Shown piece after piece: positions 1 to 64,000 of a stretch of 64,000 bases of DNA (position 1 is its first letter; the number at the start of each line of letters is the position of its first letter). The DNA comes from Owenia fusiformis. Taxonomy: Eukaryota > Annelida > Polychaeta > Sabellida > Oweniidae. Both the position numbers and the translations under genes were made by a program. The notes beneath the pieces were generated by a model. It saw only the letters and a list, made by a program, of their open reading frames with translations. It ran no database searches and was not told the DNA's origin. Location: the NCBI GenBank assembly GCA_903813345.2, contig CAIIXF020000008.1, positions 39,186,867-39,250,866 on the forward strand, given 5' to 3'.

Positions 1-183
1 TAACTCTTTGCAATATTTTTATATTAAACATTTTAATTATTTTTCTCCATTTAAATACATAATCTTATATCAACATTTGAATCTCTGTAAAAAGGTTATC
101 ATACTTGAAGACAACATATTTAAGCATTTAAGATGTAATACTGACATTCATGTACTTAAAGTTATACTCAAATTATATTTCAG

Positions 184-3100
184 ATAATCCGTTGAAAGTA
201 TCAAACCAGCAAAAAGATGGTTATGAGGATATATTACACAAGCGTAGAAAAACTGGTGAATTTTGGTGGACTTTGCGAACGAGGGATGATGTTCCACAAT
301 ATAAGTGGAACAAACCACGTACACCCACAGAATTAAAGACATATGTAATGGGGAGTGATAGGGTTAAATATGCTGTAGAGCAGGTACGCTTTATATATTA
401 AAGACATATGTAATGGGGAGTGATAGGGTTAAATATGCTGTAGAGCAGGTATGTTTTATATATTAAAGACATATGTTATGGGGAGTGATAGGGTTAAATA
501 TGCTGTAGAGCAGGTTTGTTTTATATCTGTTTCTTTAATAATGATGAGCATTGTATACCTTTCCATAGCAACCATAAAAAAACTTTTGATTTTCCTAACA
601 ACCTATGATATTTTCCTTAGCAACCATCAAAATGCCCCTTTTCCATAGCAACCCATTAATATCTACCTAGACAATCTAGCTATCACAATCTTATTTAGTA
701 AACCATTAACCGAAGAACTTTTCCTTCATAACCATGACAACTTGTGTTTTCAGGTGATTAAAGAGACAGGGACTCCAATAGCAGAAGTATACGCAGAAGC
801 TAAAGACATTTTGGAAGAAATGGCTCATAATTTAAGAATGGGTGCAATAAGATCATTAGCATTAGTGCTTCCTAAAGTCTTCAAATCTATTTATAGAAGA
901 TTTTATGTTAACACAGAGGGAATTCAAATGGTGAGTTAATTTAAAGATATACCTAGTTGCAACTTGTTGCCATGGTTTCACAATACCTTTCGAATATGAT
1001 TTGTGGTCGTTTATCAATGTGTGCAGTTACATAGCTAATTTGAACTCAAATTAAACTTCATAAAGTTGAAATGAAAAATGAGATATTATTTAATGCTGCA
1101 GTGCAATATTGGCCCCTGCCCTATACATATAATAATTACTTTAATAAATCTTTTTGTTAAGAACAATAATGAAATCATACTTGCACATGATTGATGTATC
1201 TTTGTAGCTTCTAATTTGTATGCAAACTGCTTGAATTTGCGCACAAATTCAACGTTTACCCATTCAACGTTTATTTTCTACTTCAGTTGAGGTCCATGAT
1301 ACAAGAATATCCTGTTTTGTTAATGCCTAGTCACCGTAGTTACGCAGATTTCCTGTTACTCTCCTATGTTTTCTTCCACTATGACCTGCCACTCCCAGTC
1401 ATAGCAGCTGCAATGGGTATGTAAAATAACACTGAATTTATGTAAAATAACACTGAATTGAATTTATCAATCAAGAACACAAATTTGGAATCATAAAAAT
1501 AGAGTGATTCACTCATTCTGTGAGGAAAATATATGTTTATGTTTCATTAATCAGTGAAAATGTGACAGGTATTGCACAAGCATAGAATGAAATATTTGTT
1601 TTATTATATAATTGCTAGGTGTAAATCTCCATGATCAGAATTTACTAGCAGGCAATATGCAAGGAAATTCAACTTGGTTTTTAATTATTATGTCACCACC
1701 AAAAGTGGTGACATATTGTTATGGTCTCCGTTTTTTTGCGACGGCGTCCGGCGGTTGGTGGTTGGCGGTTGGCGTCCGGCGGTTGGCGTCCGGCGTCTGT
1801 AACAATTTCTTACAACTTCCTATAACTTAACAAATACTGTTTAGACTGACTTCAATTTTTTTCTAAATCATCTACATGTTCTCAGAAGTTCAAATCTGAC
1901 TTTAGATTTGACATTTGACCTTCAATGACCTTCTCAAGGTCAAAAAGGTCTTTTTTCAACTTGCTTCACATTGACTAAATTTTTTTTCAAAATCATCTAC
2001 ATGTTCTCAGAAATTCAAATCTGACTTAAGATTTGTCATTTGACCTTCAAATCTGACTTTAGATTTGACATTTGACCTTCAATGACCTTCTCAAGGTCAA
2101 AAAAGGTCAAAAAGGTCTGTTTTCAACTTGCTTCAAATTGACTAAATTTTTTTTTCAAAATCATCTAAGTGTTCTCAGAAATTCAAATCTGAGTTAAGAT
2201 TTGACTTAAGATTTGACATTTGACCTTCAATGACCTTCTCAAGGTCAAAAAAGGTCAAAAATGTCTGTTTTCAACTTGCTTCAAATTGACTAAATTTTTT
2301 TTTCAAAATCATCTACGTGTTCTCAGAAATTCAAATCTGACTTAAGATTTGACATTTGACCTTCAATGACCTTCTCAAGGTCAAAAAAGGTCAAAAAGGT
2401 CTGTTTTCAACTTGCTTCAAATTGACTAAAAAAAATTTTCAAAATCATCTACATGTTCTCAGAAATTCAAATCTGACTTTAGATTTGACTTAAGATTTGA
2501 CATTTGACCTTCAATGACCTTCTCAAAGTCAAAAAAGGTCAAAAAGGTCTTTTTTCAACTTGCTTCAAATTGACTAAATTTTTTTTTCAAAATCATCTAC
2601 ATGTTCTCAGAAATTCAAATCTGACTTTAGATTTGACATTTGACCTTCAATGACCTTCTCAAGGTCAAAAAAGGTCAAAAAGGTCTGTTTTCAACTTGCT
2701 TCAAATTGACTAAATATTTTTTTCAAAATCATCTACGTGTTCTCAGAAATTCAAATCTGACTTAAGATTTGACATTTGACCTTCAATGACCTTCTCAAGG
2801 TCAAAAAAGGTCAAAAAGGTCTGTTTTCAACTTGCTTCAAATTGACTAAAAAAAATTTTCAAAATCATCTACGTGTTCTCAGAAATTCAAATCTGACTTT
2901 AGATTTGACTTAAGATTTGACATTTGACCTTCAATGACCTTCTCAAAGTCAAAAAAGGTCAAAAAGGTCTTTTTTCAACTTGCTTCAAATTGACTAAATT
3001 TTTTTTTCAAAATCATCTACATGTTCTCAGAAATTCAAATCTGACTTTAGATTTGACATTTGACCTTCAATGACCTTCTCAATGTCAAAAAAGGTCAAAA

Positions 3101-6100
3101 AGGTATTTTTTCATCTTGCTTCAAATTGACTAAATTTTTTTTCAAAATCATCTACATGTTCTCAGAAATTCAATAATGTCTTTAGATTTGACATTTGACC
3201 TTCAATGACCTTGTCAAGGTCAAAAAAGGTCAAAAAGGTCTTTTTTCAACTTGCTTCAAATTGACTAATTTTTTTTTTCAAAATCATCTACATGTTCTCA
3301 GAAATTCAAATCTGACTTTAGATTTGACATTTGACCTTCAATGACCTTCTCAATGTCAAAAAAGGTCAAAAAGGTATTTTTTCATCTTGCTTCAAATTGA
3401 CCAAATTTTTTTTCAAAATCATCTACATGTTCTCAGAAATTCAAATATGACTTTAGATTTGACATTTGACCTTCAATGACCTTGTCAAGGTCAAAAAAGG
3501 TCAAAAAGGTCTTTTTTCAACTTGCTTCAAATTGACTAATTTTTTTTTTCAATATCATCTACATGTTCTCAGAAATTCAAATCTGACTTTAGATTTGACA
3601 TTTGACCTTTAATGACCTTCTCAAGGTCAAAAAAGGTCAAAAAGGTCTGTTTTCAACTTGCTTCAAATTGACCAAATTTTTTTTTCAAAATCATCTTCAT
3701 CTTTTCAGAAGTTCAAATTTGACTTTACAAGTTCTCAGAAATTCAAATCTGACTTAAGTTTGAACTCATAATATTGTGAGCAACTAGGTGGTGACATTTT
3801 GTCATGTTAATGCCTTGTTAATTTTAAAATTGAGGAAGATATGAATTACGTGATAATATTTTGGATCAATTATGTGATAATATTTTTGATCATATGGTGT
3901 TTCATTGACCAATCAGGAGCAGTCATATGATGGAAAGTCTTTTTTCCAGATTTCATGGGGATGAAGTTCATTGGTTCTTTACTGAGGAATTCTGGCGCAT
4001 TTTACATCAGACGGAGCTTTGGTACGGACAAACTTTACTGGGCAGTATTTACTGAATATGTACAGACTCAACTTAATAATGGGGACCACCCTGTAGAATT
4101 CTTTGTTGAAGGCACAAGAAGTCGAACGTCCAAATCATATCCGCCAAGGATAGGTGAGTTTTGCAAAACAATTATATTGTAAAGGGAAAGGTCACTTGAT
4201 TGATCTAGCTTTGGTTAGGGGATAAAAGTCAGTTGTGTTTTGGGAGCAAAGAGAAATAAACTTTATTTAAAAAATATTTAATAACTACCTACAATGTATT
4301 CAGTTAAGCAGATGTAATTTGAATCAATGGTACACCTTGAAAATAATAGTGTTGCTAGCCCATAGGGGTTAAGTGTACATATACATGTTGTATATTTTCA
4401 GGCATGTTATCAGCATCTTTAGAACCATATTTCAAGGCGCATGTCCCAGACATTATGGTTGTTCCAGTCAGTATTAGCTATGATCGGATCCTAGAGGAAC
4501 AACTATATGCATATGAACTATTAGGAATACCAAAGCCAAAGGAATCCACATCCGTGAGTTATCTTGGAGAGACTAATTAAGAAAAAATGGGCATTTCATT
4601 TTTCACTCAATTTGCAACTTCAAACAATGATTCTTCGATATGAAATTACAAGTCTGTCAAGTAAAAAATGAAATATCATATCATATCATATTTTTCTGGC
4701 ACATTCTATCTTTATTTTACAAGAAATCATTGAATAATTTTTTATTCAGTGATCTTGGGCATACAATGTTCTCAATTATATCATCATAAATGACTTAGGC
4801 CATAAGAAGAAGATTCTTTGTTTTGCGTCCCCTTGCTAGCATGATTTTGAGTAAATCAGAAAAACCAAACTTATCCAAATAGCAATCACAAGGGTCTGAA
4901 AGTACAATCGCAATTCTTTCAATCAGAATCAGACGAAATGGCGGATAATTTGATGTGCGTCAAAATTGATAGTGTTATTGATACTTCGGCATACATTGTG
5001 TGTTTTATTTTTTACCCTTGAATAATAGCTATATGTTTAAAAATGTATTGTATAAAATGTATAGATATGTGTTTGTAATCACTACAAATTGGTATGTCAT
5101 CACTTTCATGCCCATAAAATGTATACATTTCTCAGCTAACAAGTCTGTGTTTTTTTTTTCTTTGAGTTTGTGTTTGTTTTCCTTGTACCCCCTTCCATGA
5201 TTTGGATTTTGCCAGGATGCAAATCAAAGAATCTACTTCTTATGGCCTTAGATGTAAAAGCAGGATATTTTGGAAATAAGTTTGCACCAACCTGCGTATC
5301 TATTCACATTCACTTGAAAAAACAAAAATCCTGAAAAATTAACATATTTATTACAAATTTTGGTCAGATTTTTGAAAATGAGAATTTTGCATCTCCACCA
5401 GAAAAGTTTAAGGCAGAGTACCATTATCATATAATATCTGACTGCAGGGTCTGATGAAAGCCAGAGGAATTCTCGATGAAGATTTTGGCAATGTGCACAT
5501 GAATATAGGAGCCCCAGTGTCTATCAGACAGTACTCTTTGGGAAGGATCAACAGAATGAATCACAGCACAGTCCCTAGGTAATTGTTTTCATTTTTATGT
5601 CCCCATTGTCATAGTTTGGGACCATATTGTTAGTACTAGATTCCTTTCTGTCCGTCTATATGTCCAACAGTTTCTCCAAAACTGCTACAGATATCACCTT
5701 CATATTTTGTGTTCTGGCTCTTTGAAAAGGTCCTATATTGCCATTGTCTTGTGCTGATAGGTGTTAACAGGTGGGTGGATATATAGGCCCGCAAGGTTTT
5801 TATAGTCATCGCATTTTACATTTTATACATTACTTAAATTTTCTTTACATTTTGCAGTGAGAATACAGGATATATTTATATCACATGGGCCAATCAAATC
5901 ACTGGAAATTTCACTGTCATTTAATAAATCATAAACCAACCTCTGTATTTCGGATATATTGCAAGTTTGACTGACCAAGAGCAGAGACTTATTGAAGAAC
6001 TAGCATACCACATGGTCATCCGTCAGCAGCAGAACATGGTCATCTCACCTTGGGCTTTATGTGCAGCTGTTCTCATTTATTAAAACAACCTCTGTATTTC

Positions 6101-9100
6101 AGATATATTGCAAGTTTGACTGACCAGGAGCAGAGACTTATTGAAGAACTAGCATACCACATGGTCATCCGTCAGCAGCAGAACATGGTCATCTCACCTT
6201 GGGCTTTATGTGCAGCTGTTCTCATTTATTAAAACAACCTCTGTATTTCAGATATATTGCAAGTTTGACTGACCAGGAGCAGAGACTTATTGAAGAACTA
6301 GCATACCACATGGTCATCCGTCAGCAGCAGAACATGGTCATCTCACCTTGGGCTTTATGTGCAGCTGTTCTCATGCAAAACAGGGAGGGTATTCGATTTA
6401 AGCAACTTGTAAAGGAAGTCGATTGGTTAAAGAGACAAGCGGCTGTGTTAGGGACCTATGTTGATTGGCCAGGTACACATTCTAAAATACATGTAAATAT
6501 GTTATTAACAGAGATCATAATTGAAAGCGCAATTATATAGAATGTACTGTATAAAAGGCGTATTAAGCAGCTATTGGATTCATTCAATTGAAGCAATTTG
6601 TGAATGATTTTAATTGATTAAAGAGACAAGCGTGTACATATCCAAATATGGTCCCCAAAATCGCTTGGTTTAGATGATCATATCCCCCTGTACTGTTTAT
6701 ATTCCAGCCAAGGAGTTGCCAGAAGCTGTTGTTCGATGGTGCATATCAATGCATACAAACCTTGTCACTCTCTCACCAGAGGGCATTGTGGAAATTAAAG
6801 TAGAAAAACCAACCAATAGGAAGATGAACCCTGATGACATCACAATAATGGCCGCCTCACATGTGGCATTAGCGTCCTATAGAAACCATCTTCTCCATGT
6901 GTTTATCAGGCCTGGTATGATAGCACTGGCAATAAATGCTTCCCAAGAAGAAACCATGACATTAGGTAAACTATGATATTAGATTAACCATGATATTAGG
7001 TTAACCATGATATTAGGTTAACCATGATATTAGATTAACCATGACATTAGGTAAACCATGACATTAGGTAAACTATGATATTAGGTTAACCATGGCATTA
7101 GGTAAACCATGACATTAGGTAAACTATGATATTAGGTTAACCATGACATTAGGTAAACCATGATATTAGGTAAACCATGGCATTAGGTAAACCATGATAT
7201 TAGGTTAACCATGACATAAGTTAAACCATGATATTTGGTAAACTATGATATTAGGTTAACGATGACATTAGGTAAACCATGATATTAGGTTAACCATGAC
7301 ATAAGTTAAACCATGATATTTGGTAAACTATGATATTAGGTTAACCATGGCATTAGGTAAACAATATTATTAGGTTAACCATGACATTAGGTAAACCATG
7401 ATTTTAGGTAAACCGTGACATTAGGTAAACCATGACATTAGGTTAACCATGACATTAGGTTAACCATGACATTAGGTAAACCATGATATTAGGTTAACCA
7501 TGACATTAGGTAAACCATGATATTAGGTAAACCATGACATTAGGTTAACCATGGCATTCTGTAAACCATGATATTAGGTTAACCATGACATTAGGTTAAC
7601 CATGATATTAAGTTAACCATGGCATTAGGTAAACTATGATATTAGGTAAACCATGACATTAGGTAAACTATGATATTAGGTTAACCATGATATTAGATAA
7701 ACCATGATATAAGCAAAACAATGCAGTGTTGTTGCTGGCTTATCTAAAATGAAAAGAAATATTTGATATGTATCAAAAAAACGCAACAAGTAGTTATCTC
7801 GTAAAATCACAAAACTAGTGATGACTACATCAATTTCATTCAAAGTACCATAAAGCCACGTCGCTCCTCTTTGCAATGATATGTCATTCATTCACATGTG
7901 GTAATGGTTGGGTGAGAAATCCTTCCATTTGCACAGTGGGTCAAAATCTGCTCTGGACCAAGTTTTAGATATTGCAAAAATCAGTGCAAGGGCTAAGTCA
8001 CGCGGTACTAACTTCGGCCGTTAATTTGAATTTTAGACCTACAAGACGTTTGAAAATCAAGGATTGCGAGTCTTATACTGCACCGTTTTTCTTCAAACTT
8101 GTTCAGTTCAAAGCTTAAAAAAAATCCTTTCTGTTGGTACATTACTCTGTTATAGAGAGTCCTCACTTTCAGCGGTATTTTGGTCCCCAGCTGTTAGAAG
8201 GGCTTCTCACAGCTGGGGACCAAAATGCTGTTAAAACGAGGGACTCTGTATAATAAAGCAATGCACAGACAGAAAGGCAATTTTGTTTTGATTTGAATGT
8301 TACAATTTTGAAGAAAAACGGTGCAGTATGAGACTTGCAATCCTTGATTTTCAAACATCCGGTAGGTCAAAAATTCAAATTAACGGTCAAGTTAGGACCG
8401 CGTGTAAGTGCCAATGGTTCCCCTGACTTGAATTGTTGTGACTTTTTCTTTTGGAGCAATCTCAGGAGCATCTGTGCTCACAATTCCTCCACCAGATATT
8501 GCAAAACCCCGAGAAAGAATTGCCCATGGGCTGCTTTTCTCTGCTTTAACCCACAGATGACTCAGGGCTGAACCATGCATGACGTGGACAGATGAGCGCA
8601 TCTTAATGTGCAATGAAATGGTGGCAATTTGGAGGGGTATAGGATGTATTCTTGCAAGAGTATGACTATGAAAACTTTCCTTCTATGCCACACCTCTCAC
8701 ACCTTCCAATAGCCCCTATGCCCCATTGCACTGACTTTTGCAATGTTTAAAAGTTGGGTCTGAGCTGAATTTTGCCCCACATTGCAAAATTAATGATTAT
8801 TCGGCCAGCAATGACTCCCTGTGAATGAATGATATTCCACTGCAAAGAGGAGTAATTTGGCTTTTTGGTACATTGAATGAAAAGGATGCAGTCAGCATTG
8901 GTTTTATGTTTTCTTCCAATATTGCATTGGGCTCCGTACACTGACTTTTGCGATGTTTACAACTTGGTCCCAAGCTAATTTTGGCCCACTTTGCAAATGG
9001 AATAATTACTCGCCCAACCGTGACCAAATATCAATGAATGATATATCAGTGTAAAGAGGAGACACATGGCTTTATGGTGCATTGAATGAATGCTGCTATC

Positions 9101-11653
9101 ACTGGTTTTGTGCTTTTCGGAGATAACAATCTGTTGCATTTTTTGGAACGCACTGTATATTGGCCTCTATGAGAACATACATTTTACAGTATATAAATCC
9201 ACATTTTTCTCTCTCCTTCCAAAAACATTTATAGATTAAAAATAAGTTTTGTTTACCACATTTTGATAACATTGAGTAAGACTAGGATATATATTCACTC
9301 TACTGTAAGGCCATGGTAGCACCTTTTGAGGTCTTTAAATGATTCATATTTCATTGTCCTATATTCACACGTCATAATTATTACTCACTTCTAGACTGTT
9401 GACCTCAGGGTACTGCAGTACTCTATATGATTTTATATACGAGGGGTGGTCAGAAAGTAATGGATGCTTTTTACCTTTATTTGTAGAAGACTTATACAAG
9501 AAGTATGAATATCTCGAAAGAATGCTCCGACGGGACTTCATATTCCAACTAGGTCACACCAAACAGGTAAGCAGCATTCAGTAATCATTGTTAAAAACCT
9601 TATGAATATCTTAAGTACAGTATTTTATCAGAAACCTCTACAAACCACATCCTGTCATTTGTGTTAATAAAATCAACTTTAGCATAATCATGGGCATTCA
9701 ATAGGAATGGAAGAAGAATGCGCCTTGGGGCATATTCAGTGAATTCAATATTTTAATATGATTGAATTTTATGTAACCCTAATTTTATTTAATCCCATAG
9801 ATTTTCAATATACATGCTCTTTGCTCAAGTATTGCTTCCCATTTCTTATTTCAATAGTTTATATTTTGATACTTTATGTTATTTGTAGGATTTCGACCAA
9901 TCACTGTTGAATTTAACCCATAGTGGCAACGTCTCTGTGACGCAAGACAATAAAGTCCTAATCAACAAGTCAACCAATAAAAATACTGCATTCCATAGTC
10001 AGATGTTTGAGCCATTTCTCCTTGGATACTGGGTGAGTAGTCTTGTCTCGAGTTATGTTGTGTTATTATTGCATAATTCTGTTTTTACTTTAATTTTGCT
10101 CTCTTGTGTAGTTGTGTAATTTTGCCAAAGTATGTATCATGTGTTATGTTGTGTAATTATATATCCACAATGTGAAGTTCTTTTATATTTGAAAAATGAT
10201 GTAACTTTTGTTTATTCATGTAATTTTGCCATAATGTGTAATTGTGTTATATTGTGTAATGCAGGTGATGTGCCAGTTTCTTCTATCTATGAATGGAGGG
10301 GACTCCAATGGCAAACCTCTCCCTACAACCTACGTCCTCCAATGTGATGTATAATTTTGCCATAATGTGTAATTGTGTTATATTGTGTAATGCAGGTGAT
10401 GTGCCAGTTTCTTCTTTCTATGAATGGAGGGGACTCCAATGGCAAACCTCTCCCTACAACCTACGTCCTCCAATGTGATGTATAATTTTGCCATAATGTG
10501 TAATTGTGTTATATTGTGTAATGCAGGTGATGTGCCAGTTTCTTCTTTCTATGAATGGAGGGGACTCCAATGGCAAACCTCTCCCTACAACCTACGTCCT
10601 CCAATGTGATGTATAATTTTGCCATAATGTGTAATTGTGTTATATTGTGTACTGCAGGTGATGTGCCAGTTTCTTCTATCTATGAATGGAGGGGACTCCA
10701 ATGGCAAACCTCTCCCAAAATCCCCCAGTGTGATTGTGAAGGAGACCCAGAGTTTAGCAGCCAATCTCCTTCAAGAGAACATCATAAAGCACTATGAGGT
10801 TATGTCCAAAGACATGCTGGGAAATGCCCTCCAGTCTTTTGTAGAGATGGGGGCTGTTTTCAAGGAAAAGAGGTAAAAATGTATAAATTATGATTTTCAG
10901 AAAATGTAAACTCCTAACTTAATAATTTAATAGAATTCCACAGAAGCGTTACATGATTTAGACAACAGATGCTTTTTAAAGAAGGTCCAAAAAATAAAAT
11001 ATTATTGCTAACTCTCTTGATTGATTGTTTATTTATTTTTTGTTTTATATGTTGATTGTTTAATATACTGCTTGTTTAATTGTATTGATTGTTTAATATA
11101 TTGGTTATTTAATCTTTTCCAGGAATGGTGACACATACTTGTCTCCTAGTCCCATAGCTGTTAACAAGATAGCTGAAGAAATAGGTAAGTTCTTAGAAAT
11201 TCTAAATAAATGATTCATTATTGATTTTATATATTTTACACCTTGTTTGATAAACTATCGGACAATTTACAACCTGAAGTCCAGGATTCAAAAGTCAATT
11301 TCTGAAATTTGTAACATTCGTTCCGAACCAGCCCTCTCTTACACACATGTTTATTCACACTGGTTGTTTAAGGTTAAAAATCCAATGCCAAATTATGGTG
11401 GAGATGCTTCGAAGAAGTTCTTGGTAAGGGCCAATGATGCTTTATGCCATATTTACATTCCCAGACTCCGGATTTTGAATAGGAGAACAATAATATTATA
11501 TAAAACCAATGAAAAAGATTAAGCAGTAAAACTGTTATATGTATATCTGCATTTGGATTTGTTTCAGGGAAATACATTGAAGTTCCAAGATTGTCCATAG
11601 CAAACTTCACTCTTCAATCTAAAGCTGTTCTGATTGGTGCATCAAAACTCTGA
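184..11653 (+). CDS. GNPAT: Dihydroxyacetone-phosphate acyltransferase, 5' end outside window, 13 exons read
   Basis: This enzyme acylates dihydroxyacetone phosphate, the first step of ether-lipid (plasmalogen) synthesis, on the inner face of the peroxisome. Exons read with consistent phases: 184-383, 754-930, 1287-1416, 3950-4153, 4402-4553, 5448-5578, 6252-6472, 6708-6965, 9487-9566, 9889-10032, 10658-10872, 11123-11184 and 11568-11653. All use GT-AG. The four glycerolipid acyltransferase motifs are present: HRSYAD (HX4D) near 1330, [10 protein letters not shown] and FFVEGTRSR in the fourth exon, and VPVSISYD in the fifth. The order of segments matches animal GNPAT throughout, including FEPFLLGYW near 10010. 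The C-terminus is Ser-Lys-Leu, a canonical PTS1; vertebrate GNPAT ends in Ala-Lys-Leu. The N-terminal exon or exons lie before the window. Several junctions are surrounded by tandem copies of themselves; the exon copies chosen here are those that keep the frame into conserved sequence. Family assignment is very secure; exact junctions are by eye. Confidence 0.95.
334..520 (+). repeat. Triplicated exon 3' end with splice donor (about 63-bp unit)
   Basis: The last ~50 bases of the GNPAT exon ending at 383, plus the start of its intron, occur three times head to tail, beginning near 334, 398 and 463. All three carry GAGCAG followed by GT, but only the first is the junction supported by the upstream frame. 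The second and third copies differ by a few substitutions, so they are not simple assembly stutter. Reading through any donor meets a stop within about five codons. Confidence 0.9.
1417..3949 (+). other. GNPAT intron filled by a composite repeat element
   Basis: This intron of about 2.5 kb holds no coding sequence. Apart from short flanks it is occupied by the hairpin-plus-satellite element described separately. Short flanking duplications such as 'gtaaaataacactgaatt' (near 1421 and 1440) are also visible. Confidence 0.8.
1687..3815. mobile_element. Composite non-autonomous element with 5' hairpin and internal ~135-bp satellite
   Basis: The left end has a perfect palindrome, TATGTCACCAC-CAAAA-GTGGTGACATA, at about 1689-1715. 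GC-rich 'GGCGTCCGGCGGTTGGC' repeats follow, then about 14 tandem copies (1830-3760) of a unit rich in AAGGTCAAAAAGGTC and GACCTTCAATGACCTT. Spacing between 'tctacatgttctcagaa' landmarks is mostly 135-136 bp, with 148-bp variants and one each of 125 and 168. The right end carries GGTGGTGACATTTTGTCATG and 'aatgccttgtt'. Related pieces occur at 13920-14030 and 38030-38335. The layout (hairpin, core tandem array, fixed tail) recalls bivalve pearl/Helentron-type non-autonomous elements. That classification is inference; no transposase or Rep is present. Confidence 0.7.
5595..5830. repeat. Dispersed 'ATGTCCCC...GTCCGTC' repeat fragment
   Basis: Starts with TTTTATGTCCCCATTGTCAT and continues through 'ccatattgtta', 'ctgtccgtcta' and 'ctccaaaactgctacagata'. 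The same order of words recurs at 63457-63600, so both are copies of one interspersed family. It lies in the GNPAT intron after 5578; its right limit is not clear. Confidence 0.65.
5936..6376 (+). repeat. Triplicated splice acceptor and exon start, 149-bp unit
   Basis: The polypyrimidine tract, acceptor and first ~120 bases of a GNPAT exon occur three times, with CTCTGTATTT at 5941, 6090 and 6239 (exact 149-bp spacing). Copy 1 has TTTCGG where copies 2 and 3 have TTTCAG, so its acceptor is dead. Copy 2 has a usable acceptor but its reading frame ends at an in-frame TAA after 'CTCATTTAT'. Only copy 3 continues into conserved GNPAT coding sequence. Confidence 0.92.
6950..7715 (+). repeat. 17-bp minisatellite seeded by an exon-intron junction
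   Basis: About 43 copies of a 17-bp unit (consensus ATTAGGTAAACCATGAC) fill the start of the intron after 6965. The first unit is the end of the coding exon itself: the exon's last 14 bases, AACCATGACATTAG, followed by its GTAAAC donor, are in phase with the array. Many units therefore carry a donor-like ATTAG/GTAAAC. Units vary at a few positions (taa/tta, ctatg/catgg). Confidence 0.92.
7690..9150. mobile_element. Nested long inverted repeat (fold-back element) in GNPAT intron
   Basis: A long palindrome is centred near 8197. The innermost arms, GGTCCCCAGCTG (8190) and CAGCTGGGGACC (8211), are perfect. Outwards, 'aaaatcaaggattgcgagtc' (8053) pairs with 'gacttgcaatccttgatttt' (8331), and sequence around 7800-8030 pairs with 8380-9100. 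The right arm is longer and holds two tandem-like copies, near 8740-8930 and 8940-9120, of the 'tgcaaagaggag...acattgaatga' segment. No coding sequence is seen. Confidence 0.7.
10219..10700 (+). repeat. Four tandem copies of a splice acceptor and exon start, 131-bp unit
   Basis: The acceptor TGCAG/GTGATGTGCCAG occurs with exon starts at 10265, 10396, 10527 and 10658, exactly 131 bp apart. All four keep the AG and a T-rich upstream tract. Copies 1-3 read about 26 codons into an in-frame TAA near 10350, 10481 and 10612. Only copy 4 continues into conserved GNPAT sequence, ending at the donor at 10873. Copies differ by small changes (ctatc/ctttc, gtaatg/gtactg). Confidence 0.93.
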
Positions 11654-11890
11654 ACATTACCCAGAATACAATGCTTGCAGCAGATTATTCTGATTGGTAC
11701 ATCAGGCCTTTTGGTCATTACCCAGAATGCAACACTCGAGGGAATGATTCTGATTGGTGTATAAAAATTCTGAACATTCACCAGAATGTTATGCATAAAA
11801 GTAAATCAGTCTACTTTAACTACTCAAAATGCAATGGATACTGCAGAGATTGCTGATTAGTAAATACAGCAAAGCATGAAATTACCCATA
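11628..11890 (+). repeat. 60-bp tandem repeat spanning the GNPAT stop codon
   Basis: 'TTCTGATTGGT' occurs at 11628, 11688 and 11748 with exact 60-bp spacing, each followed by a 'cattacccagaat'-like segment. A degenerate fourth copy lies near 11845-11900 ('tgctgattag', 'attacccataatgcaatg'). The first copy contains the last codons and the TGA of GNPAT; the others lie in the 3' UTR. In copy 3 the equivalent of Ala-Ser-Lys-Leu is disrupted by stops. Confidence 0.8.
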
Positions 11891-13750
11891 ATGCAATGTA
11901 TGAAGCAGACGGCAGTATACGCTGTTGCTGCAGTCCCATAAACCAAAGTGCATTAAAGCTAGGAAGCGAAGCAATATTCTCATTAATACATTCATTTGGT
12001 AGATTTATAGTTTATTTATGTGTAAGAGATTCAGTGTTATAGAAATGTCAGAAAATGAAAGGTTTGTTCAAAAACCTTAGTATGGCATGAATAAATATAT
12101 GGATGATGTCCAGACTTAAATTTGAGCAAAATTGCGAGAAAAATGAGATTTTTAGTACAGATGAAAATCCTCCTCAATTGTACATATATTTGTTAATTGT
12201 TTTTTAGTTTTTATTTCATTTATGATTGAATTTTATTCAAATTATTTTGTTATATATTCATTTGTTTTGTTTGATGTTTTATAAGCTTGTGTTTTATATG
12301 CAAATTGATACATGTATATTTAGAATAATTATTTATTTAGGATTAAATGGCCTCAGTCTTTAACTCTTGATTCTAAAGTACAACAATATCAGAAATAAGA
12401 AATCAGAAGCTTAAATGAACCATCACTTGACTTTAAAACAAACTTTCTTTTTATTTATCTTTATATATGAATAATATTGTTTGCGGGTAAGTAAGTAAAT
12501 AGGTAATGTTTTATGAGTTCAAAAAGTTGCACTAATTTTCATTCCACTTGTGAGAATCGATCAAGTTTTGATATTTAAAGAGAAAGGTTCATATCAAAGT
12601 CTGATGATAGTACAAATGTCAGGTTATATGGATTTAAAAGTTTTGGTGTACTTTTGAGTTAAGTTACATAGTGTCATGGAGTATCAGTTTATCATATCTT
12701 TTTGTACCTGCTATGTTATACAGGTGTGTTTTCGGAATTTAGAAATATAACTTATTTTCACAATTTCTATTAAAATAATGTTATAGTTTATATGATTTTA
12801 AATGTATGTGTTTGTTATTGATCAGTGATGTAAGGGGCTTTGCTGTCATGATTTGTTATTGATGTAAGCCATATGCAACAGGAGTCAAAATTGATTGGTT
12901 AATTGCATTTATTTTTTGTAAAGTTTTTTATTTGGCTCATGTTCACGTTTAAAGACTGGAAAAACTGATTCCATACGTAGTACATACATACTTACAGTTT
13001 TTGTTGCATCTATTTTGTCCCAATAATAGTCGTAAGGGACTTGTTTACTGCTTGAACTTTAAATAACGTTCAACAAGGTTCAAATGATGTGAATCCCTAA
13101 CATTGTATTCCATACAAACGTTGTACATATGACATTGTTTTCCATAATGTATTGTGAATCATAACTGTGCAATATGCTTGTTTTAAATATAGAATACTGA
13201 TTGAGATTTGTGGCTAAAGGTTAAGCGCAAAATGATGGGGAAAGAAATTTGAGGTTAGAGATATATATTTATAAGAGATATGTGACAATGATTTATGGCT
13301 AGATATTGATGGTTGTGACAACAGATCTTTTGCAGTTGATCATATTTATTTTGTAGCATAGGATATGAAAAAGTATTCATGGCATATCGAATTGATTTTC
13401 CATTTTGGGGAGGTATTCACAGAATAATTTCTGTAGGATATAGAGACTTAGATTACCCTGTGAGCAGAGTCTAGTTATAAACTACCCTCTGCCTAGTATA
13501 GACTATATTACAGTTTAGAAACTTTAAAGATCAATAATTCTAACTTAGGCTAATAGATTCTTTTACTTTATGTACAGTTTATTTTTCCTGTATATTCATT
13601 TGTATAAAAAAACATTTATTCATAATGTTATATTTTGTAAATATTATTTGAATTAATAAGAATGATTTAAGAGATAATGTAAGACATTGGGGATGCTTTA
13701 AAATAAAAACCTGAATAAAGTTATAAAATTGGTAATAAAAATGTGTGTAT
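11654..13750 (+). other. Probable GNPAT 3' UTR with clustered poly-A signals
   Basis: AT-rich sequence without convincing coding exons or transposon ends follows the stop. AATAAA occurs at 13702, 13714 and 13734, which would place the cleavage site near 13750. That this whole stretch is one UTR is inferred from the lack of other structure. Confidence 0.55.
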
Positions 13751-13919
13751 TTTTTCAATTTTGCTTCTATGATCTTAGAATAATTTATTCAATACATCCT
13801 GACCCTGTAATCACTCTATGTCCCCTCCACCATATGAAAGAAAGGGAATAGGGGAGGGGTACAAGACTTACTTAGTTCACTAAGCTTTGCATTTCTGTGT
13901 AAGAGGATTTGGAGTATTG

Positions 13920-14035
13920 GTTGTTATATCACAACCACAAGTGGTGTTCAACGGTTGGTGTTCGGCGGTCAGTGTCTGTAACAAATGGCAGGTGGTGAAA
14001 TTTTGCATGTTTGATGCCTTGTTATTGCTTGCTAT
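13920..14035. repeat. Short deletion derivative of the hairpin element
   Basis: 'TATATCACAACCACAAGTGGTG', GC-rich 'ggttggtgttcggcgg' and then 'ggtggtgaaattttgcatg...tgatgccttgtta' match both ends of the 1687-3815 element. The ~135-bp satellite core is missing. Confidence 0.55.
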
Positions 14036-14064
14036 TGCATTCATGCTTCCTGATGGTATTCATA

Positions 14065-14520
14065 CAGGGTGTTTCAGAAAAAGTGCAACCCACGTACCTT
14101 ACATGTACAGGGTGGACCACCCTGTATATATTTTTAACCAATGGAGCTTGAAAAATCTCTTTTGGCATTAGTAAAGATGGTTCAATGAACCATGTGTATG
14201 ACCCATTTTCAGCCCTTAAAAATGTGCTCAAAATGGCTACCACCTCTGCTGACAGACTTCCATACTTCCTCATCTTCCAAGTTATCTCTAGTTGCGGTCT
14301 GCAATGATTCTAGGATAATTGACACACACATTATCTTTCAGGATGAATGCACATGTGTGGTCAAAAACATTGCACAAAGTGTGCAAGTCGTTCTGCAGAA
14401 AAGTAGTAGAAATTTGGGCAACATTGAAACAACTTTAATTATGCAAAACAAGATTTGTCATACTCTATTTGTTAAAGATAAGAATTGTTAGATGAGCTGC
14501 ATTTTTGAAACACCCTGTAC
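14065..14520. mobile_element. MITE with TACAGGGTGTTTCA termini
   Basis: The left end is ACAGGGTGTTTCAGAAAAAG at about 14066; the right end is TTTTTGAAACACCCTGT at about 14518. TA flanks both sides, as for Tc1/mariner-like elements. Length is about 455 bp. A secondary palindrome, ACAGGGTGGACCACCCTGT, sits at 14107. No transposase is present. Confidence 0.65.
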
Positions 14521-15667
14521 TTTTTTTAAAACACTCTGTACCTTTGTTGCTTAATGTTGTCCTAGGTAGTGTTTATGCCTTCCCGATCCTAACTGCTTAT
14601 GGATAATGAACCCGAATTGGGTCATCCTATAAATTTGTATAAACCTGATTTAAATTTTTTCTATGTCAATCTTTTCTAAATATGCTAAACTTAAAAATAA
14701 ACCAATGTTGATTGTCCAACCAGGTTAACAGGAAGAATATATTATATATATATATTATGTACCATTGGTTTCTACAAGAACTAAAATTTTGAAATGCATT
14801 TTTCTTGGAACCACATTCATGTTCTGATGAGTTCATTTCTCGCTTATACTGTATATGAACCGATTTTTTAATTTTTTGGCAAAAAACATGTGAGGATGAA
14901 AGCTATGCATTAATGAATTATCGCTTATTAAAAGATACGTGTGACCTCTAAAATTAGTTTAAAATAAATTCACAATTTTTCGAACAAAAAGTCCTTCAAA
15001 AACCACTTTTTGAAATTAAAAAAAAGTTTCACATATCACACTTTGATAACATTGGGTAAGACTACTATGTATAAGCCAAAGTGGTTTAAACTTTATATGG
15101 GGGCTTTAACTGAGAGTTTTATTGAAGTAAAACAACATTTTAGTAGTCGACATTTTTTAACTATTCAGGTATTGTAGAAAACCAACATGAATTAAAAACC
15201 AATACAATATGTATATTTATTGTGTTCGGTTATCCCCTCTTATACTGGTGTCGTTATCATGTTATACGAGGTCCAATACTTGTTTTATGTTTGGAAACAG
15301 CAAAACACATACAGTTATTATCGAAATCTTATATTATTTTAGATTTGATAGACTTACAAAAGTCGACTGAAGTGTGCATTTCATTTTACGTTTTGCCTAA
15401 CTTATGTTTTCATTAAAATATAGATAGGTGACTTTTAACGGTTTTACAAAGCTGATACATAGGTTGTATGGACTCATCTTTATACCATTTTCTCTATGAT
15501 ATTGATGTGTAACAGTTGTATCAAGATCAGAAATGTTATTCTGCGCGCTTATTAAGTATAGGCAAAGTTTGTGTTTGGATGATGGCCGGTTTCTAACTTT
15601 CTGTAGACTTCAAATTTTACTTCCGGTCCTACCGATGAACACGTCAAAAATAATTCCTACGGAGAGT
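14521..15667. other. Intergenic, nothing recognised
   Basis: AT-rich sequence with a short TA run near 14740. A segment near 15040 (TTTGATAACATTGGGTAAGA) weakly resembles 9264 (TTTGATAACATTGAGTAAGA), which suggests an old dispersed repeat. No gene is seen. Confidence 0.5.
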
Positions 15668-15972
15668 GTCTTCCCATTTCGCCCCTTCCCACTTTGCCCC
15701 TTCTCATTTCGGCCCTCATTTATTCCCATTTGGCCCCTTCCCATTTTGCCCCTTTCCCAAATTGCCCCTTTCCGATTTCGCCCCTCTTCCATTTCGCCCC
15801 CGTCGCATTATGCCCCCTTCCCATTTCGCCCCTCATTTCCCCTTCGCCCCTTCCCATTTCGCCCCTTCCCAATGGGCCCCTTTCCCATTTCGCCCCTCGT
15901 TCATTCCCATTTCGCCCCTTCCCATTTGATTTCGCCCCTCTTCCATTTCGCCCCTGTCCCATTATGCCCCCA
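15668..15972. repeat. C-rich minisatellite, 12-15 bp variable units
   Basis: About 23 short units of the form CCCATTTCGCCCCTT, with frequent length changes, form a strand-asymmetric pyrimidine-rich tract in otherwise AT-rich DNA. Open frames of 60-148 codons on both strands here come from the simple repeat and are not treated as genes. Confidence 0.85.
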
Positions 15973-16782
15973 CATATAATCGAAATTTCGGGTTGATTTA
16001 AAAAAATCGACAATAGTCTGCATAACCTTAGGCTCCAATACCAAAATGGACAGAGGGATGTGATGAATTATACAATGCTGTTTCTCATCTCTTGAAGAAC
16101 ACCAGTTTTATCAAGTATATTATTCCATGCACAGACTCAATTCTGATCCAGGCCATTAGACTACATATCACCTTGTGACCAGAGACAGAAGAATATAGAG
16201 CTTACGAATTTGGACAGAAAAAGGCTTAACTAGGCTAGTTAGATCAGGGTTCATTTTATTCTGTTCAAAGATTATAACATTTGCTATGTATTGGTAGGTG
16301 TCAAGGAATGTGGAGTGCAATGGCAACACGGAATGTCTCGTGATTGCAATTGCTTCACGAGATAACTCAGTAATATTAGTAATTGGTCTGTCATGCAAGT
16401 TTTGCTGCTAATGGTTTCCAGATCAGGTTTGCTGGGACCATGACGTTTGTTTTTGTACCGACATATATTTTCATAAGTTTTAATTTGCATTTAAGTCTGA
16501 CAATCTTTAAAGTTTCAGTCTTTTCAATCATGGTATTTGATATTCATGACCATTTGTGTTTAAGACATTAAATTTTTGATAATTTGTTTGTTGTGTTTGA
16601 TAATTCAACCACGTTTTCATTGATGAAGCACAAGATATTTCCCCTGCAATTGTTATATATATCCAAGAAAGCATTTTATTATCAAAGGACGAGGGATTTT
16701 TCTGGTTATTTCTTATAACATTGGCAGGATTTTCCCGAGTGAATATAGAACCTCACACAAACATAATGAATGAAACACAATA

Positions 16783-17135
16783 ATGCGAATGACTTCAAAG
16801 TGTGTTGACAATTGGAAAATGTATGATGTGGCGGACAGAAAAGAGAGAAAAAGCACATCAGTTGGACAAAGAGTCCTCCTGGACCAAAAATAGAAATACA
16901 TAATGATTATTCACAAGACCTTGTGCAATCCTTGATTGGTAAAACAGAAAATCAGTATTCAACAATACTATTTGAAAATGAAGAGAGTGTATGTGATTTC
17001 AGAAGCAGATGTGATAAAAATGACATTTTTCAAAATGCAGAAGAAAAGGCGTTGAATGGTGAAAAAGTCACTGTAGATAGCCTACTGTTGCCAAGTTTAG
17101 AGGAGTCGAGGATAAAGTGGTTATTTTATGCTTGA
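16783..17135 (+). pseudogene. Broken copy of the helicase-like fragment (see 24201)
   Basis: The nucleotide sequence is nearly the same as 24207-24545. Relative to that copy there is a 2-base gain near 16875 ('gtcctcctggacc' against 'gtccttggacc') that shifts frame to an early stop. The 3' end is also altered near 17080, destroying the FRGLE motif. The second half stays open from 16923. It belongs to the left end of the segmental duplication. Confidence 0.6.
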
Positions 17136-17147
17136 CCAACGAAAATG

Positions 17148-17775
17148 GGGTTTGTGTAAAAAAACGGGTGACCGGGTAGCCGGGTAACCGGGTACTTAAC
17201 ATTCCTTGCAGGGTTACCAACTTTCAAAGTTGCACCATTTGTAGACTACCCTTCAATATTTTTACGTTTTCATTTTAACAAGAACCTGTAAGAGACTGAA
17301 TTTCGGAAGTCCTAGGTAGTTATTTACACAGTCTACACGTACGATGACGTTAGTTGCTTTTTTCTTGTCTGAGTGATTGACAGGATATCGATGACTGTTT
17401 TTATGTGTGCGATTTCTACTAGATATTAAACAAATCTGGAAGATTTACGTATTCGTAAATTGAAAAGTTATTTGCCGTTTTTATCTGTCAATTAGTGTAC
17501 GATGTACAATACAACGTTAGTTGCTTGATTTATTGCCTCACTGATTGACATTGTATTAATTTTGTTTGTCGTTTTGCCGGTTGAATTATTGGTAAATAAA
17601 TTTTGTTGCTTGTTTGGTTGTTTGCTTGATTGGTTGTGTCACTGGTACGTTGATTGGGATGTCAGTTGGGCTTTTTGAGGCATAAAATGAAAAAATCCTA
17701 ACCCTGGTAGGAAGGTAGGGTACCCGGTCACCCGGCTACCCGGTTATCCGGTCATCCGGTTTTTTACACAAACCC
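17148..17775. mobile_element. MITE with GGGTTTGTGTAAAAAAACGGG terminal inverted repeats
   Basis: The left end GGGTTTGTGTAAAAAAACG at 17148 mirrors the right end TTTTTTACACAAACCC at 17760-17775. The inverted repeat continues inward through 'ggtgaccgggtagccgggta' and its complement near 17710-17755. Length is about 628 bp and no coding capacity is seen. In the second duplication copy the matching flank ('gaccaacggaaatg', near 24543) lacks this element. Confidence 0.75.
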
Positions 17776-18507
17776 TTCATGCACATGAGCTAATTAATGT
17801 AAAGCTATAACATGAGTGTCTTGGTAGATATGTTACAGGTTTCAGTATTAAATGTGATATTAAATGCTGTATATTATGTGACCATGAAGCAAGGATCTTA
17901 GTATCTTGAGATTCAGCTTTGTGAGTGTTGTTTGAATGCATGTTCCCATTGCTATTAAAGGGGCAATAAGGACTGTAGAGAAAATAGGAAAGTTTTTTCA
18001 TTTTTTCTGAGCTATCAAGGCAACATTTGGTTTATTATCTTCTTTGAAATACCTATTTTCTAAAAATGTATGGATAAATTATCAATTTCAGCATTAAGAA
18101 GTGTCAATTCAGTTCAAAGCTTCAAAAAGGGGACTTCCACTTTTATATATTTTTAAGATCCACCATGTTTCAAGAGGAATATCAGCTAAAATAATGTTTA
18201 TCTAGGGGGTTTCTTTGTAGATAATAAAAATAGATGTTAGTCTTGATGAAATATCCAAACTTAAATATATTTTGACACTGGTCCATGATCGTTGAATGAC
18301 CCCCTGCACTAATTATTGCACTTTTAAGTAGTACTGTATTATACAGTGCATATTATTCAGGTAGATAGATAATATATCTATCATTCTAGTAGATAACACA
18401 TCTATTATTCAGGTAAATTATACATATATCTTTTCTGTGTAAATTCATCACTCTGGTAATATATTAACAATAACTTAAGTTCATTAACGCCAGAGTAAAA
18501 TGTTTTA

Positions 18508-18557
18508 TTTTCGTGACGTGACCAAATAGTACATTTCGTGACGTGACCAACTAGTAC
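18508..18557 (+). promoter_or_regulatory. Duplicated TGACGTGA element upstream of fibrinogen-like gene 1
   Basis: TTTCGTGACGTGACCAA is present twice, 25 bp apart, about 150-200 bp upstream of the start codon at 18708. TGACGT is the core of CRE/ATF sites, but this is only a sequence resemblance. I did not find the pair at the corresponding place upstream of gene 2. Confidence 0.35.
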
Positions 18558-18707
18558 ATTTAAAGGACAATCACTGCTTGTTCATAAATATTTCAACAGT
18601 TTTGACATTATTGCAGCAAATAGTAAATTGTTAACAGCAGATGCATCTAAGCAACTTTTTAAGCACAAATCCTTCATTCACAATCCGGAAACTAAGCTCA
18701 GACAACC

Positions 18708-20630
18708 ATGGAAGATGGAATCAACAAAAAATTGACGATGAAAGTATTTTTAGTGATGTTCGCTTGTGCGTTTTTTATCAATGAATCGCATACTGTACAC
18801 ATTTCAATTAATCTTTCCAATGAGCAACAGAAAAATATGACTTACATAAAATTCAATTGTACTGAAAGATTGGACAGCGCATGGAAGTCGTTCAAAGTAT
18901 TGAGTAATGCGAGATGCGCGGCGACTTGTAGTGCCAATGCAGAATCATGTAGTTCGTACAACTTGCGAAGAATTCAAGATAAAACATTCCGAGCAGTGTG
19001 CGAGCTGAATGGCCCAAGTACATCTCCACCGACACCTTCCTCCGATCAAGTTGACTATTTTGAGAGAGCGGGTGAGGATATTTCTATACATTCCCTTCTT
19101 AAATACTGCAAACTTTTAAAAAATTAAGGTTTTATATACGCAATGAATAGTGTAACATATAATTTGAGTTGATGTTTCTGGCCTGACCTTTTCGATTATT
19201 TTGTGTTCTCTCGAAAATACGGCTTTATAATACTCAAAATGGAATATTGTGTAGCTATGTCGCATGCACGAAATATAGAATAAGTAGTGTGTCTCGTGGA
19301 ACATTTCAGTAAAACCTGGGCAGCCTGGAAAGCCTGTCGCATCGGTGCACGTCGACCACGCTCATGTCACGTGGACCCCACCCCAAGATGATGGGGGCGC
19401 TGAGATCAACAATTTCAAACTTGAGATACGTCGTTCTGACGATTATAAATGGATGCCAGTGAACTCAGAGGAAGAAATCCCTGGTAACAGTTTCTTGATG
19501 AGGGGGCTTAAACGGGGAGTGATCTATGAAATACGTGTCAAGGCCGAGAACGAGCATGGCACTGGAGCACCATCAATACCATCTAAATCCTTCAAGCACA
19601 GTTAGTATTTCAGTGTTATGCACTTATGGTGCTAGATTGTGATTGAACTTGAATGATGTGGATGGGGATATTAGACATTGTTTTTTTTCACGTTGGATTA
19701 TGGTTTGGGATAGTTGGGGTTTGTTTTCCTCATGGCCCGCCTCATGACTGGTGTACACTTTGATTTTTCTTTTTGGTTTGATAGCAACAATTACTCACAC
19801 TCGCGAATCTATGGTAGCTTTCGCCAGTCATAATTTATACGGGCGTGGATTTTTGATGTAGAAAGGAAGCATAAATTATTTTCAGAGCTGCGAGCCCGAA
19901 AATACACTTGACAGATTCGTTTCCAAATATTTTCGTACTGACACTGTCTTTACTGTATGAGCCTATTCCTCAGCATGGATCAAAATATAATGATGTTTGG
20001 TATACTATGTGATTTAATTATTCTGTTTTAGCGATACCCGATTGTAACACAACCCTCCAAATGCCATGTAAGGACGGCTGGTTGATATTCGCAAACCGGT
20101 ACGATGGCTCGGTAGACTTCAACAAGGGATGGCATGAGTACATTAATGGATTTGGCGACATACACGGAGAATACTTCTTGGGCTTTGAGAATATTCTAAC
20201 AGTTCTGAAGCAGGGACAATACAAACTTCGCGTTGAACTCACCACTTGGCCAGCAGATGGAAGCGTCACAAAATATGCTGAATACGGCCAATTCAACATA
20301 GCAGGGGAGGACGATTATTTTAGACTGACCGCAACGGATTATTCTGGATCTCTTGGCAATAGTTTGAATTATCATAATAACCGGCGATTCTCCACTTGGG
20401 ATAAAGACAACGATGGAAAGGGCGATGGCAACTGCGCCATTTTAACGTCAGGGGCGTGGTGGTATTTTAATTGTAAGGATTGTAATTTATTTGGATTGTA
20501 CTCGACGCCAGGTGTCTTAAGCGACGGCAGGTGCATGTATTGGAGCAAATGGGGAGAGGCAATGGTTGGAGACCAACATACTTACACCTATTCATACAAA
20601 GAAATGAGAATGATGTTAAAGCCGATCTAA
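18708..20630 (+). CDS. Secreted PAN-FN3-fibrinogen-like protein, copy 1
   Basis: Exons 18708-19071, 19310-19600 and 20032-20630, all phase 1. The start may be 18738, where MKVFLVMFACAFF gives a clean signal peptide; the ATG at 18708 adds ten residues. Exon 1 holds a PAN/apple-like region with paired cysteines (CAATC, CSSYNLRR, VCEL). Exon 2 is one fibronectin type III domain (VTWTPPQDDGG...YEIRVKAENEHGTG). Exon 3 is a fibrinogen C-terminal-like domain with DGSVDFNKGW, FSTWDKDNDG, NCA and GAWWYFNC, where the calcium-site aspartates are kept. The fibrinogen domain is short at its start: only seven residues separate its first two cysteines, and the usual C-D-M-x-T-D-G-G-G-W stretch is reduced to CKDGW. 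An AATAAA lies at 20851. Family members are secreted lectin-like or immune-recognition proteins; a specific ligand cannot be inferred. Confidence 0.88.
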
Positions 20631-20859
20631 ATTCTCGTGCGAGTCCATGTAGACATACGAGGCACAAAGTGGCATTCAGTCAAATACCCAAATTTTTCTA
20701 GTTAGACGATTTGCTTTCGAACCATGGAGGCCTACTTTAATCTGTATATAATATCAACATTGAATATTAACAAAAACTTATAAATTCTTGGTAGAATACT
20801 GCATTCTTTGCATTTATTTGAAACATGTAGGAAATAATTGATACATTTGTAATAAATAA

Positions 20860-21897
20860 GTAGAGCGTATACCATAGTAGAGGGCCTCAATTGCTTAAAA
20901 AATTAACTAAAAATATCCATGTAAATATGTTGGTACTATACTTTCCTTGTATGTGACATGCTATTACATTTTATTTTAGCACTTTATGATTATACCTTTA
21001 ACATCGGGTATCTCAAAAAGTGAACTGCTTTTAAGACAATTATTTTCTGAGCAAGAGATTAACCAAATTCATTGAAAATTTGTAGCCATAGTAGCCTAAT
21101 GGTACCATCAGCAAGTCTTATAAATAAAGGAGAGATGGGTTATATATTGTGCTCAGTTAAAACGCATGTCATGATATCCAATGTCAGTTGCTCAATGAGA
21201 CCTTTATCATATTTTGCCAGCTGTCAGGTGTTGGCATCTGTCAATCAGATTCCGCTTTTTCAGGTGTTAGGTCTATTGATTTTTTTCATTGTTGTCTGTA
21301 TGGAATGCAGTTCATCGAACATGCATTATTAAGAATGGGATAATTGAGTCATGGGAGACAATACCATTGGAAGAAATACACGAAAGCATTCTTGTATGGA
21401 AAACGGCTAAAAAATAAATGCCAATTTTCCATTGATATTGGACATTTTGACATGCTGTTTTTAATTTGACAATTCTTGCATAAATTGTGACTGATCACTT
21501 GCCTATGGGTTGTCGGGAAACATTTTCAACGAATTCAGTTCATTGCTGAGAAATACTTGTCAAAAAGCATTTCGATTCATTTTGGACAAGCAATATTCGC
21601 AGTAAAGTTATGTCTGATAACAATACAATATTGGATCTTGTAACATCTCTCCGATCAGTATTTTAATATTTCACTTAATTAAGTACATATTTTTTATTGT
21701 TATAAGAATATCCATCATTTGGCTTTATTGTTATTATAGTAATTTAAATATATTCCATTTCAAAGTTTACTTTTAATACATGACTGATGAAGATTTACTA
21801 TGATTATATGTGGATTTGAAAAAAATTTACAATAAAATTGAATTCTGATATGGAGAGTAATTGACTTAATATAATTTAAGGCTATTTAAATACTTAT
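20860..21897. other. Downstream flank of gene 1, duplicated, no gene recognised
   Basis: This flank matches 27890-29751 closely except for the 0.86 kb insertion in the second copy. An open frame of 86 codons at 21072 is conserved in the other copy (28119), but it has no recognised domain and the identity is that of the whole DNA block. I do not call it a gene. Confidence 0.6.
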
Positions 21898-22184
21898 CAG
21901 GGGCGGATCTGGGAACCAACAAGGGGGGGGGGGGCAAATTTCAGGTCAGAGAAAAAAACTTCCGTGCTTGCGCGGAAACATGTTTTGGGCCCCTAAAACC
22001 CAAAAGTGGGCCCAAATTTTGAGGCTCATTTTCTTCAAAATTTGGCATGAAATTAAAAAATAAGGCCAGTAATGACCAGAAAGGCCCACTTTTTGGGGCC
22101 TAGAGCCCTTTTTGGTCCAACAATTTTACAGGGCCCAATTTTTTTTCTGGGCCCACCCAAGCCCCTCCCCCAGATCCGCCAGTG
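21898..22184. mobile_element. MITE with CAGGGGCGGATCTGG ends
   Basis: The left end CAGGGGCGGATCTGGG at 21898 and the right end CCCAGATCCGCCAGTG at 22184 are imperfect inverted repeats. The inside has G-run and 'gggcccaaa' blocks. The ends resemble hAT-type MITEs found widely in animals. A truncated copy begins at 29752. Target duplications are not clear because another element abuts on the right. Confidence 0.6.
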
Positions 22185-22185
22185 C

Positions 22186-22999
22186 TTACCCCCCTATCAC
22201 ACCAAACTAGTTCTTACCCGTTCTTGCCAGTCCTACGAAAACGTCGTAAAGCGGGCTCAATCTGGCTGTGGTCGGGAAATATGTCTGAAATAATTAGCTT
22301 CTTCGTTCTTAAACAGTCTTCAATACGTCCATCTCGTTCGCAGTTCGTTCAGGTCGCACCACGTCGGTGTGCAACGTAGTAGAACGCGTCCCTTAGTCTA
22401 AAAGGTCAACATGACCTGATAACAGAACGGCATGGTCGCCATCGAATTTTGAATCGATTCAAAATTCTAAAATCACATTCCCGTCTGAGAACGTTCATAA
22501 AGTTCGTAAATAGACCTTAGAAAGTTGCAGCTACGTTCATTCCGTACGCACACAGTTTAAATCCAGTTTTGGAGAACGCAGTGGCAACTTGTTTGGTGTG
22601 ATAGCTATATTTTTGCTAACTCGTTCATAAGCAGTGTTAAATACGTTCTTAATCAGTTTAAACCCGTTTGCAATTAGTTCTACCTCGTTCTAAACACGTC
22701 CTCAGACAGTTCAACTCGTTGTTATAACGTCCCTAGTAGGATTGAAGTACGACGGTTCCGTTCGTAGTACGTCCAGCTCGTCGTTAGTACGTTTTCACCC
22801 GTTCTAATTGTAGAACGTGACCACCACGAGAACATTTTGAGCATTGTCTGAGTTCTAGAGGACCTACCCGTTCGAGTACGTTCGATGAAGTTTGTAAATA
22901 GATCCCAAACGGTTCTTAGTAGGTCCAGTCCGTTCGTACACAGTTGAAGCCCGTTTTCGAGAACGTAGTGAGAACTAGTTTGGTGTGATAGTAGGGTAA
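22186..22999. mobile_element. 0.8 kb inverted-repeat element (TTACCC...CTATCACACC), copy 1
   Basis: The ends CTATCACACCAAACTAGTTC and GAACTAGTTTGGTGTGATAG are perfect complements and are bracketed by TTACCC and GGGTAA. The inside is non-coding and rich in ACGTTC/CGTTC words spaced roughly every 15-25 bp, with an internal partial end copy at 22587-22610. A second copy is at 56782-57588. Confidence 0.8.
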
Positions 23000-24194
23000 T
23001 ACACATTGTATATGGCCTTTAACATTGAGCGGGACAAATCTAATCTACTTGTCACTAAATTAAAACTTCAATAGTGGCACAAATACAAATCAAACAAGAC
23101 AAAAATTGTCCATTTTTACCATATTTCTCCATAATTTGACTTCTGGTTTTGGAAAGTTTAACAATTTTCCAAAATCTTAACAAATAGCTTCTTTGTACAT
23201 TTAGAACACAAAATAAAACTTGTAATCATTGCACAAATGTTTAGCATCAAGCAAGGAATTGCATATCCTGTACTTGTTCTAACTATAGCATCTGCACGTT
23301 TAAACTACAAAGTTTTTGATTCAGATTAGTTGGAAAATTTATTTAAAAATCACTAAATAAGCATCAATATTCTGGAAAAAATAGTCTTCAATTAAAAATA
23401 TCTTCAATTGCACCAATTTATAACAAATTCTAATGATTATTCAATCTTTAATTAAGTCTTTCATTCCAATGGGTCACTAATCAAATGTTTCAGTCCTTGA
23501 TTTTTCCTCTCTTTTCCATACTTTCAACTGTTTTAGAAATAACGATTAAAACAATGCAACTCCATTTACCAGACCTTACATAACACCTGGATTACAATTG
23601 GATGGCCTGTGTGCGACCCGTTTATTGCAAAAATACAGAAAACTATACATCACAAAACACAACACTCTTTACTAATCTCTATCAGAGATTCTCGACCAAA
23701 TGCATCTTGGAATTGTCGTGACTTGAGAGTCAACAATTTATACATTACTTAGGAAATAATATGTCTAATGACATGACACAATACGTATGCCAGAAACCAT
23801 CTAGGTTTCGTAAAATATGGAACCATGTCAACTATGTAGATTTGAATGAAATCTCTAAGCCTGACTTACTGTTTAAATGATATCGTATTACTTGTATAAC
23901 CTTGAACTCGTGCCAGTTTCTCGGAGACCCCACTCACAGAGTGTGAAGAAGTACCTAAATGTTTTTCTTTGAAAACAAATAGGAGGTTTACCTACATCCT
24001 AAGCTGAAACTGACTTGATGTAGGCTTCAGAGTTCATAAACTGTAAAGAAACATTATAAAACTAGAGCTTTACAAAAGTTAGAAAATCTGACTGAAACTA
24101 ACTTATTAATCTAACTTAAAATGAAATGATAGGATTGAACCACGTGTAAACTATTCTTGAGAAAACTTAATCAACATACCATACGGAATTAAAC
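23000..24194. other. Intergenic, nothing recognised
   Basis: AT-rich sequence between the inverted-repeat element and the second duplication copy. No coding exon, RNA gene or repeat end could be supported. Confidence 0.55.
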
Positions 24195-24200
24195 ACAGTA

Positions 24201-24545
24201 GTGCGAATGACTTCAAAGTGTGTTGACAATTGGAAAATGTATGATGTGGCGGACAGAAAAGCGAGAAAAAGCACATCAGTTGGACAAAGAGTCCTTGGAC
24301 CAAAAGTAGAAACACATAATGATTATTCACAAGACCTTGTACAATCCTTGATTGGTAAAACAGAAAATCAGTATTCAACAATACTATTTGAAAATAAAGA
24401 GAGTGTATGTGATTTCAGAAGCAGATGTGATAAAAATGACATTTTTCAAAATGCAGAAGAAAAGGCGTTGAATGGTGAAAAAGTCACTGTAGATACTGTT
24501 GCCAATTTTAGAGGACTTGAGGATAAAGTGGTTATTTATGATTGA
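24201..24545 (+). CDS. Helicase-like gene fragment (motif V-like end), less damaged copy
   Basis: An open frame of about 114 codons; the first ATG is at 24207 because the frame opens with GTG. It ends in TVANFRGLEDKVVIYD. The pattern T-x-x-x-F-x-G-L-E-x-x-V-V-I is the form of motif V in superfamily 1 (UvrD-like) helicases, including some schlafen-type proteins. Nothing else of a helicase is present, no splice-linked neighbour is seen, and the other duplication copy is frameshifted. It is most likely a gene fragment or pseudogene, possibly a terminal exon of something lost. Confidence 0.35.
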   Translation: MRMTSKCVDNWKMYDVADRKARKSTSVGQRVLGPKVETHNDYSQDLVQSLIGKTENQYSTILFENKESVCDFRSRCDKNDIFQNAEEKALNGEKVTVDTVANFRGLEDKVVIYD

Positions 24546-25737
24546 CCAACGGAAATGTTGATATTGAACTTTTGGACACTGGTCTTTCACGATCATTCTG
24601 TTCACTACATATCTTCCACACACGACCACAAATTCAAGATAGACCGTCTGCATGGCGCTCGCCCCTGTCTTCGATTTTCCCGCTCAAAAAAATAATCGAA
24701 CGGGAGTAGTTCGAGACTAAATGTCCGATGGTGTATCAATATTGTCCATAACTGTCTTGATAGTTATCTCTCTCAACTATTCTTCAGTATGTATTGTAAA
24801 CATTCGTCAGGATGATAAAATATAGCTTTCAATATGTATAACTTTTTCTATTTTATCAATGTAATCAGAAAGGGAGGCGGAACAGAAACATTGGACTATC
24901 CTATTGTGAATGGAGAAATCAATCACTGCTTGTTCATAAATATTTCAACAGTTTTGTCATTGTTACAGCAATTAGTAAATTGTAAACAGCAGATGCATCT
25001 TTTGCAATTTGCAGAAAGGCCCGATTCTGTTAGATGCATCTTTTGGGCTAAATTAATTGACTAATTGGTACAAAATCATACAGACAACGGTAATCAATGA
25101 TATGTAGCCCATCCATTCATTCATATAACATGTGGCAGTTTTATAGTTTTAAAGGTCAGGTGCAAAGTTATATATCGATCACTCAAATATTAGTTGTATT
25201 TGGCTGTGAAAATTTGATTTTTTGTTGAATCATGTAAAGTATTATATTAAAAATATTTGAGTTTCCTGCCATTTTGCAAACAAAGATCAATAAATACCAT
25301 GGGTCAGTTGAAAATCATAATCCCTCAACACTATTGGGAAGATTACGTCAAATTTGCATTGTTTAATGACACTCAATTAATTTGTATGCCTTTTGCAATT
25401 AATTTGATAGCATCGATCTAGTGTAGTATTGTTATAATGTAACGCCATGATGTCACAAACATGACAAAAGTGGCACTTTGTTAAGAAAATTAGACAATAC
25501 ATTTCCTCGACATAACTGGATAGAAAAATTATCAGTCCGACGTTCCAAAAACCATGGAGTAGGACTCAGCAATTATGTCTCTTGCAATTGATTTTAAAAA
25601 ATCGCATACAAGATGTGTTAAACAATACACGGGACCTTTAAATGGTAAGCAAAATTACATATGCATCCTGGAAACGCTAAGCAACTTTTTAAAAACAAAT
25701 CCTTCATTCACAATCCGGGAACTAAGCTCAGACAACC
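24546..25737. other. Upstream region of fibrinogen-like gene 2
   Basis: Sequence at 24917-24997 matches 18568-18650 upstream of gene 1. Homology stops near 25000 and resumes near 25680. So about 680 bp between 'gcagatgcatct' and 'aagcaactttt' are extra in this copy or lost from the other. No terminal inverted repeats are evident in the extra part. Confidence 0.6.
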
Positions 25738-27659
25738 ATGGGCGATGGTATCAACAAAAAATTGACGATGAAAGTATTTTTAGTGATGTTCGCTTGTGCG
25801 TTTTTTATCAATGAATCGCATACTGTACACATTTCAATTAATCTTTCCAATGAGCAACAGAAAAATGTGACTTACAGAAAGTTCATTTGCACTGAAAGAT
25901 TGGACAGCGCATGGAAGTCGTTCAAAGTATTGAGTAATGCGAGATGCGCGGCGACTTGTAGTGCCAATCCAGAATCATGTAGTTCGTACAACTTGCGAAG
26001 AATTCAAGACAAAACATTCCGAGCAGTGTGCGAGCTGAATGGCCCAAGTACATCTTCACCGATACCTACCTCAAATGAAGTGGACTATTTTCAAAGAGCG
26101 GGTGAGACTATCATTCTCTTCTTGAAATCCTTCCAACTTTTTAAAAAATTAAGGTTTTATATACGCAATGAATAGTGTAACATATAATTTGGAGTTCATA
26201 TTTCTGGCCTGACCTTTTCGCTAATTTTGTGTTTTCTCGAAAATACGGTTTTATAATACTCAAATGGAATATTGTGTTTCTATCTCGCATGCACGAAATA
26301 TAGAGTAAGTAACGTGTGTCTCGTGGAAAATTTCAGTCAAACCTGGGCAGCCTGGAAAGCCTGTCACATCGGTGCACATGGATCAAGCTCATGTCACGTG
26401 GACGCCACCCCAAGATGATGGGGGCGCTGAGATCAACAATTTCAAACTTGAGATACGTCGTTCTGACGATTATAAATGGATGCCAGTGAACACGGAGGAA
26501 GAAATCCCCGGTAACAGTTTCTTGGTGAGAGGGCTTAAACGGGGAGTGATCTATGAAATACGTGTCAAGGCCGAGAACGAGCATGGCACTGGAGCACCAT
26601 CAATACCATCTGAATCCTTCAAGCACAGTTAGTATTTCAGTGTTATGCACTTATAGTGCTAGATTGTGATTGAACTTGAATGATGTGGATGGGGATATTA
26701 GACATTGTTTTTTCATGTTGGATTATGGTTTGGGATAGTTGTGGTTTGTTTTCCTCATGGCCCGCCTCATGACTGGTGTACACTTTGATGTTTATTTTTG
26801 GTTTGAAAGCAACAATTACTCACACTCGCGAATCTATGGTAGCTTTCGCCAGTCATAATTTATACGGGCGTGGATTTTTGATGTAGAAAGGAAGCGCGCA
26901 TAAATTATTTTCAGAGCTGCGAGCCCGAAAATACACTTGACAGATTCGTTTCCAAATATTTTCGTACTGACACTGTCTTTACTGTATGAGCCTATTCCTC
27001 AGCATGGATCAAAATATAATGATGTTTGGTATACTATGTGATTTAATTATTCTGTTTTAGCGATACCCGATTGTAACACAACCCTCCAAATGCCGTGTAA
27101 GGACGGCTGGTTGATATTCGAAAACTGGTACGATGGCTCGGTAGACTTCAACAAGGGATGGCATGAGTACATTAATGGATTTGGCGACATACACGGAGAA
27201 TACTTCTTGGGCTTTGAGAATATTCTAACAGTTCTGAAGCAGGGACAATACAAACTTCGCGTTGAACTCACCACTTGGCCAGCAGATGGAAGCGTCACAA
27301 AATATGCTGAATACGGCCAATTCAACATAGCAGGGGAGGACGATTATTTTAGACTGACCGCAACGGATTATTCTGGATCTCTTGGCAATAGCTTGAATTA
27401 TCATAATAACCGGCGATTCTCCACTTGGGATAAAGACAACGATGGAAAGGGCGATGGCAACTGCGCCATTTTAACGTCAGGGGCGTGGTGGTATTTCAAT
27501 TGTAAGGATTGTAATTTATTTGGATTGTACTCGAAGCCAGGTGTCTTAAGCGACGGCAGGTGCATGTATTGGAGCAAATGGGGAGAGGCAATGGTTGGAG
27601 ACCAACATACTTACACCTATTCATACAAAGAAATGAGAATGATGTTAAAGCCGATCTAA
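25738..27659 (+). CDS. Secreted PAN-FN3-fibrinogen-like protein, copy 2
   Basis: Exons 25738-26101, 26337-26627 and 27061-27659, with the same phases as copy 1; the alternative start with the signal peptide is at 25768. Domain order is signal peptide, PAN-like, one FN3, short fibrinogen C-terminal-like domain. The protein is nearly the same as copy 1. Differences include FENWYDG for FANRYDG, SKPG for STPG, TPI/SP changes in the Ser/Thr/Pro linker before the first junction, and a different end of the exon 1 read-through. Introns are also nearly identical apart from small indels, so the duplication is recent or the copies are being homogenised. AATAAA is at 27881. The frame is intact, so the gene is probably functional. 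Confidence 0.88.
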
Positions 27660-28656
27660 ATTCTCGTGCGAGTCCATGTAGACATACGAGGCACAAAGTG
27701 GCATTCAGTCAAATACCCAAATTTTTCTAGTTAGACGATTTACTTTCGAACCATTGAGGCCTACTTTAATCTGTATATAATATCAACATTGAATATTACA
27801 CAAAAACTTATAAATTCTTGGTAGAATACTGCATTCTTTGCATTTATTTGGAACATGTAGGAAATAATTGATACATTTGTAATAAATAAGTAGAGTTCGT
27901 ATACCATAGTAGAGGGCCTCAATTGCTGAAAAATAAACTAAAAATATCCATGTAAATATGTTGGTACTATACTTTCCTTGTATGTGACATGCTATTACAT
28001 TTTGAAAAAATAGAGAGATATTTTAGCACTTTATGATTATACCTTTAACATCGGGTATCTCAAAAAGTGAACTGCTTTTAAGACAATTATTTTCTCAGCA
28101 AGAGATTTACCAAATTCATTGAAAATTTGTAGCCATAGTAGCCTAATGGTACCATCAGCAAGTCTTATAAATAAAGGAGAGATGGGTTACATATTGTGCA
28201 CAGTTAAAACGCATGTCATGATATCAAATGTCAGTTGCTCAATGAGACCTTTATCATATTTTGCCAGCTGTCAGGTGTTGGCATCTGTCAATCAGATTCC
28301 GCTTTTTCAGGTGTTAGGTCTATTGATTTTTTTCATTGTTGTCTGTATGGAATGCAGTTCATCGAACATGCATTATTAAGAATGGGATAATTGAGTCATG
28401 GGAGACAATACCATTGGAAGAAATACACGAAAGCATTCTTGTATGGAAAACGGCTACAAAATAAATGCCAATTTTCCATTGATATTGCATGACATTTTGA
28501 CTGTTTTTAATTTGACAATTCTTGCATAAATTGTGACTGATCACTTGCCTATGGGTAGTCGGGAAACATTTTCAACGAATTCAGTTCATTGCTGAGAAAT
28601 ACTTGTCAAAAAGCATTTCGATTCATTTTGGACAAGCAATATTCGCAGTAAAGTTA

Positions 28657-29519
28657 CACTCCCCTCCATAAGTTTGGCAACCTTTTTTCTCCATTGAACT
28701 ACGTGTTAAAGCCTCTTTACGTTTGAATTTTTATTTACTTAACTGGCGAAGAAATAACTTATGATATTGATGGAAACGTAACTTGACTTTATTTCCAATA
28801 CCTCCAAATTATGTCAATTTTTTTCCTCAATTACAATAGGTCGAAAATTGATGAATTTTTGAAAATCGTCATTCTCATGTAATCCAATGGGAAATGGAGG
28901 GTTCGGGGCAAATCAGAAATCAGGATATCTTTTCAGTAAAAGATTCAGCAAAAAATATTTTTATATAGAAAATTGAATTGTCTAACTTTTTTGAACACTA
29001 AGTGTTTAGTTTATTTGATGAATATTAAAGTTACAGCGCTTCAAAGTCATTTTTGAAAAATATTTTTCGCCTCCTACGTTATTTCAATTGGAGAGGTTTT
29101 TTGAAAAACAATTTTGACTTTAAAGCCCTATAACTTTGTTGAACCTGAAGAAACATATCATTTTTTTGTTAAATAAAGTTAGCAAATTCAATTACCTGCC
29201 TAACTCGTATTTTTTGCAAGGACTCGGATGAATGGATATTCTGTCATATGACTTGCGGCAAACCTACCATTTCCCATTGGTTAAAATGGGAATGTCGATT
29301 TTCAAAAATTCATCAAATTCATCATCAATTTTCGACCTTTTGTAATTGAGGAAAAAAATTGAGAAAATTTGGAGGTATTGGAATTAAAGTCAAATTACGT
29401 TTCCATCAATAGTATAAGTATTTTCATCGCAGGTTAAGTAAATAAAAATTCAAAGGTAAAGAGGCTTTAACACGTAGTTCAATGGGGGAAAAAGGTTGCC
29501 AAACTTATGGAGGGGAGTG
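28657..29519. mobile_element. Tc1-like fold-back MITE inserted in one duplication copy
   Basis: Ends CACTCCCCTCCATAAGTTTG and the complement CAAACTTATGGAGGGGAGTG, flanked by TA on both sides. The arms pair over most of the 863 bp. The first duplication copy has the uninterrupted site ('gcagtaaagttatgtctgat' near 21599), which gives a natural empty-site comparison. A second copy is at 36423-37297. Confidence 0.93.
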
Positions 29520-31209
29520 TATGTCTGATAACAATAAAATATTGGATCTTGTAACATCTCTCCGATCAGTATTTTAATATTTCACTTAATTAAGTACATA
29601 TTTTTTTATTGTTATAAGAATATCCATCATTTGGCTTTATTGTTATTACTAACAGTAATTTAAATATATTCCATTTCAAAGTTTACTTTTAATACATGAC
29701 TGATGAAGATTTACTGTGATTATATAATTTAAGACTATTTAAATACTTATCAGGGGCGGATCTGGAAACCAACAAGGGGGGGGGGATTTCAGGTCAGAGA
29801 AAAAAACTTCCGTGCTTGCGCGGAAAAATAAAAATATTTTGAGCCCCTAAAACCCAAAAGTGGGCCCTTTAAAAACATATCGCCTCATTGAGAGGTACAT
29901 GCAGATCTTGGCGATCTACAGTATCATGATAAAAGGCTAAATATTGTGAAAAACACGAGCCGACACGCTGACATTTGGAATTGAAATTTCCTACATTATT
30001 GTCGACTCATGTTTAAAAGTCATGAAAACAAGGTTGAACATAAAACATCGATACAGTTACTGTCTATTTATCATGGGATCACTAAGGAAAATATCATTAA
30101 TGACTTAAATCGTTAACAGATTATGTTGTATTCCAAGAAACTTATCAATTTAGAAATGCAAAACGTTCAAAATTGTTTTTCAATTATAAAAATTGCACCT
30201 GTAGAGAACAACGTTTACAAAATTATTTAAAACGGAGATATTTACTTATGTAACATTCGTTGGCATATGTCAGGGAGTAAATAAGAAGAATATGCTTTTG
30301 ATTCTATATCTTGTTCCCAAAGAAATTTGTTAAGGAGCGGTATATACTAACGTACTTTTATCATCCCGAACTCAAACATATCGAATACTTATTTCGCGAA
30401 CGCTTTGTTGAGAATGAATTCGAAATGCTCTCAAAATTAGTACGTTAAAATGTGTATTATTATCTTAATAACCACCTCACAAATTATTTTGGAAATCAAA
30501 GATGTACGATTTTTGAGATTTTTATTTTCGAGTGTTGACTTAGTTACTGGACTTGGAATTTCTGCGGTAAGATAATTTACCAGTCACATTTGCCACGGCA
30601 TCCTTACGGCATATTTTGATTTTGAGGAAACATAAACACTAAGGTTGCCGTACGCCTTATAAATGACGCAGGACGACCTTACAGCGATCCTATGGTTCGC
30701 AAAGGTCAATTGTAACCAATAAAACACTACGGCAGATGCAAGTCGACGTGCGGCCACTGTTGAACCTTTGAGTTTCTACTGAATAAAATTAAAAACAAAC
30801 AGAATAAAAAAAGTTTCCAAATAAACTCCTAGTTATAATTTCGACGGCGAGCCTGGAAAAATTCCTTATGGAGACCACAATTTTCAAGGAACTATGGTCG
30901 ATATAGGTAGCCGGAGAGCAAATGTGATTGGAGCTTTAATCAGAATTTAGTCAAAGATATATCATATTTGAAATCTACACGCAAAAGTAAATCGAAAATG
31001 TGCTACAGTATGTACATGTAAAATGTTCATCGATTTTGCAATTTGGATTTACTTGGATTTCTATGTCTGAAAAATTCGGCATAGAGCCCATGTTCAGATG
31101 TTAGAACCATCATGAAACCTGCCATATAATTAATTTCTTGCAATGAATAGGAAAAAATAATTTCATGAAATATATTTTCATCTGTATTATTATCAAACTC
31201 AAGCTAGGT
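29520..31209. other. End of the duplicated block and intergenic sequence
   Basis: Homology to the first duplication copy continues to about 29870. It ends inside a truncated copy of the CAGGGGCGGATCTGG MITE (29752-29870). From there to 31209 I see no gene or repeat end. Confidence 0.6.
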
Positions 31210-32207
31210 AATTGTAGTTTGAATCAAACCTCAGAACACGAACATATAAATTGAGGTTACTTGGTGATTGCCATTTGTATAAAGTTGTAATTATGGTATG
31301 CTGAAATGTAGTTTTATGACTACATTTTAATCGAACCACGAATATACAGGGTGTAAAAAAACGCAACCCAAAGAAACCTTAAAAAATACAGGTTCAATTA
31401 TGTTCATTTTTTAGGAAAGAAAGATGAGACTTTTTATGTAGCTCTTGTTGTTAGTTACTTGTAAAACATGATGCCTTGGACACCTGCTCAAAAGACAGTT
31501 GTACTAGGAAAAATACGAAAAATGCAATCAGAGGTGACTGCAACCGCAAAAAGCTAAATAACTTCCCATCCATACTGTTTTGGTACTTCAGATTTGGCAC
31601 AAATCATCTTCATTCAATGTTTTATAAATCTGTAGAGTGAAATCAAAATCACTTCACGGACTTTACAGTCATGGTCGAATTGCTTTCAAATCGCAGTCAA
31701 ATGCCCTGTTTCAGGCAGACTTAAGGAGGCATTTTGACCATGACTGTGAAGTCCCTGGAGTGATTTTGATGAAACTCCAGAAATTCACCACACATTAAAT
31801 GTGGATAAATTGTGCCAAATCTGAAGTGCTAAAACACTATGGTTAGAAAGTTATTTGGTTTTATTGCTGTGGCAGTCACCTCTGACTGCATTTTTCGTAT
31901 TTTCCTAGTACAACTGTCTTTTGAGCAGGTGTCCAAGGCATCATGTTTTACAAGTAACTCACAACAGGAGCTACACATACACAGTCTCCTCTTTCTTTTC
32001 TGGAAAAATGAACATCATTGAATCAGTATCTTTCAAGATATAGTGATTTCGTTGGGTTTGAACTCCCTGTATATTCGAGGTTCGATAAAAATGAAGTCAT
32101 AAAACTACATTTCAGCATACCATAATCATAACTATATACAAATGGCAGTCACCAAGTAACCTCAATTTATATGTTCGTGTTCTGAGGTTTGATTCAAACT
32201 ACAATTA
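31210..32207. mobile_element. 1 kb near-palindrome with long arms
   Basis: The arms pair from AATTGTAGTTTGAATC (31210) with GATTCAAACTACAATT (32191-32206) inward to about 31675/31735, with 'aatatacaggg' and its complement at 31341 and 32066. It begins about 90 bp past the stop of the F-lectin gene at 32299. It is non-coding. It could be a fold-back transposon or an inverted duplication of a TACAGGG-ended MITE. Confidence 0.8.
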
Positions 32208-32298
32208 TTGGTTAATAATGAATAAATATTAACTGTAAACCATTTTTCAGAAGACTGTATTTGTTAAACTTCCAGATGTTTCACAATGGTACAGTATT

Positions 32299-35200
32299 CT
32301 ATGGTTCGAAAACAGCAACTTCACACAGTGTGAGAGTGCGTTTAAACTTAAAAGATTGATGCTGTACTTTAACATAACGCCCATATAGACCATTTGGGCA
32401 TTTAAACATCCGCCAATCATCTCCACATGTCCCCAACATCCTCTTTTGATGATAACATAGTTCCCAAGTCACATTATCCTTACTCACTTCAATTTTGAAG
32501 TTTTGCAGTTGTTCTAAAATGGTATAACCACTTAATTATACTCAGTAGATTGATTATTATGAAAATAAAAAATATTAACAGGACTGGAACCAATATTCCT
32601 CCACACAGCTAGGAAGTTAAAGTTTACATACGATAATATCATTTCTGATTATAAGTGATTATTGTGAACTACATTATCGCTAACCATTTGATATATTTTC
32701 ATGAACGTTTATGAAGTTGAAGCACCCATTGAATCATGGTAAAATGTATGAACAAGTTAAATTACTCTCAGAAAAAACTTTCTTCGTAGCTTCAATACGT
32801 GTCCCTTTCAAAATAGATTTTTTTCATAAGTTGTTTTTACAATTATTTATGACACACCACCTTCTATGCGTATAGGGATACTGCCACAATGTTTACTGCC
32901 TCGGCATTGCCTATTAAACAGAGCCACGGACCCAATGGCATACTGAGAAAGTAAGTCGACCATCCACCATGGCTTCCTCTCACTTCTGGTTTGAATACAA
33001 GAGAGGTGTTCAATGTCGCCATCTACATTTCCATCAATTGCTGCGGCCGCAGATGTACTAATACTGTGATCAATTGATGATTGTGTTGCAACTTTATCAA
33101 GTGCAAGATTGTTCAATTCTATAACATTATAATAACATATGGCATAATAAGATAGGCAATTAGATATTTTCTTGTAGTTGTACAAGGGCCGATCAAAAAG
33201 TTTCTTACCGTTGGCTCTAGATTTTATAATAAGAGGAGTTGAATGCTCAAACTTTTACATAAGACAGGGTAGTAAGTTTGCCTGAGACTGTTTGAGTCTC
33301 ATTTAATTTGGTTCATTGGTAGTGACACAGGGTCAATACATATTTTCAATGATTGAATTGGGTGGAGCAGCGTTTTTTATAAAAAATTGTGCTAAGCTGC
33401 AGTTTTGGAAATTTCTAACACTAAGTAGTGTCATCTGTCAACAGACTGTAGTTTAATCAAGTTTAATTAGTTTTTCTGCTAATATTCATTCTCATTCAAA
33501 ATACTCCACCCCATTTGCAATGCACTTCCTAAATCGATCCACTCGATCCCAAAACACATGTTTAAGGCCTTCCTATGAGAGGTTTGAAACGATGTCGGTA
33601 AATTTCCAGAACCACAACTAGGCAGATATTTTATATATAACGCTGCTCCACCTAACTGTGTCATCGAATATATGCATTGACTCTGTGTCACTACCAATGA
33701 ACCAATGTATATAAAACTCGTACAGCTTCAAGCAAACTAACCATCCTGTCTCATGTTAAAGTTTGAGCTTCCAACTCCTCTTATTATAAAATTGAGAGCC
33801 AACGGTAAGAAACTTTTTGATCGGCCCTTGTATACTTGTATTATCAAGATTACTTACTTGATGGTTTAAAAACAGCAACTTCACATAGAGAGAGGTAATT
33901 CCAGTCTAGCAATTGAACCTTAACGTAGCGCCCCCTCAGTCCCCTAGGGCAGTAGAACATCTGGCAACCATTTTTACATGGTTCCAGTGTACTTCTGAAG
34001 TGAGTACATAACTCCCACCTTTTAGAGTCTTTGCTGACTTTTATTTTGAAATTCGAAAGTTCATCTATAACACAGACAAGAGAACTTTCAGTTGATTAAG
34101 TACTGTAAATAATATTTCTTTAGTTTGTAATTCACCACATAGTGTATTTTTAAATATTTGTTTCAGATTTTTCTTCAGCGCAATATCCATTGTAATGTCT
34201 TTGTACGGTTGACATTCTTTCCTGGTTTGAGGATGTTGTGGTAACTATCGCTTCTTTGTGTCTTTGATCGTAATTTGCGAATGTATGTTGTAATTTTGGC
34301 GCCCAAACTGTTCTGACATATTCATTTGAATCAGTTGGAATCTTTGATAACAAAAGTGCAACAAAGACCAAAGCGTTAAGGTATTATGTAGTTAAATAGG
34401 AATATCAAACATGTCATGAGAAAATTACCTTCAACTTTAGGAGAACCTGGGGCACTGTCACAATTCTCTTCACCACATTGTCTGTTTATAAGCTTCACAG
34501 ATCCAATGGGATAGACATCCTGCAAGTCAACCATCCACCAAATGTCACTTGTCTGCGAAGTATGCGTGCATGAGCCATGGTAGTATTCGCCATCCTCTAC
34601 ACCATCGACAGCAAGACCAGCATTCAATGTCGTGGATTTTGATTGCGAGGCAGGCTTTCCAAGCGCCAAATTCTGAATTTCTAAATAACACATGCAATTT
34701 CTATACTTTACCCTCTCCTATTTTGATAATTCTAGTTTCCATGACTGCCTTTCTCATAACAAGACACTTTAGTTATATTCCTATTTTGTCTCTGAACGAT
34801 TTTTCAAGATACATGGACAGCGCTCATCCCATTTTCAAAACGCAATTTAATAGACACTGCCATTTATGGTTGCTAATATGACTTCAAAAGAGCACGTAAG
34901 GTATGGCAAGCCATTTTCAAAGGGCTATATCTTTAGTTCGAAGAATAAGTTAACCACAAAATCAAATGGTTCTGTTAGATCCATGTCTTATCTTCAATAA
35001 ATGACATAAGGATGATAATCAAGTTGATTGAATTATCTCTTAAGCTGTCCCTAATCCACCCATCCTCACCAATTTTCCCTAATTCAGATGCAATTTTCAC
35101 CAAAAAGTGCAGGTCTTTTTAATAATTTTTAGTGCAAAGTTGTATTGAACTTTAAGACATGATTTAAACTGTAAAGGGGAAAAGTTAATTGTAAACCTAC

Positions 35201-38200
35201 TTTTTGATATTTTTTTCGTGATTTTTTCGTATTTTTTTCTGATATTTTAAAGTGCTTCATACTAATATTATACAATTACAAAATAGAGGGCAGCTAAGTG
35301 CCATAAATAATTTGTTTGTTACAACACTCAGATAGTGACTTACTCAGCGTTATGGATTATAATCCTGTATTTAACCTTGTATTGTTTGTGTATAAAACAG
35401 TTGTGTCATTCACGTATAGCTATTTATATACTGAATAGTTCTTTGTAATTACATGTGCCTGGTTTTGGCTATTCAACCTAGATTCTTTGTTATATTAGGG
35501 CAGGCTGAAATGAATAAGTGTGAAAATAAAATGAATTACAGGGTGAGGCAAAAATGTCATCCAAAGAAATGTTATTAACTCATTCATCCAGTATGAGTTG
35601 AAATCACATTTAGTTAATTTTACCATGTAAAATCTTTTTGCATTTTACCATGTTTCATGGGTCCATTCCTCAAGGTCACAATTCTATGGCCATTCTACAA
35701 ATTTCAGCCTCGTCCCTTCAGGCAGACCTGCACTGGTCGGTTGAGGTTGTAAGTTCATGGTCACAGAAATTGTTCTCCTACTTGTTGTAGGGGTTGACAT
35801 TATCTCAGAGATAGCCCGTAGTCATGAGATGAGGCTGGCATTTTGGACCATGTTTCGTTTTATAGCCATAAAATCCCGACTATTGGGGCAGGGCCAATTA
35901 AACTTAGTAAAATGAAAGAACATTAAACAAGGTTTTATTATGCGAAATAACATTTTAACAGATGCGGAATTAGTTTGGGCTACATTTTTGGCTCACTCGG
36001 TATTAGACTGCACTTTGATAGTATTTATGATGTCATATGTTGGGTAAAAGGCGATGATTTAACCTACTTTTGATGGCAAATTCATTTCAATATGAATGAA
36101 ATAGTGACAGGTACTATTTACATTTAATGAGCCATGAAATAGTAGGTTGATCTGACAGCTGTTAGTTGAATTCGCTATTACTACTTGTAATGGGGTTTCA
36201 AAGCCCGTGGTCACCTTTGTAGTTTCTTCATCCTAGGTCAAATCGACTCAAGAATGGTGTTATATTAGATGCAGCATTTATTGATTTCTGGAATCACAGC
36301 ACCCCTAAGCGTAATCATAATTCCGTCGATTGACCTACAGCATAGGCCTAGGGAAAAGTAGTAGGAAGGAAGGCATAAGTTTACTCTTTACTACTTTTAC
36401 ATAGACCTATGGCCTAAAGATACACTCCCCTCCATAAGTTTGGCAACCTTTTTTCCTCATTGAACTACGTGTTAAAGCCTCTTTACCTTTGAATTTTTAT
36501 TTACTTAACCTGCGATGAAAATACTTATACTATTGATGGAAACGTATTTTGACTTTAATTCCAATACCTCCAAATTTTCTCAATTTTTTTTCTCAATTAC
36601 AATAGGTCGAAAATTGATGATAAATTTGATGAATTTTTGAAAATCGACATTCCCATGTTAACCAATGGGAAATGGTAGGTGTGCCGCAAGTCATATGGCA
36701 GAATATCCATCCGTCCGAGTCCTTGCAAAAAATACGAGTTAGGCAGGCAATTGAATTTGCTAACTTTATTTAACAAAAAATTGATATGTTTCTTCAGGTT
36801 CAACAAAGTTATAGGGCTTTAAAGTCAAAGTTGTTTTTCAAAAAAACTCTCCCATTGAAATAACACAGGAGGCGAAAAATTATTTTCAAAAGTGACTTTG
36901 GAGCACTGTAACTTTTATATTCATCAAATAAACTTAACACTTAGTGTTTTAAAAAGTTAGACAATTCAATTTTCTATATAAAAATATTTTTTGCTGAATC
37001 TTTTACTGAAAAGATATCCTGATTTCTGATTTGCCCCGAACCCTCCATTTCCCATTGGATTACATAGGAATGACGATTTTCAAAAATTCATCAAATTTAT
37101 CATCAATTTTCGACCTATTGTAATTGAGGAAAAAAATTGAGAAAATTTGGAGGTATTGGAAATAAGGTCAAGTTACGTTTACATCAATATTATAAGTTAT
37201 TTCATCGCCGCTTAAGTAAATAAAAATTCAAAGGTAAGGAGGCTTTAACACGTAGTTCAATGGAGAAAAAAGGTTGCCAAACTTATGGAGGGGAGTGTAA
37301 GTTTGGGATCCCTTATTAAAACCAAAACCTCTATTTCTAATTACAGCCCCTAAAAGCAACAACCCCGAACCAAGTGGCAGTCATTGAACCCAAAGGCATT
37401 TTTATGTGCCAACCTATAATGAGACCCCCTTTAGTGAATAACAACCAGGTAGTCATCTAAGGTATAACAACATGTTCAGTTTGTAATTTTATAGAAGGTC
37501 ACTGAATCCTCTAATCGTTCATTCAGTTACGGATAAACTATGAGTACTGGGTTTTATGAGAAATAATAGCAGAGGGGCTTGGCCTGAGGCTATTAGTTCT
37601 CATATGACCCATTTCGAATAGTTTACCTAACTTAAACTCCACACTGATACTTATGAAGGGTAATTGGCCCATGATCCAAGTTCAGAAAAATTCTTTTGTA
37701 TTAACTATGTGGTAAATGTGTAGAGAAGTGGGTTGGTTTGATTGGTTCAGCTTCAATGCACTGCATGTATCAGGCAAGGTACATTGAAAATTGTATTTAT
37801 TTTGTGTTTACAATTCAACTATTGAGTGATTGAAAATGGTTTAATAAGAACAGCTTCGGTGCACTGCATGTGACAGTCAAGGTGTAAATATTGAGCCAAA
37901 CACTGTCAATCATATTTTGTGCCACACTGGTTTTAGATAGCTGCAGTGTCCATTCTTCAAAAACAATACAACAAGAATGCACTCCTCTTTCTTACTACTG
38001 TACATTCATATTCTTTAAGGTGAAAACGGTCTTAAATTGACCAATTTTTAAAAAATTCAAATCTGACTTTAAATTTTACAATTGACCTTCAATGACCTTC
38101 TCAAAGTAAAGAGGGTCTAAAAGGTATTTTTCAACTTGCTTCGAATTGACCGAATTTTTAAAATCACCTACAAGTTCTCAGAAGTCAAATCTGACTTTTG

Positions 38201-40346
38201 AATTGACATTTGACCTCTCAAGTTCAAAAAGTTCAAAAAGGCATTTTTCAACTTGCTTCATATAATCATTTTCTTTTCAAGATTTGACTTGAACTACACG
38301 GTGATGACATTTTGTAATGGCAATGCCTTGTTCTACATGTTGTTATTTCATGATTTCTTTACGAAGTATTGGCTTCGTACCTCATACCCATGTACGTGGG
38401 TGGTGATGCAGTTTTTGAAGGGTTCAATTTTTAAAGTTTTAAAAGATTATTCAATTTTAATGCTATCTGAGGTATAAATACATTGAATCCATAGATGTGA
38501 ACTTCGTCTAGTGAAAGATAGATAGATACAGAGTCATAAAATAAAGCCAGAATTGTTAATTTTTTGTTTTTCATTGATTGTCAAAATAGCGCCATTCAAA
38601 GGACTTTTCAATAGAGAAAAATCCATTCTAAATAAGTTTTAAATATGTCAGGGTATCATTTTATTTAATCACAGCATGATTAAAGATAATTGTAGTCTCA
38701 GGAATCGTAAATTCACGTTTTAGTGTAGATTGGTTCTATAGTGAACGAGCATTTCAATTAGGCAATTTTTATCGAAATAGCAAAGGTAAACAATTTTGCA
38801 ATTCTGGCCTTATTTATGACTAGAAAAATGTTGGATCTATAAGACATACACGTAGGTCTACAAGTGCATTAATGCACCTACAATTCATATGATCAGAATA
38901 ATCTGAAACGTTAGAATTGAACTCTCAAAGAATGTATCATGCCCCAAGTACGCCGGCACGTGGGTACAAGGTATAAGGTTTTTCATACAAAGCCCGAAGT
39001 ATTGACTGAGAATATAGAGTGATCGAGTACGTGACAATATCATAATTACACAAGGCCATAATTACACAAGGCCATATACATATTGTCAAAGGGTAAAACC
39101 CAACGCATTAAACTGTTTATTCCATAAAAATTCCAATCAGCAAAAACAATCCAATAAAATTTGAAATTAACAAAAAATGCAACAAATGTTTGGCCAAACC
39201 ATTGGAGAAAATTATTATTTGCATGTACTCTGTATACAGTGGTACCTGTATCAATACCTACTACATATAACACTATTCGAAAGATCATTTACAGCAAACT
39301 CCTTTACATAAGGCACTTTCGAAACCCCCAATATGGTTGATGATAAAGAAAGATACACATGGGAAGAGTTAATTCAAATAAGATGGTATTGAATCATGTT
39401 TGTTGAAACATCGCAAATGTGTAATATTTCAAATATTCATTTACACTATACAATTCAAATATATAAACAAGTATTTCCTCTAATGTGTTTTACTAGGTGT
39501 TAAACATATTTATGTTTTACTGTACATACTTTACACGACCCAGTCATGTTGACATATCCATGCTCATTTCTATAATACGCAATTATGCAACAATGAATAC
39601 ACAGAGTATCTAGCACTCACCCATGTAGAATATATCATGCCATCTATGGAACATATATACATGATATAACTCTACATCTAAATGTCGCTCTAAGTGACAT
39701 CTTTTCATACACTTCACACTAAGGTCATGGCCTATGAGGTAAAAATGACAAATGGATTATCAGATAATGCTTATCTCATTTAGATCATTTTTTTCTTTTT
39801 GGAAATCAATCATGTGACATAGCTCAATGTTTTCGTGCATTAATCTCATTAAAAAATTGCTACTTTTAGGTAAAAAATTCGGCCTAAAAAAGTTATTGTT
39901 TTTGGATTATCCTAATCCCAAAGTAATCAAGTTTTCCTTTTTAGAGGTAGATCATTCCTTACAATAAATTGTAATTTTACCATAAAAGCTGAAATAAAAT
40001 GCTGCATTTTGTGGTGAAAATTGCGTCCGAATTAGGGAAAATTGGTGAAGATGGTTGGATTAGGAACAGCTTAAGAGATAATCCATTCAACTTGATTATT
40101 ATCCTACTGTCATTTATTGAAGACAAGACATGGATCTAACAGAACCATTTGTTTTTGTGGTTAAAATATTCTTAGAATATAAAGATATAGCCCTTTGAAA
40201 ATGGCTTGCCATATCTTACCTGCTCCTTTAGAACTGGACAAACTATTGAATCCATTGTTTATACTTGATTGAATTTAGTGACACACCTGTTTCTTTCCAG
40301 ACAGTGCCTCCACACCAAGGTGTATCTGCTTTGCAAAACCATGCAT
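32299..40346 (-). CDS. Tandem F-type lectin (fucolectin) domain protein A, 5' end not found
   Basis: Exons on the minus strand, in order: 40346-40287 (60 nt; mini-exon with WFCKADTPWCGGTVWKE), 34680-34429, 34064-33858, 33118-about 32861 and 32513-32299. All are phase 1. Each F-type domain takes two exons. The first has NLALGKPASQS, AVDG, GSCTHT, WWMVDL and GSVKLINRQC; the second has NFKI(K/E)VSKD, a C-x-F/W-C pair, GRYVKVQ and LCEVAVF. These are hallmarks of F-type lectins, secreted fucose-binding defence proteins. The canonical sugar signature (R-x-D-x4-R/K after the NR) is not kept: here it reads R-Q-C with another Cys downstream. No signal-peptide exon was identified. The donor of the fourth exon is ambiguous by three bases (32861 or 32858). 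The mini-exon link is inferred from its match to gene B. Confidence 0.8.
33183..33830. mobile_element. Mariner-like MITE in intron of lectin gene A
   Basis: Ends CAAGGGCCGATCAAAAAGTT and AACTTTTTGATCGGCCCTTG, flanked by TA. The inverted repeat runs inward for over 100 bp (taccgttggctct, aataagaggagttg). Length is 648 bp. The terminal word GATCAAAAAGTTTCTTAC is typical of mariner-type ends. No transposase frame is present. Confidence 0.85.
34890..35170 (+). repeat. Inverted repeat arm, partner at 39850-40230
   Basis: Words such as 'atggcaagccattttcaaag', 'ggttctgttagatccatgtc', 'atgataatcaagttgattga' and 'ccaattttccctaattc' appear in reverse complement, in matching order, between 40225 and 39990. 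The two arms lie about 5 kb apart in the same intron. Confidence 0.75.
35539..36003. mobile_element. Probable MITE, TACAGGGTGAGGCAAAAATG ends
   Basis: The left end ACAGGGTGAGGCAAAAATG (35540) imperfectly mirrors CATTTTTGGCTCACTCGGT (35982-36000), with TA at both outer edges. Internal arms are weaker. It is non-coding. Confidence 0.5.
36423..37297. mobile_element. Tc1-like fold-back MITE, second copy
   Basis: The same CACTCCCCTCCATAAGTTTG ends and TA flanks as at 28657-29519. The inside is largely the reverse complement of that copy, with scattered differences. Length is 875 bp. Confidence 0.92.
38030..38335. repeat. Right-hand fragment of the hairpin/satellite element
   Basis: About one and a half degenerate ~135-bp satellite units ('caatgaccttctcaaagt', 'cttgcttcgaattgacc') lead into 'ggtgatgacattttgtaatg' and 'aatgccttgttc', matching the right end near 3785-3820. 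Confidence 0.65.
39850..40230 (-). repeat. Inverted repeat arm, partner at 34890-35170
   Basis: Reverse-complement partner of the 34890 arm; it lies just downstream, on the gene's strand, of the mini-exon of lectin gene A. Confidence 0.75.
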
Positions 40347-41445
40347 CTAATATATATAATTTAAATTCTAATTTTGGTTTCCTATACTGTTAGGATACAA
40401 TAAAGTACCAGATAAAATTGGTTTATAATATCAGATGACAAAGCACAGCATACGGAATTAAGGATGTTTAGTGTTATATCAACCAATAATGTACCGGCAA
40501 AAACCACGAACGTGATAATTTTCGTGTCATTTTATGTTGGTAATTATAATTATCTGTCAATTAAAATAATCTTTTTGGAGGGTATAGCGTCAAATAATAA
40601 GCGAACTTACAAGAGGCAACAGACACTACTATGTAAAACCTCATCATGGTAAATACTAGGCCAATTGTGCTGTAATGTGAAAAGTTGAACATATATTAGG
40701 ATAATGTGAAAACATCACTACACACTACTTTCATCTAGAAGCAAGGAGGTATGCTTTTATTTAACCTAGTTTCATTTTAATACTTATTATAAGCAAAAAT
40801 TAAATCATAGACGATAAAGGAATTCTCTGATAGCTGACTGAATACATATTGATCAAAGGTTTTTGATTTGTATGCTTCATTTTATGTGCTGTTATATTTA
40901 AAAAATGAATTTGGTGTATGACACCAATTAATGCACGGATTGAATATAGAAAATTCATAATCTAAAAAAGTATTTTAAATTCATCACATAATTAATGAAT
41001 TAAAGAAATGTAAAATGGAATCTTACCTTTTCATTGTTTGAAGTAAACAGAGATAAAGGGTTTCATAACTAAGTATGTTGGTTTGTATAAGTAACATAAA
41101 ATATACACATACACAGTGTGGTTTCATTATTTCAATGATATTTTCAATGATCGGTGGTTGTGCATTAACCTTTATTTATTGGATTGATCGTAATAAAACA
41201 TTTTGTTCGTTAACCACAATCGATGATTCCATGGTTTCTACAAACAAATACTGAAACCAAATCATATTCCATGTAGTAATTTAAGGATATTTTGACCTGT
41301 ATTTTAAACGATACAATAGCTTAATTTATATGCATATTCGTAAGACTCATGTTATACTCATAATACCAAAGACATGTTACAGTGAACAATTTTCTGTATT
41401 TTCTGAATAAAATTAACGTAAATGAATGAATTATAGTGTTCTACT

Positions 41446-44126
41446 TCATGGTTCGAAAACAGCAACTTCACAAAGTGTGAGAATGCGTGGATAGTTGAAA
41501 TGGTGCTGTACTCTTACATAACGCCCATATAAGCCATGTGGACATTTAAACATCCGCCAATCATGCCCACATGTTCCCAAAGTACTTTTCTGATGATAGC
41601 AAAGATCCCAAGTCACATTGTCCCGACTCAATTCAATTTTGAAGTTTTGGAGTCGTTCTAAAAATATTTTTAGCACTTTTGAATTAAAACGGATAAAAAT
41701 ATGAAAGCAAGGAAGAATAACTCGTCGGAAACCTTCTTCAACACTTTTACAAAATATGCCGACCTAAGATTGTGATGAATAAAATATAATTATGGACATT
41801 ACTGGATAGCAACTGGGACGTAGACGGGTAATTTTAAATTAAATAAAACTAATAAGCTCTTAGTTCATGAGTTCAATCGTGCAATAATGCAAACGAGATA
41901 ATACCTTCAAGATGACGTTTGCCACAATTCTTAATGCCCCGACATTGCCTATTAAACACTGCCACAGACCCAATGGCATACTGAGAAAGTAAGTCGACCA
42001 TCCACCATGGCTTTCTCTCACTGGTTTGAATACAAGATAGGTGTTCAACGTCGCCATCTACATTGCCATCAATGGCCGCGGCTGCATTTGTACTAATGTT
42101 TTGATGAATTGATGATTGTGTTGCAACTTTATCAAGTGCAAGATTGTTTAATTCTGTAACATTATGAGACCAAAATGACATTATGGGATTGGAATTTGGT
42201 TATTTTCTCAGATTTTAGACAAATGGGTCTCATTGTTCACCATTAGAAATCCCCGAATGCTTGTATTTTCAGGATGTGGCGATGTGTCTCGTATATGTCA
42301 TATATTTTATTCATAAAGAAATGACTTACTTGATGGTCGAAAAACAGCAACTTCACAGAGTGAGAGAAAGTTCATTTCTTGCAACTGAACCTTGACGTAG
42401 CGCCCTTTCAATCCACTTGGACAGTAAAACATCTGACAGCCTTTTTTACAAGGTTCCATTGTACTTCTGAAGTAAGTACAAAGCTCCCACTTTATAGAAT
42501 CCTTGCTGACTTTGATTTTGAAATTTGAAAGATGATCTGGAAAATGACACAAAAGAACTGTTATTGACATTTTAATATCAAAAGCATTGTTATATCTGTT
42601 ACTTTATGGTTGAGGCAGGTGTTAGGCATGGCTCCCCTGTGCATTAGATCATAGTTTGGAGTATCTGTGGTATGTAACCCTTCATGATTAGATGTGCTCT
42701 TTAATGTGTCTTTTTCTTCTTTGGTTTTGCTGCTTAGCAGCTGTGGTTAGATATTCATCTGAAACCAGTTTTGCGAATAAAAATTGCAACGTGGATAGCC
42801 TTGAACACAAGCTCAATGGAGGTTTGGGTTTTCAAATTTCAGTGAAAAGTACCTTCTACATCATACGTAGCGTATTGAGGACTTCTACAATTGCTTTCGC
42901 CACATTTCCTGTTTATCAGCTTGACCGATCCAATGGGATAAATATCCTGCAAGTCAACCATCCACCAATTGCTGCTAGTCATATGAGTGTGCGAACATGA
43001 GCCATGGTAGTATTCGCCATCCTCTACACCATCGACAGCAAGACCAGCATTCAATGTCGTGGATTTTGATTGCGAGGCAGGTTTTCCGAGCGCCAAATTT
43101 TCAATATCTAAATAAGACGTGCAATTACCCAAAGGACCTTATACACCCTCCATTGGGATCTCCCCATGGGAAAAAAATTCATCTGATTTTTCAAAATGAG
43201 TTTTCTGCTTCAATTATTACATTTATATGCACACTAGTATCTTGTTGACCTATATTCAGCACTGTATTGATGTATAGGCCACTTATTAGGGTCAAAATTC
43301 AATCATGAAGTGTAGAGGCATAGATTCCAAACCAGGAAGTATTTTTGTGTCAAAATCCATTTGCATCCTACGCATCCCTGCATCTTATCCAAATATGTTA
43401 CTACATAATGAAATACAATAGTATAATCTTTGGTTTTACAAACTTGTATGATATTTGATAAGTGTAAAAGTTGTTTTTGGAGCATTTTTCTATAGCCATT
43501 TTGTAGGGAAAAAAATGATGAAAAAATGTACAATCTTTTAATTTTAAGTATGACCTGAATCGATTGCAAACTTCATATTTGCACATTTGATAAGATAAAC
43601 CATTTGTGTCATATTGTGAAATTATTAAGTTTGCAATCGATTCAGGTCATAGTGTATTTTTGGTATTTCTGTGATAATCAATGGAAACCAATGGCCTCTA
43701 TTGGGATCTGCTGATATCCTCATGTTAAGTCAATGGTGCACAGCCCCATGTAAGTCAATACAACCTTACTGAACGAAATGATCCCTATCTCAGCTTATGT
43801 GTGCCCGAGCACTTTAATATTTTCCAAAGTATTATATGACATTTTATTCTTCATGTTACACCTAAGAATGATTCATTTTGATCATAGGGATATTTGCCAA
43901 TAACCCTCTTCCTTTACTCATAAATCCCAAGTATAAGTAGTTTAGCTTTAGTATGTAATGAACTCTGCAGACACTGTCCCAATTCGTTTTAATATAAACT
44001 ATAAAAATAACTCCCAATAGTCTAACAATTTTACATTAACTATTTGTACTGTGAATTAGTACATACCCTTCTCCTTCCATACAGTGCCCTTACACCATGG
44101 TTTATCTGCTAAACAAGACGGCACGC
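41446..44126 (-). CDS. Tandem F-type lectin (fucolectin) domain protein B, 5' end not found
   Basis: Exons on the minus strand: 44126-44067 (60 nt; CLADKPWCKGTVWKEK), 43107-42853, 42536-42330, 42153-41905 and 41657-41446. All are phase 1, and the last ends in TGA. It has the same two-domain, two-exons-per-domain plan as gene A. Domain 1 shows NLALGKPASQS, GSCSHT, WWMVDL; domain 2 shows VATQSSIHQNI, AAAAIDGNVDGD, LSCIQT, KPWWMVDL, NRQC. Both second halves end with GRYV(K/R)VQ and LCEVAVF. As in gene A, the R-x-D-x4-R/K fucose-binding signature is altered. TTTATT on the plus strand at 41171 could be the poly-A signal. No signal-peptide exon was found upstream before 46000, so cellular location is inferred only from the family, whose members are secreted. 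Confidence 0.85.
43550..43650. repeat. Perfect 24-bp inverted repeat
   Basis: ATGACCTGAATCGATTGCAA plus CTT at 43550-43573 is exactly mirrored at 43627-43650, with a 53-bp loop. It sits upstream of lectin gene B domain 1, in its presumed intron, and may be the tips of a small decayed element. Confidence 0.7.
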
Positions 44127-46050
44127 CTAAAATATAAAGATTGGACTATAACATTATACCTCTTCTAACAAGCCGATGGTACAAATGAAATTGGTGATGA
44201 GAATCCAAAAATGCTAAAACAGAAAACTTCATTCAATTTTGAGTTGATTTTCAAATTATTTCAAGATGATTGCAAGGATTCGTCTATTAAGATTTTCTTC
44301 TTAAGAGATCTAATAAGTCAAATGAGTAAGTGACTTACATAAAGCCATGAGCAATAAAGAAAACCTCTGCAATAAATAACAAAACCTCTGCACCCCTATT
44401 GTGAATTCTGCCATGTATATTTTATGTTCAGATGTGTCCTCGCTACAAAACATACAACAGCAATACACCACGTTTCTAATACATGGGCAGCGTAATATGT
44501 TTAGTACCTTCTTTTCTTTATGAAAATGGGCTCTGATATATCATTAACTGCGTTTTATTACTGTAGCCTGGCCGTTGGTAGACCAGTCGGTGGAAAATAA
44601 TATAACATAAAAAATGTAAAGGCACAATGTTCACCATGTGAAGGTAAATTCTTCACCATTAAGGCATAATGTCCATACACATTCATAGATCTCAGACATC
44701 AAAGATCAGGGTTAGTGTTGGATATATATTGTGTGGTGAGATTTTCTCTAAGATGCGATTTCCTAGTGGTCCCCAAAAGGTGGAATTTTACATTAGATGA
44801 TTTGAAAAGATTTCAACTTTTATTTATTTTGATCGGATCACTGGTGCAGGTCTCCAAATCGGGGAACGCAAGGACAAATCATTTGGAATAATCTACCTTT
44901 GTATTTAAAAATAGCCCTTCTCTGAGTATTTTTAAATCAAGACTAAAAAACTTCCTGATCAGCAAAATTCCAAATAATCATTAATTAAGGGCATGGTACA
45001 CATTGATTTTTATTCTTCCTTATATGTTAACTCATCATATTAATATCCTCAGTAGATGTCATTGTGTTATACATTATACAATATCTCTAGTATCAGTTTG
45101 GTGTCCCCGTTGCTCCCGCTCCAAATAAGTTGCTCATACTCTCTTTCGTATAAATTAAAGGTACTATTTCATATTCATACATTTTTAATTGTAAACTCAG
45201 TAAATACACATAAACATGTGTCTATTATTAAAATCTTTATCATTGTGTAATCGAATCAATTTGAAATAAAGAAATAAAAAATCTTGAGTTTGATCTTTAA
45301 GTTTCTGTTCGATGTCTGCAGTTATGGCTGTATATTCGTTAGAATATGGACAATGCAGTTACTTGTATTATAGATTCCTAGAGTTTAGATTTGAGAAGAC
45401 TAGATTCACTGGTCGAAATAAATAATTTATCATTATATTCACGGATATCGTTTTCAGAGATTTTATCAATTTCCATGTTTTGAGTTGAGTTACGGTATGG
45501 TACGCTGTAACATTTGACACAGGGGTACGCTGTAATATTTGACAAAGGGGATACGAAAATGGCCCAAAACATGCCGATAAAAAGGTGATTGTATTGTACT
45601 ATCAAACTGATATAATTATGCATAAAACAATTATACTTACATTTTGTGCATACAAGTTGTTACTTGCCTATGTTATCTTTATTATTATAAGCACACCTGC
45701 AGTTAATTCCAGTCAGCCCATGTTTCTCTTAATACATTGCTATTCGAACCTAACCACAGAACATAAAAATATTTACTGCATAGGTTATTTGATTACTTTG
45801 CTATTTGCACATGGTTTGTATGGTAAAACTACCTACGTCCACTTATAACGTTTAATATTTCATTAAAACCACTCAATATAAAAATATGTAATTAATTAGG
45901 CTTTCATAAAGAACATGCTTATGGCGAATAAACGAATACACTTTAAATTTCCGTATATTAATTCTGATGCGTGCAGTTAAAGAAAACCGACACCGCACAC
46001 TTGAAACTACTCATGACAATATATCAGACTCAAATGTGACATTACCAATA
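44127..46050. other. Between lectin gene B and the satellite, no gene confirmed
   Basis: 44870-44960 contains a degenerate WNNLPLYLKIA-like reading followed by frame-shifted remains, resembling the C-terminal tail of LINE reverse transcriptases; probably a 3' remnant. A 26-bp direct duplication ('gtacgctgtaa') lies at 45500-45550. Several small open frames are listed as rejected. Confidence 0.4.
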
Positions 46051-49000
46051 ATCTTCATTTCACCATATCGTCGACACTCCTTCTGCAGCAGCAATTGACG
46101 GTCATATGGACGGCGATGCTTTTCATTTGTCAAGAATACATACTGCTGTCAAACAATCTTCAGTGCACCATATCGTCGACACCTCTCTTCAGCAGCAATT
46201 GATGGTAATATAGACGGCGATGCTTTACATTCGTCCTGCATACATACTGCTGCCAAGCAATCTTCATTTCACCATATCGTCGACACTCCTGCAGAGGCAG
46301 CAATTTATGGTAATATAGACAGTGATGCTTTACATTCGTCCTGCATACATACTGCTGCCAATCAATCTTGATTTTACCATATCGTCGACACTCCTGCAGC
46401 AGCAGCAATTGATGGCAACATAGACGGCGATGCTTTACATTCGTCCTGCATACATACTGCTGCCAATCAATCTTGATTTTACCATATCGTCGACACTCCT
46501 GCAGCAGCAGCAGCAATTGATGGCAACATAGACGGCGATGCTTTACATTCGTCCTGCATGCATACTGCTGCCAAACAATCTTCATTTCACCATATCGTTG
46601 ACACTCCTGCAGCAGCAGCAATTGATGGTAATATAGACAGTGATGCTTTACATTCGTCCTGCATGCATACTGCTGCCAAGCAATCTTCATTTCACCATAT
46701 CGTCGACACTCCTGCAGCAGCAGCAGCAATTGATGGCAACATAGACGGCGATGCTTTACATTCGTCCTGCATACATACTGCTGCCAAGCAATCTTCATTG
46801 CACCATATTGCTTACACTCCTTCTGCAGCAGCAATTAACGGTAAAATAGACAGTGATGCTTTACATTCGTCCTGCATACATACTGCTGCCAAACAATCTT
46901 CATTTCACCATATCGTCGACACTCCTGCAGCGGCAGCAATTGATGGTAATATAGACGGCGATGCTTTACATTCGTCCTGCATACATACTGCTGCCAAGCA
47001 ATCTTCATTGCACCATATTGCTTACACTCCTTCTGCAGCAGCAATTGACGGTAAAATAGACAGTGATGCTTTACATTCGTCCTGCATACATACTACTGCC
47101 AAACAATCTTCATTTCACCATATCGTTGACACTCCTGCAGCGGCAGCAATTGATGGTAATATAGACAGTGATGCTTTACATTCGTCTTGCATAAATACTA
47201 CTGCAAAGCACTATTCATTACACCATATCGTCGACACCTCTATGCAGCAGCAATTGATGTAATATAGTCAGAGATGCTCTTTAATTGTCCTGCATACATA
47301 CTGCTGCCAATCAATCTTCATTTTACCATATCGTCGACACTCCTGCAGCAGCAACAGCAATTGACGGTAATATAGACGGCGATGCTTTACACTCGTCCTG
47401 CATACATACTGCTGCCAATCAATCTTGATTTTACCATATCGTCGACACTCCTGCAGCAGCAGCAGCAATTGATGGTAATATAGACGGCGATGCTTTACAT
47501 TCGTCCTGCATACATACTGCTGCCAAGCAATCTTCATTTCACCATATCGTCGACACTCCTTCTGCAGCAGCAATTGATGGTAATATAGACAGTGATGCTT
47601 TACATTCGTCCTGCATACATACTGCTGCCAAACAATCTTCATTTTACCATATCTTTGACACTCCTGCAGCGGCAGCAATTGATGGTAATATAGACAGTGA
47701 TGCTTTACATTCGTCTTGCATAAATACTACTGCAAAGCACTATTCATTACACCATATCGTCGACACCTCTATGCAGCAGCAATTGATGTAATATAGTCAG
47801 AGATGCTCTTTAATTGTCCTGCATACATACTGCTGCCAATCAATCTTCATTTTACCATATCGTCGACACTCCTGCAGCAGCAACAGCAATTGACGGTAAT
47901 ATAGACGGCGATGCTTTACACTCGTCCTGCATACATACTGCTGCCAATCAATCTTGATTTTACCATATCGTCGACACTCCTGCAGCAGCAGCAGCAATTG
48001 ATGGTAATATAGACGGCGATGCTTTACATTCGTCCTGCATACATACTGCTGCCAAGCAATCTTCATTTCACCATATCGTCGACACTCCTTCTGCAGCAGC
48101 AATTGATGGTAATATAGACAGTGATGCTTTACATTCGTCCTGCATACATACTGCTGCCAAACAATCTTCATTTTACCATATCTTTGACACTCCTGCAGCG
48201 GCAGCAATTGATGGTAATATAGACAGTGATGCTTTACATTCGTCTTGCATAAATACTACTGCAAAGCACTATTCATTACACCATATCGTCGACACCTCTA
48301 TGCAGCAGCAATTGATGTGATATAGTCAGTGATGCTCTCTAATTGTCCTGCATACATACTGCTGCCAATCAATCTTCATTTTACCATATCGTCGACACTC
48401 CTGCAGCAGCAACAGCAATTGACGGTAATATAGACGGCGATGCTTTACAATCGTCCTGCATACATACTGCTGCCAATCAATCTTGATTTTACCATATCGT
48501 CGACACTCCTGCAGCAGCAGCAGCAATTGATGGTAATATAGACGGCGATGCTTTACATTCGTCCTGCATACATACTGCTGCCAAGCAATCTTCATTTCAC
48601 CATATCGTCGACACTCCTTCTGCAGCAGCAATTAATGGTAATATAGACAGCGATGCTTTACATTCGTCCTGCATACATACTGCTGCCAATCAATCTTCAT
48701 TTCACCATATCGTCGACACTCCTTCTGCAGCAGCAATTGATGGTAATATAGACAGTGATGCTTTACACTCGTCCTGCATACATACTGCTGCCAATCAATC
48801 TTCATTTCACCATATCGTCGACACTCCTTCTGCAGCAGCAATTGATGGTAATATAGACAGTGATGCTTTACATTCGTCCTGCATGCATACTGCTGCCAAA
48901 CAATCTTCATTTCACCATATTGTCGACACTCTTTCTGCAGCAGCAATTGACGGTAATATAGACAGTGATGCTTTACATTCGTCCTGCATGCATACTGCTG

Positions 49001-52000
49001 CAAAACAATCTTCATTTCACCATATCGTCGACACTCCTTCTGCAGCAGCAATTGATGGCAACATAGACGGCGATGCTTTACATTTGTCAAGAATACATAC
49101 TGCTGCCAAACAATCTTCATTTCACCATATTGTCGACACTCCTTCTACAGCAGCAATTGACGGTAATATAGACAGTGATGCTTTACATTCGTCCTGCATG
49201 CATACTGCTGCAAAACAATCTTCATTTCACCATATCGTCGACACTCCTTCTGCAGCAGCAATTGATGGCAACATAGACGGCGATGCTTTACATTCGTCCT
49301 GCATACATACTGCTGCCAAACAATCTTCATTTCACCATATCGTCGACACTCCTTCTGCAGCAGCAATTGACGGTAATATGGACGGCGATGCTTTACATCC
49401 GTCCTGCATACATACTGCTGCCAAACAATCTTCATTTCACCATATCGTTGACACCTCTCTTCAGCAGCAATTGATGGTAATATAGACGGCGATGCTTTAC
49501 ATTCGTACTGCATACATACTGCTGCCAAACAATCTTCATTTCACCATATCGTTGACACCTCTCTTCAGCAGCAATTGATGGTAATATAGACGGCGATGCT
49601 TTACATTCGTACTGCATACATACTGCTGCCAAACAATCTTCATTTCGCCATATCGTTGACACTCCTTCTGCAGCAGCAATTGACGGTAATATAGACAGTG
49701 ATGCTTTACATTCGTCCTGCATGCATACTGCTGCAAAACAATCTTCATTTCACCATATCGTGGACACTCCTTCTGCAGCAACAATTGACGGTCATATGGA
49801 CGGCGATGCTTTACACTCGTCCTGCATACATACTGCTGCCAAACAATCTTCATTTCACCATATCGTCGACACTCCTTCTGCAGCAGCAATTGACGGTAAT
49901 ATGGACGGCGATGCTTTACATCCGTCCTGCATACATACTGCTGCCAAACAATCTTCATTTCACCATATCGTTGACACCTCTCTTCAGCAGCAATTGATGG
50001 TAATATAGACGGCGATGCTTTACATTCGTACTGCATACATACTGCTGCCAAACAATCTTCATTTCACCATATCGTTGACACCTCTCTTCAGCAGCAATTG
50101 ATGGTAATATAGACGGCGATGCTTTACATTCGTACTGCATACATACTGCTGCCAAACAATCTTCATTTCGCCATATCGTTGACACTCCTTCTGCAGCAGC
50201 AATTGACGGTAATATAGACAGTGATGCTTTACATTCGTACTGCATACATACTGCTGCCAAGCAATCTTCATTTCACCATATCGTTGACACTCCTTCTGCA
50301 GCAGCAATTGATGGTAATATAGACAGTGATGCTTTACATTCGTCCTGCATGCATACTGCTGCCAAACAATCTTCATTTCACCATATTGTCGACACTCCTT
50401 CTGCAGCAGCAATTGACGGTAATATAGACAGTGATGCTTTACATTCGTCCTGCATGCATACTGCTGCAAAACAATCTTCATTTCACCATATCGTGGACAC
50501 TCCTTCTGCAGCAACAATTGACGGTCATATGGACGGCGATGCTTTACACTCGTCCTGCATACATACTGCTGCCAAACAATCGTCATTTCTCCATATCGTT
50601 GACACCTCTCTTCAGCAGCAATTGACGGTCATATGGACGGCGTTGCTTTTCATTTGACCTGCATACAAACTGCTGCCAAACAATCTTCATTTCACCATAT
50701 CGTCGACACTCCTTCTGCAGCAACAATTGACGGTCATATGGACGGCGATGCTTTACACTCGTCCTGCATACATACTGCTGCCAAACAATCGTCATTTCTC
50801 CATATCGTTGACACCTCTCTTCAGCAGCAATTGACGGTCATATGGACGGCGTTGCTTTTCATTTGTCAAGAATACATACTGCTGCCAAACAATCTTCATT
50901 TCACCATATTGTCGACACTCCTTCTGCAGCAGCAATTGACGGTAATATAGACAGTGGTGCTTTACATTCGTCCTGCATACATACTGCTGCCAAACAATCT
51001 TCATTTCACCATATCGTTGACACTCCTGCAGCAGCAGCAATTGATGGTAATATAGACGGCGATGCTTTACATTCGTCCTGTCTGCATACTGCTGCCAAAC
51101 AATCTTCATTTCACAATATCGTGGACACTCCTTCTGCAGCAACAATTGACGGTCATATGGACGGCGATGCTTTACACTCGTCCTGCATACATACTGCTGC
51201 CAAACAATCGTCATTTCTCCATATCGTTGACACCTCTCTTCAGCAGCAATTGACGGTAATATGGACGGCGTTGCTTTTCATTTGACCTGCATACAAACTG
51301 CTGCCAAACAATCTTCATTTCACCATATCGTCGACACTCCTTCTGCAGCAACAATTGACGGTCATATGGACGGCGATGCTTTACACTCGTCCTGCATACA
51401 TACTGCTGCCAAACAATCGTCATTTCTCCATATCGTTGACACCTCTCTTCAGCAGCAATTGACGGTCATATGGACGGCGTTGCTTTTCATTTGTCAAGAA
51501 TACATACTGCTGCCAAACAATCTTCATTTCACCATATTGTCGACACCTCTCTTCAGCAGCAATTGATGGTAATATAGACGGCGATGCTTTACATTCGTCC
51601 TGCATACATACTGCTGCCAAGCAATCTTCATTTCACCATATCGTCGACACTCCTGCAGAGGCAGCAATTGACGGTAATATAGACAGTGGTGCTTTACATT
51701 CGTCCTGCATACATACTGCTGCCAAACAATCTTCATTTCACCATATTGCTTACACTCCTTCTGCAGCAGCAATTGACGGTAATATAGACAGTGATGCTTT
51801 ACATTCGTCCTGCATGCATACTGCTGCCAAGCAATCTTCATTGCACCATATTGCTTACACTCCTTCTGCAGCAGCAATTGACGGTAATATAGACAGTGAT
51901 GCTTTACATTCGTCCTGCATGCATACTGCTGCCAAGCAATCTTCATTGCACCATATTGCTTACACTCCTTCTGCAGCAGCAATTGACGGTAATATAGACA

Positions 52001-53705
52001 GTGGTGCTTTACACTCGTCCTGCATACATACTGCTGCCAAACAATCTTCATTTCACCATATTGCTTACACTCCTTCTGCAGCAGCAATTGACGGTAATAT
52101 AGACAGTGATGCTTTACATTCGTCCTGCATGCATACTGCTGCCAAACAATCTTCATTTCACCATATTGCTTACACTCCTTCTGCAGCAGCAATTGACGGT
52201 AATATAGACAGTGATGCTTTACATTCGTCCTGCATGCATACTGCTGCCAAACAATCTTCATTTCACCATATTGCTTACACTCCTTCTGCAGCAGCAATTG
52301 ACGGTAATATAGACAGTGATGCTTTACATTCGTCCTGCATACATACTGCTGCCAAACAATCTTCATTTCACCATATCGTTGACACTCCTGCAGAGGCAGC
52401 AATTTATGGTAATATAGACAGTGATGCTTTACATTCGTCCGGCATGCATACTGCTGCCAAACAATCTTCATTTCACCATATCGTTGACACTCCTGCAGAG
52501 GCAGCAATTTATGGTAATATAGACAGTGATACTTTACATTCGTCCTGCATGCATACTGCTGCCAAACAATCTTCATTTCACCATATCGTTGACACTCCTG
52601 CAGAGGCAGCAATTGATGGTAATATAGACAGTGATGCTTTACATTCGTCCTGCATGCATACTGCTGCCAAACAATCTTCATTTCACCATATCGTTGACAC
52701 TCCTGCAGAGGCAGCAATTGATGGCAATATAGACGGCGATGCTTTACATTCGTCCTGCATGCATACTGCTGCCAAGCAATCTTCATTTCACCATATCGTT
52801 TACACTCCTGCAGCTGCAGCAATTGGCGGTAATATAGACAGTGATGCTTTACATTCGTCCTGCATGCATACTGCTGCCAAACAATCTTCATTTCGCCATA
52901 TCGTTGACACTCCTTCCGCAGCAGGAATTGACGGTAATATAGACAGTGATGCTTTACATTCGTCCTGCATGCATACTGCTGCCAAAAAATCTTCATTTCA
53001 CCATATTGCTTACACTCCTTCTGCAGCAGCAATTGACGGTAATATAGACAGTGATGCTTTACATTCGTCCTGCATACATACTGCTGCCAAACAATCTTCA
53101 TTTCACCATATTGTCGACACTCCTTCTGCAGCAGCAATTGACGGTAATATAGACAGTGATGCTTTACATTCGTCCTGCATACATACTGCTGCCAAACAAT
53201 CTTCATTTCACCATATCGTTTACACTCCTGCAGCTGCAGCAATTGATGGTAATATAGACAGTGATGCTTTAAATTCGTCCTGCATAGATACTGCTGCCAA
53301 ACAATCTTCATTTCACCATATCGTCGACACTCCTTCTGCAGCAGCAATTGACGGTAATATAGACAGTGATGCTTTACATTCGTCCTGTCTGCATACTGCT
53401 GCCAAACAATCTTCATTTCACCATATCGTCGACACTCCTGCAGCAGCAATTGGTGGCAATATAGACAGTGATGCTTTACATTCGTCCTGCATGCATACTG
53501 CTGCCAAACAATCTTCATTTCACCATATCGTTGACACTCCTGCAGAGGCAGCAATTGATGGTAATATAGACAGTGATGCTTTACATTCGTCCTGCATGCA
53601 TACTGCTGCCAAGCAATCTTCATTTCACCATATCGTTGACACTCCTGCAGCAGCAGCAATTGACGGTAATATAGACAGTGGTACTTTTCATTCGTCCTCT
53701 TTTTG
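46051..53705 (+). repeat. 105-bp satellite derived from an F-type-lectin half-domain, about 73 units
   Basis: The basic period is exactly 105 bp (35 codons), with some 104-bp and other indel variants. Translated on the plus strand, each unit gives QSSFHHI, then AAAIDGNIDSDALHSSC and HTAAK. This is co-linear with VATQSSIHQNI...AAAAIDGNVDGD...LSCIQT of lectin gene B (41905-42153), 19 of 35 residues by my hand alignment. The frame is open without stops from 51814 to 53706 (630 codons) but broken in many units to the left by TGA or length changes. Higher-order repeats occur: 529 bp (boundaries 47241, 47770, 48299), about 523 bp (49457/49980) and about 628 bp (50592/51220). No signal peptide, splice-linked remainder of the domain or poly-A signal was identified, so it is annotated as a repeat and not as a gene. 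Confidence 0.93.
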
Positions 53706-56700
53706 AGGCCCAATGGAATTACCCAAATGCGAGGAGGTAGTTACCAGTTTCACCACCAGGTGGCTGATTCGGGTCAATTAACATGGCAGGTATATAAGAA
53801 AGTTCCCTTAAACTTGAATATTATCAATTTAAGTGGCTCAATTTTCATATAACCCTTATGCGTCTGATACTTATACTAATGAAAATATGTCCAGTAAAGC
53901 AAAATGTTATCTGTCCACTAAAAGAAAAGATACTAGTATTTCATTTTTGTGATTTTATAGCATGGGGTCTATGAGAAATCTCCCCGAGCTAGAAGTCACA
54001 TTTTCAAAGAAAATTAATTTTTCAAAGTTGATAAACACTTTTTAAAACCATATTTCTAGATGTAATTTTACCTGTAGATTTCAAATATGATATTACTTTG
54101 ACTGAATTTTGAATTTTTAATGACGTAAAGTAAGATTATTTCTACTCGCATCTGGGTTATTCGCCATTTCATGTGCTGCCAAGTACCTGAACTGTCTCCC
54201 CTTGTCAAATTCAACTCATATTTGTTCACTCAGAGCAGATGTGTTCATTGTGTGCAAGGTTACCTGTCTTTGGTGGATTGTTTTTGTGGATTAACACATG
54301 ACATATTGACCGAAGGTTGCGATAAGTCTTTTTCGTTCAGGAATAATTATATTGCTCACATTTGCAGCAAGGATTTGGAACAAGTCTCTCTTTTTTACTC
54401 CAAGCACAATCAATCTTGCCAGTTTCTAGGTAGGGACTTTTCAGTATAAATATGCCTCCTTTTACTGTTTCCTTTCTTATTTCTTATACCAAACTCTAAC
54501 CTGTTACATGTAGTTTCATAACTGTCCAAAACAATATCTAGATGGTATGATTTCGTTCATGTCATGAGCCTTGTTGTTTTAGCAACTGTGAAGTTCCCCT
54601 TAATGAATTCAACAAGCACTGATCGGTGTGTTGCGTTAAATTGGTTCATGTCACGGATATGAACTGCTAACCATCTTGAATAGTTGGTGTGATTGAGTAT
54701 AAAAAGGCATGGCAACAACTCAGAAAGGTTATCTTTGTATAGGCTGAAGTTGCCCTCTTTAAAGTTTAAGATCCATTACCATCCACCAGAACTTAAATTG
54801 GGAAGAGCCATTCAGCTGGGACTGTTTTTTTACCCAGTCACCCAACTCAAACTCAAACTCAAAGGTTATTCATCAAGATCACAACACAAACAATGTGTCA
54901 CACAGGCGTTTTTGTCAAGAATATAAAAACTACAAGCAGTAGTTTGATGTGCTCTGCAAGTAAGTGCGAGATGGTTAACTTTGATAAAGAAATCAGCTGC
55001 ATCAGATGTGGCTATGCCAGCTTGAGAGAGGGAGATTGTCCATCCAGGGTTCTCTCATAGATTGCCCAAGATATGAAATGCTCCCATTTCAGTGTGCATT
55101 CCACCAAGTATTCTTATCAGCTTCGTTTTTTCTTCTCTAGCCATTGTCCACTATTACTGCTTGAACAGTGCAAAGAGGGACTGTTCGGCAGCAAGTACAG
55201 GTGTTTGGTCTGGTTATACACATCAACATGAGAGACAATGAATATTAGACTATAAACTGACTTCAATATAACTAAAATGAAGAAAATTGTAACATTGTTC
55301 TGTTAGAGAGTACAGAGTGTCAGAGTGCAGAAACACTCAGAAAATCAAGATGGGTGACATTCCTCAATATATATACCAACAAACCTTATCCCCACTTACA
55401 TGCCCACTCCCTCCCCCGCCTTCATATATCTCTCAATTTTACTTTCTACAACGTACATGTTGTTGAATTTAGAAACACTAACATTTTTATTCCAGATAAC
55501 AGTTACTTAAGAATAAGCAAATTGGGTCAGCATGAATAAAATAATAATTATTAATTTATGTTTCAGAGCAGTTTAATGCATATACCTATAGGTGGGGCTG
55601 CATAACACTCTTCTTTATTGGTAATAATGAAATATTTTGATATATACATGTTGAATGTTATCGTTAAGCATTGATAAAAATATAAACTTGTCAAATTTGA
55701 TTGAAAAGAAGTAGTGAATAAGGGAATTGTTTCTTATTTTGACGTTAATTTTGGTATAATTTTAACAATTTATGTCTAACAACAAAACAATCAATTAGAA
55801 ACAAGAAAATATGAATATATTTAATTCTGCATACAAATATATACAATCAACTATTAATTGGCTTTATTCCCTATGCCTCAAAAGAATGTTCATTGAAAAA
55901 TGATAGCGAAGTCACCGTTGTGACGCAATTGCGTATATGCAGAAGTCATTAAGTGGTATTAACTTAGGAGACAATCGGTGCTAGAGTTGAGACCATTAGC
56001 GGGGTCCTCCAGCCAGCTCTGCGGAACTGTGGCCCTGCGGGACAGTGATTGTCGGGAAACAGCCCAAGTAAACCTAATTCACTTTCAAACAATCAAGACG
56101 GTAAACCGTAGAGTGTACCTGTCTTATCAGCTAGATAAGTCGCGTTGCGAACATGATTGTTTGAAATTGGAGACAATTATGTACATAGAAAGCGATATAT
56201 ATTTACATAATTGAATACTATGAACTGGTTTATCTTGGAGCAGCTGCACTATCATTAAAATGTAATGAATTGCAGTTGGGGAAGAATGAGTTGAAACGAA
56301 TAATTGCCAAACCATGTGCGAAGCAGATATTTCACTGTGAAAAGTGAAATGAGTGAAGCATATGGGAAAAGATGGCGCTATAAAAGCAATTTCTTATGTT
56401 TATACTTAATAAAAAACCTATTTGGTGGGAATATTATTAAATAATATCTGGAGACATTAATTTATCACATTTTATTGAAATAAAGGCAGTAAAAAAATTA
56501 TCAAAAAAGAGAATGAATATGGTATTTGGAATGAAAGAAAAGAATTACTCAGACATCACTCGGCTCCCATTGAACGCAGTGAAGACCGAGCACGCGAAGA
56601 TGATAGCTCGTACAAATACTATAGAGGTCTCATATCAGAAATCCGGTATGGGGATTTTTGACATTCTCTTTTGAATCTCTTAGCTTTCACAGAATATTTA

Positions 56701-56781
56701 CTTGATCTTTTTTATATTTATACAACTTGCTAATGATAGTCCTAAGCTACTTTGTACTTTTCAGTAAATTTGGTTTATCGG
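53706..56781. other. Intergenic, nothing recognised
   Basis: AT-rich sequence after the satellite. Open frames of 60-92 codons at 54171, 54693 and 55978 show no recognisable domain or splice context. A short (ctcaaa)n run lies near 54845. Confidence 0.5.
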
Positions 56782-57588
56782 TTAACCCCCCCCCCTATCA
56801 CACCAAACTAGTTCTTACCCGTTCTTGCCAGTCCTACGAAAACGTCGTAAAACGGGCTTAATCTGGCTGTTGTCGGGAAATATGTCTAAAATAATTAGCT
56901 ACTTCATAAACAGTCTTCAATACGTCCATATCATTCGCAGTTCGATCAGGTCGCACCATGTCGGTGTGCGACGTCGTATAAACGCGTCCCTTAGTCTAGA
57001 AGGTCATCATGACCTTGTTACAGAACGGCATGGTCGCCATGGAATTTTGAATCATTTCAAAATTCCAAAATCACCTTTCCGTCTGAGAACGTTCGTGAAG
57101 TTCGTAAATAGACCTTAGAAAGTTGCAGCTACGTTCATTCCGTTCGCACACAGTTTAAAACCAGTTTTGAAGAACGTAGTGGAAACTTGGTGTGATAGCT
57201 ATATTTTTGCTAACTCGTTCATAAGCAATCTTTAATACGTTCGTAATAAGTTTAAACCCGTTTGCAATTAGTTCTACCTCGTTCTCAATACGTCCTCAGA
57301 CAGTTCAACTCGTTGTTAAAACGTCCCTAGTAGGATTGAAGTACGACGCATCCGTTTGTAGTACGTCCAGCTCGTCGTTAGTACGTTGTCACTCGTTCTA
57401 ATTGTAGAACATATCGACCATGAGAACATTTTGAACATGTTCTAAGATCTAGAGGACCTACCCGTACGTTCGATGAAGTTTGTAAATAGACCCCAAAACG
57501 GTTCTAAATACGCCTAGTCCGTTCGTGCACAGTTGAAACCCGTTTTCGAGAACGTAGTGAAAACTAGTTTGGTGTGATAGTAGGGTAA
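56782..57588. mobile_element. 0.8 kb inverted-repeat element (TTAACCC...CTATCACACC), copy 2
   Basis: The same CTATCACACCAAACTAGTTC / CTAGTTTGGTGTGATAG ends and the same ordered interior as 22186-22999, with small deletions. It is flanked by GTTAACCC and GGGTAACC. Confidence 0.82.
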
Positions 57589-58713
57589 CCGAGATAATGC
57601 TTGTCTAAAGGGTCTCGTTTTTGAGACACCCGATCTATTCATATAAAACGTTAATTTTATACAAAATACATTTATACAAGATGTACATTGAGCAACTCAT
57701 AAATATTTTTTATATCATTATTCGTGCAACTATTTCCATTAATTTTTATGAGATTGTTAGATGAATAATACGGGCTAATTGCTTCGTACAGACACATTGC
57801 TGTATTACTGTGGATTAACTTGTTAAACGTGGCTTTACATTTTTAGATATCTATATGCAAAACCTGGTGGGTCAGAATTCGATATCCAATACTAGTAGTT
57901 TTAGAAAGACATAAAACAACGAATAGATGCTGTCTTTAAACAGATGGATTAAAGGCGATTCGTAATCAAACAATCAACCACCATATACTCTCTCTGCGTT
58001 TGCACTATTATATTACACAATTCTTCGAAATAATTGATGGTAAAATGATATTTTAATGGATTATGATGAAACGTGTTGTTGATGAGCCTGTACTATTGTT
58101 GATTACTTTGTTATCATTTTCTATCTTGCAGACTATAACAATGTGTGCGCTCGGAGTTAAACATGAATAAAAAATTACCATACCTTGGAATGAACTAAAA
58201 AACTTTAAAAAGGTTCCAAATATCTTTCATGCTCAAGTCAAGAATTATTTTGGAATCACACCGCATGAATCACTTGGTTTGCATATCGACATGGAAATGA
58301 ACATTATCTGAATGGAATATATCATCATGTGAATGTTAGCATTGCAATTCGACACATATCCGATGGGACATACCTTGAAATATATTGACAACAGTGAAAT
58401 CAAATGAAATGAACACATTGACATGATGTCAATTGGTCAAAAGGTACGTTTTACATGTACACACTTCCAATTGTTTGAATTTTGTTCATTGAATAATTTT
58501 GTTATTGACTATTTATAGAAAAACAGGTGTTATATGGAGATATCTGATGAAACAAACATTGCATCTTTATTTGCCTCTGCGGCAATTGATTGTATCATGA
58601 GACTCCATTAATTAATTGAACGGAAGTATACTTTTGTACAAATAAGTTTCAATTGGATCGAAGTCGAAAGCAAAATAAATAATTAATCAAACGATGGTTC
58701 TGCTCTGTTACTG
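57589..58713. other. Intergenic, nothing recognised
   Basis: AT-rich sequence with no supported gene or repeat end. Confidence 0.5.
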
Positions 58714-60052
58714 CATTTGTTGAATCAGTGAATAGTAAAGGATGTTTATTGATGGAACGTGTGATTGTTGAATAATAACAACCAGCAGAAGGATGGGATA
58801 TGTGAATTGAATACATTATTGGATAACACGGAGAAGCAACACAACTGATACATTTGTTGAATCAGTGAATAGTAAAGGATGTTTATTGCTAGAACGTGTG
58901 GTTGTTGAATAATAACAACCAGAAGAAGGATGGGATATGTGAATTGAATACATTGTTGGATAACACGGAGAAGCAACACAAATGATACATTTGTTGAATC
59001 AGTGAATAGTAAAGGATGTTTATTGCTAGAACGTGTGGTTGTTGAATAATAACAACCAGCAGAAGGATGGGATATGTGAATTGAATACATTATTGGATAA
59101 CACGGAGAAGCAACACAAATGATACATTTGTTGAATCAGTGAATAGTAAAGGATGTTTATTGCTAGAACGTGTGGTTGTTGAATAATAACAACCAGAAGA
59201 AGGATGGGATATGTGAATTGAATACATTGTTGGATAACACGGAGAAGCAACACAAATGATACATTTGTTGAATCAGTGAATAGTAAAGGATGTTTATTGA
59301 TGAAACGTGTGATTGTTGAATAATAACAACCAGAAGAAGGATGGGATATGTGAATTGAATACATTGTTGGATAACACGGAGAAGCAACACAAATGATACA
59401 TTTGTTGAATCAGTGAATAGTAAAGGATGTTTATTGCTAGAACGTGTGGTTGTTGAATAATAACAACCAGAAGAAGGATGGGATATGTGAATTGAATACA
59501 TTGTTGGATAACACGGAGAAGCAACACAAATGATACATTTGTTGAATCAGTGAATAGTAAAGGATGTTTATTGCTAGAACGTGTGGTTGTTGAATAATAA
59601 CAACCAGAAGAAGGATGGGATATGTGAATTGAATACATTGTTGGATAACACGGAGAAGCAACACAAATGATACATTTGTTGAATCAGTGAATAGTAAAGG
59701 ATGTTTATTGCTAGAACGTGTGGTTGTTGAATAATAACAACCAGAAGAAGGATGGGATATGTGAATTGAATACATTGTTGGATAACACGGAGAAGCAACA
59801 CAAATGATACATTTGTTGAATCAGTGAATAGTAAAGGATGTTTATTGCTAGAACGTGTGGTTGTTGAATAATAACAACCAGAAGAAGGATGGGATATGTG
59901 AATTGAATACATTGTTGGATAACACGGAGAAGCAACACAAATGATACATTTGTTGAATCAGTGAATAGTAAAGGATGTTTATTGATGAAACGTGTGATTG
60001 TTGAATAATAACAACCAGCAGAAGGATGGGATATGTGAATTGAATACATTGT
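58714..60052. repeat. 137-bp tandem array upstream of the receptor gene, about 9.8 copies
   Basis: Near-identical 137-bp units begin with CATTTGTTGAATCAGTGAAT. Two sequence types are mixed: 'gctagaacgtgtggttg' and 'gatg(a/g)aacgtgtgattg'. In the main type each unit has a potential hairpin, TGGTTGTT-GAATAAT-AACAACCA (8-bp stem). The array ends about 160 bp before the start codon at 60212, so it occupies the promoter or 5' UTR region. Overlapping ~112-codon open frames on the minus strand are a result of the repeat. Confidence 0.92.
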
Positions 60053-60211
60053 TGGAAAACATGGATAACGCTAAGTATCGTCGGTTTGATAACAGATGTA
60101 ACGTCTGAATCTACAAAAATGAAACAAGGATAAATGTGTAACAAACTAGACCTGAAAAGTGATATTCTACAGTACATAGTCAATGTGCAGTGAACATAAC
60201 ATTCCGATGTC

Positions 60212-62789
60212 ATGGCGTTTCTGGCGTTGTATCTCCCTACCGTTGTCATGGTAGCGGGAGTTGTCCTAATGACTTTTCACGTTGAAGCTTTATACAAGGA
60301 CTCCCTCACGCCAGAACTGTTGCTGATGAAATATTTAATGACAGACTACAACGCCAATGTACGTCCGGTGAAAAACACATCTGAAGCCACCGTGGTTACC
60401 ATAGACATTGCATTGACTCAAATAGCGGACGTGGTAGGTTCATCTAGTTTCAATTATTTTTTCCTGTGCTTCTAGCTGTCATAACTTCAAATACATGATT
60501 TTATCCCATTCGCACCAAAGCGGATCGTGGTATTATTAACACAAATGCAACCCATTTGGTAATGAGAATTCATATATAATTACATTTTGTCAACAATATT
60601 GAGAATAAATATAACTATTGATATATATCATGAAGGCTTGTCAAATCAAATGAGGGTTGTTCCCCAAGTTTTAAGTCTGTTAATTCATTTCTACCTCTGT
60701 AATGCATAAACAATTCGTTATGGGTATTAGGACAAAGAAAAGCCAAGTGCCAATAGCTTGCCAAGTGTCCATTCTTTAAAAAAGGATGTACTTTACTTTT
60801 GATACAACCATACATTCTTCAAAATAAACTACAACTCATTATATTATGTTGCTACCTAAGTAGGGTTTAGGCTTTTAATCCGTTGTATTCGATATGCAAT
60901 TGTATGCATCCTCTCTCATATGGAATATTAAAGCTATTATTAATGAATTATTAATTGGATATTGTCCTAATAAATAAACGATTAACTACGGGTATAATGT
61001 TTCATATAGAAAACTACAAATGAGTGAAAAGTGAAAAAGTAAAGTCACCCTTTAAGCAGGTGTACGCCGGTGAACATCTTGACATTTTTAGAAATACAAT
61101 GTGGACATCCGATCAGAGTTCTTGAAGATATAGCGATAAGCAAACGTGTGTGACAGTGTATGCATACCGTTTTGGTTTAGTACATGTAGTGTGTGAAATA
61201 ATGATGATGATGATAGACAAATCGTCGAGTCCATTAACTTATTAAATAATGCAATCATTCGTTATTCTAATTTTCTCATCTTTGTAAATGGTTTTCAGAG
61301 CGAGAAACATCAAACAATTACGACATCAGTATGGCTTAGATTCGTAAGTATATTCATAAAAGCCAAAAGGTTTGCCAGATTTCAACGGTTGGAGAGAAAG
61401 CGCAAGATGGATAAAATGGGGAAAGGGTGGATTTATTTTGACAAACTTTTGGTCTCCAATGTGCCATTAGGGATTAAGATATATGTAAATCTTTTGAAAT
61501 CTCATTTTAACGAACTGGACGAAAGTGTTCGTTCGGAGCATTCGTTAAGTAGCTTACAGGCTTAGGACATCTATACATTACATGGAAGATTCTCTACATG
61601 CACATCCACGACCAATGCAAAAAGACCTGACACACATGATTAGAAATACATGATAGACTACACTACACAAGATCTTGTCAAAATAAGTTTCCTAAAAAGT
61701 GGTATTCCTGGTTATACTAGACATTTATTTTATTCTACGTTCAATTGTCTCATAAAATATGCTTACTCGTACTTATTCATTTTCACAAAACGAATGATTC
61801 TTTTTAGACATGGGAGGACTATTTTCTAAAGTGGAATGAATCTGACTATGGAGGTGTGAAAACAATTCATCTAAAGCCAGCAGATGTTTGGATCCCAGAT
61901 ATCACCTTATACACGGAGTAAGTTAATCGCATATGTCACCTTATACACAGAGTAAGTTTATCGCATATGTCACCTTATACACAGAGTAGGTTAATCGCAT
62001 ATGTCACCTTATACACAGAGTAAGTTAATCGTATATGTCACCTTATACACAGAGTAAGTTAATATCATATCTCACCTTATACACAGAGTAAGTTGATCGC
62101 ATATGTCACCTTATACACAGAGTAAGTTAATCTCATATGTCACCTTATACACAGAGTAAGTTAATCGCATATGTCACCTTATGCACACGAAACACAAAAA
62201 AATGAAACGTACACATTGGCTTTTACTAGTATAGTATAATCTGCTTTCTATAGCGTTACAGGTCAGTACTATGAGACTAAGGAATTCCGACTAAAAGTGA
62301 CGAGTGACGGAACAGTTCAGTGGAAAATTCCGACGAAGTTTGTCAGTTCATGCAAGATGAAAGTCCACAACTTCCCCTACGACGTCCAGACATGTACGCT
62401 TAAGTTTGGATCGTGGGGTTTTGGAAGTACAGAAATAGATCTACAGAATAAGTCAGACTCTGCTGATCTGTCTGCATATGAACCAAGCGGAGAATGGGAA
62501 TTACTGTCCACTGACGCTATACGGCATTCTTTAATGTACAACTGTTGTACGGAACCTTACATTGACGTAACATACTACATCAACATTAAACGGAAGCCTC
62601 TCTATTACACATTCAACGTGATCTTGCCATGTATGTTCATAGTGATCATCTCGCCATTTTCGTTTCTCGTGCCCCCGGGATGTGGCGAAAGGATACAATT
62701 AAGCACAACGTTGTTTTTATCTCTCACAGTTTATATGCTGTTTGTTGCCGAACAACTTCCAGTTCAGTCTGAGGATGTACCTTTAGTAG
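60212..62789 (+). CDS. Alpha-type nicotinic-receptor-like Cys-loop channel subunit, 3' end outside window
   Basis: Exons 60212-60433 (signal peptide and N-terminus), 61299-61343 (45 nt), 61808-61917 and 62254-62789; the frame is consistent and the last donor is GTGAGC. This family forms pentameric ligand-gated ion channels in the plasma membrane. Visible features: hydrophobic N-terminus; VWLRF; WIPDITLYTE (loop A); Cys-loop with 13 residues between its cysteines (FPYDVQTC); GSWGFGS (loop B); a vicinal Cys pair, YNCCTEPYIDVTYY (loop C), the mark of alpha subunits; then M1 and M2. M2 has GERIQ, a conserved 9' Leu and an outer Glu, which points to a cation pore. The coding ends at VPLVG before M3; M3, the cytoplasmic loop and M4 must lie beyond, after an intron that reaches the window end. 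FPYD replaces the more common FPFD. Confidence 0.92.
61896..62186 (+). repeat. 35-bp tandem repeat seeded by an exon end and its donor
   Basis: The end of the exon closing at 61917 (CACCTTATACACGGA/GTAAGT) is followed by about seven further 35-bp copies, CACCTTATACACAGA/GTAAGTT plus 'aatcgcatatgt', and a final partial copy. Nearly all keep a full GTAAGT donor (one reads GTAGGT). Confidence 0.93.
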
Positions 62790-64000
62790 GTGAGCAAAAT
62801 ATTACATACATGTACGTGAGTCATATCTTAGAACGTAAAAGTAGTGTAAAAATGTATAGTTCAATTCTTAATACTACTCATAAGTACGGTAAGCCTTTGG
62901 ATGAGTTTTCTTCATCCTAGGCAAGTCTGGAAAAGAGTTATATCTGGATTAATGCAGAAGTAGATAAAATATATGATGATTTAGTCTCAACGATATTTGT
63001 GTTCATTATTGACACACTTCTACCTACTTGCTTGAACGAAATTCGTATGGTCCTACATATAGTCCCTGATCTGGTACCTCAAAAAAGGTTTCGTTGCCGT
63101 ATTGTGTATCGTTTGATTGATCAGACTTCCCTCATAGAGAAAACACCTCTTATATTGATAGAAACAGGGGCAAAGGCACTAAAATGGGATCAGACAAGGT
63201 GGCATTCTGAAGTCTCACTTTATTGTCATCGCTATTTCAGGAAAACCAAACGGATTTACTTCAAATTTTCACACATGTTACATATTAAAAAGTTCTAGAG
63301 CTGATTAACTTTCCGAAGGCCATCTTGCATTTTGGCAGCCATCTTGGAAGTTTTAAGATAAATCTTGTCATCGCGATTCCAGGAACACCACTTAACGATT
63401 TTTCTTCAATTTTTTACACATGTTACAAATGGCTTTTTGGCGGCCATCTTGGAAGTTTTTATGTCCCCACCACATAGTGTGGGGCCATATTGTCGGCCTA
63501 GGCGCGTCCGTCTGTCCGTCTTTCTGTCCGTCCGTACGTCCGGCAGTTTTCTCCAAAACCGCTACAGATATCACCTTCAAATTTTCAGGGATAACTTATG
63601 AGTGCATACAGATGTGGATGAAAAGAATTAACTCGATACCTACTTCATGTCGGCCATTTTGAAGTCAAATGCTAAAATCCTTGTCTGCAAACTTTAAGAA
63701 AAACGGCTTCACAGTTGCTTTTAAAACTTTAACATCTTGTTCAGCTCACTTCATTCTAGATCTGATTAGGTTTTGGACCTGTTAGCTCAGTCATGTCAGC
63801 CATTTGAATGTTTTAAGAAAAGTTAGCGCACGATAATACTTTGTATCATATTGAATGGTGTTTTTCAGTTTTCATACTTTAACTATTTAGTAGCTTTATA
63901 AATAATTTCAGGTGTACTTTGTTGTAAAAGCCTATTATTGTTAAAAGTAGTTATATGTGATACATGTAATTTTGTAAAAAGAAATCAGCAAAAACTCATG
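62790..64000. other. Receptor intron or downstream sequence with dispersed repeats
   Basis: No M3 exon was found. 63300-63460 has degenerate duplicate words ('ggccatcttggaagtttt', 'acacatgttaca'). Confidence 0.5.
63457..63620. repeat. Dispersed 'ATGTCCCC...GTCCGTC' repeat, second copy
   Basis: TTTTATGTCCCCACCACATAG, with hairpin partner 'tgtgggg', is followed by 'ccatattgt', runs of GTCCGTCTGTCC, then 'ctccaaaaccgctacagata'. It has the same word order as 5595-5700. Confidence 0.75.

Follow-up and report, generated by a model that had tools for sequence, protein, structure and literature searches.

A tandem array derived from an internal F-type lectin exon fragment in Owenia fusiformis, very probably a single-locus, non-coding minisatellite-like repeat of varying copy number

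Tandem repeats that originated from genes are known from several systems, such as Stellate/Su(Ste) of Drosophila, the antifreeze glycoprotein repeats that arose from a small segment of a trypsinogen gene, and the D4Z4 and RS447 macrosatellites. In each of these systems, as in the array described here, a whole gene or part of one has been turned into the repeating unit of a long array. However, they all encode or regulate a product, whereas the unit of the present array is an internal fragment of an exon with no clear sign of a product. To our knowledge, the origin of many tandem repeats is untraceable. Ordinary minisatellites and single-locus satellite DNA share with the present array the head-to-tail arrangement of units, duplications of blocks of units and a difference in copy number between copies of the locus. 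The array differs from them in that its origin from a protein-coding exon is still recognisable, and in that relatives of the source exon are still found in the genome.

The gene family concerned is that of the F-type lectins (fucolectins), to which the eel agglutinin (PDB entry 1k12) and the striped bass FBP32 (3cqo) belong. The array unit is homologous to these lectins, aligns in frame with residues 25-54 of 1k12 and includes the cation motif AIDGN. The array, however, consists of about a quarter of the lectin domain repeated 73 times, with a reading frame that is broken in places, and it lacks both the sugar-site arginines and the remaining jellyroll. Tandem amplification within an F-type lectin gene has been described for the oyster sperm bindin, which carries one to five F-lectin domains in tandem, their number being polymorphic (PMC5712786). 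Each bindin repeat is an entire, intron-containing domain that is expressed, whereas the repeats of the present array are exon-internal fragments without introns or a conserved reading frame. In the literature searched, no precedent for a satellite derived from a lectin exon was found among the titles and beginnings of abstracts of the matches listed, and one may still be in print.

The analysed window comprises 64,000 nucleotides of contig C8 (C8:39186867-39250866) in a genome assembly of 498 Mb and 525 contigs. On its plus strand, at positions 46050-53698, it carries a head-to-tail array in which Tandem Repeats Finder recognised 72.8 copies of a 105-bp period with 90% matches. Cutting the array into units by alignment to a tandem reference resulted in 73 units, i.e. 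72 full units and a partial last one that is 20 bases short. The original prediction of about 73 tandem copies of a 105-bp unit was thus confirmed by both approaches. Fifty-nine of the 73 units are distinct, and their pairwise identity averages 0.893. The array also stands out by its composition, with a GC content of 42-44% in its 2-kb steps, whereas values of 29-40% were obtained for the remaining 2-kb steps of the window. When the genome was searched with the unit at the DNA level, a method that may miss places, two places were detected, namely the array in the window and C235:78013-79555. The head-to-tail arrangement of similar units that is typical of minisatellites and satellites is therefore present, but the high abundance at many loci that is typical of classical satellite DNA was not seen within the reach of this search. 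With two places found, we also rejected the view that the array forms the core of a dispersed element. The end of contig C8 is located 13 kb beyond the window, and no telomere repeats were found in the final 600 bases of this contig.

Two lectin genes are located to the left of the array and are encoded by the minus strand. Gene B (41446..43138) specifies two F-type lectin domains, each encoded by two exons (open stretches 42839-43138, 42307-42603, 41873-42199 and 41446-41763), while gene A (32297..34717) is a paralog of gene B. The array is thus oriented opposite to both genes. It had been placed within 2 kb of gene B, but the nearest open stretch of this gene reaches to position 43138, which corresponds to a distance of 2.9 kb. 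A paralogous gene-B segment at C8:37372000-37374887 matches the window up to position 45824, about 225 bp short of the array, and no array was detected at this segment when the genome was searched with the unit. With regard to the question of whether the array could be located in an intron of gene B, a coarse search for starts resembling those of signal peptides yielded two weak candidates to the left of the array (45623 and 45243) and none to the right. Arrays at exon edges occur elsewhere in the window.

The second array, on C235, comprises 15 units (not counting a two-base alignment remnant that was dropped), and it has the same edges as the C8 array but different unit sequences. Specifically, the right edge (53696..53720, plus strand), CCTCTTTTTGAGGCCCAATGGAATT, consists of the same letters in both copies, and the left edge (46019..46049, plus strand), ATATATCAGACTCAAATGTGA(C/T)ATTACCAA(T/C), matches between the copies except for two bases. 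Outside these edges, no remainder of a lectin exon was detected above the level of shuffled controls on either side of either copy (16 comparisons, lowest P 0.07). The C235 flanks are mostly about 95% identical to the window, with individual pieces ranging from 90 to 98%, and the match covers three collinear segments, namely that between the lectin genes and the array, that between the array and about 55.7 kb, and a further one beginning at C235:92037. Several insertions and deletions are found in this region of C235. It has about 0.83 kb of additional sequence to the left of the array and about 10 kb at 81.9-92.0 kb, and it lacks about 0.44 kb to the right of the array, about 0.8 kb upstream of gene B and about 5.3 kb in the interval separating gene B from gene A. 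The first two C235 units are nearest to the first two C8 units (0.962 and 0.971), and the last C235 unit is nearest to the 54th C8 unit, not to the 73rd. From the collinearity we infer that C235 represents the other haplotype, although it may alternatively represent a recent segmental duplicate.

Lag analysis of the C8 array revealed three multi-unit duplications on the plus strand. Units 11-16 are found again at 16-21 with a period of 5 units (529 bp; 47104..48266), units 32-34 are found again at 37-39 with a period of 5 units (523 bp; 49321..50156), and units 43-46 are found again at 49-52 with a period of 6 units (628 bp; 50472..51517). The blocks duplicated at lags 5 and 6 are at least 98% identical and have indels in common. 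Thus, as is characteristic for minisatellites, the locus combines block duplications with a copy number that differs between its copies (73 versus 15 units), which points to an array that grew and shrank as single units and blocks were duplicated or lost. The block pattern would be the expected trace of unequal exchange or of slippage over several units. On the other hand, copy number can be miscounted in blocks of 523-628 bp with at least 98% identity, which would agree with the view that the array or its length is an artefact of mis-assembly. Such an artefact is highly improbable in view of the finding that two contigs contain the array, with like edges but different unit sequences and lengths.

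In its sense frame, the unit reads QSSFHHIVDTPSAAAIDGNIDSDALHSSCIHTAAK. Its translation agrees with both the gene B and the gene A lectin exon at 20 of 34 residues (tblastn E=3.6e-10), and its DNA does so at 65 of 102 nucleotides. The homologous minus-strand stretches of these exons read ATQSSIHQNISTNAAAAIDGNVDGDVEHLSCIQT in gene B (42023-42124) and ATQSSIDHSISTSAAAAIDGNVDGDIEHLSCIQT in gene A (32988-33089). A search of the PDB with one translated unit returned four matches at E≤10, every one of which is an F-type lectin, with 1k12 as the best match (E=0.0066), while no family match for a single unit was obtained in Pfam or NCBIfam. The gene B exon itself matched FBP32 (3cqo, E=1.6e-19), the eel agglutinin (1k12, E=6.8e-10) and Pfam family PF22633. 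At the DNA level, the local alignment score of the unit reached a maximum of 55 with the fetched lectin exons and of 28 with the exons in the window, whereas 500 codon shuffles, each taken at its best score over the same exons, had a mean score of 12.6 and a maximum of 20. The comparison with codon shuffles that had been named as a possible refutation, here run on DNA, therefore separated the real unit clearly from its shuffled versions. Judged from these comparisons, the derivation of the unit from a coding exon of an F-type lectin is real.

The unit had been described as half a lectin domain, but its alignment covers positions 25-54 of the 158-residue eel lectin chain (1k12), i.e. about a quarter of the domain. 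Residues of the unit align to positions 49 (Ser), 50 (Cys) and 52 (His) of 1k12, and the unit includes the cation motif. Ser49 and His52 have roles in the eel lectin, with His52 being the sugar-binding histidine, and the arginines of the sugar site are located at positions 79 and 86 (PMC5712786). Both arginines are outside the aligned region, and the whole jellyroll and a complete sugar site (the histidine and two arginines) are absent from the unit. Reading of the alignment showed that AIDGN is present in 52 of 73 C8 units and 8 of 15 C235 units, and the Cys in 67 of 73 and 9 of 15 units, respectively; the His of SCIHT is found in 66 of 73 and 11 of 15 units. The presence of AIDGN and the Cys in nearly all units, as originally stated, thus applies at most to the Cys on C8 and not to AIDGN. 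At the present divergence of the units, the retention of both can be explained by descent alone.

The possible founder was sought among 39 fetched lectin-exon matches (L007-L045, without near-duplicate and weaker rows), the truncated L040 being excluded throughout. The consensus unit was closest to L034 (C235:308213), L027 (C8:37355026), L028 (C481:54375) and L030 (C338:15968), with 82, 81, 81 and 81 identities in 105 columns, respectively. This closest type of exon reads NLALGKPA(K/T)QSSNHPWSGTTAAAAVDGNIDGDTVHFSCIHT and is referred to as the PAK/PAT group. In a comparison of the 72 distinct units of both copies with 44 exons, which included L016, the L034 exon (C235:308213-308428) was the sole best match for 66 units, and for the other six it was tied with further PAK/PAT exons, either L032 or the pair L028 and L030. 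All 72 distinct units scored 11 to 29 points higher with exons of this group than with the exons in the window, which were closest for none. A search with the L034 peptide revealed no closer group among the matches listed. Similarities in detail are also found, since the units read AAKQSS where L034 reads PAKQSS, and SCIHT where genes A and B read SCIQT. The alignment of the unit with its presumed source contains an insertion and a deletion of a single base each, at a distance of six columns, so that a few codons there are read out of frame; this patch may have arisen by chance in a divergent stretch.

In a maximum-likelihood tree of 115 rows (72 units and 43 exons, L016 not being included) and 105 columns, the units form one group with a support of 93/97, a value that was not starred and is based on 105 columns. 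This fits a single founding of the array. Constraining the units and the window exons to one clade cost 41.6 log units and was rejected (p-AU 0.014), whereas a constraint joining the units to the PAK/PAT group cost 0.8 log units and was compatible with the data (p-AU 0.48), as judged on 105 columns only. The adjacent genes A and B were therefore rejected as a source, both for their lower identity (65/102 versus 82/105) and by the AU test. Likewise not favoured is a plus-strand lectin pseudogene at C235:88399-88603, about 9 kb to the right of the C235 array, which groups with another lectin clade (84/75) and aligns with 56 of 76 identities, although it may still have been involved as a partner. 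By identity, the probable source is in or near the PAKQSS/PATQSS...SCIHT group of lectins, with the adjacent genes excluded. Of the original prediction that the unit is an in-frame copy of the nearby lectin exon, the homology to lectins thus stands (20/34 residues), but the nearby exon is replaced as the source by another paralog, with which all 72 distinct units score higher; the phylogenetic comparison that had been proposed leads to the same result, as it sets the units apart from the window exons.

The relationship between units and exons also bears on the suggestion that the array stores variants that could be transferred to the lectin exons by gene conversion. The variation among the units that such a store would offer is indeed large, as is evident from the 59 distinct units among the 73 in C8, and the oyster bindin lectins diversify through recombination (PMC5712786). 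However, inspection for patches common to units and lectin exons revealed no conversion tracts. The longest exact run between a unit and an intact exon in the homologous stretch is 17 bp (L034), and runs with genes A and B measure 12-14 bp. A longer run of 23 bp is shared with the pseudogene exon at C235:88399, which has the same AAIDGNID codons. Moreover, the units group apart from the exons in the tree, and we attach almost no probability to this suggestion.

The same short runs are relevant for a possible role of the array as a source of antisense or small RNAs that would regulate the lectin family, by analogy with Su(Ste), which acts on Stellate. Such a role would be in line with the array's orientation opposite to genes A and B and its position 2.9 kb from gene B, but with an identity of 65/102 to these genes and exact runs no longer than 12-14 bp (17 bp with L034), small RNAs of 20-30 nt, as involved in Argonaute/Piwi targeting, would hardly pair at such divergence. 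Pairing of small RNAs with the adjacent genes is therefore unlikely, and we consider a regulatory role of this kind very unlikely as well.

The array had lastly been suggested to be a gene for a repeat protein. Its longest open stretch in the sense direction (51463..53706, plus strand) comprises 747 codons and approximately the last 20 units. Upon repetition, 52% of 4000 shuffled units had at least one stop-free frame, and 9% had at least one per strand. The length of 747 codons is therefore no evidence in itself, and we judge this open stretch to be a by-product of a stop-free unit with a period divisible by 3. In Pfam, the 746-residue open stretch matched Peptidase_M9 alone, with a score below the cut-off (22.7 of 26 bits) and no single stretch passing; this match is taken as a chance result. 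When the truncated last unit of each copy is scored as intact, the 73 C8 units comprise 13 frameshifted ones, 6 with an in-frame stop (in one of them the first codon at the left edge) and 54 intact ones, and the 15 C235 units comprise 5 frameshifted and 10 intact ones, with no in-frame stop. A frame running continuously over the repeats in both copies, as would be expected for a repeat gene, was not found, the open block of about 20 units being present in C8. With frameshifts or stops in 19 of 73 and 5 of 15 units, the suggestion of a repeat protein gene is not supported.

The substitutions that are unique to individual units were examined for selection. In the sense frame of C8, 20 of them were synonymous compared to 18.8 expected (P 0.40), and in the 15 C235 units 20 were synonymous compared to 14.7 expected (P 0.026 as one of 24 uncorrected frame-by-set tests; P 0.04 in another run). 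The corresponding numbers were 12 versus 8.4 for the last 20 C8 units, which are stop-free (P 0.08), and 27 versus 22.4 for all 88 units (P 0.09), each again being one of the 24 tests. The test for selection on the units that had been called for thus matches the neutral expectation for C8 and gives a weak excess for C235; overall, the substitutions show no clear constraint, with a weak hint of a synonymous excess. On this basis we also weighed the view that approximately the last 20 units (51463-53706) represent an exon of a secreted protein with 35-residue lectin-derived repeats, of which the left part of the array would be the decayed end. The single 747-codon open stretch and the slight synonymous excess in the last 20 C8 units and in C235 would agree with this view. 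However, an antisense open stretch of 738 codons (51524-53740) overlaps the sense one, just over half of the shuffles are stop-free in some frame, a third of the C235 units (5/15) are frameshifted, and the open stretch terminates within the array's degenerate edge. In addition, a quarter of a jellyroll domain would not be expected to fold as a lectin, and we regard such an exon as very improbable. It is, in our view, also very improbable that the right-hand block is expressed as a new secreted repeat protein, in a gene birth by amplification of an exon fragment, in which the frameshifted units to the left would be an unselected remainder and the length would differ between the chromosome copies.

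Taking these findings together, the array is very probably a single-locus, non-coding minisatellite-like repeat, satellite-like in length, that originated from a fragment internal to an F-type lectin exon and varies in copy number. In this process, a segment of about 105 bp in the central part of an F-type lectin exon for a second domain would have been tandemly duplicated beside the lectin genes. The founding fragment would have begun at (P/A)A(K/T)QSS and ended at SCIHT, and would have contained the cation motif AIDGN as well as the Cys/His pair, and the source exon would have been in or near the PAKQSS/PATQSS...SCIHT lectins and not in genes A or B. Later growth and shrinkage would have involved the gain and loss of single units and of blocks of 5-6 units, as by unequal exchange or replication slippage. 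The frameshifts in both copies and, within the limits of the test, the neutral-like substitutions in C8 suggest that the array yields no protein clearly kept by selection, and a function is not needed to explain it. Among the three options originally put forward, that of a dead by-product fits best, but the proposed link to duplication at exon edges is not supported, because the unit, in contrast to the exon-edge arrays of the window, is exon-internal and has no splice site.

Gene-derived tandem arrays are already known, as exemplified by the systems mentioned at the outset, and the present array adds a traceable case of how one may start. Members of the source family persist in the genome and allow a base-by-base comparison with the founding fragment, and the two copies, with like edges and 73 versus 15 units, represent an array that apparently grows or shrinks. 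A word of caution follows for arrays of this kind, because long open frames and conserved-looking motifs in them can stem from their origin and from a period of 3 x 35. The locus would be a tractable example of how a coding exon gives rise to a satellite-like array.

A gene that combines FN3 and fibrinogen C-terminal domains occurs twice in the window, at positions 18647-21610 and 25677-28656, and these copies are 96% identical to each other, FN3 having been checked in the first copy only. Towards the left end of the window, Tandem Repeats Finder identified three short tandem arrays with matches of 96-99%, namely 65 bp x3 at window 332-526, 149 bp x3 at window 5932-6374 and 131 bp x3.8 at window 10221-10716. 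All three seem to span exon edges, with borders that appear splice-site-like. The 149-bp array is located inside a glycerol-3-phosphate-acyltransferase-like gene (GPAT_C) and, judged by their units alone, the 65-bp and 131-bp arrays may be part of this same gene.

The second contig carrying the locus, C235, which we take to represent the other haplotype, lacks about 440 bp to the right of the 105-bp array (window 53721-54158 versus C235:79570), and the junction of this gap falls on a short common ATT. Further to the right, a 34-bp tandem array of about 8 copies was found by Tandem Repeats Finder at window 61902-62187, adjoining a neurotransmitter-gated channel gene (window 62240-62917). This array matches over about 2.5 kb of C235 (piece L048, C235:96.6-99.1 kb).

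One plus-strand lectin gene (C235:87841-89200; piece L046) has decayed, its exon carrying a stop and a frame shift; it sits within about 10 kb of DNA that is found in C235 but is missing from the corresponding site of C8 (CAIIXF020000008.1). Both contigs also contain a large cluster in which several types of F-type lectin exon lie together, at C8:37318402-37372347 and C235:308213-394279. The distance from this cluster to the window's locus is about 230 kb on C235, but about 1.9 Mb on C8. This difference in spacing suggests that there is a rearrangement or a mis-join close to the end of C8.
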